From assembly GCA_015956445.1 (NCBI GenBank), contig WIUZ02000004.1:2356001-2420000 (forward strand): DNA of 64,000 bases, in the 5' to 3' direction. This document shows positions 1 through 64,000 of this stretch, one piece after another. Origin of the DNA: Thelephora terrestris (Eukaryota > Basidiomycota > Agaricomycetes > Thelephorales > Thelephoraceae). The notes beneath the pieces are model-generated. The model did not search any database, was not told the DNA's origin, and saw nothing but the letters and a program-made list of their open reading frames with translations. Position 1 is the stretch's first letter; every line of letters starts with the position of its first letter. A program made the translations under genes and the position numbers.

Positions 1-1258
1 ATGGCAGTCCATGGGAATGCCCCAGGGGGCTTTCCTCCAACCACCTGAAACTACGCTCGGGGGCGATTTCTCTCTGTTATCCAACTTCTTGGAGTCTCTT
101 GACGAACGCTCGTTCTTCAACCCTCCGCCGACCACGGTTGCTCCAGCTCTCATGTCTGGTCCGTCCCAGCCGTTCACTACTCCGCCTCAACCTGCAGAAC
201 CCTCCCCTTCCTCCAACATGGAACAATACACGAACCCAGATGTGACCGTCGCGGAGATTTCGCCGCCAGTACCAGAGCATGTCAAGGAGGAGACTGTGCC
301 TGTGGTCCTTCCGTCCGCAACGAAGACCGAGCAGTTTTTGATGATTGCGGCGGACCAGGAGCCCGGATCAAGGAACGAACGTCTCAATAGGGTCATCCGA
401 AGCAAGTTCGAAGCTGGTCTACTCAAGCCATACAACTACGTGAAGGGCTACGCTAGGCTACAAAGGTGGATGGACAGGAAGTGCGTTATCTCGTTGACGT
501 GTTCCGAGTATGCGGCGTTAACCACTTTTCGCCGCATTTAGCGTCTCTCAGGAATCCAAACAGAAGATTTTGCAGCCGCTTTCGGTTCTACGGCCCAAGT
601 TCAGGGTGCGTTGGATGAATAACGTTTGAGTGACACCGTCTCACCCGCCCCGCAGGCAATCGCTCAGTCCCTCAACGATATGGATTTGGTGTTCATCGAA
701 GAAGCATTTGAACGATTACTCCTCGATTACGACCGCGTATTTTCTGCGATGGCCATCCCTGCGTGTCTGTGGCGTAGGACAGGGGAGATATACAAAGGTA
801 ACAGGGAGTTTGCGGAGTTGGTGGGTTTGGACAGCTTCATGCTTCGTGATGTAAGTCCGATTATCACGCAAGACCTCCATATTGACGGAGTCTGACGCGC
901 GGTCCAGGGCCGCTCCTGCATCTACGAGCTCATGGCCGAAGAGTCTGCCGTGAACTACTGGGAGGTATGTTGCACTGCCTTAAACCACTGAGCTCGGTAG
1001 ATCCCGAGCGTCTTCTTCCCGCTTTGACAAAACGTACAGAAATACGCAGATGTTGCGTTCAACGTGAACCAAAAGGCAGTCCTCACGACCTGCGTCTTGA
1101 AAACCAAACCCCGAATCACATCGGGTGGCAGTTCGAACAGCACAGACTCGGACTCTCAGGACGAAGAATCCTCCATCAGCTGTTGCTTTTCCTTCACCAT
1201 TCGCAGAGACCCCTGGGGCACACCGAGTATGATCGTTGGAAATTTCATCAAGTGCTAA
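1..1258 (+). CDS. ERT1: Ert1/AcuK-type transcription activator of gluconeogenesis, C-terminal part (5'-partial)
   Basis: This is the 3' part of a fungal regulator of gluconeogenesis and non-fermentable carbon use, which acts in the nucleus. Inferred exons are <2-480, 542-605, 656-850, 908-964 and 1040-1258. All junctions are GT...AG and join in phase to give 337 residues. A Ser/Pro-rich linker leads to the family block VKGYARLQRWMDR, then FIEEAFERLLLDYDRVFSAM, PACLWRRTGEIYKGN and SCIYELMAEESAVNYWE, which together form the PAS-like domain. The gene ends with CCFSFTIRR and MIVGNFIKC before a TAA stop. The Zn2Cys6 DNA-binding domain expected at the N terminus lies outside the window. This is the only clearly single-copy gene here, and it marks the left border of the repeat array. 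Naming rests on recalled family motifs; confidence in the family is high. Confidence 0.9.
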
Positions 1259-2035
1259 CCCTTGTACTCAGACCACAGGCCTAACTGTTTCGGGCTTTCG
1301 GGCTTTGGTATGGATTGGCTGTATGATATGTTTCTGTTTATCGCCTCTTTGCTCTTTACTCTTTACAGTTGTTACAGTATAGTTTCTCTGTCGTCCTGTC
1401 CAGCCATCTGGACAGAGGCTGGCCAGGGTCAGCGGTGATATTCTTTTACCCAATTGTCTTATCTCTCCGCCGGTCGGTGGTTGTTTAGTCGCTTCGTCAT
1501 ATCGAATCATAAACATTTTTAGATCACGTAGCCGATTGTGTCCCTCGTCATTCGGATCCTGTGTCCGGCAGTTCTCTATCCGATACATCGCTGCTCGAGA
1601 GAATCTTCGGCGACTGGACAACCTAGAGAACCTGTGCGGTGATCAGGGATGGGAAAAGGACGCACAGGTCACTTCACCGCCAATCAGCGTCATCAATTGG
1701 TAGCAACGATGATAACCGCTTGCTTTTGCTCTCGCTTGTTCCCGAAGAATCAAGATCGACGCCTCCCTTTGTGAATCACAGCACCGCGGGCTCCCCAATG
1801 AGCGGAGCCGATTCGTCAAGTGGCCTGAGTCACCCGCGCGCCCTGGGCTGTCCGGTGAACCTCGTCGGTGTGACTTGGGTGACTCCGACGCCACGGCTCC
1901 GTTCTCTGGTGGCACTTATAATCTGGGATTGTTCTGACCTTTGACTTTCTCCAACGCCCTCACTTCTCCTGAGCTCCCCTCTCTCCATACCCTTCTCAAA
2001 GCGTCAGCACATACACCGCGCATCAACCTACTCTC
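1259..2035. other. Intergenic, ERT1 3' side and H1 upstream region
   Basis: I see no convincing gene. Open frames on both strands in this stretch are short, lack family motifs and do not join through credible introns. The last 150 bases before position 2036 are pyrimidine-rich and resemble the sequence upstream of the other H-family copies, so they are the likely promoter and 5' leader of H1. Confidence 0.4.
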
Positions 2036-2995
2036 ATGGCTCCCCCTGTGAGCGTCGCTTCTCCCCGCCAGCACATCAAGTCCACCAACTCCAAGAAACA
2101 CCGTTTGACACCCAAACAATGTCGTGAGGTTACCGACCACTGGGTCAGTCGTCAATGTAATTATTGCTCGTGCATTTGAGCTAACAAGTCGTACAGAAAT
2201 CTCGTATCGGAGAAGACCAGGCGGACGGCCTCATCAAGGATTACATCAACGCGACACGCCTGCGTTCCGCCAAGGAAACCGCCTGCCGCGTTCAGAACGA
2301 CCTCACTCACCGCTTCCAGCAAGATTGGTCGGTCTTGGCTACACACTCCACTGCGCGTCATCGAAACCCAAGGCGGAACGGCGGTTCGACTTTTACTGGT
2401 GTCTCGCACACCAGCGTTGGCCAGCCTGACTTGGACCCCCTGAACGTCGACCCAGCTGTCGACGGCAGCGTGGTCTATGGCGGCCATGAATACTGTGATC
2501 AGAAGGATACACGGCCACGGCCATTCGAAATTTCTCTCGCCGACTTTCCAATGAAGGTTCGCAAGCCTAAGCAACGTACGTGAAGATCAAGCATCCGTTT
2601 CTTCATTCATAGGGTGCTTACTAGAGTTCTTTTTTACAGGCAAGGCTCGTGGCTACGAAGTTCTTCCATCTGTCCCTCGAGTGTCCTCCGTCCCGCCATC
2701 CGAACACGGGGAGCAATCTTTCCACCACGAGTTCGAGACCATGTCCAACTTCAGCTGGGACGCCGTGACTTCCGATAACCTCAGCGTCTTCAGCGAGGAT
2801 GACTGGGAAGACCTCGAGTCCGCCTACACCCACGAAACGCTCGATTACGAGTTGGATCGGGACCTGAAGCTGCTTCGAATGGCACGAGATGATTCGGATT
2901 CCAGCGCTTCTTCCCCTTCCACGACTCCCCCGCAGAGGACATACGCTCAGGCCCTCGCCAACAAGAGGTGTCATGCGGACGAACGTCAAGATTGA
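2036..2995 (+). CDS. H1: unknown 280-aa protein, only intact member of a locally repeated family
   Basis: I do not recognise this protein. Inferred exons are 2036-2143, 2197-2575 and 2640-2995; both introns are GT...AG, the phases match and the result is 280 aa. The N-terminal third is basic (STNSKKHRLTPKQCREV) and is followed by a likely helical stretch (ADGLIKDYINATRLRSAKET). The middle is rich in Gly, Thr and Asn. The C-terminal third is acidic (SVFSEDDWEDLESAYTHETL) and ends in a Ser/Pro tail. I see no signal peptide, membrane segment or catalytic motif. At least ten further copies lie in the window, all with a lost start codon, frameshifts or stops. H1 converges with the GTPase gene on the other strand. 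The start is the ATG whose frame runs through the first intron and aligns with the relics. Splice sites are inferred, so termini could shift. Confidence 0.6.
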
Positions 2996-3796
2996 ATGAC
3001 ATACATCCGGCGTGCTCTTACCGACTTTTGATCATCCTCGTTTACCTTTTGCTGTGCGACTTCGTTTGAAGATACTATTCTCCGGTACCTAAGGTTGATC
3101 AACTTTACCTATATATCCCCTTGGTTGAGTTTATGAACCTTTCTTTGCGGAGTAGGCGCAGTGTTTTTGACCCGAGCGAATTGATATGACTTTGGAGTTG
3201 TTTCAACTACAATCTAATAGTAATTCTCGTACTTAATTAGATACCGTCTGAAACAACTTGATTGCTTCGTTCGTCCGTTGGTTGCGCGTGCGGACTCGCA
3301 GGACTCCCGACGATGGTTTAACGTTTAACTCGAGGGATCTATCCTTAAATGTGCCGCGTAGCGAGGAGCGCTCAACTACTTGAGGGCTCAAGCTCTCGAG
3401 TTCTCGTTTCTGGAGCCAGTACTGAGGCTGGCCACCAAACGCAACAGATGGCCTCGTACACAATATCACTACATACATCCCTTACCAGTGATCGTCAGAG
3501 GTATACGTACTCTGCTTAAGAAGACTAGCCTCGGGAGCCACTGCAGAAACTGCAGCGACTGAATTCAAGGCGATTTAGGTCGCCATTCAGGCGAGCGCCC
3601 AAATCCAGTGCCCTACACGGACTGAATCTGTGATTTCTGTCGCCTCAGAATTTTTTACAGCGCCTGCTATCATGTGCTGCCGGCTTGTCCAAATGGAATC
3701 AGGATTTTGATAAGCTTGAAGATAGTGGGAAAGTTTGCGTGTGTTTTACATGAGAAGATAATACATCGTGGAAGGAATGAGACGAAAAAACAGACT
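2996..3796. repeat. H-G convergent intergenic block
   Basis: No gene is visible. The block lies between the 3' ends of H1 and the GTPase gene. Similar text recurs after other H copies (about 32.1-32.9 kb, 47.8-48.5 kb, and partly 23.25-23.86 kb), with shared phrases around TTTCTTTGCGGAGTAG and the CACTCGCAGGACTC stretch. It therefore belongs to the repeated module and is not unique sequence. Confidence 0.5.
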
Positions 3797-4905
3797 CTAC
3801 AAGTCGACGCCATCGAGGTACGCTGCGATCCTCGAGAAGAACCCGTCACGGAGACGGTTGAGAACTTTAGCTTGTCTGTGTCCTCGAGCTTTCTCCTTTC
3901 GGAGTGTGTCCTTGATCTCGTCGATATGTAACTTGTAGTCGGATGCCATCCTCTTGCTGTCGTCTAGTAACCCTTCGACCTTCATTTGCAACCTCTGGAT
4001 TTCCACGTCTAGTTCCCTCCTGGTCTCCTCGTCCTTATCCTTTATCGCCTGCTCCAAATCCTCCCTGAGCACCCGCATTTCCTCTCGGTGTCTCTCGATT
4101 TGGGCGTTAAGCTCCCTGTTCAGCTCCTCGCCAGCAGCAGTGTCGGGGATCGCCTTGCCTTCATCGACGAGCTCCTTCTGGATGTGGAGCGGCAGGGGGT
4201 TATTACCGAGGATGAGACGGACGATTCTTTCCGCCGAGAGAGCGGTATTCTCGTGACGTTCCATCCGACCGCCCTTGTCGAGAACCGGCTTGAAGAAGTC
4301 ATCCTCCCTCTTCAACTCGGCCTCACGTTCCTTACCGACCTCGAGGTCCACTTGTCCCCACATGTTGGTGACGATGACAACGTTCTGGAGGGCATTGTCA
4401 CCGCAGAGCTTCCGGAACATCCCAAAGTTTCTTCTCGATATTCCGGTCATCTTGGGATCGGAGATCCGGTGGAAATAAAGGACCCCAGCAAGCTTTCTGC
4501 CCCCCTCGTATCTGCATTGTAGTTGAGACGCGATGCACAGTGCGTGAGAAAGGTTCAGCCTTCATATTCATTCACGAGGGGCTGAGTTTGAGCCCCACTT
4601 ACGAGTTTTCGAGGAAGGCCGCGATCATATTGAGGACGTCTACATCGCTGAGCGAGGTGTCGTCGAACCCGGGGGTATCGATCAAAACCACGCGACGACC
4701 GGCTAGATTGAACGCGTCCGCGACTTGAACGGTGTTTGTGCAAGATCGTAATCCTTTGCCAACGTTGAGGTTGGAATTGCTTAAGAGGTTGATGAACTAT
4801 TTGAATCGTGGAGGGCCGATGTGTAATAAGCTCTCTTGGCGATCCACCGTCAGTGAGATAAGAGAAGAAACATACGGAAGTCTTCCCGCTTCCTGTGGCG
4901 CCCAT
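3797..4905 (-). CDS. G1: AIG1-like P-loop GTPase with C-terminal coiled coil
   Basis: This is a fungal G-domain protein of the AIG1/IAN-like, septin-related type, presumably cytosolic or membrane-associated. Exons on the minus strand are 4905-4876, 4796-4603 and 4511-3797. Introns are GT...AG and give 312 aa from the Met at 4905. The P-loop MGATGSGKTS lies at residues 1-10, the G3 motif DTPGFDDT near 50-57, and VVIVTNMWG in the place of G4. The last ~110 residues are heptad-like and charged (EELNRELNAQIERHREEM and following), indicating a coiled coil. An upstream in-phase exon encoding the beta-1 strand (AEVTIAL, near 4990-5030) is expected from the family. In this copy its donor junction seems to lack one G, so the true start is uncertain. 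The gene is head to head with NLR gene N1 and is the only G copy with an intact P-loop. Confidence 0.72.
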
Positions 4906-5489
4906 GACTCTACCGAACCAAACAAGTTGGTGGATTGAGAATAACGGCCGATGGTCAATGAGACATCAGCAAGGGTGGATAATCAACGAGAACATGAGAG
5001 ACCAACGCGATGGTTACTTCTGCTAAGTTTGGGGTACCCGCTGGAGCGTCCACATCCTGCGGGGGTTCGGTGACCTTATTTAGTCCTTTCACAAACCCAG
5101 ATAAACTGAGATCCTACCCCAACACCGCAAGCTGGCGCGGTAGAACTAACAAGCCCGCGTAAAGTAAACCCCAAGCACAGAGCCGCAAAAGTCCAAAACA
5201 AGAGTAGTGTAAATCTGGCGTCTTGCCTTCTGCGGTTCAGGTCGGCCATTTACAGCAGAGCGGAGGAGGGCGAAAGGTAGAGTGAGGCCACTGGTGGATG
5301 TTGGGCGAGCTGTGGGGAGCCATGGATGCTAGTTGTGGCTTCTTTATTTAAATAATTTATTATGCTCAAAGATCCTCACACGTGGTCAGCCACAGTTTTA
5401 CTCGAGCGAAGCGCCAATCACGGATACCGGAGAGCTGTGTCCCATCGACATAGATATGTATTGTTCTGAACTTCTCGGTCCATTCGTGA
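4906..5489. other. 5' region of G1, including a probable upstream exon
   Basis: On the minus strand, about 5090-4985 reads as PPQDVDAPAGTPNLAEVTIAL, matching the exon that precedes the P-loop exon in the other G copies (for example PEVTVAL). A possible acceptor CCGCAG precedes the DVDAP stretch. The rest has no recognisable coding content. Confidence 0.35.
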
Positions 5490-5960
5490 CATCCGTTGCA
5501 TTCCGTACCAACACTAGTAAGCGCGAAGGAAACATCCGCACGAAGAGGCTTTCGCCTTCTTCCAGTAAAAAACCAATGTTCTCCTCGTATTCTCTTCTTT
5601 TTGCGTCGCGCTCAATGTCTTAGTCGGTGGCCAATTTCCATCTCCCTGTGGGTCGTCCAGCAGACAAACGTGTGATGAGCTCCCCTTTCGATCCACCGTC
5701 GATGCAGAAAAAAAACGAGTACGCACGAGTGACTTGCCCGTTTCTCGTTGCACCATAACCCCGCCCAATAATACAAATCGGCATATTGTTTGAATTCGAT
5801 GAGGGGTAAAGCAAGTTGCGGGTCCGGGAGACGTGACCAAGGTAGATGAACGACCCCAATGCCACGGTTACTTCTCGAATCGGTCCGCGATGGCTACCTC
5901 TGGGGTGCCCGCGATGGCTGCTTCTGGAGCACCCGCATCCTACAAAGGGTGCGGTAGGAC
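5490..5960 (-). pseudogene. g1b: second GTPase 5' fragment (P-loop exon relic)
   Basis: A second, partial copy of the GTPase 5' end. The minus strand near 5755-5725 carries the relic P-loop exon ATGGTGCAACGAGAAACGGG, followed by a GTGCGTAC donor. Relative to G1 one base is missing after ATGG, so GATGSGKT cannot be read in frame. Upstream, the DAGAPEAAIAGTPEVAIAD-type exon is recognisable (about 5940-5880). The same layout recurs at 33.84-34.34 kb. No catalytic exon follows, so this is a dead fragment. Confidence 0.6.
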
Positions 5961-6452
5961 ACACATTCGTGTAAGAGAAAGCCTAAGGGGACGGCCTCGA
6001 AAGTCTCTGGCCCTCAGCGGGTGCCCTAGCGTATCGCGTTCCGCCCTTGTCGACGAGTGCGATGGCGTGTGAGGAGGTAATGCACGATGACCAACTTCGA
6101 GATGCATCTGGAGGTCTTCGGTCTCCGCACTCGTTCGCTTACGACGGCCATACGGCCGTCAAGGTTGGGAGAAGTGGCGGTTGCATCTGTGAGGCGATGA
6201 AGGATCGCCTGACGACCCTCAGGAGGTGAACCTGGAGTGTCCTGCAAGGCGTCAGCGTTAAGTGCGAGTAAAACAGGGCAAGGAAACTAGAGAAGGGTAG
6301 TTTCTTACTGGCGAAGATGAAAGTCTGCCCATCTGCAGGCGGGTACTCTCCGCGCTTAGTGTTTGGTGGCTTGAGGTGCGAAAAACGCCACGAGTCCCAC
6401 GTGTCCGTCTTATCTACTGTCACTCCATCATCTACACCGAATCAGCGACAAA
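5961..6452 (+). promoter_or_regulatory. Upstream region of NLR gene N1, shared with GTPase side
   Basis: This is the stretch between the GTPase remnants (-) and N1 (+). It recurs upstream of N2 and of all N stubs (21.5-21.8, 28.7-29.07, 34.45-34.82, 45.9-46.27 and 62.4-62.7 kb). A conserved proximal part includes CTGCCCATCTGCAGACGGG-like sequence and a CACGTG hexamer at 6398-6403. A TCTACACCGAATCAGCGACA leader lies immediately before the ATG. Conservation of this part even where the receptor body is deleted suggests copying with the module; promoter function is inferred. Confidence 0.45.
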
Positions 6453-9400
6453 ATGGGATTGCGAGAGTTCCTCCGTCTACCGAAAGGCCTTCGTCGAAAG
6501 AAAGGCAAAGCAACGAGTGAGATTGGCCCCACCGGGCCCGGGGGCACTGGCAAAGTTGATCTGTCCTTTACCACGGAATCGGCCCCTGATCTTCAGATCG
6601 GTGACTCAACTTCGACAACGCCAGGCCCCTCTGGTGCCGGCGGTCAGCAATCCAACGGTATGCAGACAACTTCTCCCCGGATCAACCAACTGACCGCTCT
6701 TTTTTGCTCACGAAGACCAACCTTCCGCCCCCGATCAATCCCGATTGGTTTTCAGTGAAACGCAAAGTGCACCCGCAGAACCCTCGAATACCACCATCAA
6801 AACAAGTGCGGGGGATGAGAAAAAATCGGATTGGAAGTCCATCGCAGCTTCTACGGCCAAATTGCTCCTTCTTGGGGTCAGAGACTCCGCGGATGCCTTT
6901 CCTCCGCTCAAGTCCGTAGCGGCAGGGCTCTGCTTTATCCTCGAAAATTGCGAGGTACGAACCTCGTTCTGTGTTTGTCTGCAATGCTCACAGATAGCAT
7001 CAGAGAACCAAGGCAAATAAGCAAGCAATAGAATCACTGGCGCCCCGGATTCATGCACTTGTTGATTTACTCTGCGCACCTGTTCCCAAGGGTGACGCTA
7101 AGGAGCAATCAAGGAGAGATGATCTCGAAAAGTGAGACGATACCCTCCGATATCAGGTACCGACTTTAATGTGTGGAACACTAGGAAATTGCAACCGATT
7201 CGTCAAGACGTGGACCTGATGGTGAAACAAGGAAACATTGAAGGTTTTTTCTGCAATATTGACAATGCAGAGAGGCTTAGCGGACTGGTTGAGGACATCC
7301 GCGATGCAATGGTGGATTATCAGGTATGCATCAATGATACATCTATAGCACCTCTGACATTTGCTTCAGACTTTGTTGCAACAAGACGTCTACAACAAGA
7401 GTTGCGAGCTTATTGTGAGCCTCACCTTCTCAGTTTACATCCTTTGGGTACTGAGCAATGAATAGGAATCTGCGGACCTTGCCCTTCTTGACAGGATGTA
7501 TCACACTCCAGATGCTGGGTACCGCTTTGGCAACAGGCAGGGGTGTTTGAGGGGAACAAGGCAGGATGTCCTTGGAGAAATCGAACATTGGTTCACAAAC
7601 AAACAAGACCAACGTGTTTTCTGGCTGAACGGCCTGGCCGGAACTGGAAAATCTACCATTGCACAAACATTTGCCGAAACAAGTTTTGCGGATGGAAAGC
7701 TTGGGGCGAGCTTCTTCTGTTCACGAGACTTTGTGGACCGGAGCAATCTCCAGATGATCTTCCCGACCCTTGCATTCCAGCTTGCCTACAGCTATCCCCA
7801 TTTTTGTCAGCACTTGCTACGGGTCTTGAAGGCAACACCCCATGTTGGACAGGAGTCCCTCTGCTCACAGATGGAGAAGCTCATTGTTGGTCCCCTCAAG
7901 GCTGCCTCCATCTCAACCCTTATCATCATTGATGCCCTTGACGAGTGCAAGGATAAAGAACCTGCATCTGCCATCCTTTCCATGCTCTCCCGCTACACTG
8001 ACAAAATCCCCAATGTCAAATTCTTCATCACTGGACGTCCTGAACCCCCCATCCGCTCTGGGTTCCGTCTCAAACCACTCCGCCCTATTACAGAAGTCCT
8101 CAGGCTCCATGATGTAGAACGATCATCTGTTGATGCAGATATCAAACTATATCTCAGGACTCAGCTGGCCAAGATTGCTGAGACAAGGAGTGACTGTGAC
8201 TTGACAGAGAAATGGCCGAGCTCAGATGACCTTGATGTTCTCTGCAAGAAAGCTGCCCGCCTGTTCATCTATGCCTCAACAGTTGTCAAATTTGTTGAAT
8301 CCCCAAGGCACCCTCCCACTCAGAGGCTTACCCTCATCATCTCCCTCCCACAGAATACTTCCCAGGAAGGAAAGTCAGGTGTTGATCTCCTCTACACCCA
8401 AGTCCTGGATCAAGCCTCCCATGGTATAGATCCAAGTGAGGAGGAGTTCTATTCTGGTTTCAGGACTGTCCTTGGAACAGTGGTGTTGGTGCTCAACCCT
8501 CTCTCAGTGAGGGCACTTTCAGACCTCCTCCAAATGTCCAACATCCCTACTACCCTCCGCTCCCTCCACTCCCTCCTCCTTGTGCCCGACCCAGAGAAAA
8601 CAGCAGACCCAGAGAAGAAAGCAGACCCAGTTCAAGCCTTTCACAAGTCATTTCCTGACTTCATCACAGATGCCAGCCGGTGTAGGGATGAAAGGTTTTT
8701 TGTGGAGCCAAAGGTTCATCATGCAGAGATTTTGTTGTCATGCCTGAGGTTGATGAAGGAAAGGTTGAAGAAGAGAAACATCTGTGACCTTGAGGACCAT
8801 ATTGTTCTTAGTGAGGTGAAGAACCTTTCCACTCAAAAAAGCAATAACATTGGAGATGCACTGGAATATGCCTGCCAGTTTTGGACAAAGCACCTTCTGG
8901 AGATCCCTGGAAGCAGCCCCCATGCCAAGGAAATAGCAGAGGCAATAGATGAATTCTCTACAACCACCTTGTTGTATTGGATTGAAGTCCTTGTGCTTAC
9001 AGGAAAACTTGGTGTTGGAGTTTATGCCCTGAATGATGTTGAGCAATGGTGTGCTTTGGTGAGTGCTATTGAAACCATCTACTGAAAGCCATACTGATGG
9101 TCCTTTAGGCAGGAATTGAGTGCAAGTGGACAAATGACACCCAACGCTTCCTGTTGGAATACTTTGATATCATCCACAACTCTCCTTCTCAGATATACCA
9201 TTATGCCCTCCCATTTTCTCCTGCCTCATCATGGCTTCAAAAGTGCCACGGTGCAGAGCTCTCAAATGTAGTCAAGGTGGTCAGGGGAGCTCCAATTGGG
9301 TGGGGAACATGTTCTCGAACTGTTGCTTTTGTTAGTAACCCACGGTCTATCTCGCACTGGAACAACACTGTTGCAGTTGGCCTAGCATCTGGGGATATCA

Positions 9401-10932
9401 TTATCTTGGATGCAGTTACTGGCAGCCAAACTGCTGTTCTTTCTGGTCACACTGATTGGGTTGGAACTTCCACCTTCTCATCAGATGGGATGTTTTTTGT
9501 CTCTGGAAGTTATGACAAGACTGTCAAACTCTGGGATGTGCAAACCGGTGGAGTCATCAAGACATTTAATGGTCACAAAGATTATGTCATATCTGTTTCC
9601 ATCTCAAAAAACTCTGCTATGATTGCCTCAGGGGATAGTTTGGGAACAATCTTCTTGTGGAACAATCAGACAGGGGAACACACCTGTATCATTGAGCAAG
9701 AATATAGTATAAAATATGTCACCTTCTCTCCAACAACCCCCCAACACCTCATATCTGTATCAGGAGGCAATATCTGGCAGTGGGACATCAATGGCCATCA
9801 AATTGGCCCAGCATATGATGGTTCTTGCATCGCATTCTCCCCAGATGGTGTTCAATCTGTTTTGTGCAATGGAGATGCAGTCACAGTCCAACACTCTGAT
9901 ACTAGAGTGACTGTAGCTGAATTCTCTGTGGCTGGTGGAGACATTGAAAGATGCTGTTTCTCCTCTGACAGCAGGCTTGTTGCAGTTGCTACTAGAGATG
10001 CCATCTATGTTTGGAATACTACCAGCCGAGATTCTCATCCCATTGAGCAATTCACCACACCATCTGGTATTCAGGGCATTGTGTTCTGTTCTCCCTCCAC
10101 TCTGATCTCAGCATCTGAGGATCGATCAGTCAGGTTTTGGCAGATTGGTGTTCCACAAACAGACCAAGTTGTCTCTGATCAAAAGTCCACTCCACCTCCT
10201 TCAGCTCCAATCAGGTCTATCAGTCTGAACCCAGGGAATGGAATTGTTATCTCAAGTGACAATGTTGGGGTAGTAAAGACCTGGGATATCTTGACTGGCC
10301 TCTGCAAAGCATCCTTCCAGACCCCAGCTGGTAATAACTTGAGAGACGTCCAGCTGACAGATGGGAAGCTAATCATGGTTTGGCATGAGAGTGGGAAGAT
10401 TCACATCTGGGACACTGAGAAAGCTGAACTCCTCCAAACAGTAGAGGTCCCACAGTGCCAGAGCCTCAGGATATCAGGGGATGGGTCAAAGGTTCTTTGT
10501 CTGAGTGATCGCACTGTCATTGAAGTGTGGTCAATATGGACAGGAGAGGGCATGGGCAAAGTTGAGTTGGAAGAGTGGGCATATGGAAATCTCTTCTATT
10601 TGGATGGCTCAAAAATCTGGATTGAGCTTAGAAACTCTTCTGTCCAAGGGTGGGACTTTGGAATCTCAGGCTCCTCCCCAGCCCCACTGCCCAACACACC
10701 CATAGAGGAATCTTGTCTGCAATTCACCAGAAATCCCCCTCAGATCACAAACAAAATCACTGGAAAAGTGGTTTTCCAACTGTTTGGGAGGTATGCAGAA
10801 CCTGAGGTGGCACAGTGGGATGGACAATATCTGGTTGCTGGCTATGAAACTGGAGAAGTTTTAATTTTGGATTTCTGTCATCTGTATCCTCAGAAAGAAT
10901 CTATTGTGTATTGTCTCTGTGACTGGAGGTAG
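6453..10932 (+). CDS. N1: NLR-like STAND receptor (MLKL/HeLo-like helical N-domain, NACHT, WD40)
   Basis: Probable intracellular signalling receptor of the fungal NLR class. Exons are 6453-6657, 6716-6954, 7004-7131, 7185-7323, 7370-7414, 7466-9058 and 9109-10932. All phases join, giving 1390 aa. Residues 1-70 are basic then Pro/Ser-rich. Residues about 95-250 are helical (LLLLGVRDSADAFPPLKS, ENCE, ANKQAIESLAPRI, GLVEDIRDAM) and resemble MLKL_NTD/HeLo-like four-helix bundles known in basidiomycete NLRs. The NACHT Walker A GLAGTGKST is at 308-316 and Walker B TLIIIDALDEC near 403-413. A helical linker follows. WD40 repeats run from about residue 870 to the end (LSGHTDWV, SYDKTVKLWDV). In the family, ligand sensing by WD40 drives NACHT oligomerisation and activates the N-domain; here that is inferred. 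It is open throughout, unlike its neighbours. Confidence 0.88.
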
Positions 10933-11155
10933 TAGCTTTGTCTTCCTCTCTGGTATGAATGTGTTTTAGATAGGAAGGGGTGCAAATGCAATGTGGTCTT
11001 ACCATCATCTTTTTCAGTCTGGGAAAGACTAAATAAAACAGAAGGTTAGTCTTATCACAGCCAGCTAAATTTATCACATCAGGCAAAGGGTAAGATAGCT
11101 GAGATGTGGCACCCCCAACTACATTCCATTCCACCCCAGCTTGACAAGCTGATGA
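10933..11155 (+). other. N1 3' region with probable polyadenylation signal
   Basis: This non-coding stretch directly follows the receptor stop. AATAAA lies in the CTAAATAAAACAG stretch near 11030. The same sequence follows N2 (39236-39450) and N3 (55672-55885), so it is part of the receptor's 3' UTR or 3' flank. In this copy it is cut off by the element that starts at 11156. Confidence 0.5.
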
Positions 11156-11175
11156 TGTCAGGGTTGGAGGCCTGC

Positions 11176-11799
11176 TTACTGTTTGTGGGGCGCTAGAGGA
11201 TTAGCGGATGGGTGAGGGGTATCGGGTCTGGTTTTGAAGGGGGTTCCGGGCGTGGAGACGAGGGGAGGAGGGATGTCAAGAGAGAGGGGTGACTCGGTTT
11301 GGTAGGGATGAACGGGTGAGTGGTAGTCTTGGCAAAACTGGCTGAGTTGCTGAACAAACGGTTCGAAGTCTTGGTCGCTAAGACGTTCGAAGTTGACGAG
11401 ATATTCTATAACAGAGTAAGGCAGTTCAGTTGGGATTTCCCACCAAAGAACGATGATAGCAGGGGAATGGGTATGGATGTTAGTCGTGAGATGAACACGT
11501 GGAGAAGGGAAGTAAAAGGCCGGACTGATACTGAAGTAGACTGTCGCAAGGACGCTCTCAGTAAGATCTGAATTCCAAAGGAATTGATGATCCGCTCCTA
11601 ATAGAAAGGGAGGAGTAGTGACTCCGGCGTCGAGGGCTGCAAAGGGTCGGTAGTAGGGGAAATGGGTAAGTAGACCGGCGGTTCGGTTTACTTGAAGACT
11701 CCTGATGAGTTTATACTCCCAGATAGATCTTCTAGCGTCAGGGACAACTGGTCGCTGGACTGGGCTAGTAGAGGGGAAAGGATTAGGGGCGCTGAACAT
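11176..11799 (-). CDS. Unknown 207-aa protein inside the 2.3-kb element
   Basis: I do not recognise this protein. It is a single open frame of 207 aa starting MFSAPNPFPSTSPVQRPV. It has an aromatic-rich middle (FYFPSPRVHLTTNIHTHS, IIVLWWEIPTELPYSVIEYL) and a Pro/Ser/Thr-rich tail. No catalytic or membrane motif is evident. A TATATA-type box lies on the minus strand at about 11945-11950, some 150 bases upstream of the start, which fits real transcription. The ORF ends close to the left terminus of the element, so it is probably element-encoded. A chance open frame is the main alternative. Confidence 0.5.
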   Translation of the reverse strand: MFSAPNPFPSTSPVQRPVVPDARRSIWEYKLIRSLQVNRTAGLLTHFPYYRPFAALDAGVTTPPFLLGADHQFLWNSDLTESVLATVYFSISPAFYFPSPRVHLTTNIHTHSPAIIVLWWEIPTELPYSVIEYLVNFERLSDQDFEPFVQQLSQFCQDYHSPVHPYQTESPLSLDIPPPLVSTPGTPFKTRPDTPHPSANPLAPHKQ

Positions 11800-12120
11800 A
11801 CACTAGCGGGAGGATTCCTGCTGAGATGGGTCAGAAGAGGTAAGGCGTGAGGAGAATTCCTCAGCTTACTTTTATTCAGGTTGTGGGTAGAGGAGTACAG
11901 AAGAGATTGAGAATGGGGAAAAGAAGGAGCGACCGCTCTTCCTTATATACCCAATCCTCTACAGGAGTCATTATTCTATGACGAGTCAAACAGGAGTAAA
12001 CATGGTCTGTGCGTAGTTTAGGGTAGGGTAGGTGAGTCAGAATGAGGGGACTTAGAACGACGGATGGTAATTACAATTACGGAAACAGTAGAGGCGTGAG
12101 TTGATGGAAGCATTCGGGGA

Positions 12121-12250
12121 TTTCTCGTGTTTCATGGTAGTAATAGAAGCGCGGTGGGGATTTCCCATGATCGATGGGGATTTCTCTGGATCAACGGTTG
12201 TAATAGAAGCGTGGTGGGGATTTCCCATGATCGATGGGGATTTCTCAGGG
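12121..12250. repeat. 60-bp tandem repeat in the element's divergent promoter
   Basis: Two 60-base units (12121-12180 and 12181-12240) and the start of a third repeat a GGTGGGGATTTCCCATGATC core followed by GATGGGGATTTCTC. They lie between the two divergent ORFs of the element and could be protein-binding sites for a shared promoter. Confidence 0.75.
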
Positions 12251-12454
12251 TTTGATGGGGTCGCGATCGGGGTTGAGGGTTCGTTTATCCTAATAAGGAC
12301 GTTAATGAATAATAGGTTATTGTTTTCCCCCTTTGGTTTTCTTTGAGTCAGGATGTATTTAAGTCGGGGGGATTAATGATCGTTCCCCTCATCGTCTCTT
12401 TTCCGTTCCCACAATTACCACTACCACCCTCTTCGTCAAACATCTATCACCACT

Positions 12455-13358
12455 ATGTCTGCTTTTACTGCCAACAACGTCGTCCTCAACGCTGCTGCCG
12501 TCCCCTTCACTCCGTCCTTTGAGACGGACGCTCCTTACAACATGGAGCAGCACTTGTATGATTCCCCCGCCAATATTGCCCACGACAACCAGGTTGCCGT
12601 TGACTTCCTCACCGCTCATAATGCCCCCGCCGAATTCTGGGAACAAGCTGGGTACGAAGACCCCAGGCTTTCTGGGCCTGTGGTTCGAGCTCAACACCCT
12701 GGAGCCGTCCTTTTATTGGACGCCATGGAGAGGGAGAGGGAGGATCGAATTGCGAAGTTGGAGAAGCGGGTGGATCTCATGTACGTCATCATGAACAGTC
12801 TGAATGATGACTTCTCTCACTTCGCTTTGGAACATTGGGGACCTTTCCAGGCGTCTCTCTTCCGATATTTCGGACACCAATGTGGGGGAGCTTATTGCAC
12901 CGACCCCCCTTGCAAGTCCCCAGTCGTCCCTTCGCCACCGCCAGGATCGGGGCGTTCCTCTCCCTCCATCCCCTCCCTGGAGTCCTGCCCCAGCTCGCCA
13001 GATGGTGGAGAGGTCCCAGAAGAAGAAGAACCGCAAGAGTCCGATGACTCGTTCTGGTCAACGTTGTCGTCCCTCCGACAAGTCACGTCAGGTGAGGATG
13101 AAGTTGAAGGTGGAGGTGGCGGGTCTCCAAGACCGCTATGGGTTCGCATTAGTGAGCGAGGCCTTGTCGGACGTGCGACGGGAGATGTATGATAGTCTCT
13201 CCCATGATGTGTTGGGGTGTAGGGAGTGTTGGCAGGATCCGGCGACGCGAGTGTGGTCTTACTGTCCCGAGAGTATCCATAACCCTCACCACTTTGCTCA
13301 TCGTTGCCCCCTCCCTCAGAACTGTTCATGTGATATCGACCCGTTTGTTCTTGTCTAA
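12455..13358 (+). CDS. Unknown protein inside the 2.3-kb element, two frames needed
   Basis: I do not recognise this gene. The start at 12455 opens MSAFTANNVVLNAAAVPF and runs 245 aa to 13192. It includes an acidic helical part (LLLDAMEREREDRIAKLEKR) and a Pro/Ser/acidic linker. A second frame, open to 13358, then looks coding from about 13085: GFALVSEALSDVRREMYDSL, then a Cys/His-rich end with CRECW, NPHHFAHRC and CSCD. The two parts probably belong to one protein joined by an unseen intron or broken by a frameshift near 13080-13100. A TATTTAA box near 12355 and a CT-rich leader precede the ATG. I give the joined span without choosing the joint. Confidence 0.45.
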
Positions 13359-13468
13359 GTTTGTAGTCTTTTTTAGCCACTTTTGTACTATTATTACCGC
13401 GAATGAGACCAATGTCTTGAATTATTTGTGAGATCTTGGCTACTATGTCACGCGTTCGTGACAGATGA

Positions 13469-14045
13469 TATGTATCTTGATATCTATCAACCCTTATGGC
13501 ACCCCTGGCGACCCTCCCAGGTACTGGCTCGAGGATCTTGGTTGTTCAATAGAGTTAACCAGATACACACACCCTGTGGACTTTGGGCTCATCCCATTGA
13601 AGACCCTCTTCAAAGGGAAGGGGAATTTTTCATCTTCATTTTTGATACAAACAGATTAATGTGTCTGAGGTGTGGATGCAGATTTCAGTAGGAACATGAA
13701 TATTCCCCTCCACCAAAGTTCATGTTGTGGATTCCAGACAGTCATTCAGAATGGTGGTTCTTCCCTAATGCACACAGCAAGGTGGGACAGATGGCAACAC
13801 AACTGGAGATTGAGGCATTTGTACAGGAAACACATTGCAGAGGAAAGTGGGCCCCACCCACCCCACCTTCATCTGGAGGAAATGTACGTGTTCACATTTG
13901 GAAACTGCATACAACACATTGAGATTCATCACCCAAAGTACATCTTATCAATAAAGAATAAGTTGCAACGGTTCAAGACTACACAAAAGGTGACCCAAGA
14001 TATTCCTCTTCAACTCCTATAATGTACAAACCACCTCCCTTGCTC
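13469..14045. repeat. Conserved ~570-bp block 3' of the receptor, copy 1
   Basis: This block follows each complete receptor: 13469-14045, about 39454-40035 and about 55890-56472. The three are almost identical in nucleotide sequence. Open frames of 66-116 codons exist in two overlapping frames (for example PKFMLWIPDSHSEWWFFPNA and LWAHPIEDPLQKEGEFFIF), but each is interrupted and none matches a family I know. It may be a decayed gene or a 3' regulatory or UTR segment carried with the receptor. Confidence 0.45.
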
Positions 14046-14431
14046 ATTGAGAATCACCAAACACACTCCTCTTTACCAACCCAGTCAGTGTAGCAAAGGC
14101 ACCGGAGATCTAGGACGAGGTGGCAACCTTAGCCTTGATGGCATCAACAACGCTGGGATCAGCCAAGGTGCTGAGGTCGCCCAGCTGGTCGCCCTCTCCT
14201 GCGGAAATCTTGCGCATGATACAGCGCATGATCTTACCAGATCGGGTCTTGGGAAGGTCAGGAACGATGATGATCTTCTTTGGCGTGGCGAATGGCCCAA
14301 TGTCCTTCCTGACCTGAAGAATGAGCTCCTTAGTGAGGGAACCCTCGTCATTGGGGTTGTAGGTGAATTCACTAGGGAAAGGGGGTTTGATGAGCTCGGA
14401 GTCTGCAAGGTTGGCAAGGAAATACATACGG

Positions 14432-16028
14432 TGTCGTGCTCGTGGGTGGTGTAGTGTTATGTTCTATACAGAAGATAACTAGACCCAGTTGGTTCGCTTA
14501 GAGACTAAGTGTATAGAAGCTAAGCAGGCTGGTTGAGTAGTCTATGAACGCGACTAACAACTCCACAGGGTGAGCGGGGTTCCTCTTTCCGGCTCTCGGA
14601 CCTGATGAGTTCGCTGAGGGATCTACTCTGTGAGTGTGTCCTTCAGTATTATTCCAAGGGAATCAGACGTACTATATCACTCAGTTGTTCCTGTTCCTTG
14701 ATTAGACACTTATCTGGTGTGTGGGGGTTTGGTGGTGATTTGATGGGAATGGAGTTCCTGATCTAAGGGGAGATCAAGAGTGGAGGGGATGATCTACTGG
14801 GGTAGACCAAAGGGGAGGGGGAAAGAGGGGGATGCTCAAAGGGTGTGTTTGAGGCTGAATTCCTAAGGCTGTGCTTTGATGCTGTGCTTTGATGCTGTGC
14901 TTAGGGCTGTGCTTAGGGCTGTGCCTAAGGCTGTGTATTGAGGCTGTGTATTGATGCTGTGCTTAGGGCTATGCCTAAGGCTGTGTTGAGGCTGTGTCGT
15001 GTGACTAGACCTAAAAGGGAAGGTGTACACTTACACCTGGGGCTGTGCTAGATATGTTGTAAAGGTGACAAGATATGTCGTAAAACTGGGAGGGTATAAC
15101 TGATACCCTAAACTTTGCTGCAGATGACGTCTAGTACGTCTAACTGATATGTCTTCAATAATCTTCAGATAATAAACCTATGTCGTAAAATATGTCGTAA
15201 GTCCTTGTGGTACTGCTAAATCTGGCTGTCACTCAGTCAGTCACTTCTCTGAGGTGGGGTTATCTGCCTAAAGTTTCAGACTTTAGTACTACAGATACCA
15301 AGATTCCAACGTCTCAAGTGTACTAAGCTTATTCAGTTCTTCTGACTTAGAACTTCTTCTCACAGAGGGTAGGGCTAAAATATGGTATGTGATTGCTCAA
15401 ATCACTCAACCAATCAGTCCTAAGGGAATTGAGGTAGATACTTTAGGGGGTAGATGTAGAGAGAGAGGGGGTAGATGTAAAGTGGGGGGGGGGGGGGGGG
15501 GGGGGGGAAAGAGACACTGAGCAAAAGGATGCTCAGCTGATGTGAGGATAGAGCAAACTGTGCTTTTCTCCTGAGCAGTAGGTACCTCTTCTTCTCTTAG
15601 AAGTGGGGTTGAGGTCTATATATACTATTTTACACAAGAATGTTCTAGAACATTCCAGCACCTTCCACAGTATTCCGTAAGATTCCACCATGTTCCATTA
15701 GTTTCCGTCTTGTTCTTTGTGTGACAAATCATCACATTTGTGACATTCCGTCACCTTCTAGAATGTTCCAGCACTTTCCAGCATGTTCCAGCATGTTCCG
15801 GGAGATTCCATGATATTCCATGGTTTTCATGGCTATCTGATCTCTTGATCTAATCTTCAGGGTCCTTATCTTATCTTATCTATAATGGATTATAATTAGA
15901 TTTCTGTTATCTAATCTTATCTGGATTAAACAATATTTAAATCATTTAAATAATCCATTGACCAGTCTGTTAAGTATAAATTGTGCGTAAAATCGTAAAA
16001 TAAATAATGATAATCCTGGGGTCCGACA
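14432..16028. mobile_element. 1.6-kb non-coding LTR-like (solo LTR) insertion
   Basis: The uninterrupted site in A2 and A3 reads ATACGGCTTGAGGG. Here the same sequence is split by an insert starting TGTCGTGCTCGTGGG and ending GGGGTCCGACA. ACGG is duplicated on both sides (14428-14431, 16029-16032); a fifth base differs (T/A). TGTCG...CGACA ends, a TATATATA box near 15617-15626, purine-rich and TTCCA-rich blocks and absence of any long ORF fit a long solo LTR. Inner short repeats include GGCTGTG units (14865-15000) and TTCCAGCA-type units (15640-15820). Confidence 0.65.
15484..15507 (+). repeat. Homopolymer of 24 G
   Basis: An uninterrupted run of 24 guanines inside the 1.6-kb LTR-like element. 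Runs of this size are unstable in replication and in sequencing, so the length is approximate. Confidence 0.9.
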
Positions 16029-17952
16029 ACGGCTTGAGGGTCACAAAGGCGTAGACGGTTTGGCCAGTGAGATCGTCGGAGACGCCGATGACGGCAGTCT
16101 CAGTGACGCCCCTGTGAAGGATCAAGGCAGACTCGATCTCGGCAGTGGAGAGGCGGTGTCCCGAGACGTTGATGACATCTGAGTTCTGTTAGGCTCGCGC
16201 TCGTGAAGCGAGAGACGTTCGGGATACTGACCGTCTACACGACCCTTGATCCAAATGTATCTGTGCTCATCGCAGCCCACACCATCGCCGGTATAGAAAA
16301 ATCCTGGGTATGGCTAAACACGACGAGATCAGAGATAGCGTCGCACACAACGCAAATGAACGCAAACCCTCATATAGGTATCGAGATAACGGTTATTATC
16401 CTTCCAGACCGTACTCGCGATAGACGGCCAGGGGTTCCTGATACACAGGATACCCTCAACACTGTTGCCCTCGAGGACTTCTCAGGACACTGGGTCGAGG
16501 ATGACCGGCTCGATGCCGAAGAAAGGTACGGTAGCGGATCCCGGTTTTGTCTCGATGGCGCCAGGGAATGGCGTTATCATGATCGAAACGGTCTCGGTTT
16601 GCCACCAAGTGTCGACAATGGCACATTGCTTCTTTCCGACGTGCTCATTGTACCAGTCCCAAGCTTCAGGGTTGATAGGTTCACCGACGCTACCCAGCAC
16701 TCAAACCGTGCTGAGGTCGTGGGCTTGGGTGTGGTGTTCGCCGGGACGACGGAGGAGACAGATGGCGGTGGGAGCAGTGTAGAAATGGGTGATCTGGTGT
16801 TTCTCGACGACCTGCCAATAACGGGATGGAGTGGGGTAGACCGGGGTAGACTCGAATACAGTGGTGGTGACGCCCTTGAGAAGAGGTCCGTAGACGATGT
16901 ACCTGATCAAGTATAAGACCAGAGCAGAGGCGGCGGTTGTCAAAAGTACCAAACTTACGTGTGGCCGGTGATCCAGTCGACATCGGCCATGCATGCAAAC
17001 TTGTCCTCGGGGTGGACATCGAAGACGTACTTGACGGTCAGCGCGGCTCCGAGAAGGTATCTGGCGGTAGTGTGGACGACAACCTTTGGCTTTCCGGTGG
17101 ATCCAGAGGTCTAAAAACGTCGAGAAGCACCGTCAGCGACTCTTGTTGGACGGAAGATAAAACTTCCGATGCTCACGTAAAGAATGAACAACGGGTCCTC
17201 AGAGGACATGACCTCCGGCGGATAGTAGTTTGGGACCTTGGGCGTCTCTTCGTGCCACCACTTGTCGCGTCTCTTGGTCCAGGCCACGGTGTTTCCGGTC
17301 CTCCTCTGGACAAGTGCATGCTCGACCTCGGGGCACACCTTAAGAGCGGCATTGACGATGGCCTTGGTAACAGTGGCCCTTCCACCCCGTCGGCCCTCAT
17401 CGGAGGTGATCAAAACGCGAGACTTGCAATCCTTGATGCAGTCTCGAAGCAACTCGGATGGCGCCGATGCGAGCGCAGGCCAGGAAAGTGGCAACAGCGT
17501 GCCAGGTCATGGGCATCTAAACGGAGACGGTGTCGCCCTGCTTGATCCCCATAGCCTTCGAGCCGTTAGCCATGCTGCAAACTCCGCGGAGGAGCTGAGT
17601 GTGGGTGATTTCGCAGCCTTCGCCTGGCCCATCGGCTTCGTAGATGATTGCGGTCTATGGAAATCTGTGAGTTCGTGACAGAATGTTGTGGAATGAAGGG
17701 GAGGGGGAATCGTGTAGAGCGACTGCGGACGCTGAGACTGTCGGCACTGGCCGACGCCAATGGTCGCTGAAGCGGAAGCGCCGATCGACTGTCGATGGGC
17801 AAGATGATGGTAGAAATGCGAACCTTATCAGGGTGGGTATAAGCCCATGAGTCGACGCAGTTGTATGAGACGTTGAGACCACCTTCGGGGAACCAGACGA
17901 TGTCTCCATTCTCGAAGCTACCAGACCGAACGGTCTTGAACGGGCTTTCCAT

Positions 17953-18560
17953 TGGTATTTAACACGAGGGGAGTTGGGTAAATTGATGTTGAGAATCAGC
18001 CGGGCGAAGGAACATAAGAGGCGTCCATGTCATCCTCAAACCGGAACCGAGAGCGGCACTGATCTGAAGATGCGAGGACTCGATTGATCCAATCCCTCTA
18101 GCATACGTCCCATTCCCTAGCAGTGGTTCTCCAATTTCTTGAATATCCGGATCCATGGACACGTCTCAGTGCATTGGAATTCCCAATACTGCGTAACCCG
18201 GATGTCTTATTCTTCGAGAGCCTGCCTATCATTGAAAGATGAAACGCGTTATTTCACCTGGTATGTTCATAAATCAATCCGCTCCACGAGTGCCGCCGCC
18301 CCTCCGTAATTCGCAGCGAATGATTGACCCAGAACCCGCTCATCAGTTTATGTGTGTGAGTTTACGACAAAGCCCTGCGGATTGAAGGAAGAAAATCGTG
18401 GCGAGTCGCTGTCCCATCTTGTCATCGAAGCTAAAAATCTCTGATTTCCTGCAGAGTGACGAGTGTGTCAAAACGCGATGTGGTTCAATCGACAGAACGT
18501 TGGGATCGATGGCGATGGCTACTAGCCTGAGGCGTTGCCCGATACCACGATCAACCCGCC
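17953..18560. repeat. Divergent A-H intergenic block
   Basis: This is the region between the 5' ends of acetyl-CoA synthetase (-) and H (+). It recurs at 42364-43010 and 58803-59450, and in altered form at 30550-31190. Shared marks are GTTGGGTAAATTGATGTTGA next to A and the GCCGCCCCTCCGTAATTCGC stretch. No gene is seen. It probably was the shared promoter of A and H. Confidence 0.5.
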
Positions 18561-18569
18561 CTCTCTCCT

Positions 18570-19455
18570 CCTCCCCTCTCAAAGTATCGTCCCGCATCCC
18601 GCGCGTTACTCATAGGTGTGGCTCCCCGCCAGACACGGAGTCCACGAATTTCACAAAACACTGTCTGACCCCCAAATCCTGTCGTGAGCTCACAGGCCAC
18701 TGGGTGAGTTGTCAACCCCATCGTTTTTCGTGCATTGGAGCTAACGTGCGCAAAAATCACGCGTCGGAACAGACTAGGCAAACGGCCTCACCAAGAATTA
18801 CGCCAACGCTACGCGCCCACATTCAACCCGGCGCATTCGAAGCCATCCCGTTTTCAGAAGATCGCTCCGTCTTGCCTGTTACACGATCTCCTTGAAGAAA
18901 CCTCACGTACAATGGTGTCCCGCCCTTAACGTTAGTTGGACGGACCTGGACAGTTCCAACTTTGACAGATGGTCAAGGGGGCAGAAGATCGCGCGGCCAC
19001 GGACGGTGGAGATTTCTCTCGCAGACGCCTCAAAATCGAGGTTCGGAAGCATAACCAACGTGCGTGATGACCAGCCCTCTGTATCTTTTCGCACACAACA
19101 CTTATCAAAGTCTCTTTTTACAGGCGATGTCTTGCGATTACGAAGGTCCACATACATTCCTCATGGCCTCTTTGTCCCACCGTTCGAACCCGAGCAGCCA
19201 TCCATCCGCAATGAGAAGTCCACGTCCAACTTCTTCTGGGACTCCGTGACTTCTGGTAACCTCGACACCTCCAGCGAGCAGGCCCGAAAGATCTCCTGCC
19301 TACACCCACGATCACGACTTGGATTGGGTCCTCAAGCTCCTCGGCAAGAAATTGTTCGGATTCCGGCACCTTTCCCTTCCACAACTCCCCTGCACGGAAC
19401 ATACGTTCAGGTCCTCGTCAATCAGGGGCGACAGGTGGAGGAACGTTGGGATTGA
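18570..19455 (+). pseudogene. H2: decayed H-family copy
   Basis: Homologous to H1 across its length, from CGGAGTCCACGAATTTCAC to the terminal GGAACGTTGGGATTGA. There is no ATG at the H1 start position (GGTGTGGCTCCC), and frames shift several times. The region matching the H1 middle exon is shortened. The acidic C-terminal exon survives as FFWDSVTSGNLDTSSEQA. It is almost identical to H10 at 59430-60314, differing by a 9-base gap near 18880 and a few substitutions. Confidence 0.7.
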
Positions 19456-20034
19456 GGTGTGGTTTGCACGTATATCACGTCGATGTCTCCCGATTTGCGG
19501 TCGTGTTCATGTGCCTTATCCTATGCGAGATCACCTCAGTTTGGGGGCGACGTCTTTTGGTATCTGGGGCTGATCAACTTCACCCGCACCCTTGATTGTG
19601 TTCACAAACCCCTCCTCGTGAGTCTAGTGGACGCGCTGTTTCGGCTCGGGTGCCTCCACACTGTATTGGAGTTTCGAACGGTACCTAGCGGTATTTCTTG
19701 CAATTTGACACAATTTGAAACAACACGATTGCTTTATGCACCCATCGGTCACTTGCGGACACGTGGGTATCCCGGCACTTGTTCGCGTTGAACAACTACT
19801 CCCTGGACCATATCACGCCTCGAGGAGCATTCAACCACCTGCTTAACTCCCGGGGCCAGCAACCAGCCTGAGTAAACGCGGCAGGAGGCCTCCGGACCTC
19901 GAAGGTGTGATTCTGCTGTCGGTCTGCTCACGCGAAATCACGGTGTTGAATTCACATGATAGTCGGGCATTTCGGTTTCTTTACATGGTTATTTGCACAA
20001 GGCTATATAAGCCAATATCCACGAGAGAAAACAA

Positions 20035-21325
20035 CCACCCTACATCTTGATGTCGTGGAAGTGATGTCCTCCGATCTGAGGAAAATCCGTCGCGGAAATT
20101 CGGGGATCCTGGAACGCACATCGTCTTCTTCACATAGTCGAGCTGTCTCATTCCTTGAAGATGTGCCATTAGAACGGACAGTGTCCCTGAACTCGTCGAC
20201 CTGTCGTTTGTAGTCAGATGCCATCCCCTTGCTATCGGTCTGAAACTCTTCGACCTTCATTGGATCCCCACGTCAAGTCCCTTCGCGAGCTCTTCATCCT
20301 TGTTCTTTACCGCCTGCTCCGCATCATCCCCATTTCCCGTTGGCACCTCGATCTGGGCGTTGAGCACCCTGACCAGCTCCACGCCAGCGGCAGTCGCGGG
20401 GATACCCTTGCATTCATCTCCGAGCTCGTTCTGGATCTGCAGTGATCGAGGGAGATTGCAGGTGATGAGGCGGATAAGACTTTCCCCCGACGGAGCGGTG
20501 CTCTCGGGGCGTCCTATCCGAGCACCTCTTCCGAAAATGGCCTCGAAGAGATTCTTCGACTTGACCTCTCGTTCGTTGCCAACCTCGTGGTCCATTGGCG
20601 TGTTGACACCGGGCGCTGTCGCCACAAAGCTTCCGGAATGCGCCAGACTCATTCCTTGATGTCAGTATCTCGGACATCTTGGGGTCGGGGATCTGGTGGA
20701 AATAAAGGGTGCCAGCGAGCTTTCTTCCTTGTTCGTATCTGGATAATGTGACGTGCGGTTACGACACGATACATGGTGCAATCAGTTTTTTTGGCGACCG
20801 ACTCACTTCAAACTTCACTTACAAGTCTGCGGGCAATGCGGCGATCGGATTGACAATATCCGTGTCGCTCAGGCAAGGCACCGTCGAATCCGAGAGTATC
20901 CATCAAGATGACACGACGACCGGTTAGATCGAAAGCGTCCGCAACTTAAGCCGTGTTCGTGCAAGTTCGTCGCCTTTTTCTAATGCGGAGGTGGAAATCG
21001 CTTGAGCCTGGTGAATAGCGTGAATCGTGACGGGGCAAGGGGACGATAAGCTCCCTTGGCGATGGTACAGAAAAAAAACAGTACGCACGAAGAACTTCTT
21101 CATTTCTCGTTGTTCCATGACTCCTTCGAATAAGGTAAATCGGCAGATCGTCTGATTCGATGAGGAGCGAAGTGATTTGAGGGTCCAGGAGACGTTAACA
21201 ATGGAGATGAACGAAGAATACGTGGAAACCCAACGCCACGGTTACTTCGGGGACACCAGTACGCGATGGCTACATCTGGGTGCCCGGGATAGCTGCTTCA
21301 CGAGCACCCGCATCCTACAAATGGT
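20035..21325 (-). pseudogene. G2: decayed AIG1-like GTPase copy
   Basis: Reading from 21325 down, the copy has the EVTVAL exon, the P-loop exon with one base lost after ATGG (21118-21080), a G3 exon and the C-terminal exon. The last still contains LAGTLYFHQIPDPKM, NEREVKSKNLFEAIFGRG and the GIPATAAGVELVRVLNAQI block, but in different frames. The P-loop reads MEQREMKKFF instead of MGATGSGKTS. This makes nucleotide binding impossible even if it were translated. It is nearly identical to G10. Confidence 0.75.
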
Positions 21326-21828
21326 GCGGTAGGACGTAGTTTCGTGTAAGAGAAAGCCCAAGGACATGGCTACGAAAGACTTGGACCCCCGGCGGTTGTC
21401 TAACGTATCGTGCTCTACCCTGTTCGAGGAGAGTGGTGTCGCGGAATTGGGTACCGCACGAGGACTAACTTTAGGATACGTCTGGAAATCCCCCTCCTTC
21501 GATGGCCTCCGCACACGTTCGCTTACGACGACCATACGGCTATCAACGTTGGGAGACGTGGCGGTTGCATCTGTAAGTCGATTGAGAATACGCCGGGGGA
21601 CCCTCAGGAAGTGAAACCGTAGTGTCCTGCAAGGCGTCAGCGTTGAGTGCGGATAAGTCAATGCAAGGAAACTAGAGAAGGGTAGTTTCTCACTGGTCAG
21701 GGATGTGATTTAAAGTCTGCCCATCTGCAGACGGGCATTCCACACGCTTAGCGTTTAGTTAAAATGGTACGAGTCCCAGGTGTCAGTCTAATGTTGCCAT
21801 CCCATCATCTACACCGAGCCAGCGACAA

Positions 21829-21960
21829 AATGGGATCGCGAGATTTCCTCGGTATACCGAAAGTCCATCGTCGAGGGCGAAGCATAGCAAGGAGCGAGAT
21901 CGGCCCCAACGAGGGCACAGGACAAGTTGGTCAGGCTTTCGAGGGTGGATCCTAGCATAC
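21829..21960 (+). pseudogene. n2: NLR exon-1 stub
   Basis: The promoter and first ~120 coding bases of an N gene remain (a 5' end like MGLRDFLGIPKGHRRERS: here GSRDFLGIPKVHRRGRSIAR), up to GGTCAGGCTTTCGAGG. The sequence then changes abruptly into the A-H flank (CTGGCTGAGCAAGCGA). NACHT and WD40 are absent. The same junction is found at n7 and n10. Confidence 0.75.
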
Positions 21961-22329
21961 CCTGGCTGAGCAAGCGACTCTCTCCTGATTTCACCGGTGA
22001 CCAGTGCGGCGAGTGCAATTAAAAGAAGTCCGATTCACCAGTGCCGCCAACCCTCCGCGCTTCGCCGTGAAGCACTCTTGAGACTCTCATCGCCAGAAGA
22101 AAAAAATGCAGTCGTGTGTGTTCATGAGCTCCCTACGTGAGTTTACGATGAACCATCGTAAAATGATGGAAGAGAAGGGTGACGAGTTGCTGTCCCATAT
22201 TCCGACGTATCGGTCTTAGAGCTGGTGAGTGACGATGGAATCGATCGATCGTCCGCACGACCAACCTGCGCACTCTCCCATAGTCCCTCTGAGCTCCCCT
22301 CTCTCTTCACAACTCTCTCAAACCATCTT

Positions 22330-23251
22330 CACGTATCCCACACGTTGAACCAGCACATCAAGTCTACAAACTCCAAGAAGCACCCTTTGACATCCGAACG
22401 GTTTCGTGGGGTTACCGACCGCCGGGTAAGTCGTCAGTGGAATTATTGCTAGCGTGTTGGAGCTAATGAGCCGCGCAGATTGAATCTCGTATCGCAGAAG
22501 ACCAGGCTCATCATGCATCAAAGATTATATCAACGCGCCACGCTTGCATTCCGCCAAAGAAACCGCCTGCCGCGTTCAGAACCACCTCACTCATCGCTTC
22601 CAGCAAGATGGGTCGGTCTTGGCTACCCACTCCACTGGGCGTCATCGAAACCCAAGGCGAAACAGCGGTTTGACCTACACTGGTGTCTCCCACGCCAGTC
22701 CCGGCCAGACTGACTGGGGCTTCCACAATGTTGACCCAGTTGTCGACGGCTGTGTGGTATATGATGTTCCAGAGTGTCATGACCAGAAGGATACAGGGCC
22801 ACGGGCATTCGAGCTGTCTCCCGCCGACGTCCCAATGAAGGTTCGCAAGCCTAAGCAACGTACGTGACGATCACGCTTTCGTTTCTTCGTCCGTGGGGTG
22901 CTTATCAGAGTCTCTTCTTACAGTCAAGGCTCGTGGTCATGAAGTCCTCCCATCCGTCTCTCGACTGTCCTCCATCCCGCTATCCGGACTCGGAGAGCCA
23001 TCTTTCCGCCACGGGTTCGAGACCCCGTCTAACTTCAGGTGTAACCTCAGCGTCTTCAGCAAGAGGGCTGGTAAGATCTCGAATCCGCCTACACCCATGA
23101 CACCCTCGATTACGGGTTGGCCCGGGACCTGAAGCTCCTTCGAATGGCTCGAAATAATTCGGGTTCCAGCGCTTTGTTCTCTTCCACCGCTGTCAGAGGT
23201 CGTACGGCCCTCGTCAACAAGAGGTGACGTACGGACGAACGCCAAGATTGA
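22330..23251 (+). pseudogene. H3: frameshifted H-family copy
   Basis: Aligns with all three H1 exons, including the 3' end GCCAAGATTGA. No start codon is present upstream of the CAGCACATCAAG block. A one-base loss near 22505-22515 (GCATCAAAGATT) shifts the frame of exon 2. An early TGA occurs in AAGAGGTGA before the usual stop. About 30 bases around the FSWDAV part are also missing. The exon-2 lesion is shared with H8 and H11. Confidence 0.7.
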
Positions 23252-23859
23252 AACGACGTACGTCCAGCGTTTTCTTACCGACTCGTCGCCGTTGTCGTTT
23301 ATTTTTTGCCGTGCGGCATCGCTCCAGTTCAAAGATACTCTTCCTCGTTACCTAAGGTCAATCCACTTTACTCATACCGTTGTGTGTGTTTGCGAACCTT
23401 TCTTTGCGGAGTAGACGCACTGCCTTGACTCGAGCGCATCGATGTAACTCCGGAGCTGTTTCGGCAAGGATCTAATAGTTCTTCTCATAATCAGATATCA
23501 TCTGGAACAATCCTCGATTGCTTCGTTCATCCGTTGGGTCACCGTTGCACGTGCGCACTCGCAGGACTCCCGGCGGTGTTCACCTTGAACGACTTATCCT
23601 AAACCGTGCTACATCGTGAGGAGCATTCAACTACTTGGGTGCTCAAGTTCTCATCTATAGAGCCAGTGACGAGGCTAGCCACCAAACGCAACGAGGGCCT
23701 AGTACCGCCGTCAAGACTGGTGATAGGATCACAGCGCCTGGTATCATGTGCTGTCGCTTTGTCTGCACGGGCTCAGGCTTTTAATGAGATGGTGGAAATT
23801 TTTGTGCGTGTTTTACACGGGCACCATACGAGGCGCAATGATACACCGTCGAAGAAATG

Positions 23860-24245
23860 AAAACAAAACAACAGTCCTGCAAGTCGACGCCATCGAGGTA
23901 CGCTGCAATCCTCCAGAGAGACCCGTCTATGCAGAGAAAAACTCTTTGAGTTCACGATTAAGTATTGTGGGATGAGGGAAAGGACCCCGACGAGTTGTTG
24001 CATGACCCGGGACTGAGATTGTCAGCAAAGGCCGACGCGACCGTCGCTGATCGACGTATCGACCGGCGACGACGAAGATGGTGGCAAGACTACAAACAGG
24101 TGTTGGCTTACTTACTGACAGGAGCGGGCGGAGACTGTGACACCCCTTGTAATCCCTTGGTGCTTAGTCTTGGGGTTGTTTACTCTGCAAACCACGCAGA
24201 GAAGCTGGACGTAGGTGATTCGCAGCATTCGCTCGGCTGACGTAA
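23860..24245 (-). pseudogene. Fused GTPase 3' end and acetyl-CoA synthetase fragment (g3/a3)
   Basis: About 23875-23935 matches the last GTPase codons (AAGTCGACGCCATCGAGGTA). Directly after it, TTGAGTTCACGATTAAGTAT resembles the first-intron region of A (GAGTTCGTGACAGAATG), followed by ACTGAGATTGTCAGCAAAGG. The part at 24185-24240 matches the A exon around AACTCCGCGGAGGAGCTGAG. A deletion therefore fused G to A. The same junction occurs at about 48600. Confidence 0.6.
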
Positions 24246-24499
24246 GTGGTTGCAATCTGTTCAGAGGATCCTTGACTCACGATATTATCCAGACCTTGAC
24301 GAGTTACTGTTCCACTCCGACTAGTCCGACGTGTCATGGCCAGAGCAGAACTGGCTGGAGAGCGACGGCACTGGTGTATTGGATGATTCAGGACGTTGAC
24401 GATCATCCGGGCTCCGAGCGATATTGCGATCGACATCCGCTCACTCTTGTTCTCAGATTCTCACCCTCTGAGCTGTCCTCTAGGTCCCTCCTAAAGCAT

Positions 24500-25321
24500 C
24501 ATCGCATGTCCTGCGCGCTCGCTCATCGACGTGGCTCCCCAGTAGCTCGCCGAGTCCACGAACCCCAAGAAACACCGTTTGACACCCACATACTTGCGTG
24601 AGGTCACATTTGGTCATCAATGCCATTGATGTTCGTGCATTGGAGCTAACCCGCGCAAAACTCTCGCGTCGGAACAGACCAGGGAGGCGGCCTCGTCAAG
24701 AATCATACCGACGCGACAAGCTTGCATTCAATCAGGCGCGTACAGAACGATCTCACTCATCGTTTTTCGGCAAGGTTAGTCCGTCTTGGTTACACCCTCT
24801 CCTGGATATCATTGAAGAAATCTGGATGTATAATAGCGACTCGCCCCTCAACGCCTGTCAGACAGACTTGGACAGTCAACTTCGATGGCTGCATGGTCGG
24901 CGATGGTCAAGAGCATCGCCACCAGAAGATTACCCGACCATGGACGGTGGAGATCTCTCTCACGGGCGCCCGTCTCTTCCTACCGGCAAGGTCTTGTGGT
25001 CACGGAATCCTCCCATCACTCGCGCGACCTCCGACTCACCCTCTGGAGAGCCACCCTTCTGCCGTGAGTTCGAGACTATGTCCAGCCCCAGCTGGGATTC
25101 CATGACTTCAGATAGCCTTAACACGAAGCCTGGAAAGATCTCCAGTCTGCCTGTGCCACGATACCGTCGATTACTTGTTAGATCGGGACCTCGAGTTTTT
25201 TCGGACAGCTAGAGGTGGCCCAGATTTCGGCGCCTCTTCCCCTTCCAGAACTATCCTGCAGAAGGCATCCACTCGAGCCCTCGTCGGTAAGAGGCGACGG
25301 GTGGACAAACATCTGGCTTGA
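24500..25321 (+). pseudogene. H4: decayed H-family copy
   Basis: Recognisable by CCAAGAAACACCGTTTGACA near 24567-24590, the exon-2 start after CGCGCAAAACTCTCGCG and the C-terminal FETMSSPSWDSMTSDSLN stretch. Frames change several times and the start is lost. Its closest partner in the window is H9 (49190-49932), with which it shares the GGACGTTGACGATCATCCGG upstream region. Confidence 0.65.
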
Positions 25322-25879
25322 GGTGTGGTCTCTCTGGCTTGCCAGTGATATATACCTGTCAATGGTTTCTGATTTGGTGCCGTGGTAATTTAAACAATCA
25401 CGCCAGTTTGGGGACGCCATTCTTGAGTATTCTTAGGGTATTGAATCAACCTTGTCTGTGCCCTCGACCACCTTTCCTTTCGGGTTCGACGGACTCGCAC
25501 GCTGCTTCGACCCGGGCACATAAATACAACATTGGAGTTCTGCTTATTCTTGTGATTGGATAATATTTGAGAGATGCGGTTGCCTCATACACGCCGCTTG
25601 CGGTTCGTGGAAATCTCGACGTGACCGGTTTGCCCTGGATGACACCCCCCAGAGCCATATCGCACCGTGGGGAGCATCCAACCACTTGGAGACCCAAGTA
25701 CTCATCCCCAAGGCTGGCTACTAGCGTGATTAAACACGGCAGGAGGCCTCGGGAAGGTGTTATTGTACTGTCGACTGGCTCGCAGAGAAGCACAGGTTTA
25801 AACGATATTGCGGGGGATTTCACACACGGGCACGAGGAACCTCCGCATGAAAAAACAAGTGCCGTACAACTTGATCCCG

Positions 25880-26045
25880 ATCCCTGACAAGGCACCGCCG
25901 CGGATCCTGGAAACGCCCATGCGTATGTCGTCGATCTACCGTTTGGAGTCGGATGCCATCCTCTTGCCGCCTTACCGGAATCCTTCGATGGACGATTACC
26001 GGGTATGGGAGGATAAGTTTTTCCGCCGACAGAGAGGTGCTCTCG
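25880..26045 (-). pseudogene. g4: small GTPase fragment
   Basis: Short segments match the C-terminal GTPase exon (AGTCGGATGCCATCCTCTTG near 25950, and CGCCGACAGAGAGGTGCTCT near 26025). They are joined by a large internal deletion. No reading frame survives. Confidence 0.5.
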
Positions 26046-26149
26046 TGACGGCTAGGCGCTGGCCAAAACCACGATCAACCTGCGCACTCTCTTCCAGAAT
26101 TATCCTCCCTTCACTCCCCTCTCGAGGCATCGTCACATATCCCGCACTT

Positions 26150-27031
26150 TGAGCTATTGATATAGCTCTCCTACGACCACCGTTTCTCTCCGCCAGCACA
26201 TTGACAGCACAAACTTCAACAAGAACCGTCTAACGTCCAAATGCTGCGTGAGGTAGCTGACCACCGGGTAGGTTGCCAACGCCATTGTTGTTCATGCGTC
26301 GGAGCTAACCCGCGCAGAAGTCTCGCGCAGGAATAGACAAGGCAGACGGCGTCATCAAGGATTACACCGACGCGACACGCTTGCATTCAACCTGGCGCGT
26401 TCAGAACGATCTCACTCATTGTTTTACGGTATGTGCTGTCCGTTTTGTTTACACTCTTCTCGCGTGTGATGGAGTCCCGCCTCTTAGCTCCGGTCAGACC
26501 GACTTGGACTGTTCCAACCTCGATAACTGCATGGTCGACGATGATCAAGAGGCCAGACGCTCGCGGATGGGGGAAATTTCTCTCACAGACGCCTCAACAA
26601 CGGTTCAGAAGCATGACCAACGTGCGTGAAGCGCAGACCTCCGGTTTTATCATGCATACGACATTTATTGAAGGCTATTTTGACAGGTGAATTCTTGTGG
26701 TTACGAAGGTTTACGTGCATTCCTCATGCCCTCTTCGTCCCAAAGTTCGAACTCGAGGTGCCGTCTTTCGCAATGAGAAGACCACGCCCAACTTCTTCTG
26801 GGACTCCATGACTTCTTGTAACCTCGACTCCTCCAACGAGCAGGCCCGGAAAGATCTCGTGCCTGCATCCACAACACTGTCGATCACGAGTTGGATCTGG
26901 TCCTCAGGCTCCTTCGGATGGCTAGAAGTCGTTCGGATCCGGTGCCTTCCTCTTCTGCGATTCACCTGCACGGGACGTATGCTCAAGCTCTGGTAAATCA
27001 GGGGCGAGAGGTGGACGAGCGTCACGATCGA
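26150..27031 (+). pseudogene. H5: decayed H-family copy
   Basis: Matches H exons: ACCGTCTAACGTCCAAATGC, then GCAGACGGCGTCATCAAGGA in exon 2 and the CTTCTTCTGGGACTCCATGA part of the C-terminal exon. The start codon is lost, exon 2 is shortened and frames are broken. It converges with the degraded GTPase copy at 27.6-28.6 kb. Confidence 0.6.
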
Positions 27032-27599
27032 GGTGTATTTTGCCCAAATATCCTGTCCATGCTTCGCGATCTGGGGTTGTGTTCATTTACCCTTTCCCAA
27101 GCGAGATCACTTCAGTTTTGGGACGTCGTTCTTCGCACCTACCCTCGATAGACATCAAAAAATCCTCCTCGTGGGTTCACCGGACACGCCGTTTCGACCT
27201 TGGCACATTAACACTGTATTGGCGGTTTGGCCGGTGCCTAACAGTATTTTTTGTACTCGATACCGCTTGAAACAACGTGATTGCTTTATGCACCTACTGG
27301 TCGCTTGCGGAAGTGCGGAAACCCCGACGCTGGCCCGCCTTGAACGACCTCCTCCTGAGCCAGAACACACCGTGAACATCAGTCAACTACTCGGAGACCC
27401 AATCACTCTCTTCCGGGGCTTTTCATCAAATCGAGTAAACGCGCAGAAAGCCTCCGGACCTCGACGGTGTTATTTTGCTGTCGGTGTGCTCACACGAAAT
27501 CACGAGTCTGAATTAACAGAGTAACGGGGCATTTTAAAAAAAGTTCAAAGTGTTTTACATGGGCATCACCCACGAGGCTAGACAAGATAACGTCCAGGA

Positions 27600-28575
27600 G
27601 AAAACAACTGCCCTATGTAATGAAGGAATGCCCAAGACCGTCGAGGAGAGTCGGGGATTTTGCAACGCACGCGGTTGACCTCTTTTGCGTGCCCGAGTCC
27701 CCTCCTTCCTTGACGCTGCGGCATTATATCGGAGCGTGCCCGTAGGCTCGTCGACCCGTCGTTTGTAGTTGGAGGCCACCCATTGCTATCGTTCCAGATC
27801 TCTTTGCTCGTCAGCCCCAATGCATGGAACCCTACACATGTCAAGTCCTTTCACGTTCTCTTCATCCTTGTCCTTTACCGCATGCTCCGTATCATCCCGA
27901 AGCACCCTCGTCTCCTGTCAGCGTCCCGATTTGAGCGTTGAGTTCCTGTTCAGCGGCAGTCGCGGTGATACCCTTGCGTTCATGGACGAGTTCGGTCTCG
28001 ATTACCGGAGATGAGGCGGATAAGTCTCTCCGCCGACAGTGCGGTGCTTTCGTGACGTCTTATCCCGAGTACCTCTTCCGAGAATGACCTCGGAGGAATT
28101 CTTCAACCTGGCCTCTCGCTGGTTACCATCAAGACGACACGACGACCGGCTGGATCGAAGCGTCCGCAACTTGAGTCGTGTTCGAGCAAGTTTGTAACCT
28201 TTTGCTAATGCCGAGGTTAGGATTGCCTGAAATTGATGAATCGTGTGAATCGTGGCGGGGCCAGCTGGAAGGCATGTGATGAGCTTCCTTTGCGATCCAC
28301 AGGTAAAGCAGGAGGAAGCCAGTACGCACGAAAGGCTTTCTCTTTCCTAGTTGCACCATGACTCCGTCGAATAAGATCAATCTGCCGATCGTCTGAAATT
28401 CGATGAGGAGTTCGATGAGGAGCGAAGTAAGTTGAGGGTCCAGGAGACGTGAACGATGGAGATGAACGCAGAAAACGCGGAACTTCAATGCCGCGGTTAC
28501 TTCGGGGACATCAGTCCGCAATGGCTACCTCTGGGGTGCCTGGGATAGCTGCTTCAGGAGCGCCCGCATCCTACA
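27600..28575 (-). pseudogene. g5: degraded GTPase copy
   Basis: Contains scattered GTPase segments: the coiled-coil exon (TGTAGTTGGAGGCCACCC, GTCCTTTACCGCATGCTCCG), a jump at about 28125, and the upstream part with the relic P-loop at about 28366-28335 (MVQLGKRKPF). The base after ATGG is missing, as in the other relics. A deletion removed most of the G domain. Confidence 0.6.
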
Positions 28576-29074
28576 AAGGGAGCGGTAGGACGCAAAACCA
28601 ACCGCGTGTAAAATAAAGCCCAAGGACATGGCTACGACAGATGTGGACCCTCAGCGGGTGTCTAGCGCATCGTGCTCTGCCCTGCTCTGGGGGCGTGGTG
28701 ACGCGTGAGTGGGTACCACACCAGGGCTAATTTTGGGATGCGTCTGGAGAGCTTCCCCCTTCGACGGCCTCCATACCCGTTTGTTTACGACGACCAGACA
28801 GCCGTCAATGTTGGGAGAATTTGTGGCAGCTGCATCTGTGAGTCGATGGAGGTTACGCCTAGCGACCCTCAGGAAGTGAAACTTGAGTGCAGAGAAAATA
28901 AGGCGATGCGAATAGGAGAAGGAGAGTTCATTACTGTCGAGTATTCCAGACGAGACTTAGATGCCTGCGCGCTTCATGTTGGATGGAGGTGCGAACAACG
29001 CCACGAATCCCACGTTCCCGTCTTATCTGCCACCTCCCCATCATCTAAGCCTATCTACGCCAAATCAGCGACAA

Positions 29075-29165
29075 CCTGGGACTGCGAGAGTCCTTCGGCG
29101 TACCGAAACGCCTCCTTCGAAAGCAAGGAGTGAGATTGGCCTCACCGAGGGCGCAGGCGAAGTTG
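29075..29165 (+). pseudogene. n5: NLR exon-1 stub fused to acetyl-CoA synthetase
   Basis: CTGGGACTGCGAGAGTCCTT is the N-gene start with ATG changed to CTG, continuing GGCGCAGGCGAAGTTGATC. At about 29165 it runs into antisense acetyl-CoA synthetase text (GGACACTGGGTCGATGCC). This junction differs from the one shared by n2, n7 and n10. Confidence 0.7.
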
Positions 29166-30545
29166 ATCAGGCCTTGTCCGGACACTGGGTCGATGCCGAA
29201 GAAGGGCACAGTAGCAGATCCTGGATTTGTTTCGATGGCGCCGGGGAGTGGCGTAATCGTGAATCGATCCGGTCTCGGTTGCCACCGAGTGTCAACGATG
29301 GCACATTGCTTATTTCCGACGTACTCGTCACATCAATCCCAAGCTTCGGGGTCGATAGGTTCACTGACACTACCCAGCACTCTGACCGTGCTGAGGTCAG
29401 CTTGGGTGTGGCGTTCACCGAGACGACGAAGGAGACGGATGACGGTGGGAGCAGTGTAGAATTGGGTGATCTTGCGCTTCTCGACAAATGGCCAATAACG
29501 GGATGGAGTGGGGTAGACAGGGGTAGACTCGAGGACGGTGGTGGTGACACCGTTGAGAAGAGAGCCTTAGACGATGTATCCGATTAAATATGAGACGAGA
29601 AGTTGCAGTGGCGTAAGATATAAGACTTACGCTTGACCAGTGACCAGCCGACATCGGACACGCACGCAAACCTGTCCCCGGGGTGGATAAAAAAGGCGTA
29701 GTTGACTGTCAGCGCGGCTCCGAGAAGGTATCTAGCAGCGGCGTGGACGACACCGTTTCGATGGATCCAGAGGCCTAAGAACGTCGAGAAGCACTGTCAG
29801 CGACAGTCTATGGATGGATGATAGCCTTCCAATGCTCACATGAAGGATGAACAACGGGTCTTCAACGGACATAACCTCCGGCTGAGAGTGGTTGGAGACC
29901 TTGGGGGTCGATTCATGCCACCACTTGTCGCGTCCCTCAGTCCTGGAAACACTGTTTCCATCCTCCTCTGGACAAGAACATGCTCGACCTCGGGGCACTT
30001 CAAAACAAGGGACTTGTGTGATATGGCCTCGAAGCGGCTCGAAAGAGAAACCAGCGAAGACGACGGAGTGAACGACACTGATACGAGCGCAGGCCCAGAA
30101 AGTGACAGCAGGCCTGTAGACGGAACCAGTGTCGCCCTTCGTTAAGCCCGTGGTACTGAGGACGTTGGCTACGCTGCAAGCTTTGCGGAGAAGCTGAGTA
30201 TTGGTGATCCGCAGCCTTCGCCCGGTTCATCGGCTCCGTACGTGATCGGGGTCTATTCGGAGTCAAGGAAATGTTTTTAGGTTTGCGATGGAATGTCGCG
30301 GAACGGAAGTGGAGAGATAATCAATATATCACGTTGAGGCTGAGAATGCTGATATCGTTGCAATCGCCGGCGACACGGTTGCTGGAGTGCTGCTGGACTG
30401 TTGCGAGACGACGGCGGACCTCCGAGACGAACCTGATGAGCACATCGGTTTTATGAAGCGTTGAGACCACCTTCGGGGAACCAGACGATGTCTCCCGTCT
30501 CGAAGCTACCAGAACGAGCAGTCTTGAACGGACGATCCGAGTAAA
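29165..30545 (-). pseudogene. a5: truncated acetyl-CoA synthetase copy
   Basis: Reading 30545 to 29165 the copy starts at the [20 protein letters not shown] block, then keeps parts of the central domain ([25 protein letters not shown]) and the [13 protein letters not shown]-like and [12 protein letters not shown] blocks, where it stops at the fusion with n5. There are many small deletions, including loss of most of the LLITSDEG region. The C-terminal half with the SGKIMRR motif is absent. Confidence 0.75.
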
Positions 30546-31189
30546 GAGTTTCCCTGGCGATCTGTAGGCGTAACGATACTCAGTGTGGGGTGGGTATAGA
30601 CAGATGGGTAAGGACGTACCTGTGCCCACAATTCGCCTGAGCCCTCTCCGACAGTCTTTCCGTGGTGAACACGATAGCCCCGATATCCGGACCAACGTGT
30701 GGCTTTTTGTTGGTCGTTAACGCGAGGGACGATGGTGCGAGTTGGGATGGATTGATGCCAAGAACTACTCTTTCGGAGACGACACGTTGAAACCTGAAAC
30801 GCGTACTTTTCCCTCGTATCACCATCGGCCACACTGGCTGAGCAAACGATCTCATGATTTCACCCATTGCATTTACAAGAAGAAATTCACTCCCGAGTGT
30901 CGCCAACGCCTCCGTGCTTCGCAGTGAAGCACTCGTGAAACTCTCATCGCCAGAAACGCCATGAGATCGCGTGTATTCGTGAGCTCCCACTGCGAGTTTA
31001 TGATAAAGTACCGCAGAATGAATGAAGAATCGTGGCAAGTTACTGTCGATATTCCGACTAGGTGACGACAGTTGGTCGGATGTTGGAATCGATCGTGAAG
31101 GCTAGGCGCTGGCCAATACCACGATGATCTCCTTCCTCCCCTGACGCCCTTCTCAAAGCATCCTCACCTATCTCGCGCGTTAACTCCTT

Positions 31190-32112
31190 GATTTGGCTCC
31201 CCAGCAATTATTCTCGCCGCAAGCACACGGAGTCCACAAACTCCAAGAAGCACCGTTTGACACCAAATCAGTTCTGTGAGGTCACGGTCCACTGGGTCGG
31301 TCGTCATCGAAGAAACCGCACAGAAGTCTCGTATCGGAGAAGACCAGGCGGACGGCTTCATCAAGAACTGCTTCAACGCGACACGCTTGCGTTTCGCCAA
31401 GGAATTGTATGCCGCGTTCAGAACGACCTCACTCATCGCTTCCAGCAATATTGGTCGGTCTTGACTACTCACTTCACTGTACGCCATCGAGATCCAGGGC
31501 GGAACAACGGTTTGACCTACACTGGTGTCTCGCACACCAGCCCTGGCCAGACTGACTTGGACTTCCCTAACGCCGACCCAACTGTCGACGGCTGCGTAGT
31601 TCATGACGGTCAAGAGTATGATGATCAGAAGGATACACGGCCACGGGCATTTGAGACTTCTCTCGCCGACTCCCAAATGAAGCTTCGCAAGCCTAAGTAA
31701 CGAAGCGTTCGTTTCTCCAAGCTTCATCCGTAAGGTGCTTATAAGAGTCTCTCGTTACAGGCAAGGCTCGTGGCTACGAAGTTCTTCCCACCCGTCCCTT
31801 GAGTGTCCTCCGTCCCGCCATCCGAACCCGGAGAGCAAACTTTCCACCGCGAGTTTGAGACCATGTCCAACTTCAGCTGTGATGCCGTGACCTCCGATAA
31901 CATCAGCGTCTTCAGCGAAGAGGACTGGCAAGATCTCGAGTCCGCCTACACCCTCGATTACGAGTTGGGCTGGGACCTGAAGCTCCTTCGAATGGCTCGA
32001 AATGATTCTGATTCGATTTTAGCGTTCTTCCCCTTCCACGACTTCCTCGCAGAGGACATACTTTCAGGCCCTCGTCAAAGGGGAGTGACATACGGACGAA
32101 CGTCAAGATTGA
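31190..32112 (+). pseudogene. H6: frameshifted H-family copy
   Basis: Best preserved relic after H1. The start ATG is replaced (GATTTGGCTCCC). Exon 2 reads KSRIGEDQADGFIKNCFNAT, then loses one base near GAATTGTATGCC (about 31404-31412). Intron 1 is shorter than in H1. The C-terminal exon keeps FETMSNFSCDAVTSDNISVF but has small insertions near 32010-32025 before the final GTCAAGATTGA. Confidence 0.7.
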
Positions 32113-32874
32113 CTCGACGTACATCCAGCGTGTTCTTACCGATTTGTGGTCATTGTCGTTTATCCGTTTATCTTAGGTCGTTCGACATCGCTTGAGTTTG
32201 AAGATACTACAGCCCTTTGCATAAAAACGTGAACACTCGGTTTTCGTGTCTTTTCTCGATATGGTATTCTCCATACCTCTGTATCTATATAGATCCTTGG
32301 TCGGGTTTCTTAACCTTTCTTTACGGAGGAGGCGCACTGTTTTTGACCCGAGCGCATCGATATAGCCTTGAAGTTGTCTTAATGCCATCTGAAACTCGAT
32401 TGCTTCGTTCGTCCGTTGGTTGCGCGTGCAGAATCGCAGACTTCCCGGCCGCCGGCGATGGCTCAAGCGCTCACCTTCAACGATCCATCCTGAACTGTAC
32501 CACGTCGTGAGGAGGGTTCAACTGCTTGAGGTCTCAAGTTCTCATTTCTAGATCCGGCGTTGAGGCTGGCCACCAAACGCAACCGAAGGCCTCGTACCGC
32601 TGTAAGCGAAGTACCAAAAATCAACTGATATCAAGGCGGTATGTTGCCTTTCAAGTAACCGCCCAATTCAGTGCCCTACACCGACCGAATCTGTGATTTT
32701 TGTCGCATTTCATTCAATCCAAGGCGCGAGATGTTTCACAGCGCGTGCTATCATTTGCTGTCGGCTTGTCCGCGTGGAGTCAGGAATTTGATAAGATAGT
32801 GGGAAGTTTCGTGCGAGTTTGCGACTGTTCTACACGAGCACCACATACGAGGCTAACCGTCGAAGAAATGGAAT
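32113..32874. repeat. H-G convergent intergenic block, second copy
   Basis: No gene. Similar to 2996-3796, including CAGTGCCCTACACCGACCGA (3.63 kb counterpart CAGTGCCCTACACGGACTGA). It belongs to the repeated module. Confidence 0.45.
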
Positions 32875-34340
32875 AAAAATCAGTCCTACAAGTCGACGCC
32901 ATCTTGAAAGTACGCTGTGATCCTCAGAGAAACCCGTCACGGAGACGGTCGGGAACTCTAGCTTGTCTGTATCCTCGAGCTTTCAATTTCAACGCCCGGA
33001 GTGTTTCCTTGATCTGGTTGATCTGTAGTTTGTAGTGGGATGCCATCCTCTTGCTGTCGTCCAGTAACCATTCGACCTTCATTTGCAACCTCTGGATCTC
33101 CACGTGTAGTTCCCTCCTGGGCTCCTCGTCCTTCTCCTTTAACGCCTGCTCCAAACCCTCCCTGGGCACCTGCATTTGCTCTCGGTGTCTCTCCATTTGG
33201 GCGTTAAGCTCCCTGGTCAGCTCCTCGCCCACGGCAGTGTCTGGGATCGCCTTGCCTTCATCGAAGACCTCCTTCTGGATGTACAGCGGCAAGGAGTTAT
33301 TACCGAAGGATGAGACGGACGACTCTTTCCGCAGAGAGATTGGTATTCTCGTGACGTGCCATCCGAGCGCCCTTGTCGAGGACCGGCTTGGAGAAATCAT
33401 CCTCCTTCTTCAACTCGGCCTCACGTTCTTTACCGACCTCGACGTCCACTTTTCCCCACATGTTGGTGACGATGACGACGTTCTAGATAGAGCATTGTCG
33501 TCGCAGAGCTTCCGGGAATCACAAAGTTCCTCCTCGATATTCCGGTCATCTTGAGGTCAGAGATCCGGTGGAAATAAAGGACCCCGGCAAGCTTCTTGCC
33601 CCCCCTCGTATCTGCAAACAGACGATGTAGTCGAGACGCGATGCGCCGTGCGTGAGAAAGGTTCAGCCTTCATTTTAATTCACAAGGGGCTGGGTCTGAG
33701 CCTCACCTACGAGTTTTCGAGGAAGGCCGCGATCATATCGAGGACGTCTACGTCGCTGAGTGAGGTGTCGTCGAACCCGGGAGCATCGATCCAAACCACA
33801 CGACGCCCGGCTGTGTCCTCATCGACGTTCTGAGCTTCTAAATCATCTCGAGACATCCGTCGTGCCAACACTAAGCACGAAGAAAACGTCCAAGCCCTTT
33901 TTCCGCACGAGGGAGCTTTCACTTCTTGCCAGTAAGAAACTAGCGTTCTCCTGGTCCCTTGTCTTTTTCTTCTTGCGGCGCGCTCATTGTCTCAGTTTGG
34001 GGCCAAATTCCATCTCTCTGAGAGTCCAGCTGACAATCGTGTGGATGAGCTAGCTCTGCGATCCGCCCTCGATGCAGAAAAAAAGTCAAGTACGCACGAA
34101 TGGCTTGCCCGTTTCTCGTTGCACCATAACTCCGTCGAATAAGACAAATCGGCAAATTCCCTGGATTCGATGAGAGGCGGAGAAAGTTGAGGGTGCGGGA
34201 GACGTGATCAGGGGAGATGAATGAATAAAACGTGGGACCCCAATGTCGCGGTTACTTCGGGGACATCGATCCGCGATGGCCACCGCTGGGTGCGGGTGCC
34301 CGCGATAGCTGCTTCTGGAGCACCCGCATGCGGTAGTACG
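32875..34340 (-). pseudogene. G6: GTPase pseudogene, chimeric
   Basis: The C-terminal coiled-coil exon is long and open (33400-32924, with EELTRELNAQMERHREQMQV). The exon linking it to the G domain is shifted after TGISRRNFVI (about 33530). The G3 exon is cut: AGRRVVWIDAPGFDDTSLSD survives, with Thr of DTPG changed to Ala. It then jumps to sequence like g1b. The P-loop exon near 34130-34100 has the one-base loss (MVQRETGKPF). So it resembles G1 joined to g1b by a deletion. It is head to head with N2. Confidence 0.75.
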
Positions 34341-34818
34341 CGTTTTGGAGAGAGCACGGCTACGAAAGTCTTGGACCCGGAGGGTGTCCAGCGTATCGCG
34401 TTCTGCCCTTTTCGAGGAGCGCGATGGCGTGTGAGTAGGTACCGCACGATGACCAACTTCAAGACACGTCGGGAGACCTTCCCCCTTCAGCGTTCCGCAC
34501 CCCTTCGCTTACGACGACCATACGGTCATCAACTGAGAGAAGTCACGTAGCCCATGAGACGTGGTTGAAGGACACGCGCGACCCTCAGAAATTGAACTCG
34601 AGTGTCCTGCAAGGCGTAAGCATTGAGTACAGACGCAACAAGGCAAGGAAATCAGAGGAGGGTGGTATTTCACTGGCAAGAGATGAAAGTTCGCCCATCC
34701 GCAGACGGGGATTTTCCGCGCTTAGCGTTTGTTGGCCGAAAAAGCGAAAAACGGCACGAGTCCCACGTGTCCGTCTTATCTGCTGCCACCCCATCATCTA
34801 CAACGAATCAACGATAAA
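34341..34818 (+). promoter_or_regulatory. N2 upstream region
   Basis: Equivalent to 5961-6452. It keeps the CCCATCCGCAGACGGGGATT block, the CACGTG hexamer (near 34765-34770) and the CATCATCTACAACGAATCAA leader just before the start. Promoter role is inferred from position and conservation. Confidence 0.4.
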
Positions 34819-37800
34819 ATGGGTTTGCGAGATTTCCTCGGGATACCGAAAGGCCATCGTCGAGAGCGGAGCACAGCTAGGAGCGAGATGAGCCCCACCG
34901 AGGGCACAGGAGAAGTTGATCTGGCCCCGCCAAGTCTCACGACGGAATCAACTCCAGATCTTCAGATCAATGCCTCGATTTCGACGACTCCTGGTCCCTC
35001 TGCTGCTCGCGACCAGCGATCAAACGGTATGCAAACGACCTCTTCATAAATCGTCTATCTGACCGCTCTTCTCTGCTCGGCGCAGACCGCCGTTCCATTC
35101 CCGATCGATTTCGATCCATTCTCAACAGGGGATACAACAAATTCACAAAATCCTTCAATGACACCGCATATCCCACGACCAAATTACTCCTCCGTGGTGT
35201 CAGAGACTGCGCAGATGCATTTCCTCCGCTCAAGTCCGTCGCGGGAGGGCTCTGTTTCATCCTCGAAAATTGCGAGGTACGCATCTTCCCCCGCATCTGT
35301 TATTCAGGTCGCTCAGAGACGCGCCAGAAAACAAAAGCAAATAAGCAATCAATAGAAACATTGGAGCCCCGAATCCGTGCGCTCGCTGGGTCACTCTGTG
35401 CACCTGTTCTCAAGGGTGACACCGAAGAGCAATCAAGAAGAAATGATCTCGAACGGTTAGACCATGCGCCACAGTACCAGGTGCTGGCTCCTCTGACATA
35501 CGCTCACTAGGAAATTGCGAGCTGTTAATCAAGGCCTGGACCTGATGGCAAAACAAGGGAACATCGAAGGCTTTTTTAGCAATCTCGAGAACACCGAGAG
35601 GCTTAACGGACTGGTTGAGGACATCCGCAATGCAATGTTAGATTATCAGGTATGTCTCAAAGATGCACCACTCGCACCTCTGACGTTCGCTTTAGACCTC
35701 TCTACAGCAAGATATCTATAACAAGAATTGTCAGCTTATCGTGCGCCCCACCCCTGTGCTTTTACCCCCACAGACTAATTAATGAATAGGAATCTGTGGA
35801 CCTTGTTATTCTTGACAGGATGTATCACACCCCGGATGCTGGATACCACTATGGGAACAGGCAGGGATGCTTAGGTGGAACAAGGCACGATGTCCTCAGG
35901 GAAATCGGGGATTGGTTGACAAACAAACAAGACCAACGTGTTTTCTGGTTGAACGGCCTGGCCGGGACTGGAAAATCTACCATTGCACAAACATTTGCCG
36001 AAACAAGTTTCGCAGATGGAAAGCTCGGGGCAAGCTTCTTCTGTTCACGAGACTTTGCGGACCGGAGCAATCTTCAGATGATCTTTCCGACCCTTGCATT
36101 CCAGCTTGCCTACACCTATCCCCATTTCTGTCAGCACTTTCTACAGGTCTTGAAGGCAACACCCCATGTTGGACAGGAGTCCCTCTGCTCACAGATGGAG
36201 AAGCTCATTGTTGGTCCACTCAAAGCTGCCTCTATCTCAACCCTTATCATCATTGATGCCCTTGACGAGTGCAAAGATAAAGAACCTGCATCTGCCATCC
36301 TTTCCATGCTCTCCCGCTATACAGATGAAATCCCCAATGTCAAATTCTTCATCACTGGACGTCCTGAACCCCCCATCCGCTCTGGGTTCCGTCTTAAACC
36401 ACTCCGCCCTATTACAGAAGTCCTCAGGCTCCATGATGTAGAACGATCATCTGTTGATGCAGATATCAAACTATATCTCAGGACTCAGCTGGCCAATATT
36501 GCTGAGACAAGGAGTGACTGTGACTTGATGGAGCAATGGCCAAGCTCAGATAACCTTGATGTTCTCTGCAAGAAGGCTGCTGGCCTGTTCATCTATGCCT
36601 CAACAGTTGTCAAATTTGTTTCATCTCGAAACCACACCCCCACTGAGAGGCTCACCCTCATCATCTCCCTCCCACACAATACTGCCCACGAAGGAAAGTC
36701 AGGGGTGGATCTCCTCTACACCCAGGTCCTAGAGCAAGCTTCCCACAGTGTAGACCCAAGTGATCAGGAATTCCACTCCCGATTCAAGACTGTTCTTGGA
36801 ACAGTTGTGCTAGTGTTCAACCCTCTTTCAACACGGGCGCTCTCAGACCTCCTCAAAATACCCAACATCTCCACCACCCTCCATACTCTCCACTCTCTCC
36901 TCCTCATACCAGGCCCAGGGAAGACAGATGACCCAATTCAAGCATTTCACAAGTCATTTCCTGACTTTCTCACAGATACCAACAGGTGTGAGGGGAAGTG
37001 GTTTTTTGTGGAGCCAAAGGTCCATCATGCAGAGATTTTGCTGTCCTGCCTGAGGTTGATGAAGGAAAGGTTGAAGAGAAACATTTGTGACCTTGAACAC
37101 CACATTGTTCTTAGTGAGGTGGAGAACCTTTCCACCCTAAAAAACAATAACATTGGAGATGCTTTGGAATATGCCTGCCACTTTTGGACAAAGCACCTTC
37201 TGGAAATCCCTGGAAGCAGCCCCCATGCCAAGGAAATAGCAGAGGCAATAAATGAATTCTCTACAACCAGCTTGTTGTATTGGATTGAAGTCCTTGTGGT
37301 TACAGGAAAACTTGGTGTGGGAGTTTATGCCATGAATGATGTTGAGCAATGGTGTGCTTTGGTGAGTGCTACTGAAATCATCTATTGAAAGCCATGCTGA
37401 TGGTCCTTCAGGCAAGAATTGAGTGCAAGTGGACAAATGACACCCAACGCTTCCTGTTGGAATACTTTGATGACATCCACAACTCTCTTTCTCAGATATA
37501 CGATTATGCCCTCCCATTTTCTCCTCCCTCATCATGGCTTCAAAAGTGCTATGGTGCAGAATTATTGAATGTAGTCAAGGTGGTCAAGGGAGCTCTACTT
37601 GGGTGGGGAACATGTTCTCGAACTGTTGCTCTTGGCAGTGACCCATGGTCTATCTCGCACTGGAACAACACTGTTGCAGTTGGCTTGGAATCTGGTGATA
37701 TCATCATCCTGGATGCAGTTACGGGCAGCCAAACTGCTATCCTTTCTGGTCATACTGATCGGGTTAGAGCTTCCACCTTCTCATCAGATGGGATGTTTTT

Positions 37801-39235
37801 TATCTCTGGAAGTGATGACAAGACTGTCAAACTCTGGGATGTGCAAACTGGTGGAGTCATCAAGACATTTCATGGTCACAAACGCTGGGTCATGTCTGTT
37901 TCCATCTCAAAAAACTCTGCTATGATTGCCTCAGGGGGTCCTCGGGAAACAATCTTCTTGTGGAATCTTCAGACAGGGGAACACATCTGTACCATTGAGC
38001 AAGCAAAGTGGATAAAGTATATTGCCTTCTCTCCAACAAACCCCCAACACCTCATATCTGTATCATGGGACAAGGTCAGGGAGTGGGACATGAATGGCCA
38101 TCAGATTGGCTCAGCATATGATGGTTCTTGCATTGCTTTCTCCCCAGATGGTATTCAATCTGTTTTGTGCAATGGAGATACAGTTACAGTTCAACAATCT
38201 GATACTAGAGTGACTGTAGCTGAATTCCATGTGGCTGGTGGAAACATTGAAAGATGCTGTTTCTCCCCTGACAGCAGGCTTGTTGCAGTTGCTACTAAGT
38301 ATACCATCTATGTCAGGGATACCAGCCCATATTCTCACCCCATAGAGCAATTCACCACACCATCTGGTATTCAGGGCATTGTGTTCTGTTCTCCCTCCAC
38401 TCTAATCTCAGCATCTTTTGATCGATCAGTCAGGTTTTGGCAGATTGGTGTTTCACAAACAGACCAAGTTGTCCCTGATCAAAAGTTCACTCTACCTACT
38501 TCAGCTTGGATCAATTCTATCAGTCTGAACCCAGGGAATGGGATTGTGATCTCAAGTGATGATGATGGGGTAGTCAAGACCTGGGACATCTTGACTGGCC
38601 TCTGCAAAGCATCCTTCCAGACCCCAGCTGTTAATCGCTTGGGAGATGTCCAGCTGACAGATGGGAAGCTAATCATGGTTTGGCATGAGAGTGGGAAGAT
38701 TCACATCTGGGACACTGAGAAAGCTGAACTCCTCCAAACAGTAGAGGTCCCAAAGTGCAAGAGCCTCAGGATATCAGGGGATGGGTCAAAGGTTCTTTGT
38801 CTGAGTGATCACACTGTCATTGAAGTGTGGTCAATATGGACAGCAGAGGGCATGGGCAAAGTTGAGTTGGAAGAGGGGGCACATGGAGATTTCTTCTATT
38901 TGGATGGCTCAAAAATCTGGATTAAACTCATTGACTCTTCAATCCAAGGGTGGGACTTTGGAATCTCAGGCTCCTCCCCAGCCCCACTGCCCAACACACC
39001 CATAGAGAAATCTTGTCTGCAATTCACCAGAAATCCCCCTCAGATTACAAACAAAATCACTGGAGAAGTGGCTTTCCAACTGTTTGGGAGGTATGCAGAA
39101 CCTAGGGTGGCACAGTGGGATGGACAATATCTGGTTGCTGGCTATAGAACTGGAGAGGTTTTGATTCTTGATTTCTGCCATCTGTATCCTCAGAAAGAAT
39201 CTATAGTTTATTGTCTCTGTGACCAGAGTTGGTAG
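34819..39235 (+). CDS. N2: NLR-like STAND receptor (helical N-domain, NACHT, WD40)
   Basis: Paralogue of N1. Exons are 34819-35026, 35086-35276, 35328-35455, 35511-35649, 35696-35740, 35790-37361 and 37412-39235. Exons 3, 4 and 5 have exactly the same lengths as in N1 (128, 139 and 45), which supports the model. The product is 1368 aa. Exon 2 is shorter and differs strongly in its first half (RSILNRGYNKFTKSFND), but the LRGVRDCADAFPPLKS block is kept. Walker A GLAGTGKST lies near 293-301, and Walker B IIIDALDEC about 95 residues later. WD40 repeats fill the last exon. Against N1 the propeller differs at clustered residues (HKRWV for HKDYV, SFDRS for SEDRS). A fungal NLR role in non-self recognition or cell death is inferred. 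Confidence 0.88.
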
Positions 39236-40096
39236 CTTTGTCTTCCTCTCTGGTATGAATGTGTTTTAGATAGGAAGGGTTGCAAATGCAATATGGTCTA
39301 ATTATCATCTTTTTAAGTCTGGGAAAGACTAAATAAAACAGAAGGTTAGTCTTATCACAGCCAGCTAAATTTATCACATCAGGCAAAGGGTAAGATAGCT
39401 GAGATGTGGCACCCTCAACTACATTCCATTCCACCCCAGCTTGACAAGCTGATGATATGTATCTTGATATCTATCAACCCTTATGGCACCCCCGGCGACC
39501 CTCCCAGGAACTGGCTTGAGGATCTTGGTTGTTCAATAGAGTTAACCAGATACACACACCCTGTGGACTTTGGGCTCATCCCATTGAAGACCCTCTTCAA
39601 AAGGAAGGGGAATTTTTCATCTTCATTTTTGATACAAACAGATTAATGTGTCTGAGGTGTGGATGCAGATTTCAGTAGGAACATGAATATTCCCCTCCAC
39701 CAAAGTTCATGTTGTGGATTCCAGACAGTCATTCAGAATGGTGGTTCTTCCCTAACGCACACAGCAAGGTGGGACAGATGGCAACACAACTGGAGATTGA
39801 GGCATTTGTACAGGAAACACATTGCAGAGGAAAGTGGGCCCCATCCACCCCACCTTCATCTGGAGGAAATGTACGTGTTCACACTTTGAAACTGCATACA
39901 ACACATTGAGATCCATCACCCAAAGTACATCTTATCAATAAAGAATAAGTTGCAACAGTTCAAGACTACACAAAAGGTGACCCAAGATATTCCTCTTCAA
40001 CTCCTATAATGTACAAACCACCTCCCTTGCTCATTGAGAATCACCAAACACACTCCTCTTTACCAACCCAGTCAGTGTAGCAAAGGCGCTGGAGAT
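39236..40096. repeat. N2 3' flank and conserved ~570-bp block, copy 2
   Basis: Contains the receptor 3' flank with AATAAA (near 39332) running without interruption into the block described at 13469. It preserves the empty target site of the 2.3-kb element (GCTGATGATATGTATC near 39448-39463). No gene is recognised. Confidence 0.5.
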
Positions 40097-42363
40097 CTAG
40101 GACGAGGTGGCAACCTTAGCCTTGATGGCATCAACAACGCTGGGATCAGCCAAGGTGCTGAGGTCGCCCAGCTGGTCGCCCTCTCCTGCGGAAATCTTGC
40201 GCATGATACGGCGCATGATCTTACCAGATCAGGTCTTGGGAAGGTCGGGAACGATGATGATCTTCTTTGGCGTGGCGAATGGCCCGATGACCTTCCTGAC
40301 CTGAAGAATGAGCTCCTTAGCGAGGGAACCCTCGTCATTGGGGTTGTAGGTGAATTCGCTAGGGAAAGGGGGTTTGATGAGCTCGGAGTCTGCAAGGTTG
40401 GCGAGGAAATACATACGGCTTGAGGGTCACAAAGGCGTAGACAGTTTGGCCAGTGAGATCGTCGGAGACGCCGATGACGGCAGTCTCAGCGACGCCCCTG
40501 TGAAGGATCAAGGCAGACTCAATCTCGGCAGTGGAGAGGCGGTGTCCCGAGACGTTGATGACATCTGAGTTCTGTTAGGCTCGCGCTCGTGAAGCGAGAG
40601 ACGTTCGGGATACTGACCGTCTACACGACCCTTGATCCAAATGTATCCGTGCTCATCGCAGCCCACACCATCGCCGGTATAGAAAAATCCTGGGCATGGC
40701 TAAACACGACGAGATCAGAGATAGCGTCGCACACAACGCAAATGAACGCAAACCCTCATATAGGTATCGAGATAATGGTTATTATCCTTCCAGACCGTCC
40801 TCGCAATAGACGGCCAGGGGTTCCTGATACACAGGATACCCTCAACACTGTTGCCCTCGAGGACTTCTCAGGACACTGGGTTGAGGATGACCGGCTCGAT
40901 GCCGAAGAAAGGTACGGTAGCGGATCCCGGTTTCGTCTCGATGGCGCTGGGAAATGGCGTTATCATGATCGAACCGGTCTCGGTTTGCCACCAAGTGTCG
41001 ACAATGGGACATTGCTTCTTTCCGACGTGCTCATTGTACCAGTCCCAAGCTTCAGGGTTGATAGGTTCACCGACGCTACCCAGCACTCGAACCGTGCTGA
41101 GGTCGTGGGCTTGGGTGTGGTGTTCGCCGAGACGACGGAGGAGACGGACGGCGGTGGGAGCGGTGTAGAAATGGGTGATCTGGTGTTTCTCGACAACCTG
41201 CCTATAACAGGATGGAGTGGGGTAGACCGGGGTAGACTCGAATACAGTGGTGGTGACGCCCTTGAGAAGAGGTCCGTAGACGATGTACCTGATCAAATAT
41301 AAGATCAGAGGCGGCAGTTGTCAAAAGTACCAAACTTACGTGTGGCCGGTGATCCAGCCGACATCGGCCATGCATGCGAACTTGTCCTCGGGGTGGACAT
41401 CGAAGACGTACTTGACGGTCAGCGCGGCTCCGAGAAGGTATCCGGCGGTAGTGTGGACGACACCCTTTGGCTTTCCGGTGGATCCAGAGGTCCAAAAATG
41501 TCGAGAAGCACCGTCAGCAACTGTTGTTGGACGGAAGATAAACTTCAGATGCTCACGTAAAGAATGAATAACGGGTCCTCAGAGGACATGACCTCCGGCG
41601 GACAGTAGTTTGGGACCTTGAGGGTCTCTTCGTGCCACCACTTGTCGCGTCCCTCGGTCCAGGCAACGGTATTTCCGGTCCTCCTCTGGACAAGAACATG
41701 CTCGACCTCGGGGCACTCCTTGAGAGCGGCATCGACGATGGCCTTGGTGGCAATGGCCTTTCCACCCCGTCGCCTCATCGGAGGTGATCAAAACACGAGA
41801 CTTGCAATCCTTGATGCGGTCTCGAAGCGACGCGGAGGAGAATCCAGCGAAGACGAAGGAATGGATGGCGCCGATGCAAGTGCAGGCCAGGAAAGTGGCA
41901 ACAGCGTGCCAGGTCATGGGCATTCAAACGGAGACGGTGTCGCCCTGCTTTATTCCCATAGCCTTCAGGATGTTAGCCGTGCTGGAAACTCCGCGGAGAA
42001 GCTGAGCATGAGTGATTTCTCAGCCTTCGCCCGGCTCATCGGCTTCGTAGATGATTGCGGTCTATTGAAGTTAGTGAGTTCGTGACAGAGCGTTGTGGAA
42101 TGAAGGGGGGGAATCGTGCAGAGCGACTGTATGGTTCGAGACGCTGAGACTGTCGGCACTGGCCGAGGCCATGGTCGCCGAAGCTGGAGCACCGATCGAC
42201 TGTCGATGGGCAAGATGATGGCAGAAATGCGAACCTTATCGGGGTGGGTATAAGCCCATCGGTCGACACAGTTGTATGAGGCGTTGAGACCACCTTCGGG
42301 GAACCAGACGATGTCTCCATTCTCGAAGCTACCAGACCGAACGGTCTTGAACGGGCTTTCCAT
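40097..42363 (-). pseudogene. A2: acetyl-CoA synthetase pseudogene
   Basis: Uninterrupted by elements but broken. Blocks in order from 42363: [85 protein letters not shown] and [10 protein letters not shown]-like near the end (here TGA replaces Arg: LPKT then stop at 40229). Other lesions are TGA at 41924-41926 before MPMTW, a two-base loss after TSDEA (about 41778), TGA at 40868-40870 after DPVS, and TGA in the EGCEIT block (about 42008-42020). The N-terminal family segment is missing. It converges with N2. Confidence 0.85.
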
Positions 42364-43009
42364 TGGTATTTAACACGAGGGGAGTTGGGTAAATTGATGT
42401 TGAGAATCAGCCGGGCGAAGGAACATGAGAGGCGTCCATGTCATCCGCAAACCGGAACCGAGAGCGGCACTGATCTGAAGATACGAGGACTCGATTGATT
42501 CAGTCCCTCCAGCATACGTCCCATTCCCTAGCAGTCGTTTTCCGATTTCTTGAATATCCATGAACACGTCTTGGCAGTGCATTGGAATTCCCAATACTGC
42601 GTAACCTGGATGCCTTATTCTTCGAGAACCCGCCTATCGCCGTGGCAAATTTAAAGCTGAAACGCGTTATCTCACCCGGTGTGTTCATAAATCAATCCGC
42701 TCCACGAGTGCCGCCGCCCCTCCGTAATTCGCAGCGAATGTTTGACCCAGAACCCGTTCATTCACGCCCATGAGTTCATGAACTCCCACTGAGAGTTTAC
42801 GACAAAGTACCGCGGATTGAAGGAAGTGGCGAATCGCTGACCCGTGTTGTCACCAGAGCTGGACATCTCTGATTTGCTGTAGAGTGACGAGTAGTCGAAA
42901 TGCGAGGTGATTCAATCGACAGAATGTTGGGATCGATGCATATGGCGATCAACCTGCGCTCTCTCCTTCCCTCTCCCAAAGTATCATCACGTATCCCACG
43001 CGTAACTCA

Positions 43010-43865
43010 TTGATGTGGCTCCCCGCAAGCACACGGAGTCCACAAACTTCAAGAAACGCCGTTTTACACCCAAATCCCGTCGTGAGCTCACAGACCACTG
43101 GGTACGTTGTCAACGCCATCGTTTTTCGTGTCTTGGAGCTAACCTGCGCAAAAATCACGCGTCGGGAAAGACTAGGTAGACGGCCTCATTAAGAATCACG
43201 CCAACGCTACACGACCACATTCAACCCGGCGCATCCAGAACCATCCCATTCCCAGAAGATCGCTTCGTCTTGCTCATTACACCTTTCCCTGGATTTCATT
43301 GAAGAAATCTCACGTACAATGGTGTTCCGCCCTTCAACGTTCTCAACATTGGTTGGACAGACCTGGACAGTTCCAACTTCGACGGATGGTCAAGGGGCCA
43401 GAAGATCGCGTGGCCACGGACGGTGGAGATTTCTCTCGCAAACGCCTTGATCAAGGTTCGGAAGCATGTGATGACCAGCCCTCCGTATCTTTTTGCACAC
43501 GACACTTACTGAAGTCTCTTTTTACAGGCGACGTCTTGTGATTATGAAGGCCCACGTACATTCCTCACGTCCTACCTTTCGAACCCGAGCAGCCATCCAT
43601 CCGCAATGAGAAGTCCACGTCCAACTTCCTCTGGGATTCCGTGACTTCTGGTAACCTCGACACCTCCAGCGAGCAGGTCCGGTAAGCTCTCCTGCCTACA
43701 CCCACGATTACAACCACAATTACGAAATGGATCGGGTCCTCAAGCTCCTTCGAACGGCTAGAAATGAGTTGGATTCCGGTGCCTTCCTCTTCTTCAAATT
43801 TTTGCACAGGACATACGCTTAGGCCCTCGTTAACCAGGGGCGACAGGCGGACGAGCGTCGGGATA
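43010..43865 (+). pseudogene. H7: decayed H-family copy
   Basis: Same position in its module as H2 and H10 (head to head with an A pseudogene). CGGAGTCCACAAACTTCAAG and GATGGTCAAGGGGCCAGAAG are recognisable, as is the C-terminal SEQVR stretch. The start is lost and the frames are broken. It is less similar to H2 than H10 is. Confidence 0.6.
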
Positions 43866-44399
43866 TAGGTGTAGTTTGCACATGTACCCTGTCGACGCTG
43901 CCCGATTTGCGGTCGTTTTCATTTACCCTCTCCCATACGAGATCAACTCGGTTTGGGGACGACATCTTTGGGTTTCTGGGGTTGATCAACATCGCCAGCA
44001 CCCTTGATTCTGTTCACAAACCCCTCCTCGCGAGTTTAGTGGACGCGCTGTTTCGGCTCAGGGACATCCACACTGTATTTGAGTCTCGAACGATGCACAA
44101 GAGTATTTCTTGCAATTTGACAGTACTTGAAACAATGTGATTGCTTCATGCACCCATTGGTCACTTGCGGACCCGCGGAAATCCCGGCACTCGTTCGCGT
44201 TGAACAACCACTCCCTGGACCATATCACACCTTGAGGAGCATTCAACACCTGTTCAACTCCCGGGGCCAGCAACCAGCCTGAGTAAACGCAGCAGGAGGC
44301 CTCCGGACCTCGAAGGTTTTATTCTGCTGTCGGTCTACTCACGCGAGATCGCGGTTTTGAATTCATATGATAGTCGGGCATTTCAGGTTTCGTTACATG

Positions 44400-45745
44400 G
44401 GTATATGCACAAGGCTAGATAAGCCAACGTCCACGAGAGAAAACAACTGCCCCACATCTTGATGTCGTGGAAGTGATGTGTGCCCGATCTGAGTAAAATC
44501 CGTCGCGGAAAGTCAGGGATCCTGGAACGCACATCGTCTTCTTCGCATAGTCGAGCTGCCTCCTTCTTTGAAGATGTGCCATTAGAACGGAAAGTGTCCC
44601 TGAACGCGTCGACCTGTCGTTTGTAGTCGGATGCCATCCCCCTGCTGTCGGTCTGAAACTCTTCGACCTCCATTGGATCCCCACTTCAAGTTCCTTCGCG
44701 AGCTCTTCATCCTTGTCCTCTACCGCCTGCTCCGTATCATCCCCATTCCTGTTGGTGCCTCGATTTGGGCGTTGAGCACCCTGTTCAGCTCCACGCCAGC
44801 GGCAGTCGCTGGGATACCCTTGCATTCATCTCCGAGATCGTTCTGGATCTGCAGTGGTCAGGGGCGATTGCCGGGGGATGAGGCGGATAAATCTTCCCGC
44901 CAACAGAGCGGAGCTCTCGGGACGTCCTGTCTGAGCACCTCTACCGAGAATGGCCTCGAAGAAATTCTTCGACTTGACCTCTCGCTCGTTGCCAAGCTTG
45001 GAGTCCGTTGGCGTGTTGACGCCCAGGGGGCGCTGTCGCCACAAAGCTTCGGAATGCGCCAGACTCCTTCCTTGATGTCAATATCTCGGACATCTTGGGG
45101 TCGGGGATACGGTGGAAGTAAAGGATGCCAGAGAGCTTGCTTCCTCGTTCGTATCTGGATATGGTGACGTGCGGTTACGACCCAATACATCCTACATATG
45201 GTTCGATCAATTTTTCTGGCGACCGACTGAGTTTGTACTTCACTTACAAGTCTGCGGGCCATGCAGAGATCGTCGTGTCGCTGGGCGAGGCACCGTCAAA
45301 TTCAAGAGTATCCATCGAGATGACGCGATGAGCGGCTAGATCGAGAGCGTCCACAACTTGAGCCATGGTCGCGCAAGGTCGTAACCTTTTGCCAATGCCG
45401 AGGTTGGAATTGCCTAGGATCGATGAATAGCATGGATCGAGGCAGGGCCAGGTACGTACGAGTGATAAGTCCTCTTGGCGATCCACCGTCGAAAAACAGC
45501 ACGCACGAAAGTCTTTTCCAATTCTCATGGCACTGTGACTCCGTTGAACAAGATCAATCGGCAGATTGTCTGAATTTGATGAGAGGCGAAGTAGGTTGAG
45601 GTCCAGAAAGACGTGATCAAGGGAGATGAAAGACCTAGAAAACATGTAAAACCGATGCCGCAGTTACTTCGGGGACATCGGTCCGCAACGACCACCTCCG
45701 AGGTGCACGCGATGGTTGCTTCTGGAGCACTCGTATCCTACAAAG
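44400..45745 (-). pseudogene. G7: decayed GTPase copy
   Basis: The C-terminal exon contains LSGILYFHRIPDPKMSEILT, NEREVKSKNFFEAILGRG and DSRGMASDYKRQVDAFRDTF in different frames. At the P-loop exon (about 45540-45500) the start-like ATG is replaced by ACA, and the missing base after it again breaks the GATGSGKT reading. G3 is read as LEFDGASPSD-like text, without DTPG. Confidence 0.7.
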
Positions 45746-46269
45746 AGTACGGTAGGACGCAAACTCGTGTAAGAGAAAGCTCAAAGACACGGCTATGAAA
45801 GACCTAGACCCTCAGCGGGTGTCTAGCGTATCGTGCTCTGACCTGTTCGAGGAGCGCGGCGGCGTGTGATTGGGTACCGCACGAGGGCTAACTTTAGGAT
45901 GCGTCTGGAGATATCTCTTCCCCTTTCGACGGCCTCCGCACCCGTTCGCTTACGACGACCATACGTCCGTCAACGTTGGGAAAAGTGGCGGTTGGATCTG
46001 TGCGTCGATGTGGGATACGCCTGGCGACCCTCAGGAAGCAAGAATGGACCATCCTGCAAGGCATCAGCGTTTGGTGAGGGTAAAACAAGGCCAGCGGACT
46101 AGAGAAGGGTAGTTTCTCACTGGCCAGGGATGGGATTTAGAGTCTGCCCATCTGCAGACGGGTATTCCCCACGCTTAGCGTTTGGTGGCTTGGGGTGCGA
46201 AAAACGCCTCGAGTCCCACGCGTCCATCTGTCTGCTGCCCACCCCATCATCTACACCGAATCAGCGACA

Positions 46270-46400
46270 AAATTGAATTGCGAAATATCCTCGTGGTACC
46301 GAAAGGCCATCATCGAGAGCGAAGCATAGCAAGGAGCGGGATTTGCCCCGCCGAGGGCACAGGACAAGTTGTTCAGGCTTTCGACGCTGAATTCCAGCCC
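46270..46400 (+). pseudogene. n7: NLR exon-1 stub
   Basis: The start ATG is lost (AAATTGAATTGCG for AAAATGGGATTGCG). The remaining exon-1 text reads LRNILVVPKGHHRERSIARS up to GTTGTTCAGGCTTTCGACGC. It then passes into A-H flank sequence (CCCGAGCAAACGATCTC), at the same junction as n2 and n10. Confidence 0.7.
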
Positions 46401-46749
46401 ACACTGCCCGAGCAAACGATCTCCTGAACTCACCCGGTGCGGCGAGTAAAACCAAAAGAAGTGTGATTCACCAGTGCCGCCAAACCTCCGCGCTTCGCAG
46501 TGAAGCCCTTGTAAAACTCTCATCGCCAGAAAGAAACACAGGAAGTCGTGTGTGGTCATGAGCTCCCTCCGTGAGTTTACGATGAAGCATCGCGGAACGA
46601 AGGAAGAAAATCGTGACAAGTTGCTGTCCCATATTCCGACCGTTACGGTCTCAGAGCTAGTGAGTGACGACGGAATCGATCGATCGACCTGTGCACTCTC
46701 CCGAGTCCCGGAGTCTCTTCACAACCCTCTCAAACCATCTTCACGTATC

Positions 46750-47800
46750 CCGCGCGTTGACCCAGCACATCGAGTCCACAAACTCCAAGAAGCACCTTTG
46801 GACATCCGAACGGTTTCGTGGGGTTACCGACCGCCGGGTAAGTCGTCAGTGGAATTATTGCAAGCGTTTTGGAGCTAATGAGCCGCGCAGATTGAATCTC
46901 GTATCGCAGAAGACCAGGCTCATCATGCATCAAAGATTATATCAACGCGCCACGCTTGCATTCCGCCAAAGAAACTGTCTGCCGCGTTCAGAACGACCTC
47001 ACTCGTCACTTCCAGCAAGATTGGTCGGTCTTGGCTACCTACTCTACTGGGCGTCATCGAAACCCAAGGCTGAACGGCAGTTTGTCCTACACTGGTGTCT
47101 CGCACACCAGCGCTGGCCAGCCTGACTTGGACTCCCCCAACGACGACCCAGTTGTCCACGGCTGCGCGGTCTATGACTGTTCAACAACGTTTGGCTGGTG
47201 ACGAACGGCAGCTGAAAGCACAGGTAGACGAGTTGACTGAAGAACTGAAGGCAAACCAGCATCCGAATCGAATGCGACTGATTCAAGAGGTGATCCCGGT
47301 ACGGTTCCTCGCTACCTCGACGGCCACGGTCATTTGGGATTTCTCTCGCCGACTTCCCAATGAAGGTTCCCAAGCCTAAGCAACGCACGTGACGATCAAC
47401 CTTTTGATTCTTCATCTGTGGGGTGCTTATCAGAGTCTCTTTTTACAGGCATGGCTCGTGGTCATGAAGTCCTCCCGTCCGTCTCTCGACTGTCCTCCAT
47501 CCCGCCATCCAAATCCGGAAAGCCATCTTCCCTCCACGAGTCTGAGATCATGTCTACCCTCAGCTGGGATGCCGTGGTCTCTGATAACCTCAGCATCTTC
47601 AGCGAAGAGGACTGGGAAAATCGCGAGTCCGTCTTAAACCAACGACACCCTCGATTACGAGTTGGATCGGGACCTCAAGCTCCTTCGAATGGCTCGAAAT
47701 GATTCGGGTTCGAGCGCTTCTCCCACTTGCACCGCTCGCAGAGGACGTACGGCCCGGGCACCGTCAACAAGAGGTGACGTACGACGAACATCAAGATTGA
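46750..47800 (+). pseudogene. H8: H-family copy with a foreign insert
   Basis: Shares the exon-2 one-base loss with H3 and H11 (near 46925). About 150 bases at roughly 47178-47335 replace the segment that in H3 reads GTTCCAGAGTGTCATGACCA. The insert has an open, coiled-coil-like frame (ERQLKAQVDELTEELKANQH) unrelated to H1. The C-terminal exon keeps LSWDAVVSDNLSIFSEEDW. The start codon is absent. Confidence 0.65.
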
Positions 47801-48479
47801 AACGACGTACATCCAGCGAGTTCTTGCCGACTTGTCGTCGTTGTCGTTTATTCTTTGCCGTGCGACATCGCTCCAGCTTGAAGATGCTTTTCCTCGTTAC
47901 CTAAGGTCGATCCACTTTACCTATACCGTTATTTGTATTTATGACCCTTTCTTTGCGGAGTAGACGCACTGCCTTGACTCGAGCGCATCGATGTAACTCT
48001 GGGGCTGTTTTGGCAAGGATTTGATAGTTCTTTCCGTAATCAGATACCATCTGGAACAATCCTCGATTGCTTCGTTCATCCGTTGGGTCACCGTTGCACG
48101 TGCGCACTCGCAGGACTCACGGCGGTGTTCACCTTATCCTAAACTGTGCTACATCGTGAGGAGCATTCAGCTACTTGGGGACTCAAGTTCTCAGCTATAG
48201 AGCCAGTCCCGAGGCTAGCCATCAAACGCAACGAGGGCCTAATACCGCCGTCAAGACTGTGGTGACCGGAATCCGCTAACCGAAATCAATTGAAATCAAG
48301 GCGATGTATGTCGCATTACATGTACGCGACCAAATTCAGCGCCCTACATCGACCTAACCTGTGATTTCACTGAACCCAAGGTGCAGGATTGCTCACTGCG
48401 CCTTCTATCATGTGCTATCGCTCGGTCCGCATGTGATCAGAATTTTGATGAGATAGTGGGAAATTTTGTACGTGTTTTA

Positions 48480-48915
48480 CACGAGCACCATACGAGGCGC
48501 GATGACACACCGTCGAAGAAATTAAAACAAAGGAAAAGTCCTGCAAGTCGACGCCATCGAGGTACACTGCAATCCTAGAGAAAACCCCGTCTATGCTGAG
48601 GAAGAGATTCCGAGTTCACGATTAAGTATCGTGGGATGGAGGGAAGAAGCCCGACGAGTTGTTGCATGACCCGGGACTGAGATTGTCAGCAAAGGCCGAC
48701 ACGACCGTCGCTGATTGACGCATCTGCCGTCGACGAAGAAGATGGTGGCAGGACTTCAACAGGTTTTGGCTTGCTTACTGACCGGAGGAGATGGATACTG
48801 TGACACCTTTATTGATCCCATGGTACTTGGTCTCAAGGTTGGTTACCCTGCAAACCTCGCAGAGAAGCTGGACGTAGGTGACTGGCAGCCTTCGCTCGGT
48901 TCATCGCCCCCGTAA
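48480..48915 (-). pseudogene. Fused GTPase 3' end and acetyl-CoA synthetase fragment (g8/a8)
   Basis: The same structure as 23860-24245. AAGTCGACGCCATCGAGGTA (GTTPase 3' end) is followed at about 48600 by the A first-intron-like segment, then by ACTGAGATTGTCAGCAAAGG and the GCAAACCTCGCAGAGAAGCT exon fragment. It confirms that this deletion product was copied as part of the array. Confidence 0.6.
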
Positions 48916-49189
48916 GTGGTTGCAATCTGTTCAGAGGATCCTTGACTCACGACATTATCAAACCTTGACAAGTTGCTGTCCCACTCCGACTAAACCGACG
49001 CGCCATCGATTCATCACCAGGGAGTAGAGCTGGCTGGAGAGTGACGGCACTGGTGTTTTTGATGATTTCAGGACGTTGAAGATCATCCGGGCTCTGAACG
49101 ATGTGACGATCTGCATCCGATCGCTCTTGTTCTCCAAATCTCACCCTCTGAGCCCTCCTCTGAGTCCTTCTCAAAGCATCATCGCATGT

Positions 49190-49932
49190 CCTGCGCGCTC
49201 GCTCCTTGATACGGCTCCCTGCCAGCTCATCGAGTCCAGAAACTCCGTTTGGCACCCAGATGCTGGCGTGAGGTCACAGGCTGCTGGGTTGGTCGTCAAT
49301 ACCATTGTTGTTCGTGCGTTGAAGCTAAACCGTGCAAAAATCTCGCGTTGGAACAGACCAGGCTTGCCCTCATTGAGAATAACACCGACGCGGAAAGCTT
49401 GCACACAGTCCGGCGCATACAGAACAATCCCATTCGTCGGTTTTCGGCCAGGTTAGCCCAGCTTGTTACCGACCTGGACAGCTCCAGCGTTGACAGCCGC
49501 ATGGTCGGAGATGGTCAAGAGGACTGCCACCAGAAGATCACGCGGCCATGGATGGACGGTGGAGATCTCTCTCACGGACGCCCGTCTCTTCCCGCGTGCA
49601 GGGTCTTGTGGTTATGGAATTCTCTCATCACTTGCACGACCTGCGTCTCACCATCCGAACTCGGGGAGCCATCCTTCCGCCGTGAGTTCGAGACTATGCT
49701 CAACTTCAGCTGGGATTCCATGATCCCTGATAACATCAGCGCGAAGCCTGGAAAGATCTTAAGTCTCTCTCGATACGGTCGATTACGAGTTGGATCGGGG
49801 TCTCGAGTTTCTTCGGACAGCTAGAGGTGGTTCAGATTTTGGTACTTCTTCCCTTCCGCGACTATCCTACAGCAGTCATTCACTCGGGCCCTCGTCAACA
49901 AGAGGCGACGGGTGGACAAACATCGGGATTGA
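49190..49932 (+). pseudogene. H9: decayed H-family copy
   Basis: Partner of H4. Exon 2 starts after CCGTGCAAAAATCTCGCGTTG and carries several losses. The C-terminal exon retains FETMLNFSWDSMIPDNISA. No start codon and no continuous frame. It is the last H copy before N3; no GTPase copy lies between them. Confidence 0.6.
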
Positions 49933-50974
49933 GGTGTAGTTTCTATGGCTTGCAGTGACATCTCACCTGTCGATGCTTTCTGATTTGGTGCCGTGGTCAC
50001 TTGCCCGGTCACACGAGTTTGGGGACGACATTTTCGAGTATTCTGATGGTAATCAACCTTGCCTATGCCCTCGACAGGTGCCCGACAGTATTTTTTGTAA
50101 TTGGATACTATATGAAATAATTCGTTGCGGTCCGCGGAAATTACGACGTGACCCCTCCCTGAGCCGTATCACACAAAGAGTCATCCTTAAACTATTGGGG
50201 GTAGGCTGAACCGGGTATCCCGAGTACCCTCATCACGACCTCGGGGACGTTCGCATCAACTCGCGAGGGCGAAGAGAGGGAGACAAACCCTCATTACCTG
50301 AGAGGGCCCGGGCTTCGATCCGTTACAGGGGGATGTGACGAATGAAACGATGCGGCTCTTGGCTCGTTCGGACGTTGGGGGTCATAGGGTCCTTGGTGAT
50401 GGCAGGCTTCTGGCATTTGGCAGAGGGAGGCTTTTGTTGAATTTTCGGGCGTCTTCGCGTTTCTCCCCTACGAACAAATGGATAATGTGAGAGAGAGTCG
50501 TGGATGAAATGAGGGATATTTTTATGCCCAGCAGTTCGACGACTCTGAGACCTTGCGCGCCGGAGATGAGGGCTGGCTGGGCACAGGCGTGGGCCAGATG
50601 CAGTTTCGAGGTACGAGCCGAGTACGAGCCATATTCATTGGTGTTGGTGAGAACGTATGGAGCCAAGTTGATGTGAGAAGTGGCGGTTGCATATATGTAC
50701 CTCGGAGTCAACGAAGGCCGCATCAGAGGACCACCAGCAATCGCACGAGTGTGTTGAGGTCAGGTTATCAATTGAAGTTGTCGGCATTGGGTGTTCCACA
50801 ACCCCGGAGAGACAGGGAAATGCGAAATGGAGGATGTCGTTTGAAATCCAATTCTCCTCTGGACGGAAGAAACTCTGATATTTTCCAGCGTCTAGCAGTT
50901 TCCCAGAACGGAATCAGGCCACGAGGCCATCTATCTCTTATCAGCCCACCATCGACACCGAACTCACTACAAAA
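49933..50974. other. N3 upstream region, different from the other modules
   Basis: No gene is recognised. The 50.2-50.6 kb stretch does not resemble upstream regions of N1 or N2. A short piece near 50680-50700 (GTGGCGGTTGCATATATG) matches the usual N upstream text (GTGGCGGTTGCATCTGTG). The GTPase gene found head to head with N1 and N2 is missing here, so N3 has a largely replaced 5' environment. Confidence 0.45.
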
Positions 50975-53900
50975 ATGGGATTGCGAGATCGTCTCCGTCG
51001 ATTAAAAGACCGTCATCGAGAACGAAACAGGGCAAGGAACGAGACAGGTCCCATCGGGGAGCCAAGCGAAGTTGAACCCGTCGCGCCGCGCTCCACAGGG
51101 GAGCCAGCACCAGATCTCCGCATCGGCGACCCGAACCAACCGACTCCTGGGCCCTCGGCCTCTCGCACTCCGTATCCCAACGGTACGCAGCCATTTAGTC
51201 ACAAAAAGATCCATCTAATCGTACTTTTTCGCGCGACGCAGATTCCCCCTCCGCTTTTACTCAATCCCTGCCTGATTCTAGCGAAAAACAAACCACGGTC
51301 GCGCCACGTCTCGCCGATCCAGCACCAGATCCGTACATTGTTGCCCCGACTCTACAAACAATCGAGCCCTCGGCCTCTCACGATCAGAAATCCAACGGTA
51401 TGCGGCCATTCGCTTCCCAGAACATCCGTCTAATCGTATTTCTTCGCTCTACCCAGATATCCCTTCCACTTCCATTGCATCCCAGCCTGATTCCGGCGAA
51501 AAACAAGGCGCACACACAGGACCCCCGAATCCCCCTATAGAATCGCCTGCGGTAGATGCTAACAAGGACACCGGGAAGCTCAAGTCCCTCGCGTATTCCG
51601 TAGCCAAGACAATCCTCCTTGGGGTCAGAGAGTCCGCAGATGCATTTGGTCCACTCAAGTCTGTCGCCGGAGGTCTCTGTTTTATATTGGACAATTACGA
51701 GGTACAGTCCTTCTCCCGCACTCGCGATCCCCAACGCTTAGAGTTGCACCAGCGAACGAAGGCAAACCAACAGTCAATAGAATCGTTGGCACCCCGGGTC
51801 CAGGAAGTTGCTCAGTTGGTCTACGCGCCTGTTTCTCCGAGTGATACCGACGAACAATTGAGGAGAGGCGTTCTGGAAGGGTAAGTCCATATCCTTCGAT
51901 ATTAGGCAACGACTCTGACATATGAATCCCTAGCAAATTGCACGCCATTGATCAAGATCTACACGGACTGATGGAGCAAGGAAAGGTCGAAGGTTTTTTC
52001 AGCAATGTCGAGAACACCGATAAAATTCGTGGACTGGTTGAGGACATCCGTGATGCGATGATTCAATATCAAGTTTGTTTTTGGCAATACCCGCACTTCC
52101 CAGCACCTCTGATGTCCGCTTCAGACTTCATTACAGCAAGGTCTCTACAACAAGAGTTGCCAGCTTATTGTAAGGCCCGCTTCCCTACTCCTGATCCTCA
52201 CATGTTGATTGTTGGATAGGAATCCGTGGACCTCACCCTTCTCAATGGGATGTATCACGCTTTGGGCGCTGGCTACAGCAGCGGCAACAGGCAGGGGTGC
52301 CTGAGGGGAACGAGGCAGGATGTACTTGGAGAGGTTCAACGCTGGTTGACAGACAAGCAGGATAAACATGTGTTCTGGCTGAACGGCCTGGCCGGAACCG
52401 GAAAGTCCACTCTCGCTCAAACATTTGCTGAAACAAGCTTTGCCGATGGAAAACTTGGGGCAAGCTTCTTCTGCTCGCGGGATTTTGCGGAACGGAGTAA
52501 CCTTCAGACAATCTTTCCAACTCTTGCATTCCAGCTTGCCTACAAGTATCCCTCTTTTCGTGGGAAGTTGTTGGATGTCTTGAAAGCAATCCCAGATGTT
52601 GGACAGGAGTCCCTCTGCTCCCAGATGGAGAAACTCATCATCGGACCATTCAAAGCCTCCCCCACTGTCTCAACCCTCATCATCATTGACGCCCTTGACG
52701 AGTGCAAGGACAAAGAACCTGCATCTGCCATCCTTTCCATCCTCTCGCGCTACACCAAGGAAATCCCCAATGTCAAATTTTTCATCACCGGACGTCCTGA
52801 ACCACCCATCCGCTCTGGGTTCCGTCTCAAACCACTCCGCCCTATCACAGAAGTGCTCAGGCTCCATGATGTAGAGCGATCATCTGTTGATGCAGATATC
52901 AAACTATATCTCAGGACTCAGCTGGCCAAGATTGTTGGGGCAAGGAGTGACTGTGACTTGACAGAGCAATGGCCAGGCCCAGACGATCTCAATGTCCTCT
53001 GTGAGAAGGCTGCTGGCCTATTCATCTATGCCTCAACAGTTGTCAAATTTGTTGAATCCCCCAAACACCTTCCCACTCAGAGGCTTTCCCTCATCATCTC
53101 CCTCCCACAAAATACTTTGCAGGAAGGAAAGTTAGGTGTTGATGTCCTCTACTCCCAAGTCCTGGATCAAGCCTCCCATGGTATAGATCCAAGTGAGGAG
53201 GATTTCTATTCTGGTTTAAGGACTGTCCTTGGAACAGTGGTGCTGGTGTTCAACCCTCTCTCAGTTAGGGCACTTTCAGACCTTCTCCCAATGTCCAAAA
53301 TCCCTACCACCCTCCGCCCCCTCCACTCCCTCCTCCTTGTGCCAGAAGCAGAGAAGACAGCAGACCCAGTTCAAGCCTTTCACAAGTCGTTTCCCGACTT
53401 CCTCACAGATGCCAGCCGGTGCAGGGATGAAAGGTTTTTTGTGGAGCCAAAGAGTCATCATGCAGAGATTTTGCTGTCATGCCTGAGGTTGATGAAAGAA
53501 AGGTTGAAGAGAAACATTTGTGACCTTGAACACCACATTGTTATTAGTGAGGTGGAGAAGCTTTCCACCCCAAAAAACAATAAAATTGGAGATGCTCTAG
53601 AATATGCCTGCCAGTTTTGGACAAAGCACCTTCTGGAGATCCCTGGAAGCAACCCCCATGCCAAGGAAATAGCAGAGGCAATAGATGAATTCTCTACAAC
53701 AAACTTGTTGTATTGGATTGAAGTCCTAGCGCTTACAGGAAAACTTGGTGTTGGAGTTTATGCCATGAATGATGTTGAGCAATGGTGTGCTTTGGTGAGT
53801 GCCATTCAAACCATCTACTGAAAGCCATACCAATGGTCCTTTAGGCAAGAATTGAGTCCAAGTGGACAAATGACACCCAACGCTTCCTGTTGGAATACTT

Positions 53901-55671
53901 TGATATCATCCACAACTCTCCTTCTCAGATATACCATTATGCCCTCCCATTTTCTCCTCCCTCATCATGGCTTCAAAAGTGCTATGGTGCAGAATTCTTG
54001 AATGTAGTCAAGGTGGTCAAGGGAGCTCTACTTGGGTGGGGAACATGTTCTCGAACTGTTGCTCTTGGCGATGGCCCACAGTCTATCTCGCACTGGAACA
54101 ACACTGTTGCAGTTGGCCTGTCATCTGGGGATATCATCATCTTGGATGCAGTTACTGGCAGCCAAACTGCTGTCCTTTCTGGTCACACTGATTGGGTTAG
54201 AGCTTCCACCTTCTCATCAGATGGGATGTTTTTTATTTCTGGAAGTGATGACAAGACTGTCAAACTCTGGGATGTGCAAACTGGTGGAGTCATCAAGACA
54301 TATGATGGTCACAAATCTGATGTCATGTCTGTTTCCATCTCAAAAAACTCTGCTATGATTGCCTCAGGGGATCGTTTGGGAACAATCTTCTTGTGGAACA
54401 ATCAGACAGGGGAACACACCTGTACCATTGAGCAAGCACAGAGGATAGACTATGTCACCTTCTCTCCAACAACCCCCCAACACCTCATATCTGTATCAGG
54501 ACGCAAGATCTGGCAGTGGGACATCAATGGCCATCAAATTGGCCCAGCATATGATGGTTCTTGCATCGCATTCTCCCCAGATGGTGTTCAATCTGTTTTG
54601 TGCAATGGAGATGCAGTCACAGTCCAACACTCTGATACTAGAGTGACTGTAGCTGAATTCTCTGTGGCTGCTGGAGTCATTACAAAATGCTGTTTCTCCT
54701 CTGACAGCAGGCTTGTTGCAGTTGCTGCTTGGCATATGATCTATGTCTGGGATACTACCAGCCCAGATTCTCACCCCATTGAGCAATTCACCACACCATC
54801 TAATATTCAGGGCATTGTGTTCTGTTCTCCCTCCACTCTGATCTCAGCATCTTGGGATGCATCAGTCAGGTTTTGGCAGATTGGTGTTCCACAAACAGAC
54901 CAAGTTGTCTCTGATCAAAAGTCCACTCCACCTACTTCAGCTCCAATCAGGTCTATTAGTCTGAACCCAGGGAATGGAATTGTTATCTCAAGTGACAGAG
55001 ATGGGGTAGTAAAGACCTGGGATATCTTGACTGGCCTCTGCAAAGCAACCTTCCAGACCCCAGCTGGTGATAACTTGAGAGATGTCCAGCTGACAGATGG
55101 GAAGCTAATCATGGTTTGGCATGAGAGTGGGAAGATTCACATCTGGGAAACTGAGAAAGCTGAACTCCTCCAAACAGTAGAGGTCCCAGAGTGCAACAGC
55201 CTCAGGATATCAGGGGATGGGTCAAAGGTTCTTTGTCTGAGTGATCGCACTGTCATTGAAGTGTGGTCAATATGGACAGGAGAGGGCATGGGCAAGGTTG
55301 AGTTGGAAGATTGGGCATATGGAGATTTCTTCTATTTGGATGGCTCAAAAATCTGGATTGAACTCAGTGGCTCTTCCATCCAAGGGTGGGACTTTGGAAT
55401 CTCAGGTTCCTCTCCAGCCCCACTGCCCAACACACCCATAGAGGAATCTTGTCTGCAATTCACCAATGATCCCCCTATGATTACAAACAAAATCACTGGA
55501 AAAGTGGTTTTCCAACTGTTTGGGAGGTATGCAGCACCTTTGGTGGCACAGTGGGATGGACAATATCTGGTTGCTGGCTATGAAACTGGAGAGGTTTTGA
55601 TTTTGGATTTCTGTCATCTGTATCCTCAGAGAAAATCTATAGTGTATTGTAAATGTGACTGGCGTAGATAG
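50975..55671 (+). CDS. N3: NLR-like STAND receptor with an extra linker exon
   Basis: Paralogue of N1 and N2 with eight exons: 50975-51182, 51242-51397, 51457-51701, 51753-51880, 51934-52072, 52125-52169, 52220-53794 and 53845-55671. The product is 1440 aa. Exons 4-6 match N1 in length (128, 139, 45). The second exon (156 bases, 52 codons) is extra and comes from a 215-base tandem duplication including its intron. The helical N-domain keeps ILLGVRESADAFGPLKSV and GLVEDIRDAM. Walker A GLAGTGKST is near 363-371; IIIDALDEC follows. The WD40 exon is very close to N1 except at variable sites (HKSDV, SWDAS, DRDGV). Role inferred as for N1. No GTPase copy is found upstream. Confidence 0.88.
51150..51456 (+). 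repeat. 215-bp tandem duplication in N3
   Basis: The exon end around GCCCTCGGCCTCTC, the donor, the intron (CATCTAATCGTA...TTCGC) and the acceptor with the following ATTCCCYTCC occur twice, offset by 215 bases (donors 51183 and 51398; exon starts 51242 and 51457). The copy is spliced in phase and lengthens the Pro/Ser-rich linker by 52 residues. Confidence 0.75.
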
Positions 55672-56532
55672 CTTTGCCTTCCTCTCTGGTATGAATGTGT
55701 TTTAGATAGGAAGGGTTGCAAATGCAATATGATCTAATTATCATTTTTTTCAGTCTGGGAAAGACTAAATAAAACAGAAGGTTAGTCTTATCACAGCCAG
55801 CTAAATTTATCACATCAGGCAAAGGGTAGGATAGCTGAGATGTGGCACCCCCAACTACATTCCATTCCACCCCAGCTTGACAAGCTGATGATATGTATCT
55901 TGATATCTATCAACCCTTATGGCACCCCCGGCGACCCTCCCAGGAACTGGCTCGAGGATCTTGGTTGTTCAATAGAGTTAACCAGATACACACACCCTGT
56001 GGACTTTGGGCTCATCCCATTGAAGACCCTCTTCAAAAGGAAGGGGAATTTTTCATCTTCATTTTTGATACAAACAGATTAATGTGTCTGAGGTGTGGAT
56101 GCAGATTTCAGTAGGAACATGAATATTCCCCTCCACCAAAGTTCATGTTGTGGATTCCAGACAGTCATTCAGAATGGTGGTTCTTCCCTAACGCACACAG
56201 TAAGGTGGGACAGATGGCAACACAACTGGAGATTGAGGCATTTGTACAGGAAACACATTGCAGAGGAAAGTGGGCCCCATCCACCCCACCTTCATCTGGA
56301 GGAAATGTACGTGTTCACACTTGGAAACTGCATACAACACATTGAGATTCATCACCCAAAGTACATCTTATCAATAAAGAATAAGTTGCAACGGTTCAAG
56401 ACTACACAACAGGTTACCCAAGAAATTCCTCTTCAACTCCTATAATGTACAAACCACCTCCCTCGCTCATTGAGAATCACCAAACACACTCCTCTTTACC
56501 AACCCAGTCAGTGTAGCAAAGGCGCCGGAGAT
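55672..56532. repeat. N3 3' flank and conserved ~570-bp block, copy 3
   Basis: Third copy of the receptor 3' flank and downstream block, nearly identical to copies 1 and 2 and again without the 2.3-kb element (empty site near 55885-55900). No gene is recognised. Confidence 0.5.
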
Positions 56533-58802
56533 CTAGGACGAGGTGGCAACCTTAGCCTTGATGGCATCGACGACGCTGGGATCAGCCAAGGTGCTGAGGT
56601 CGCCCAGCTGGTCGCCCTCTCCTGCGGAAATCTTGCGCATGATACGGCGCATGATCTTACCAGATCGGGTCTTGGGAAGGTCGGGAACGATGATAATCTT
56701 CTTTGGCGCGGCGAATGGCCCGATGACCTTCCTGACCTGAAGAATGAGCTCCTTAGCGAGGGAACCCTCGTCATTGGGGTTGTAGGTGAATTCGCTAGGG
56801 AAAGGGGGTTTGATGAGCTCGGAGTCTGCAAGGTTGGCGAGGAAATACATACGGCTTGAGGGTCACAAAGGCATAGACGGTTTGGCCAGTGAGATTGTTG
56901 GAGACGCCGATGACGGCAGTCTCAGCGACGCCCCTGTGATGGATCAAGGCAGACTCGATCTCGGCAGTGGAGAGGCGGTGTCCCGAGACGTTGATGACAT
57001 CTGAGTTCTGTTAGGCTCGCGCTCGTGAAGCGAGAGACGTTCGGGATACTGACCGTCTACACGACCCTTGATCCAAATGTATCTGTGCTCATCGCAGCCC
57101 ACACCATCGCCGGTATAGAAAAATCCTGGGTATGGCTAAACACGACGAGATCAGAGACAGCGTCGCACACAACGCAAATGAACGCAAACCCTCATATAGG
57201 TACCGAGATAACGGTTATTATCCTTCCAGACCGTCCTCGCGATAGACGGCCAGGGGTTCCTGATACACAGGATACCCTCAACACTGTTGCCCTCGAGGAC
57301 TTCTCAGGACACTGGGTCGAGGATGACTGGCTCGATGCCGAAGAAAGGTACGGTAGCGGATCCCGGTTTCGTCTCGATGACGCCGGGGAATGGCGTTACC
57401 ATGATCGAACCGGTCTCGGTTTGCCACCAAGTGTCGACAATGGCACATTGCTTCTTTCCGACGTGCTCATTGTACCAGTCCCAAGCTTCAGGGTTGATAG
57501 GTTCACCGACGCTACCCAGCACTCGAACCGTGCTGAGGTCGTGGGCTTGGGTGTGGTGTTCGCCGAGACGACGGAGGAGACGGATGGCGGTGGGAGCGGT
57601 GTAGAAATGGGTGATCTGGTGTTTCTCGACGACCTGCCAATAACGGGATGGAGTGGGGTAGACCGGGGTAGACTCGAATACAGTGGTGGTGACGCCGTTG
57701 AGAAGAGGTCCGTAGACGATGTACCTGATCAAATATAAGACCAGAGGCGGCAATTGGCAAAGGTACCAAACTTACGTGTGGTCGGTGATCCAGCCGACAT
57801 CGGCCATGCACGTGAATTTGTCCTCGGGGTGGACATCGAAGACATACTTGACGGTCAGCGCGGCTCCGAGAAGGTATCCGGCTGTAGCGTGGACAACACC
57901 CTTTGGCTTTCCGGTGGATCCAGAGGTCTAAAATGTCGAGAAGCACCGTCAGCAACTGTTGTTGGACGGAAGATAAACTTCCGATGCTCACGTAAAGAAT
58001 GAACAACGGGTCCTCAGAGGACATGACCTCCGGCGGACAGTAGTTTGGGACCTTGGGGGTCTCTTCGTGCCACCACTTGTCGCGTCCCTCGGTCCAGGCC
58101 ATGGTGTTTCCGGACCTCCCCTGGACAAGTGCATGCTCGACCTCGGGGCACTCCTTAAGAGCGGCATCGACGATAGCCTTGGTAACAGTGGCCCTTCCAC
58201 CCCGTCGGCCCTCATCGGAGGTGATCAAAACGCGAGACTTGCAATCCTCGATGCAGTCTCGAAGCAAGTCGGAGGAGAATCCAGCGAAGACGACGGAATG
58301 GATGGCGCCGATGCGAGCGCAGGCCAGGAAAGTGGCAACAGCGTGCCAGGTCATGGGCATTTAAACGGAGACGGTGTCGCCCTGCTTGATCCCCATAGCC
58401 TTCGAGCCGTTAGCCATGCTGCAAACTCCGCGGAGGAGCTGAGTGTGGGTGATTTCGCAGCCTTCGCCCGGCCCATCGGCTTCGTAGATGATTGCGGTCT
58501 ATGGAAATCTGTGAGTTCGTGACAGAATGTTGTGGAATGAAGGGGAGGGGGAATCGTGTAGAGCGACTGCGGACGCTGAGACTGTCGGCACTGGCCGACG
58601 CCAAATCCAATGGTCGCTAAAGCTAAAGCGCCGATCGACTGTCGATGGGCAAGATGATGGCAGAAATGCGAACCTTATCGGGGTGGGTATAAGCCCATCG
58701 GTCGACGCAGTTGTATGAGGCGTTGAGACCACCCTCGGGGAACCAGACGATGTCTCCATTCTCGAAGCTACCAGACCGAACGGTCTTGAACGGGCTTTCT
58801 AT
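56533..58802 (-). pseudogene. A3: acetyl-CoA synthetase pseudogene, least decayed copy
   Basis: Reading from 58802, the blocks are [20 protein letters not shown], an intron, [54 protein letters not shown], an intron before [16 protein letters not shown], the [16 protein letters not shown] block, [33 protein letters not shown] across an intron, and [17 protein letters not shown]. The stop is at 56533. It has TAA at 58361-58363 for the Tyr before MPMTW and TGA at 57304-57306 after DPVS. The first codon equivalent is ATA instead of the ATG of A1 and A2. The N-terminal family part is missing. An unusual splice could bypass a stop, but two shared stops make a functional enzyme unlikely. Confidence 0.85.
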
Positions 58803-59430
58803 TGGTATTTAACACGAGGGGAGTTGGGTAAATTGATGTTGAGAATCAGCCGGGCGAAGGAACATAAGAGGCGTCCATGTCATCCCCAAACCGGAACCGA
58901 GAGCGGCACTGATCTGAAGATACGAGGACTCGATTGATTCAATTCCTCCAGCATACGTCCCATTCCCTAGCAGTGATTCTCCGATTTCTTGAATATCCGG
59001 ATCCATGGACACGTCTCAGTGCATCGGAATTCCCAATACTGCGTAACCCGGATGTCTTATTCTTCGAGAGCCTGCCTATCATTGAAAGATGAAACGCGTT
59101 ATTTCACCTGGTATGTTCATAAATCAATCCGCTCCACGAGTGCCGCCGCCCCTCCGTAATTCGCAGCGAATGATTGACCCAGAACCCGCTCATCAGCTTA
59201 TGTGTGTGAGTTTACGACAAAGTCCTGCGGATTGAAGGAAGAAAATCGTGGCGAGTCGCTGTCCCATCTTGTCATCGAAGCTAAAAATCTCTGATTTCCT
59301 GCAGAGTGACGAGTGTGTCAAAACGCGATGTGGTTCAATCGACAGAACGTTGGGATCGATGGCGATGGCTACTAGCCTGAGGCGTTGCCCGATACCACGA
59401 TCAACCCGCCCTCTCTCCTCCTCCCCTCTC
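58803..59430. repeat. Divergent A-H intergenic block, third copy
   Basis: Almost identical to 17953-18560. No gene is visible; open frames there are conserved only because the whole segment is duplicated. Confidence 0.5.
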
Positions 59431-60314
59431 AAAGTATCGTCCCGCATCCCGCGCGTTACTCATAGGTGTGGCTCCCCGCCAGACACGGAGTCCACGAATT
59501 TCACAAAACACTGTCTGACCCCCAAATCCTGTCGTGAGCTCACAGGCCACTGGGTGAGTTGTCAACCCCATCGTTTTTCGTGCATTGGAGCTAACGTGCG
59601 CAAAAATCACGCGTCGGAACAGACTAGGCAAACGGCCTCACCAAGAATTACGCCAACGCTACGCGCCCACATTCAACCCGGCGCATTCAAAACCATCCCA
59701 TTTTCAGAAGATCGCTCCGTCTTGCCTGTTACACCTTCCCCTGGATCTCCTTGAAGAAACCTCACGTACAATGGTGTCCCGCCCTTAACGTTAGTTGGAC
59801 GGACCTGGACAGTTCCAACTTTGACAGATGGTCAAGGGGGCAGAAGATCGCGCGGCCACGGACGGTGGAGATTTCTCTCGCAGACGCCTCAAAATCGAGG
59901 TTCGGAAGCATAACCAACGTGCGTGATGACCAGCCCTCTGTATCTTTTCGCACACAACACCTATCAAAGTCTCTTTTTACAGGCGATGTCTTGCGATTAC
60001 GAAGGTCCACGTACATTCCTCATGGCCTCTTTGTCCCACCGTTCGAACCCGAGCAGCCATCCATCCGCAATGAGAAGTCAACGTCCAACTTCTTCTGGGA
60101 CTCCGTGACTTCTGGTAACCTCGACACCTCCAGCGAGCAGGCCCGAAAGATCTCCTGCCTACACCCACGATCACGACTTGGATTGGGTCCTCAAGCTCCA
60201 CGGCAAGAAATTGTTCGGATTCCGGCACCTTTCCCTTCCACAACTCCCCTGCACGGAACATACGTTCAGGTCCTCGTCAATCAGGGGCGACAGGTGGAGG
60301 AACGTTGGGATTGA
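59430..60314 (+). pseudogene. H10: decayed H-family copy
   Basis: Nearly base-for-base copy of H2 (offset 40850-40859). It carries the same lost start and frameshifts, so the duplication is younger than the decay. It differs by retaining the 9 bases lacking in H2 near 18880 (CACCTTCCCCTGG here). Confidence 0.7.
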
Positions 60315-60889
60315 GGTGTGGTTTGCACGTATATCACGTCGATGTCTCCCGATTTGCGGTCGTGTTCGTGTGCCTTATCCTATGCGAGATCACCTCAGTT
60401 TGGGGGCGACGTCTTTTGGTATCTAGGGCTGATCAACTTCACCCGCACCCTTGATTGTGTTCACAAACCCCTCCTCGTGAGTCTAGTGGACGCGCTGTTT
60501 CGGCTCGGGTGCCTCCACACTGTATTGGAGTTTCGAACGGTACCTAGCGGTATTTCTTGCAATTTGACACAATTTGAAACAACACGATTGCTTTATGCAC
60601 CCATCGGTCACTTGCGGACACGTGGGTATCCCGGCACTTGTTCGCGTTGAACAATTACTCCCTGGACAATATCACGCCTCGAGGAGCATTCAACCACCTG
60701 CTTAACTCCCGGGGCCAGCAACCAGCCTGAGTAAACGCGGCAGGAGGCCTCCGGACCTCGAAGGTGTGATTCTGCTGTCGGTCTGCTCACGCGAAATCAC
60801 GGTGTTGAATTCACATGATAGTCGGGCATTTCGGTTTCTTTACATGGTTATTTGCACAAGGCTATATAAGCCAATATCCACGAGAGAAA

Positions 60890-62175
60890 ACAACCACCCT
60901 ACATCTTGATGTCGTGGAAGTGATGTCCTCCGATTTGAGGAAAATCCGTCGCGGAAAGTCGGGGATCCTGGAACGCACATCATCTTCTTCACATAGTCGA
61001 GCTGTCTCATTCTTTAAAGATGTGCCATTAGAACGGACAGTGTCCCTGAACTCGTCGACCTGTCGTTTGTAGTCAGATGCCATCCCCTTGCTATCGGTCT
61101 GAAACTCTTCGACCTTCATTGGATCCCCACGTCAAGTCCCTTCGCGAGCTCTTCATCCTTGTTCTTTACCGCCTGCTCCGCATCATCCCCATTTCCCGTT
61201 GGCACCTCGATCTGGGCGTTGAGCACCCTGACCAGCTCCACGCCAGCGGCAGTCGCGGGGATACCCTTGCATTCATCTCCGAGCTCGTTCTGGATCTGCA
61301 GTGATCGAGGGAGATTGCAGGTGATGAGGCGGATAAGACTTTCCCCCGACGGAGCGGTGCTCTCGGGGCGTCCTATCCGAGAACCTCTTCCGAAAATGGC
61401 CTCGAAGAGATTCTTCGACTTGACCTCTCGTTCGTTGCCAACCTCGTGGTCCATTGGGTGTTGACACCGGGCGCTGTCGCCACAAAGCTTCCGGAATGCG
61501 CCAGACTCATTCCTTGATGTCAGTATCTCGGACATCTTGGGGTCGGGGATCTGGTGGAAATAAAGGGTGCCAGCGAGCTTTCTTCCTTGTTCGTATCTGG
61601 ATAATGTGACGTGCGGTTACGACACGATACATGGTGCAATCAGTTTTTTTGGCGACCGACTCACTTCAAACTTCACTTACAAGTCTGCGGGCAATGCGGC
61701 GATCGTATTGACAATATCCGTGTCGCTCAGGCAAGGCACCGTCGAATCCGAGAGTATCCATCAAGATGACACGACGACCGGTTAGATCGAAAGCGTCCGC
61801 AACTTAAGCCGTGTTCGTGCGAGTTCGTCGCCTTTTTCTAATGCGGAGGTGGAAATCGCTTGAGCCTGGTGAATAGCGTGAATCGTGACGGGGCAAGGGG
61901 ACGATAAGCTCCCTTGGCGATGGTACAGAAAAAAAACAGTACGCACGAAGAACTTCTTCATTTCTCGTTGATCCATGACTCCTTCGAATAAAGGAAATCG
62001 GCAGATCGTCTGATTCGATGGGGAGCGAAGTGAGTTGAAGGTCCAGGAGACGTGAACAATGGAGATGAACGAAGTATACGTGGAAACCCAACGCCACGGT
62101 TACTTCGGGGCCACCAGTACGCGATGGCTACCTCTGTGTGCCCGGAATAGCTGCTTCACGAGCACCCGCATCCTA
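60890..62175 (-). pseudogene. G10: decayed GTPase copy
   Basis: Nearly identical to G2. The P-loop exon at about 61976-61938 reads MDQREMKKFF, again lacking one base after ATGG. The C-terminal exon has the same frame changes (NEREVKSKNLFEAIFGRG then LARGLDVGIQ-type end), with a further one-base difference near 61457. Confidence 0.75.
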
Positions 62176-62698
62176 CAAAGGGTGCGATAGAACGTGGTTT
62201 CGTGTAACAGAAAGCCCAAGGACGTGGCTATGAAAGACTTGGACCCCAGCGGCCGTTCAGCATATCGTGCTCTGCCCTGTTTGAGGAGAGCGGTGGCGCG
62301 GAATTGGGTACCGCACGAGGACTGACTTTAGGACACGTCTGGAAATCCTCCTCCTTCGACGACCTCCGCACAAGTTCGCTTACGATGACCATACGGCCAT
62401 CAACGTCGGGAGAACTTGTGGCGGTTGCATCTGTGAGTCGATGAAGGTTACGCCTGGCGACACTCAGGGAGTGAAACTGGAGTGTCCTGCAAGGCGTCAG
62501 CGTTGAGTACGGATAAGACAATGCAAGGAAACTAGAGAAGGGTAGTTTCTCACTGGTCAGGGATGAGATTTAAAGTCTGCCCATCTGCAGAGGGGCATTC
62601 CACACGCTTCGCGTTTGGTGGCTTGAGGTGCGAAGAACGCCAAGTCCCACGTGTCCATCTATCTGCTGTCACCCAATCATCTACACCAAATCAGCGAC

Positions 62699-62830
62699 AA
62701 AATAGGAGTGCGAGATTTTCTCGGTATACCGAAAGTCCATCGTCGAGAGCGAAGCATTGCAAGGAGCGAGATTGGCCCCAACGAGGGCACGGGACAGGTT
62801 GGTCAGGCTTTCGAGGCAGAATTCCAGCCT
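62699..62830 (+). pseudogene. n10: NLR exon-1 stub
   Basis: Start codon changed to ATA (AAAATAGGAGTGCGAG). The remaining text reads VRDFLGIPKVHRRERSIARS and ends at the same TTTCGAGGC junction into A-H flank sequence as n2 and n7. Confidence 0.75.
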
Positions 62831-63159
62831 ACCCTGGTTGAGCAAACAATCTCTTGCTCTCACCCAGTGCGGCGAGTGCAATCGAAAGAAATTCGATTTA
62901 CCAGTGCCGCCAACCCTCCGCGCTTCGCAGTGAAGCACTCGCGAAACTCTCATCGCCAGAAAGAAAAACATGAAGTCGTGTGTGTTCATGAGCTCCCTCC
63001 GTGAGTTTACGATGAAGCATCATGGAACGAAGGAAGAAAAGGATGACAAGTTGCTGTCCCATATATTCGGACCGGTGACAACGGAATCGATCGATCGACC
63101 AGCGCACTCTCCCTCGGAGTCCATCTGAGCTCCCCTCTCTCCAGAACCTCCTCAAACCA

Positions 63160-64000
63160 TCGTCACGTATCCCGCGCGTTGACCCAGCACATCGAGTCCA
63201 CAAACTTCCAGAAGCATTTTTTGACACCCAAACGGTTTCGTGGGGTTACCGACCACCGGGTGAGTCGTCAGTGGAATTATTGTTAGCGCGTTGGAGCTAA
63301 TGAGCCGCGCAGATTGAATCTCGTATCGGAGAAGACCAGGCTCATCATGCATCAAGGCTTATATCAACGCGACACGCTTGCATTCCGCCAAAGAAACTGC
63401 CTGCCGCGTTCAGAACGACCTCGCTCATCGCTTCCAGCAAGATTGGTCGGTCTTGGCTACCCACTCCACTGGGCGTCATCGAAACCCAAGGCGGAACGGC
63501 GGTTTGACCCATACTGGTGTCTCGCACACCAACCCCGATCAGACTGACTCGGACTCTCCCAACTTCGACTCAGTCGTCGACGGCTGCGTGGTCTAGGACG
63601 GTCAAGAGTATCATGACCAGAAGGATACACGGCCACGGGCATTCGAGATCTCCCTCGCAGACGTCTCAATGAAGGTTCGCAAGCCTAAGCAACGTACGTG
63701 ACGACCAAGCGTTCGTTTCTTCATCCGTGGGGTGCTTATCAGAGTCTCTTCTTTCAGGCAAGGCTCGTGGTCACGAAGTCCTCCCGTCCGTCTCTCGAGC
63801 GTCCTTCGTCCCGCCATCCGAACCCGGAGAGCCTTCTTTCTACCACGAGTTCGAGACCACGTCTGACTTCAGCCGAGATGCCGTGACCTCCGACAATCTC
63901 AGCGGTCTTCAGCGAGGAGGACTGGGAAGATCTCGAATCCGCCTACACCCACGACACGCTCGATGACGAGTTGGATTGGGACCTGAAGCCCCTTCGAATG
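63160..64000 (+). pseudogene. H11: frameshifted H-family copy, cut by the window end
   Basis: Matches H3 and H8 by position and by the exon-2 one-base loss (near 63345). The middle exon ends PRAFEISLADVSMKVRKPKQ and the C-terminal exon FETTSDFSRDAVTSDNLSG runs to the window edge. A TAG interrupts the middle exon (GTGGTCTAGGAC near 63590). No ATG precedes the exon-1 block. Confidence 0.65.

Follow-up and report, generated by a model that had tools for sequence, protein, structure and literature searches.

About 60 codons of the WD40 propellers encoded by 17 related loci of Thelephora terrestris are under strong diversifying selection between the copies, whereas the NACHT stretch, examined in 15 of them, is not; the propeller scaffold is largely conserved across the copies. 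These proteins are very probably sensors of non-self or variable partners built on one scaffold, with each copy diversified by positive selection and with some exchange between loci.

Locus architecture and gene family

Three of the loci, N1, N2 and N3, lie in the window (the whole 64,000-nucleotide stretch analysed here), with the following features.

6453..7465, + strand: N1 5' exons, from frame translations; several short exons with approximate limits and a tentative start at MGLREF...
7466..9058, + strand: N1 NACHT exon (Pfam NPHP3_N, E 1e-28; NACHT, 2.5e-8)
9059..9108, + strand: predicted N1 intron between NACHT and WD40 exons, 50 nt, GTGAGT...TAG
9109..10932, + strand: N1 WD40 exon, 607 aa, two beta-propellers (Pfam WD40, AlphaFold)
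9310..10143, + strand: N1 propeller 1 (residues 68-345), assigned seven blades from its strands, with hypervariable top loops
10192..10929, + strand: N1 propeller 2 (residues 362-607), with an uncertain count of about six blades and with hypervariable top loops
9457..9465, + strand: N1 codons 117 and 119, an example of a hotspot pair (R1-2 and R1 of blade 2)
9580..9585, + strand: N1 codons 158-159 (HKDYV/HKRWV/HKSDV), posterior >0.97 in the 1-tree and 12-tree runs alike
10117..10125, + strand: N1 codons 337 and 339, on either side of a conserved Asp in a b-c turn (SEDRS/SFDRS/SWDAS)
10453..10461, + strand: N1 codons 449 and 451 (PQCQS/PKCKS/PECNS), from the site model, recovered in group B as well
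35790..37364, + strand: N2 NACHT exon (Pfam)
37415..39235, + strand: N2 WD40 exon, locus L015 (Pfam, alignment)
52220..53794, + strand: N3 NACHT exon (Pfam)
53845..55671, + strand: N3 WD40 exon, locus L010 (Pfam, alignment)

Both NPHP3_N and NACHT exceed the Pfam cut-offs in N1, N2 and N3, and in 17 of 17 loci the WD40 exon begins 49-50 nt 3' of the NACHT exon, across an intron-like gap with matching donor and acceptor sites. Judged from sequence, the three are predicted NACHT-WD40 genes (fungal NLR/STAND), with the WD40 exons as their predicted sensors. The N-terminal pieces of N1 matched no Pfam family at E ≤ 1, those of N3 gave one sub-threshold match, and searches of such pieces against the PDB returned chance-level matches only. 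A HET domain was not found by Pfam in the three N-terminal pieces searched, whose 5' exon models are incomplete; the BaMLKL class, as outlined in excerpts of PMC9815663, is our guess for this domain.

The genome, the only one analysed, carries at least 17 related copies of the gene, and searching it yielded 72 scored matches. The main analysis used the 17 intact related WD40 exons (L004-L020), namely N1 together with 16 that match it at 70-92% identity, and the site models drew on 608 of the 615 alignment columns. Ten more distant members (L023-L027 and L029-L033), grouped by similarity without a tree test, formed a cross-check set; three fragments (L021, L022 and L028) and a further 42 matches for which no locus was retrieved were left out. 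As a control, we used the NACHT exon of 15 loci; the 1500 flanking bases included with each locus limit this control to the last 481-482 codons of the exon. L018 and L019 were dropped from it; in them NACHT homology is confined to the final 202 and 231 residues, which marks these copies as truncated or interrupted. L019 and L020 were excluded from the pairwise tallies of codon differences, pS and background-identical runs and from the four-fold-site test. The 17 loci may include pairs of alleles from two haplotypes.

For 15 of the 17 loci a contig end is no more than 200 kb away, which raised the possibility of a subtelomeric location. This was set aside: the terminal 600 bases of six contig ends contain no telomere array (TTAGGG 0, CCCTAA at most 1), and two of these ends carry the same first and last 60 bases, so that contig breaks at the repeats account for the proximity equally well.

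Diversifying selection in the WD40 exon

Site models were fitted with custom GY94-type code on FastTree trees with relative branch lengths fixed, using neither PAML nor HyPhy. For the 17 WD40 exons, M8 was favoured over M7 with a likelihood ratio statistic (LRT) of 878, 719 and 522 under 1, 6 and 12 trees, with 9-12% of codons at omega about 5-7 (4.7-6.7); 71, 46 and 73 of the 608 codons, respectively, reached a posterior >0.9, and 60 were called in both the 1-tree and the 12-tree runs. In the NACHT stretch (15 loci), omega was 0.33, the LRT was about 0, and none of 475 codons was selected. The sequence-only reading had proposed a diversified recognition surface, and these 17 copies in one genome support it: dN/dS is well above 1 at the variable sites, and these are not scattered over all faces of the predicted propellers.

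Recombination or gene conversion can fake such a signal when one tree is forced on mosaic data, and the loci do show signs of exchange: none of 15 keeps one nearest neighbour through all five segments, to which the star-like tree contributes, and identical tracts are significant in 5 of 136 pairs. We set the observed values beside 16 null data sets simulated with recombination (12 different trees, variable dS, omega ≤ 1). Analysed with one tree, these gave LRTs inflated to 127-253 and 1-48 false sites, so that a site list from one tree alone is not reliable. The LRT stayed at or below 74 with 12 trees, however, and at most one codon was called in both runs; the observed 878 and 522, and the 60 codons passing both runs, far exceed these nulls. 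Recombination also gives false positives no reason to prefer one face of the protein, and no signal appears in the NACHT control taken from 15 of these loci. It is thus extremely improbable as the source of the signal.

At the selected codons, up to 10 residues occur at one position among the 17 copies (9 and 6 at codons 337 and 339, posterior ≥0.999), any two copies differ at 28 or more of the 60, and 80% of replacements change chemical class, versus 58% at background codons. Groups B and C, which were not used in finding the sites, likewise vary more there: columns with at least four residues made up 19/58 selected versus 16/547 other columns in B, and 22/55 versus 32/532 in C.

The initial observation was of recurring places where N1, N2 and N3 all differ, and all seven motif triplets quoted for it are present in the alignment. 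Of the 606 columns that the three genes share, 493 are invariant, two residues occur in 92 and three in 21; an even spread of changes (star-tree estimate) would give about 8 columns changed in at least two of the three tips. Twenty of the 21 all-different columns are selected codons of the 17-locus set, which itself contains N1, N2 and N3. That the propellers differ "almost only" at such clusters was overstated: in the pairwise tally of 15 loci (60 selected codons, 459 background, and 89 grey codons in neither class), 69% of selected codons differ per pair, but so do 14% of background codons.

Selected codons on the predicted propeller model

AlphaFold predicted two propellers for the whole N1 WD40 exon (pLDDT 79.6, pTM 0.51), and propeller 2 modelled alone scored higher (pLDDT 89.8, pTM 0.86). 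Within residues 68-527 of the predicted model, selected codons account for 31 of 85 top-loop, 3 of 99 bottom-loop and 12 of 254 strand residues (top versus bottom loops, P 3e-9). Each propeller is significant alone (19/52 versus 3/64 and 14/50 versus 0/38), and columns hold on average 3.8 residues in top loops versus 1.7 in bottom loops. Just over half of the roughly 60 selected codons fall in the d-a and b-c top loops, and others at adjoining strand ends. Among the 59 with an N1 residue, the 12 in strands include 8 at or beside the top end, three are in bottom loops (186, 248 and 307), and 12 lie outside the classed region, five of these in the poorly modelled first 67 residues. Most blades carry two clusters, one running from the d-a loop into the beginning of strand a, the other in the b-c loop, rather than the single cluster per blade first described.

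Published top-face binding positions of WD40 propellers (R1-2, R1 and D-1) were selected at 26 of 36 codons versus 33 of 571 elsewhere, with the R1/D-1 anchors in degenerate blades placed after the selected sites were seen; in the seven clean blades alone, 16 of 21 were selected. When the frame was slid 1-8 residues either way, at most 12 published positions were selected.

The loop location of many selected sites, together with a background that is not frozen, would also fit relaxed constraint, in which surface loops merely tolerate change. Under this explanation omega should be about 1, not that of the selected site class, and the bottom loops of the same propellers should vary too; class-changing replacements are moreover favoured. 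We regard relaxed constraint as very improbable.

A Foldseek search with the WD40 exon model placed Apaf-1 at matches two to five (3j2t, 3sfz, and 5juy twice; TM-score 0.40-0.41). We know of no hypervariable face in Apaf-1 of the apoptosome. Propeller 2 gave general WD40 matches, the first an eight-bladed designed propeller, with TM-scores up to 0.58 and rmsd mostly 7-11; with matches this general, its blade number is uncertain. A viral structure library searched with propeller 2 added nothing.

Proposed function and comparison with known systems

We propose that the N-terminal region, the NACHT switch and the C-terminal double WD40 propeller would act together, the propeller serving as sensor. 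Its top faces would bind a variable protein partner, either a non-self or pathogen protein or a guarded polymorphic host protein, and binding would release the NACHT switch, with each copy offering a different specificity. Variants would arise by point mutation and selection; the likeness of the scaffold between copies and the mixing of segments are probably due to exchange between loci.

The main competitor is that the paralogues bind different fixed cellular partners (subfunctionalisation) with no role in non-self recognition, since WD40 top faces generally bind partners, as excerpts of PMC3419727 state. Up to 10 residues per position and the many differences between any two copies seem more than this needs, however, and the architecture is that of Podospora NLRs doing non-self recognition; we consider fixed partners unlikely.

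The family resembles the HNWD/NWD genes of Podospora anserina (HET-E, HET-D and HET-R), which likewise combine NACHT with a WD40 sensor and have d-a and b-c positions at the propeller top under diversifying selection; further hallmarks of HNWD genes are an N-terminal HET domain and incompatibility triggered by a polymorphic partner (HET-C). The large NLR repertoires of plants and animals also comprise many copies with a diversified recognition face, although their sensors are mainly LRR, in contrast to the WD40 propellers here. According to excerpts of PMC1805685, positive selection in HNWD genes acts on codon pairs in the d-a loop and b-c turn, each around a conserved codon, and a modelled double propeller clamps its partner at the hypervariable sites, with weak scores (excerpts of PMC12222747). 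In HNWD, as far as these sources describe, the selected positions recur per repeat unit in arrays up to 100% identical, exchanged within and between genes. The Thelephora family, unlike HNWD, has dissimilar blades diversified copy by copy: as initially described, the single-exon propeller lacks high-identity internal repeats (12 N1 blades compared; median identity 0.20, maximum 0.33). HET-E-style shuffling of repeat units within one gene appears unlikely given how little the blades resemble one another.

In fungal NLRs more broadly, excerpts of PMC4986451 report positively selected ANK and TPR sensors (earlier WD), with ANK and TPR sites on the binding face; selection was tested there on highly conserved internal repeats, a type comprising 21.6% of WD repeats, and by that account the present family belongs among the WD repeats outside it. 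A parallel has been drawn between fungal WD40 NLRs and Apaf-1 with its cytochrome c binding (excerpts of PMC12881547). Selection on fungal NLR sensors, as described in these excerpts, concerned near-identical internal repeats, with specificity shifting by repeat exchange. In the Thelephora propellers, similar loop positions are strongly selected despite unlike blades; what the systems have in common is therefore the selected surface rather than the repeat mechanism. With most of the scaffold unchanged from copy to copy, the family amounts to a natural mutational series: exchanging about 60 residues between two copies should exchange specificity, making the ligand question directly testable.

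Silent sites and probable exchange between loci

Targeted mutation (hypermutation, RIP-like or template-driven) striking these codons, with selection secondary, was weighed against the codon changes themselves. Three-base changes make up 12% of differing codon pairs at selected codons versus 2% otherwise, pairwise pS is raised at and near them (0.18 at the codons themselves, 0.14-0.15 one or two codons away, 0.07-0.12 farther), and even in 28 background-identical runs of at least 80 codons, 138 of the 272 selected codons are different, all as targeting would predict. The four-fold-site excess beside selected codons is 1.33-fold, however, and not significant (61 of 598 rotations reach it); RIP would yield transitions, which are fewer at selected codons (48% versus 69%); conserved residues lie directly between hypervariable ones; and omega about 6 roughly explains the relative rates. 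Targeted mutation is accordingly highly unlikely, and we retain point mutation with selection as the source of variants.

In 93 of 105 pairs, silent sites have diverged less in the WD40 exon than in the NACHT stretch belonging to it, which would fit homogenisation by exchange. A germline repertoire resembling variable receptors that share one scaffold, in which exchange homogenises the propeller exons while the binding residues of both tops are kept different, is conceivable but rather doubtful; if true, receptor diversity would be generated otherwise than by HET-E repeat shuffling, through homogenising the scaffold while the face is spared or re-diversified. Mantel tests found segment distances correlated (r 0.34-0.91, P 0.001-0.055; within WD40, r 0.82-0.91); these correlations speak against free exchange, and the distant member L020 may drive them.

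Selection on the WD40 exon

N1, N2 and N3, the three NACHT-WD40 (fungal NLR) genes of the window, share one layout:

7466-9058, N1 NACHT exon (Pfam NPHP3_N, E 1e-28; NACHT, 2.5e-8), 3' end a GTGAGT donor
50 nt between the NACHT and WD40 exons, N1 intron
9109-10932, N1 WD40 exon, the second large exon of the NLR gene
35790-37364 and 37415-39235, N2 NACHT and WD40 exons, N1-like
52220-53794 and 53845-55671, N3 NACHT and WD40 exons, N1-like

We searched the genome (40.6 Mb, 60 contigs) with the N1 WD40 exon and scored 72 of the 226 candidates, among which at least 17 WD40 exons, N1 included, were both intact and full-length, with 70% or more identity to N1; the next members stand at 60% identity and below. 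At all 17 loci the NACHT/WD40 intron measures 49-50 nt and has matching ends. A genome-wide profile search found NPHP3_N above cut-off at 150 places, which is no pure count of NLRs, since 9 of the 14 prokaryote genomes used as controls give matches to the model too.

Whole-exon dN/dS for the 136 pairs of these 17 exons ranged from 0.36 to 1.06 (median 0.69; above 1 in 5 pairs), and M0 gave an omega of 0.89. Using codon site models coded for this analysis, with a FUBAR-type grid for site posteriors, we found that adding a class with omega above 1 yielded LRTs of 878, 719 and 522 with one, six and twelve trees, respectively. Between 9% and 12% of codons belong to this class, with omega 4.7-6.7, so the dN/dS above 1 anticipated at the variable sites was borne out on the paralogues of this one genome. 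Posteriors exceeded 0.9 at 71, 46 and 73 of 608 codons, and the 60 common to the one- and twelve-tree runs are the selected codons. For comparison, we simulated sixteen null data sets on twelve different trees, letting dS vary and keeping omega at or below 1. Their LRTs were 127-253 with one tree and 12-74 with twelve, and false sites numbered 1-48 and 0-1, respectively (0-1 in both); recombination thus inflates one-tree results. The observed LRTs lie far outside these null values, and the 60 codons common to both runs form a robust list. Of the 17 loci, 15 supplied a NACHT stretch for the matched control: omega was 0.33 and 0.32, the LRT 0.06 and 0, and none of 475 codons was selected.

Two groups not used in finding the sites were examined independently: B (five members, 57-60% identical to N1) and C (five members, 47-54%). 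Four or more residues occurred at 19/58 selected sites vs 16/547 elsewhere in B, and at 22/55 vs 32/532 in C; the M7/M8 LRT was 167 and 68, and of the groups' own few sites with posterior above 0.9, 7 of 9 and 5 of 5 coincided with 17-locus sites. In five pairs within these groups, pN/pS was 1.45-2.1 at selected codons vs 0.38-0.85 elsewhere.

The motif differences among N1, N2 and N3 quoted in the sequence-only reading were all found in the sequences and the alignment, where the three genes agree in 493 of 606 columns and each has a different residue in 21; evenly spread changes would give about 8 columns with at least two changed tips. Twenty of the 21 are selected codons of the 17-locus set, which itself includes N1-N3. 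The wording that the copies differ "almost only" at such clusters was an overstatement, since background codons vary as well: the mean per-pair difference over 15 loci is 14% there vs 69% at selected codons.

Placement on the propellers

AlphaFold, given an alignment of 27 family members, modelled the WD40 exon as two propellers (pLDDT 79.6, pTM 0.51; their mutual placement is unreliable), and the second propeller alone reached pLDDT 89.8 and pTM 0.86. Foldseek with the exon model ranked 2ymu, a highly repetitive propeller, first, followed by Apaf-1 entries that had low TM-scores. By strand topology over residues 68-527 (N1 exon numbering), selected codons occupy 31/85 positions in top (d-a and b-c) loops vs 3/99 in bottom (a-b and c-d) loops (Fisher P 3e-9), 12/254 in strands, 8 of them at or near the top end, and 1/22 in an unassigned link; 12 of the 59 with an N1 residue lie outside this range. 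In line with the earlier inference of a recognition surface, the variable sites are therefore not scattered over all faces. The contrast is stable at posterior thresholds from 0.5 to 0.97, recurs per propeller (19/52 vs 3/64 and 14/50 vs 0/38, with degenerate blade 5 of propeller 2 included in part only), and appears in a model-free count of columns with at least five residues (32/85 vs 1/99).

Published work (PMC3419727) puts three top-face binding positions on each blade: R1-2, R1 and D-1. Selection hits 26 of the 36 such positions in 12 blades vs 33 of the 571 remaining residues (P 2e-21). In degenerate blades, some of the anchors were placed with the sites already known; the seven clean blades give 16/21. 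When the frame was slid from -8 to +8, only the zero position reached 26; -2 and +2 followed with 11 and 12, in keeping with sites spaced by two. Ten anchored blades carry a selected hotspot position; blade 5 of propeller 1 (residues 237-254) and blade 2 of propeller 2 (410-427) have none, and might be in contact with a constant part. The exon end (window 10924-10932, residues 606-607 and beyond) is hypervariable, with a stop position that varies between copies.

Origin of the diversity

The 12 N1 blades are at most 33% identical to one another (median 20%), which agrees with the earlier view that these propellers are not built from high-identity internal repeats and makes HET-E-like repeat shuffling unlikely. 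The copies look mosaic: none of 15 loci kept one nearest neighbour across all five segments, and significant identical tracts occurred in 5 of 136 pairs. The correlation that persists between segment distances (Mantel r 0.34-0.91) counts against free exchange. Over 15 loci, silent divergence peaks at 0.41 in the 5'-most part of the NACHT stretch and drops to 0.05-0.20 within the WD40 exon; past the stop, similarity fades over some 500 bases or less. This profile, with WD40 below NACHT in 93 of 105 pairs, fits exchange between loci centred on the WD40 exon; the drop may also stem from different duplication ages or from codon constraint (GC3 0.44 vs 0.52).

In 28 runs of at least 80 codons without a background difference, selected codons differ at 138 of 272; in two of the longest, nearly all agree, resembling recent conversion. 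A mutator targeted to selected codons would accord with the somewhat higher pS near them, but the four-fold-site excess (1.33-fold) is not significant and transitions are rarer, not commoner, at these codons, so we see no need for one.

Relation to known systems

Homology marks the protein as a STAND switch whose sensor is a propeller. Selected WD40 codons of Podospora lie in the same two loops, d-a and b-c (PMC1805685), and in a 2025 AlphaFold 3 model with weak scores (PMC12222747) two propellers clamp HET-C at these selected sites. Low internal repeat identity sets the present copies apart from the HNWD family; three N-terminal pieces, taken from incomplete 5' exon models, gave no match to the HET domain. 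The selected positions work alike in both. We infer that the propeller tops would bind a variable protein partner, each copy carrying its own specificity; that the effector is a BaMLKL-type helical bundle (PMC9815663) is a guess. None of the open-access matches listed describes, in its title or the opening of its abstract, non-repetitive WD40 sensors of basidiomycete NLRs as positively selected.

Duplication units and fragmentary copies

Three large segmental-duplication units (window 6853-25468, 35175-50075 and 51613-64000) each contain an NLR, followed on the minus strand by stretches that we take, by eye, to be acetyl-CoA synthetase-like. The NLR stretch of N1 is 88-89% identical to those of the other units, and for the stretches beyond the NLR the figure is 96-98%. 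About 1.6 kb at 14432-16025, inside the synthetase-like stretch of unit 1, is missing in units 2 and 3, so the unit 1 copy appears interrupted.

At two of the 17 loci, L018 and L019, NACHT homology is limited to the last 202 and 231 residues upstream of the intact WD40 exons, and the bases beyond these matched nothing in the N1 NACHT. Roughly 14 and 11 kb upstream, the same strand carries NPHP3_N matches, which could point to large insertions. Contigs C6 and C25 end (L035 and L039) in 600 bases whose first and last 60 are the same in both, so the assembly probably breaks within a repeat common to both ends; C25 could be a second haplotype, or its sequence could overlap C6. Both ends lie near fragmentary NLR copies (L021, L022). 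An NLR-like 5' end at window 62627-63001, beginning KIGVRDFLGIPK, continues towards the window edge, and a second, at 29049-29456, may be a remnant.
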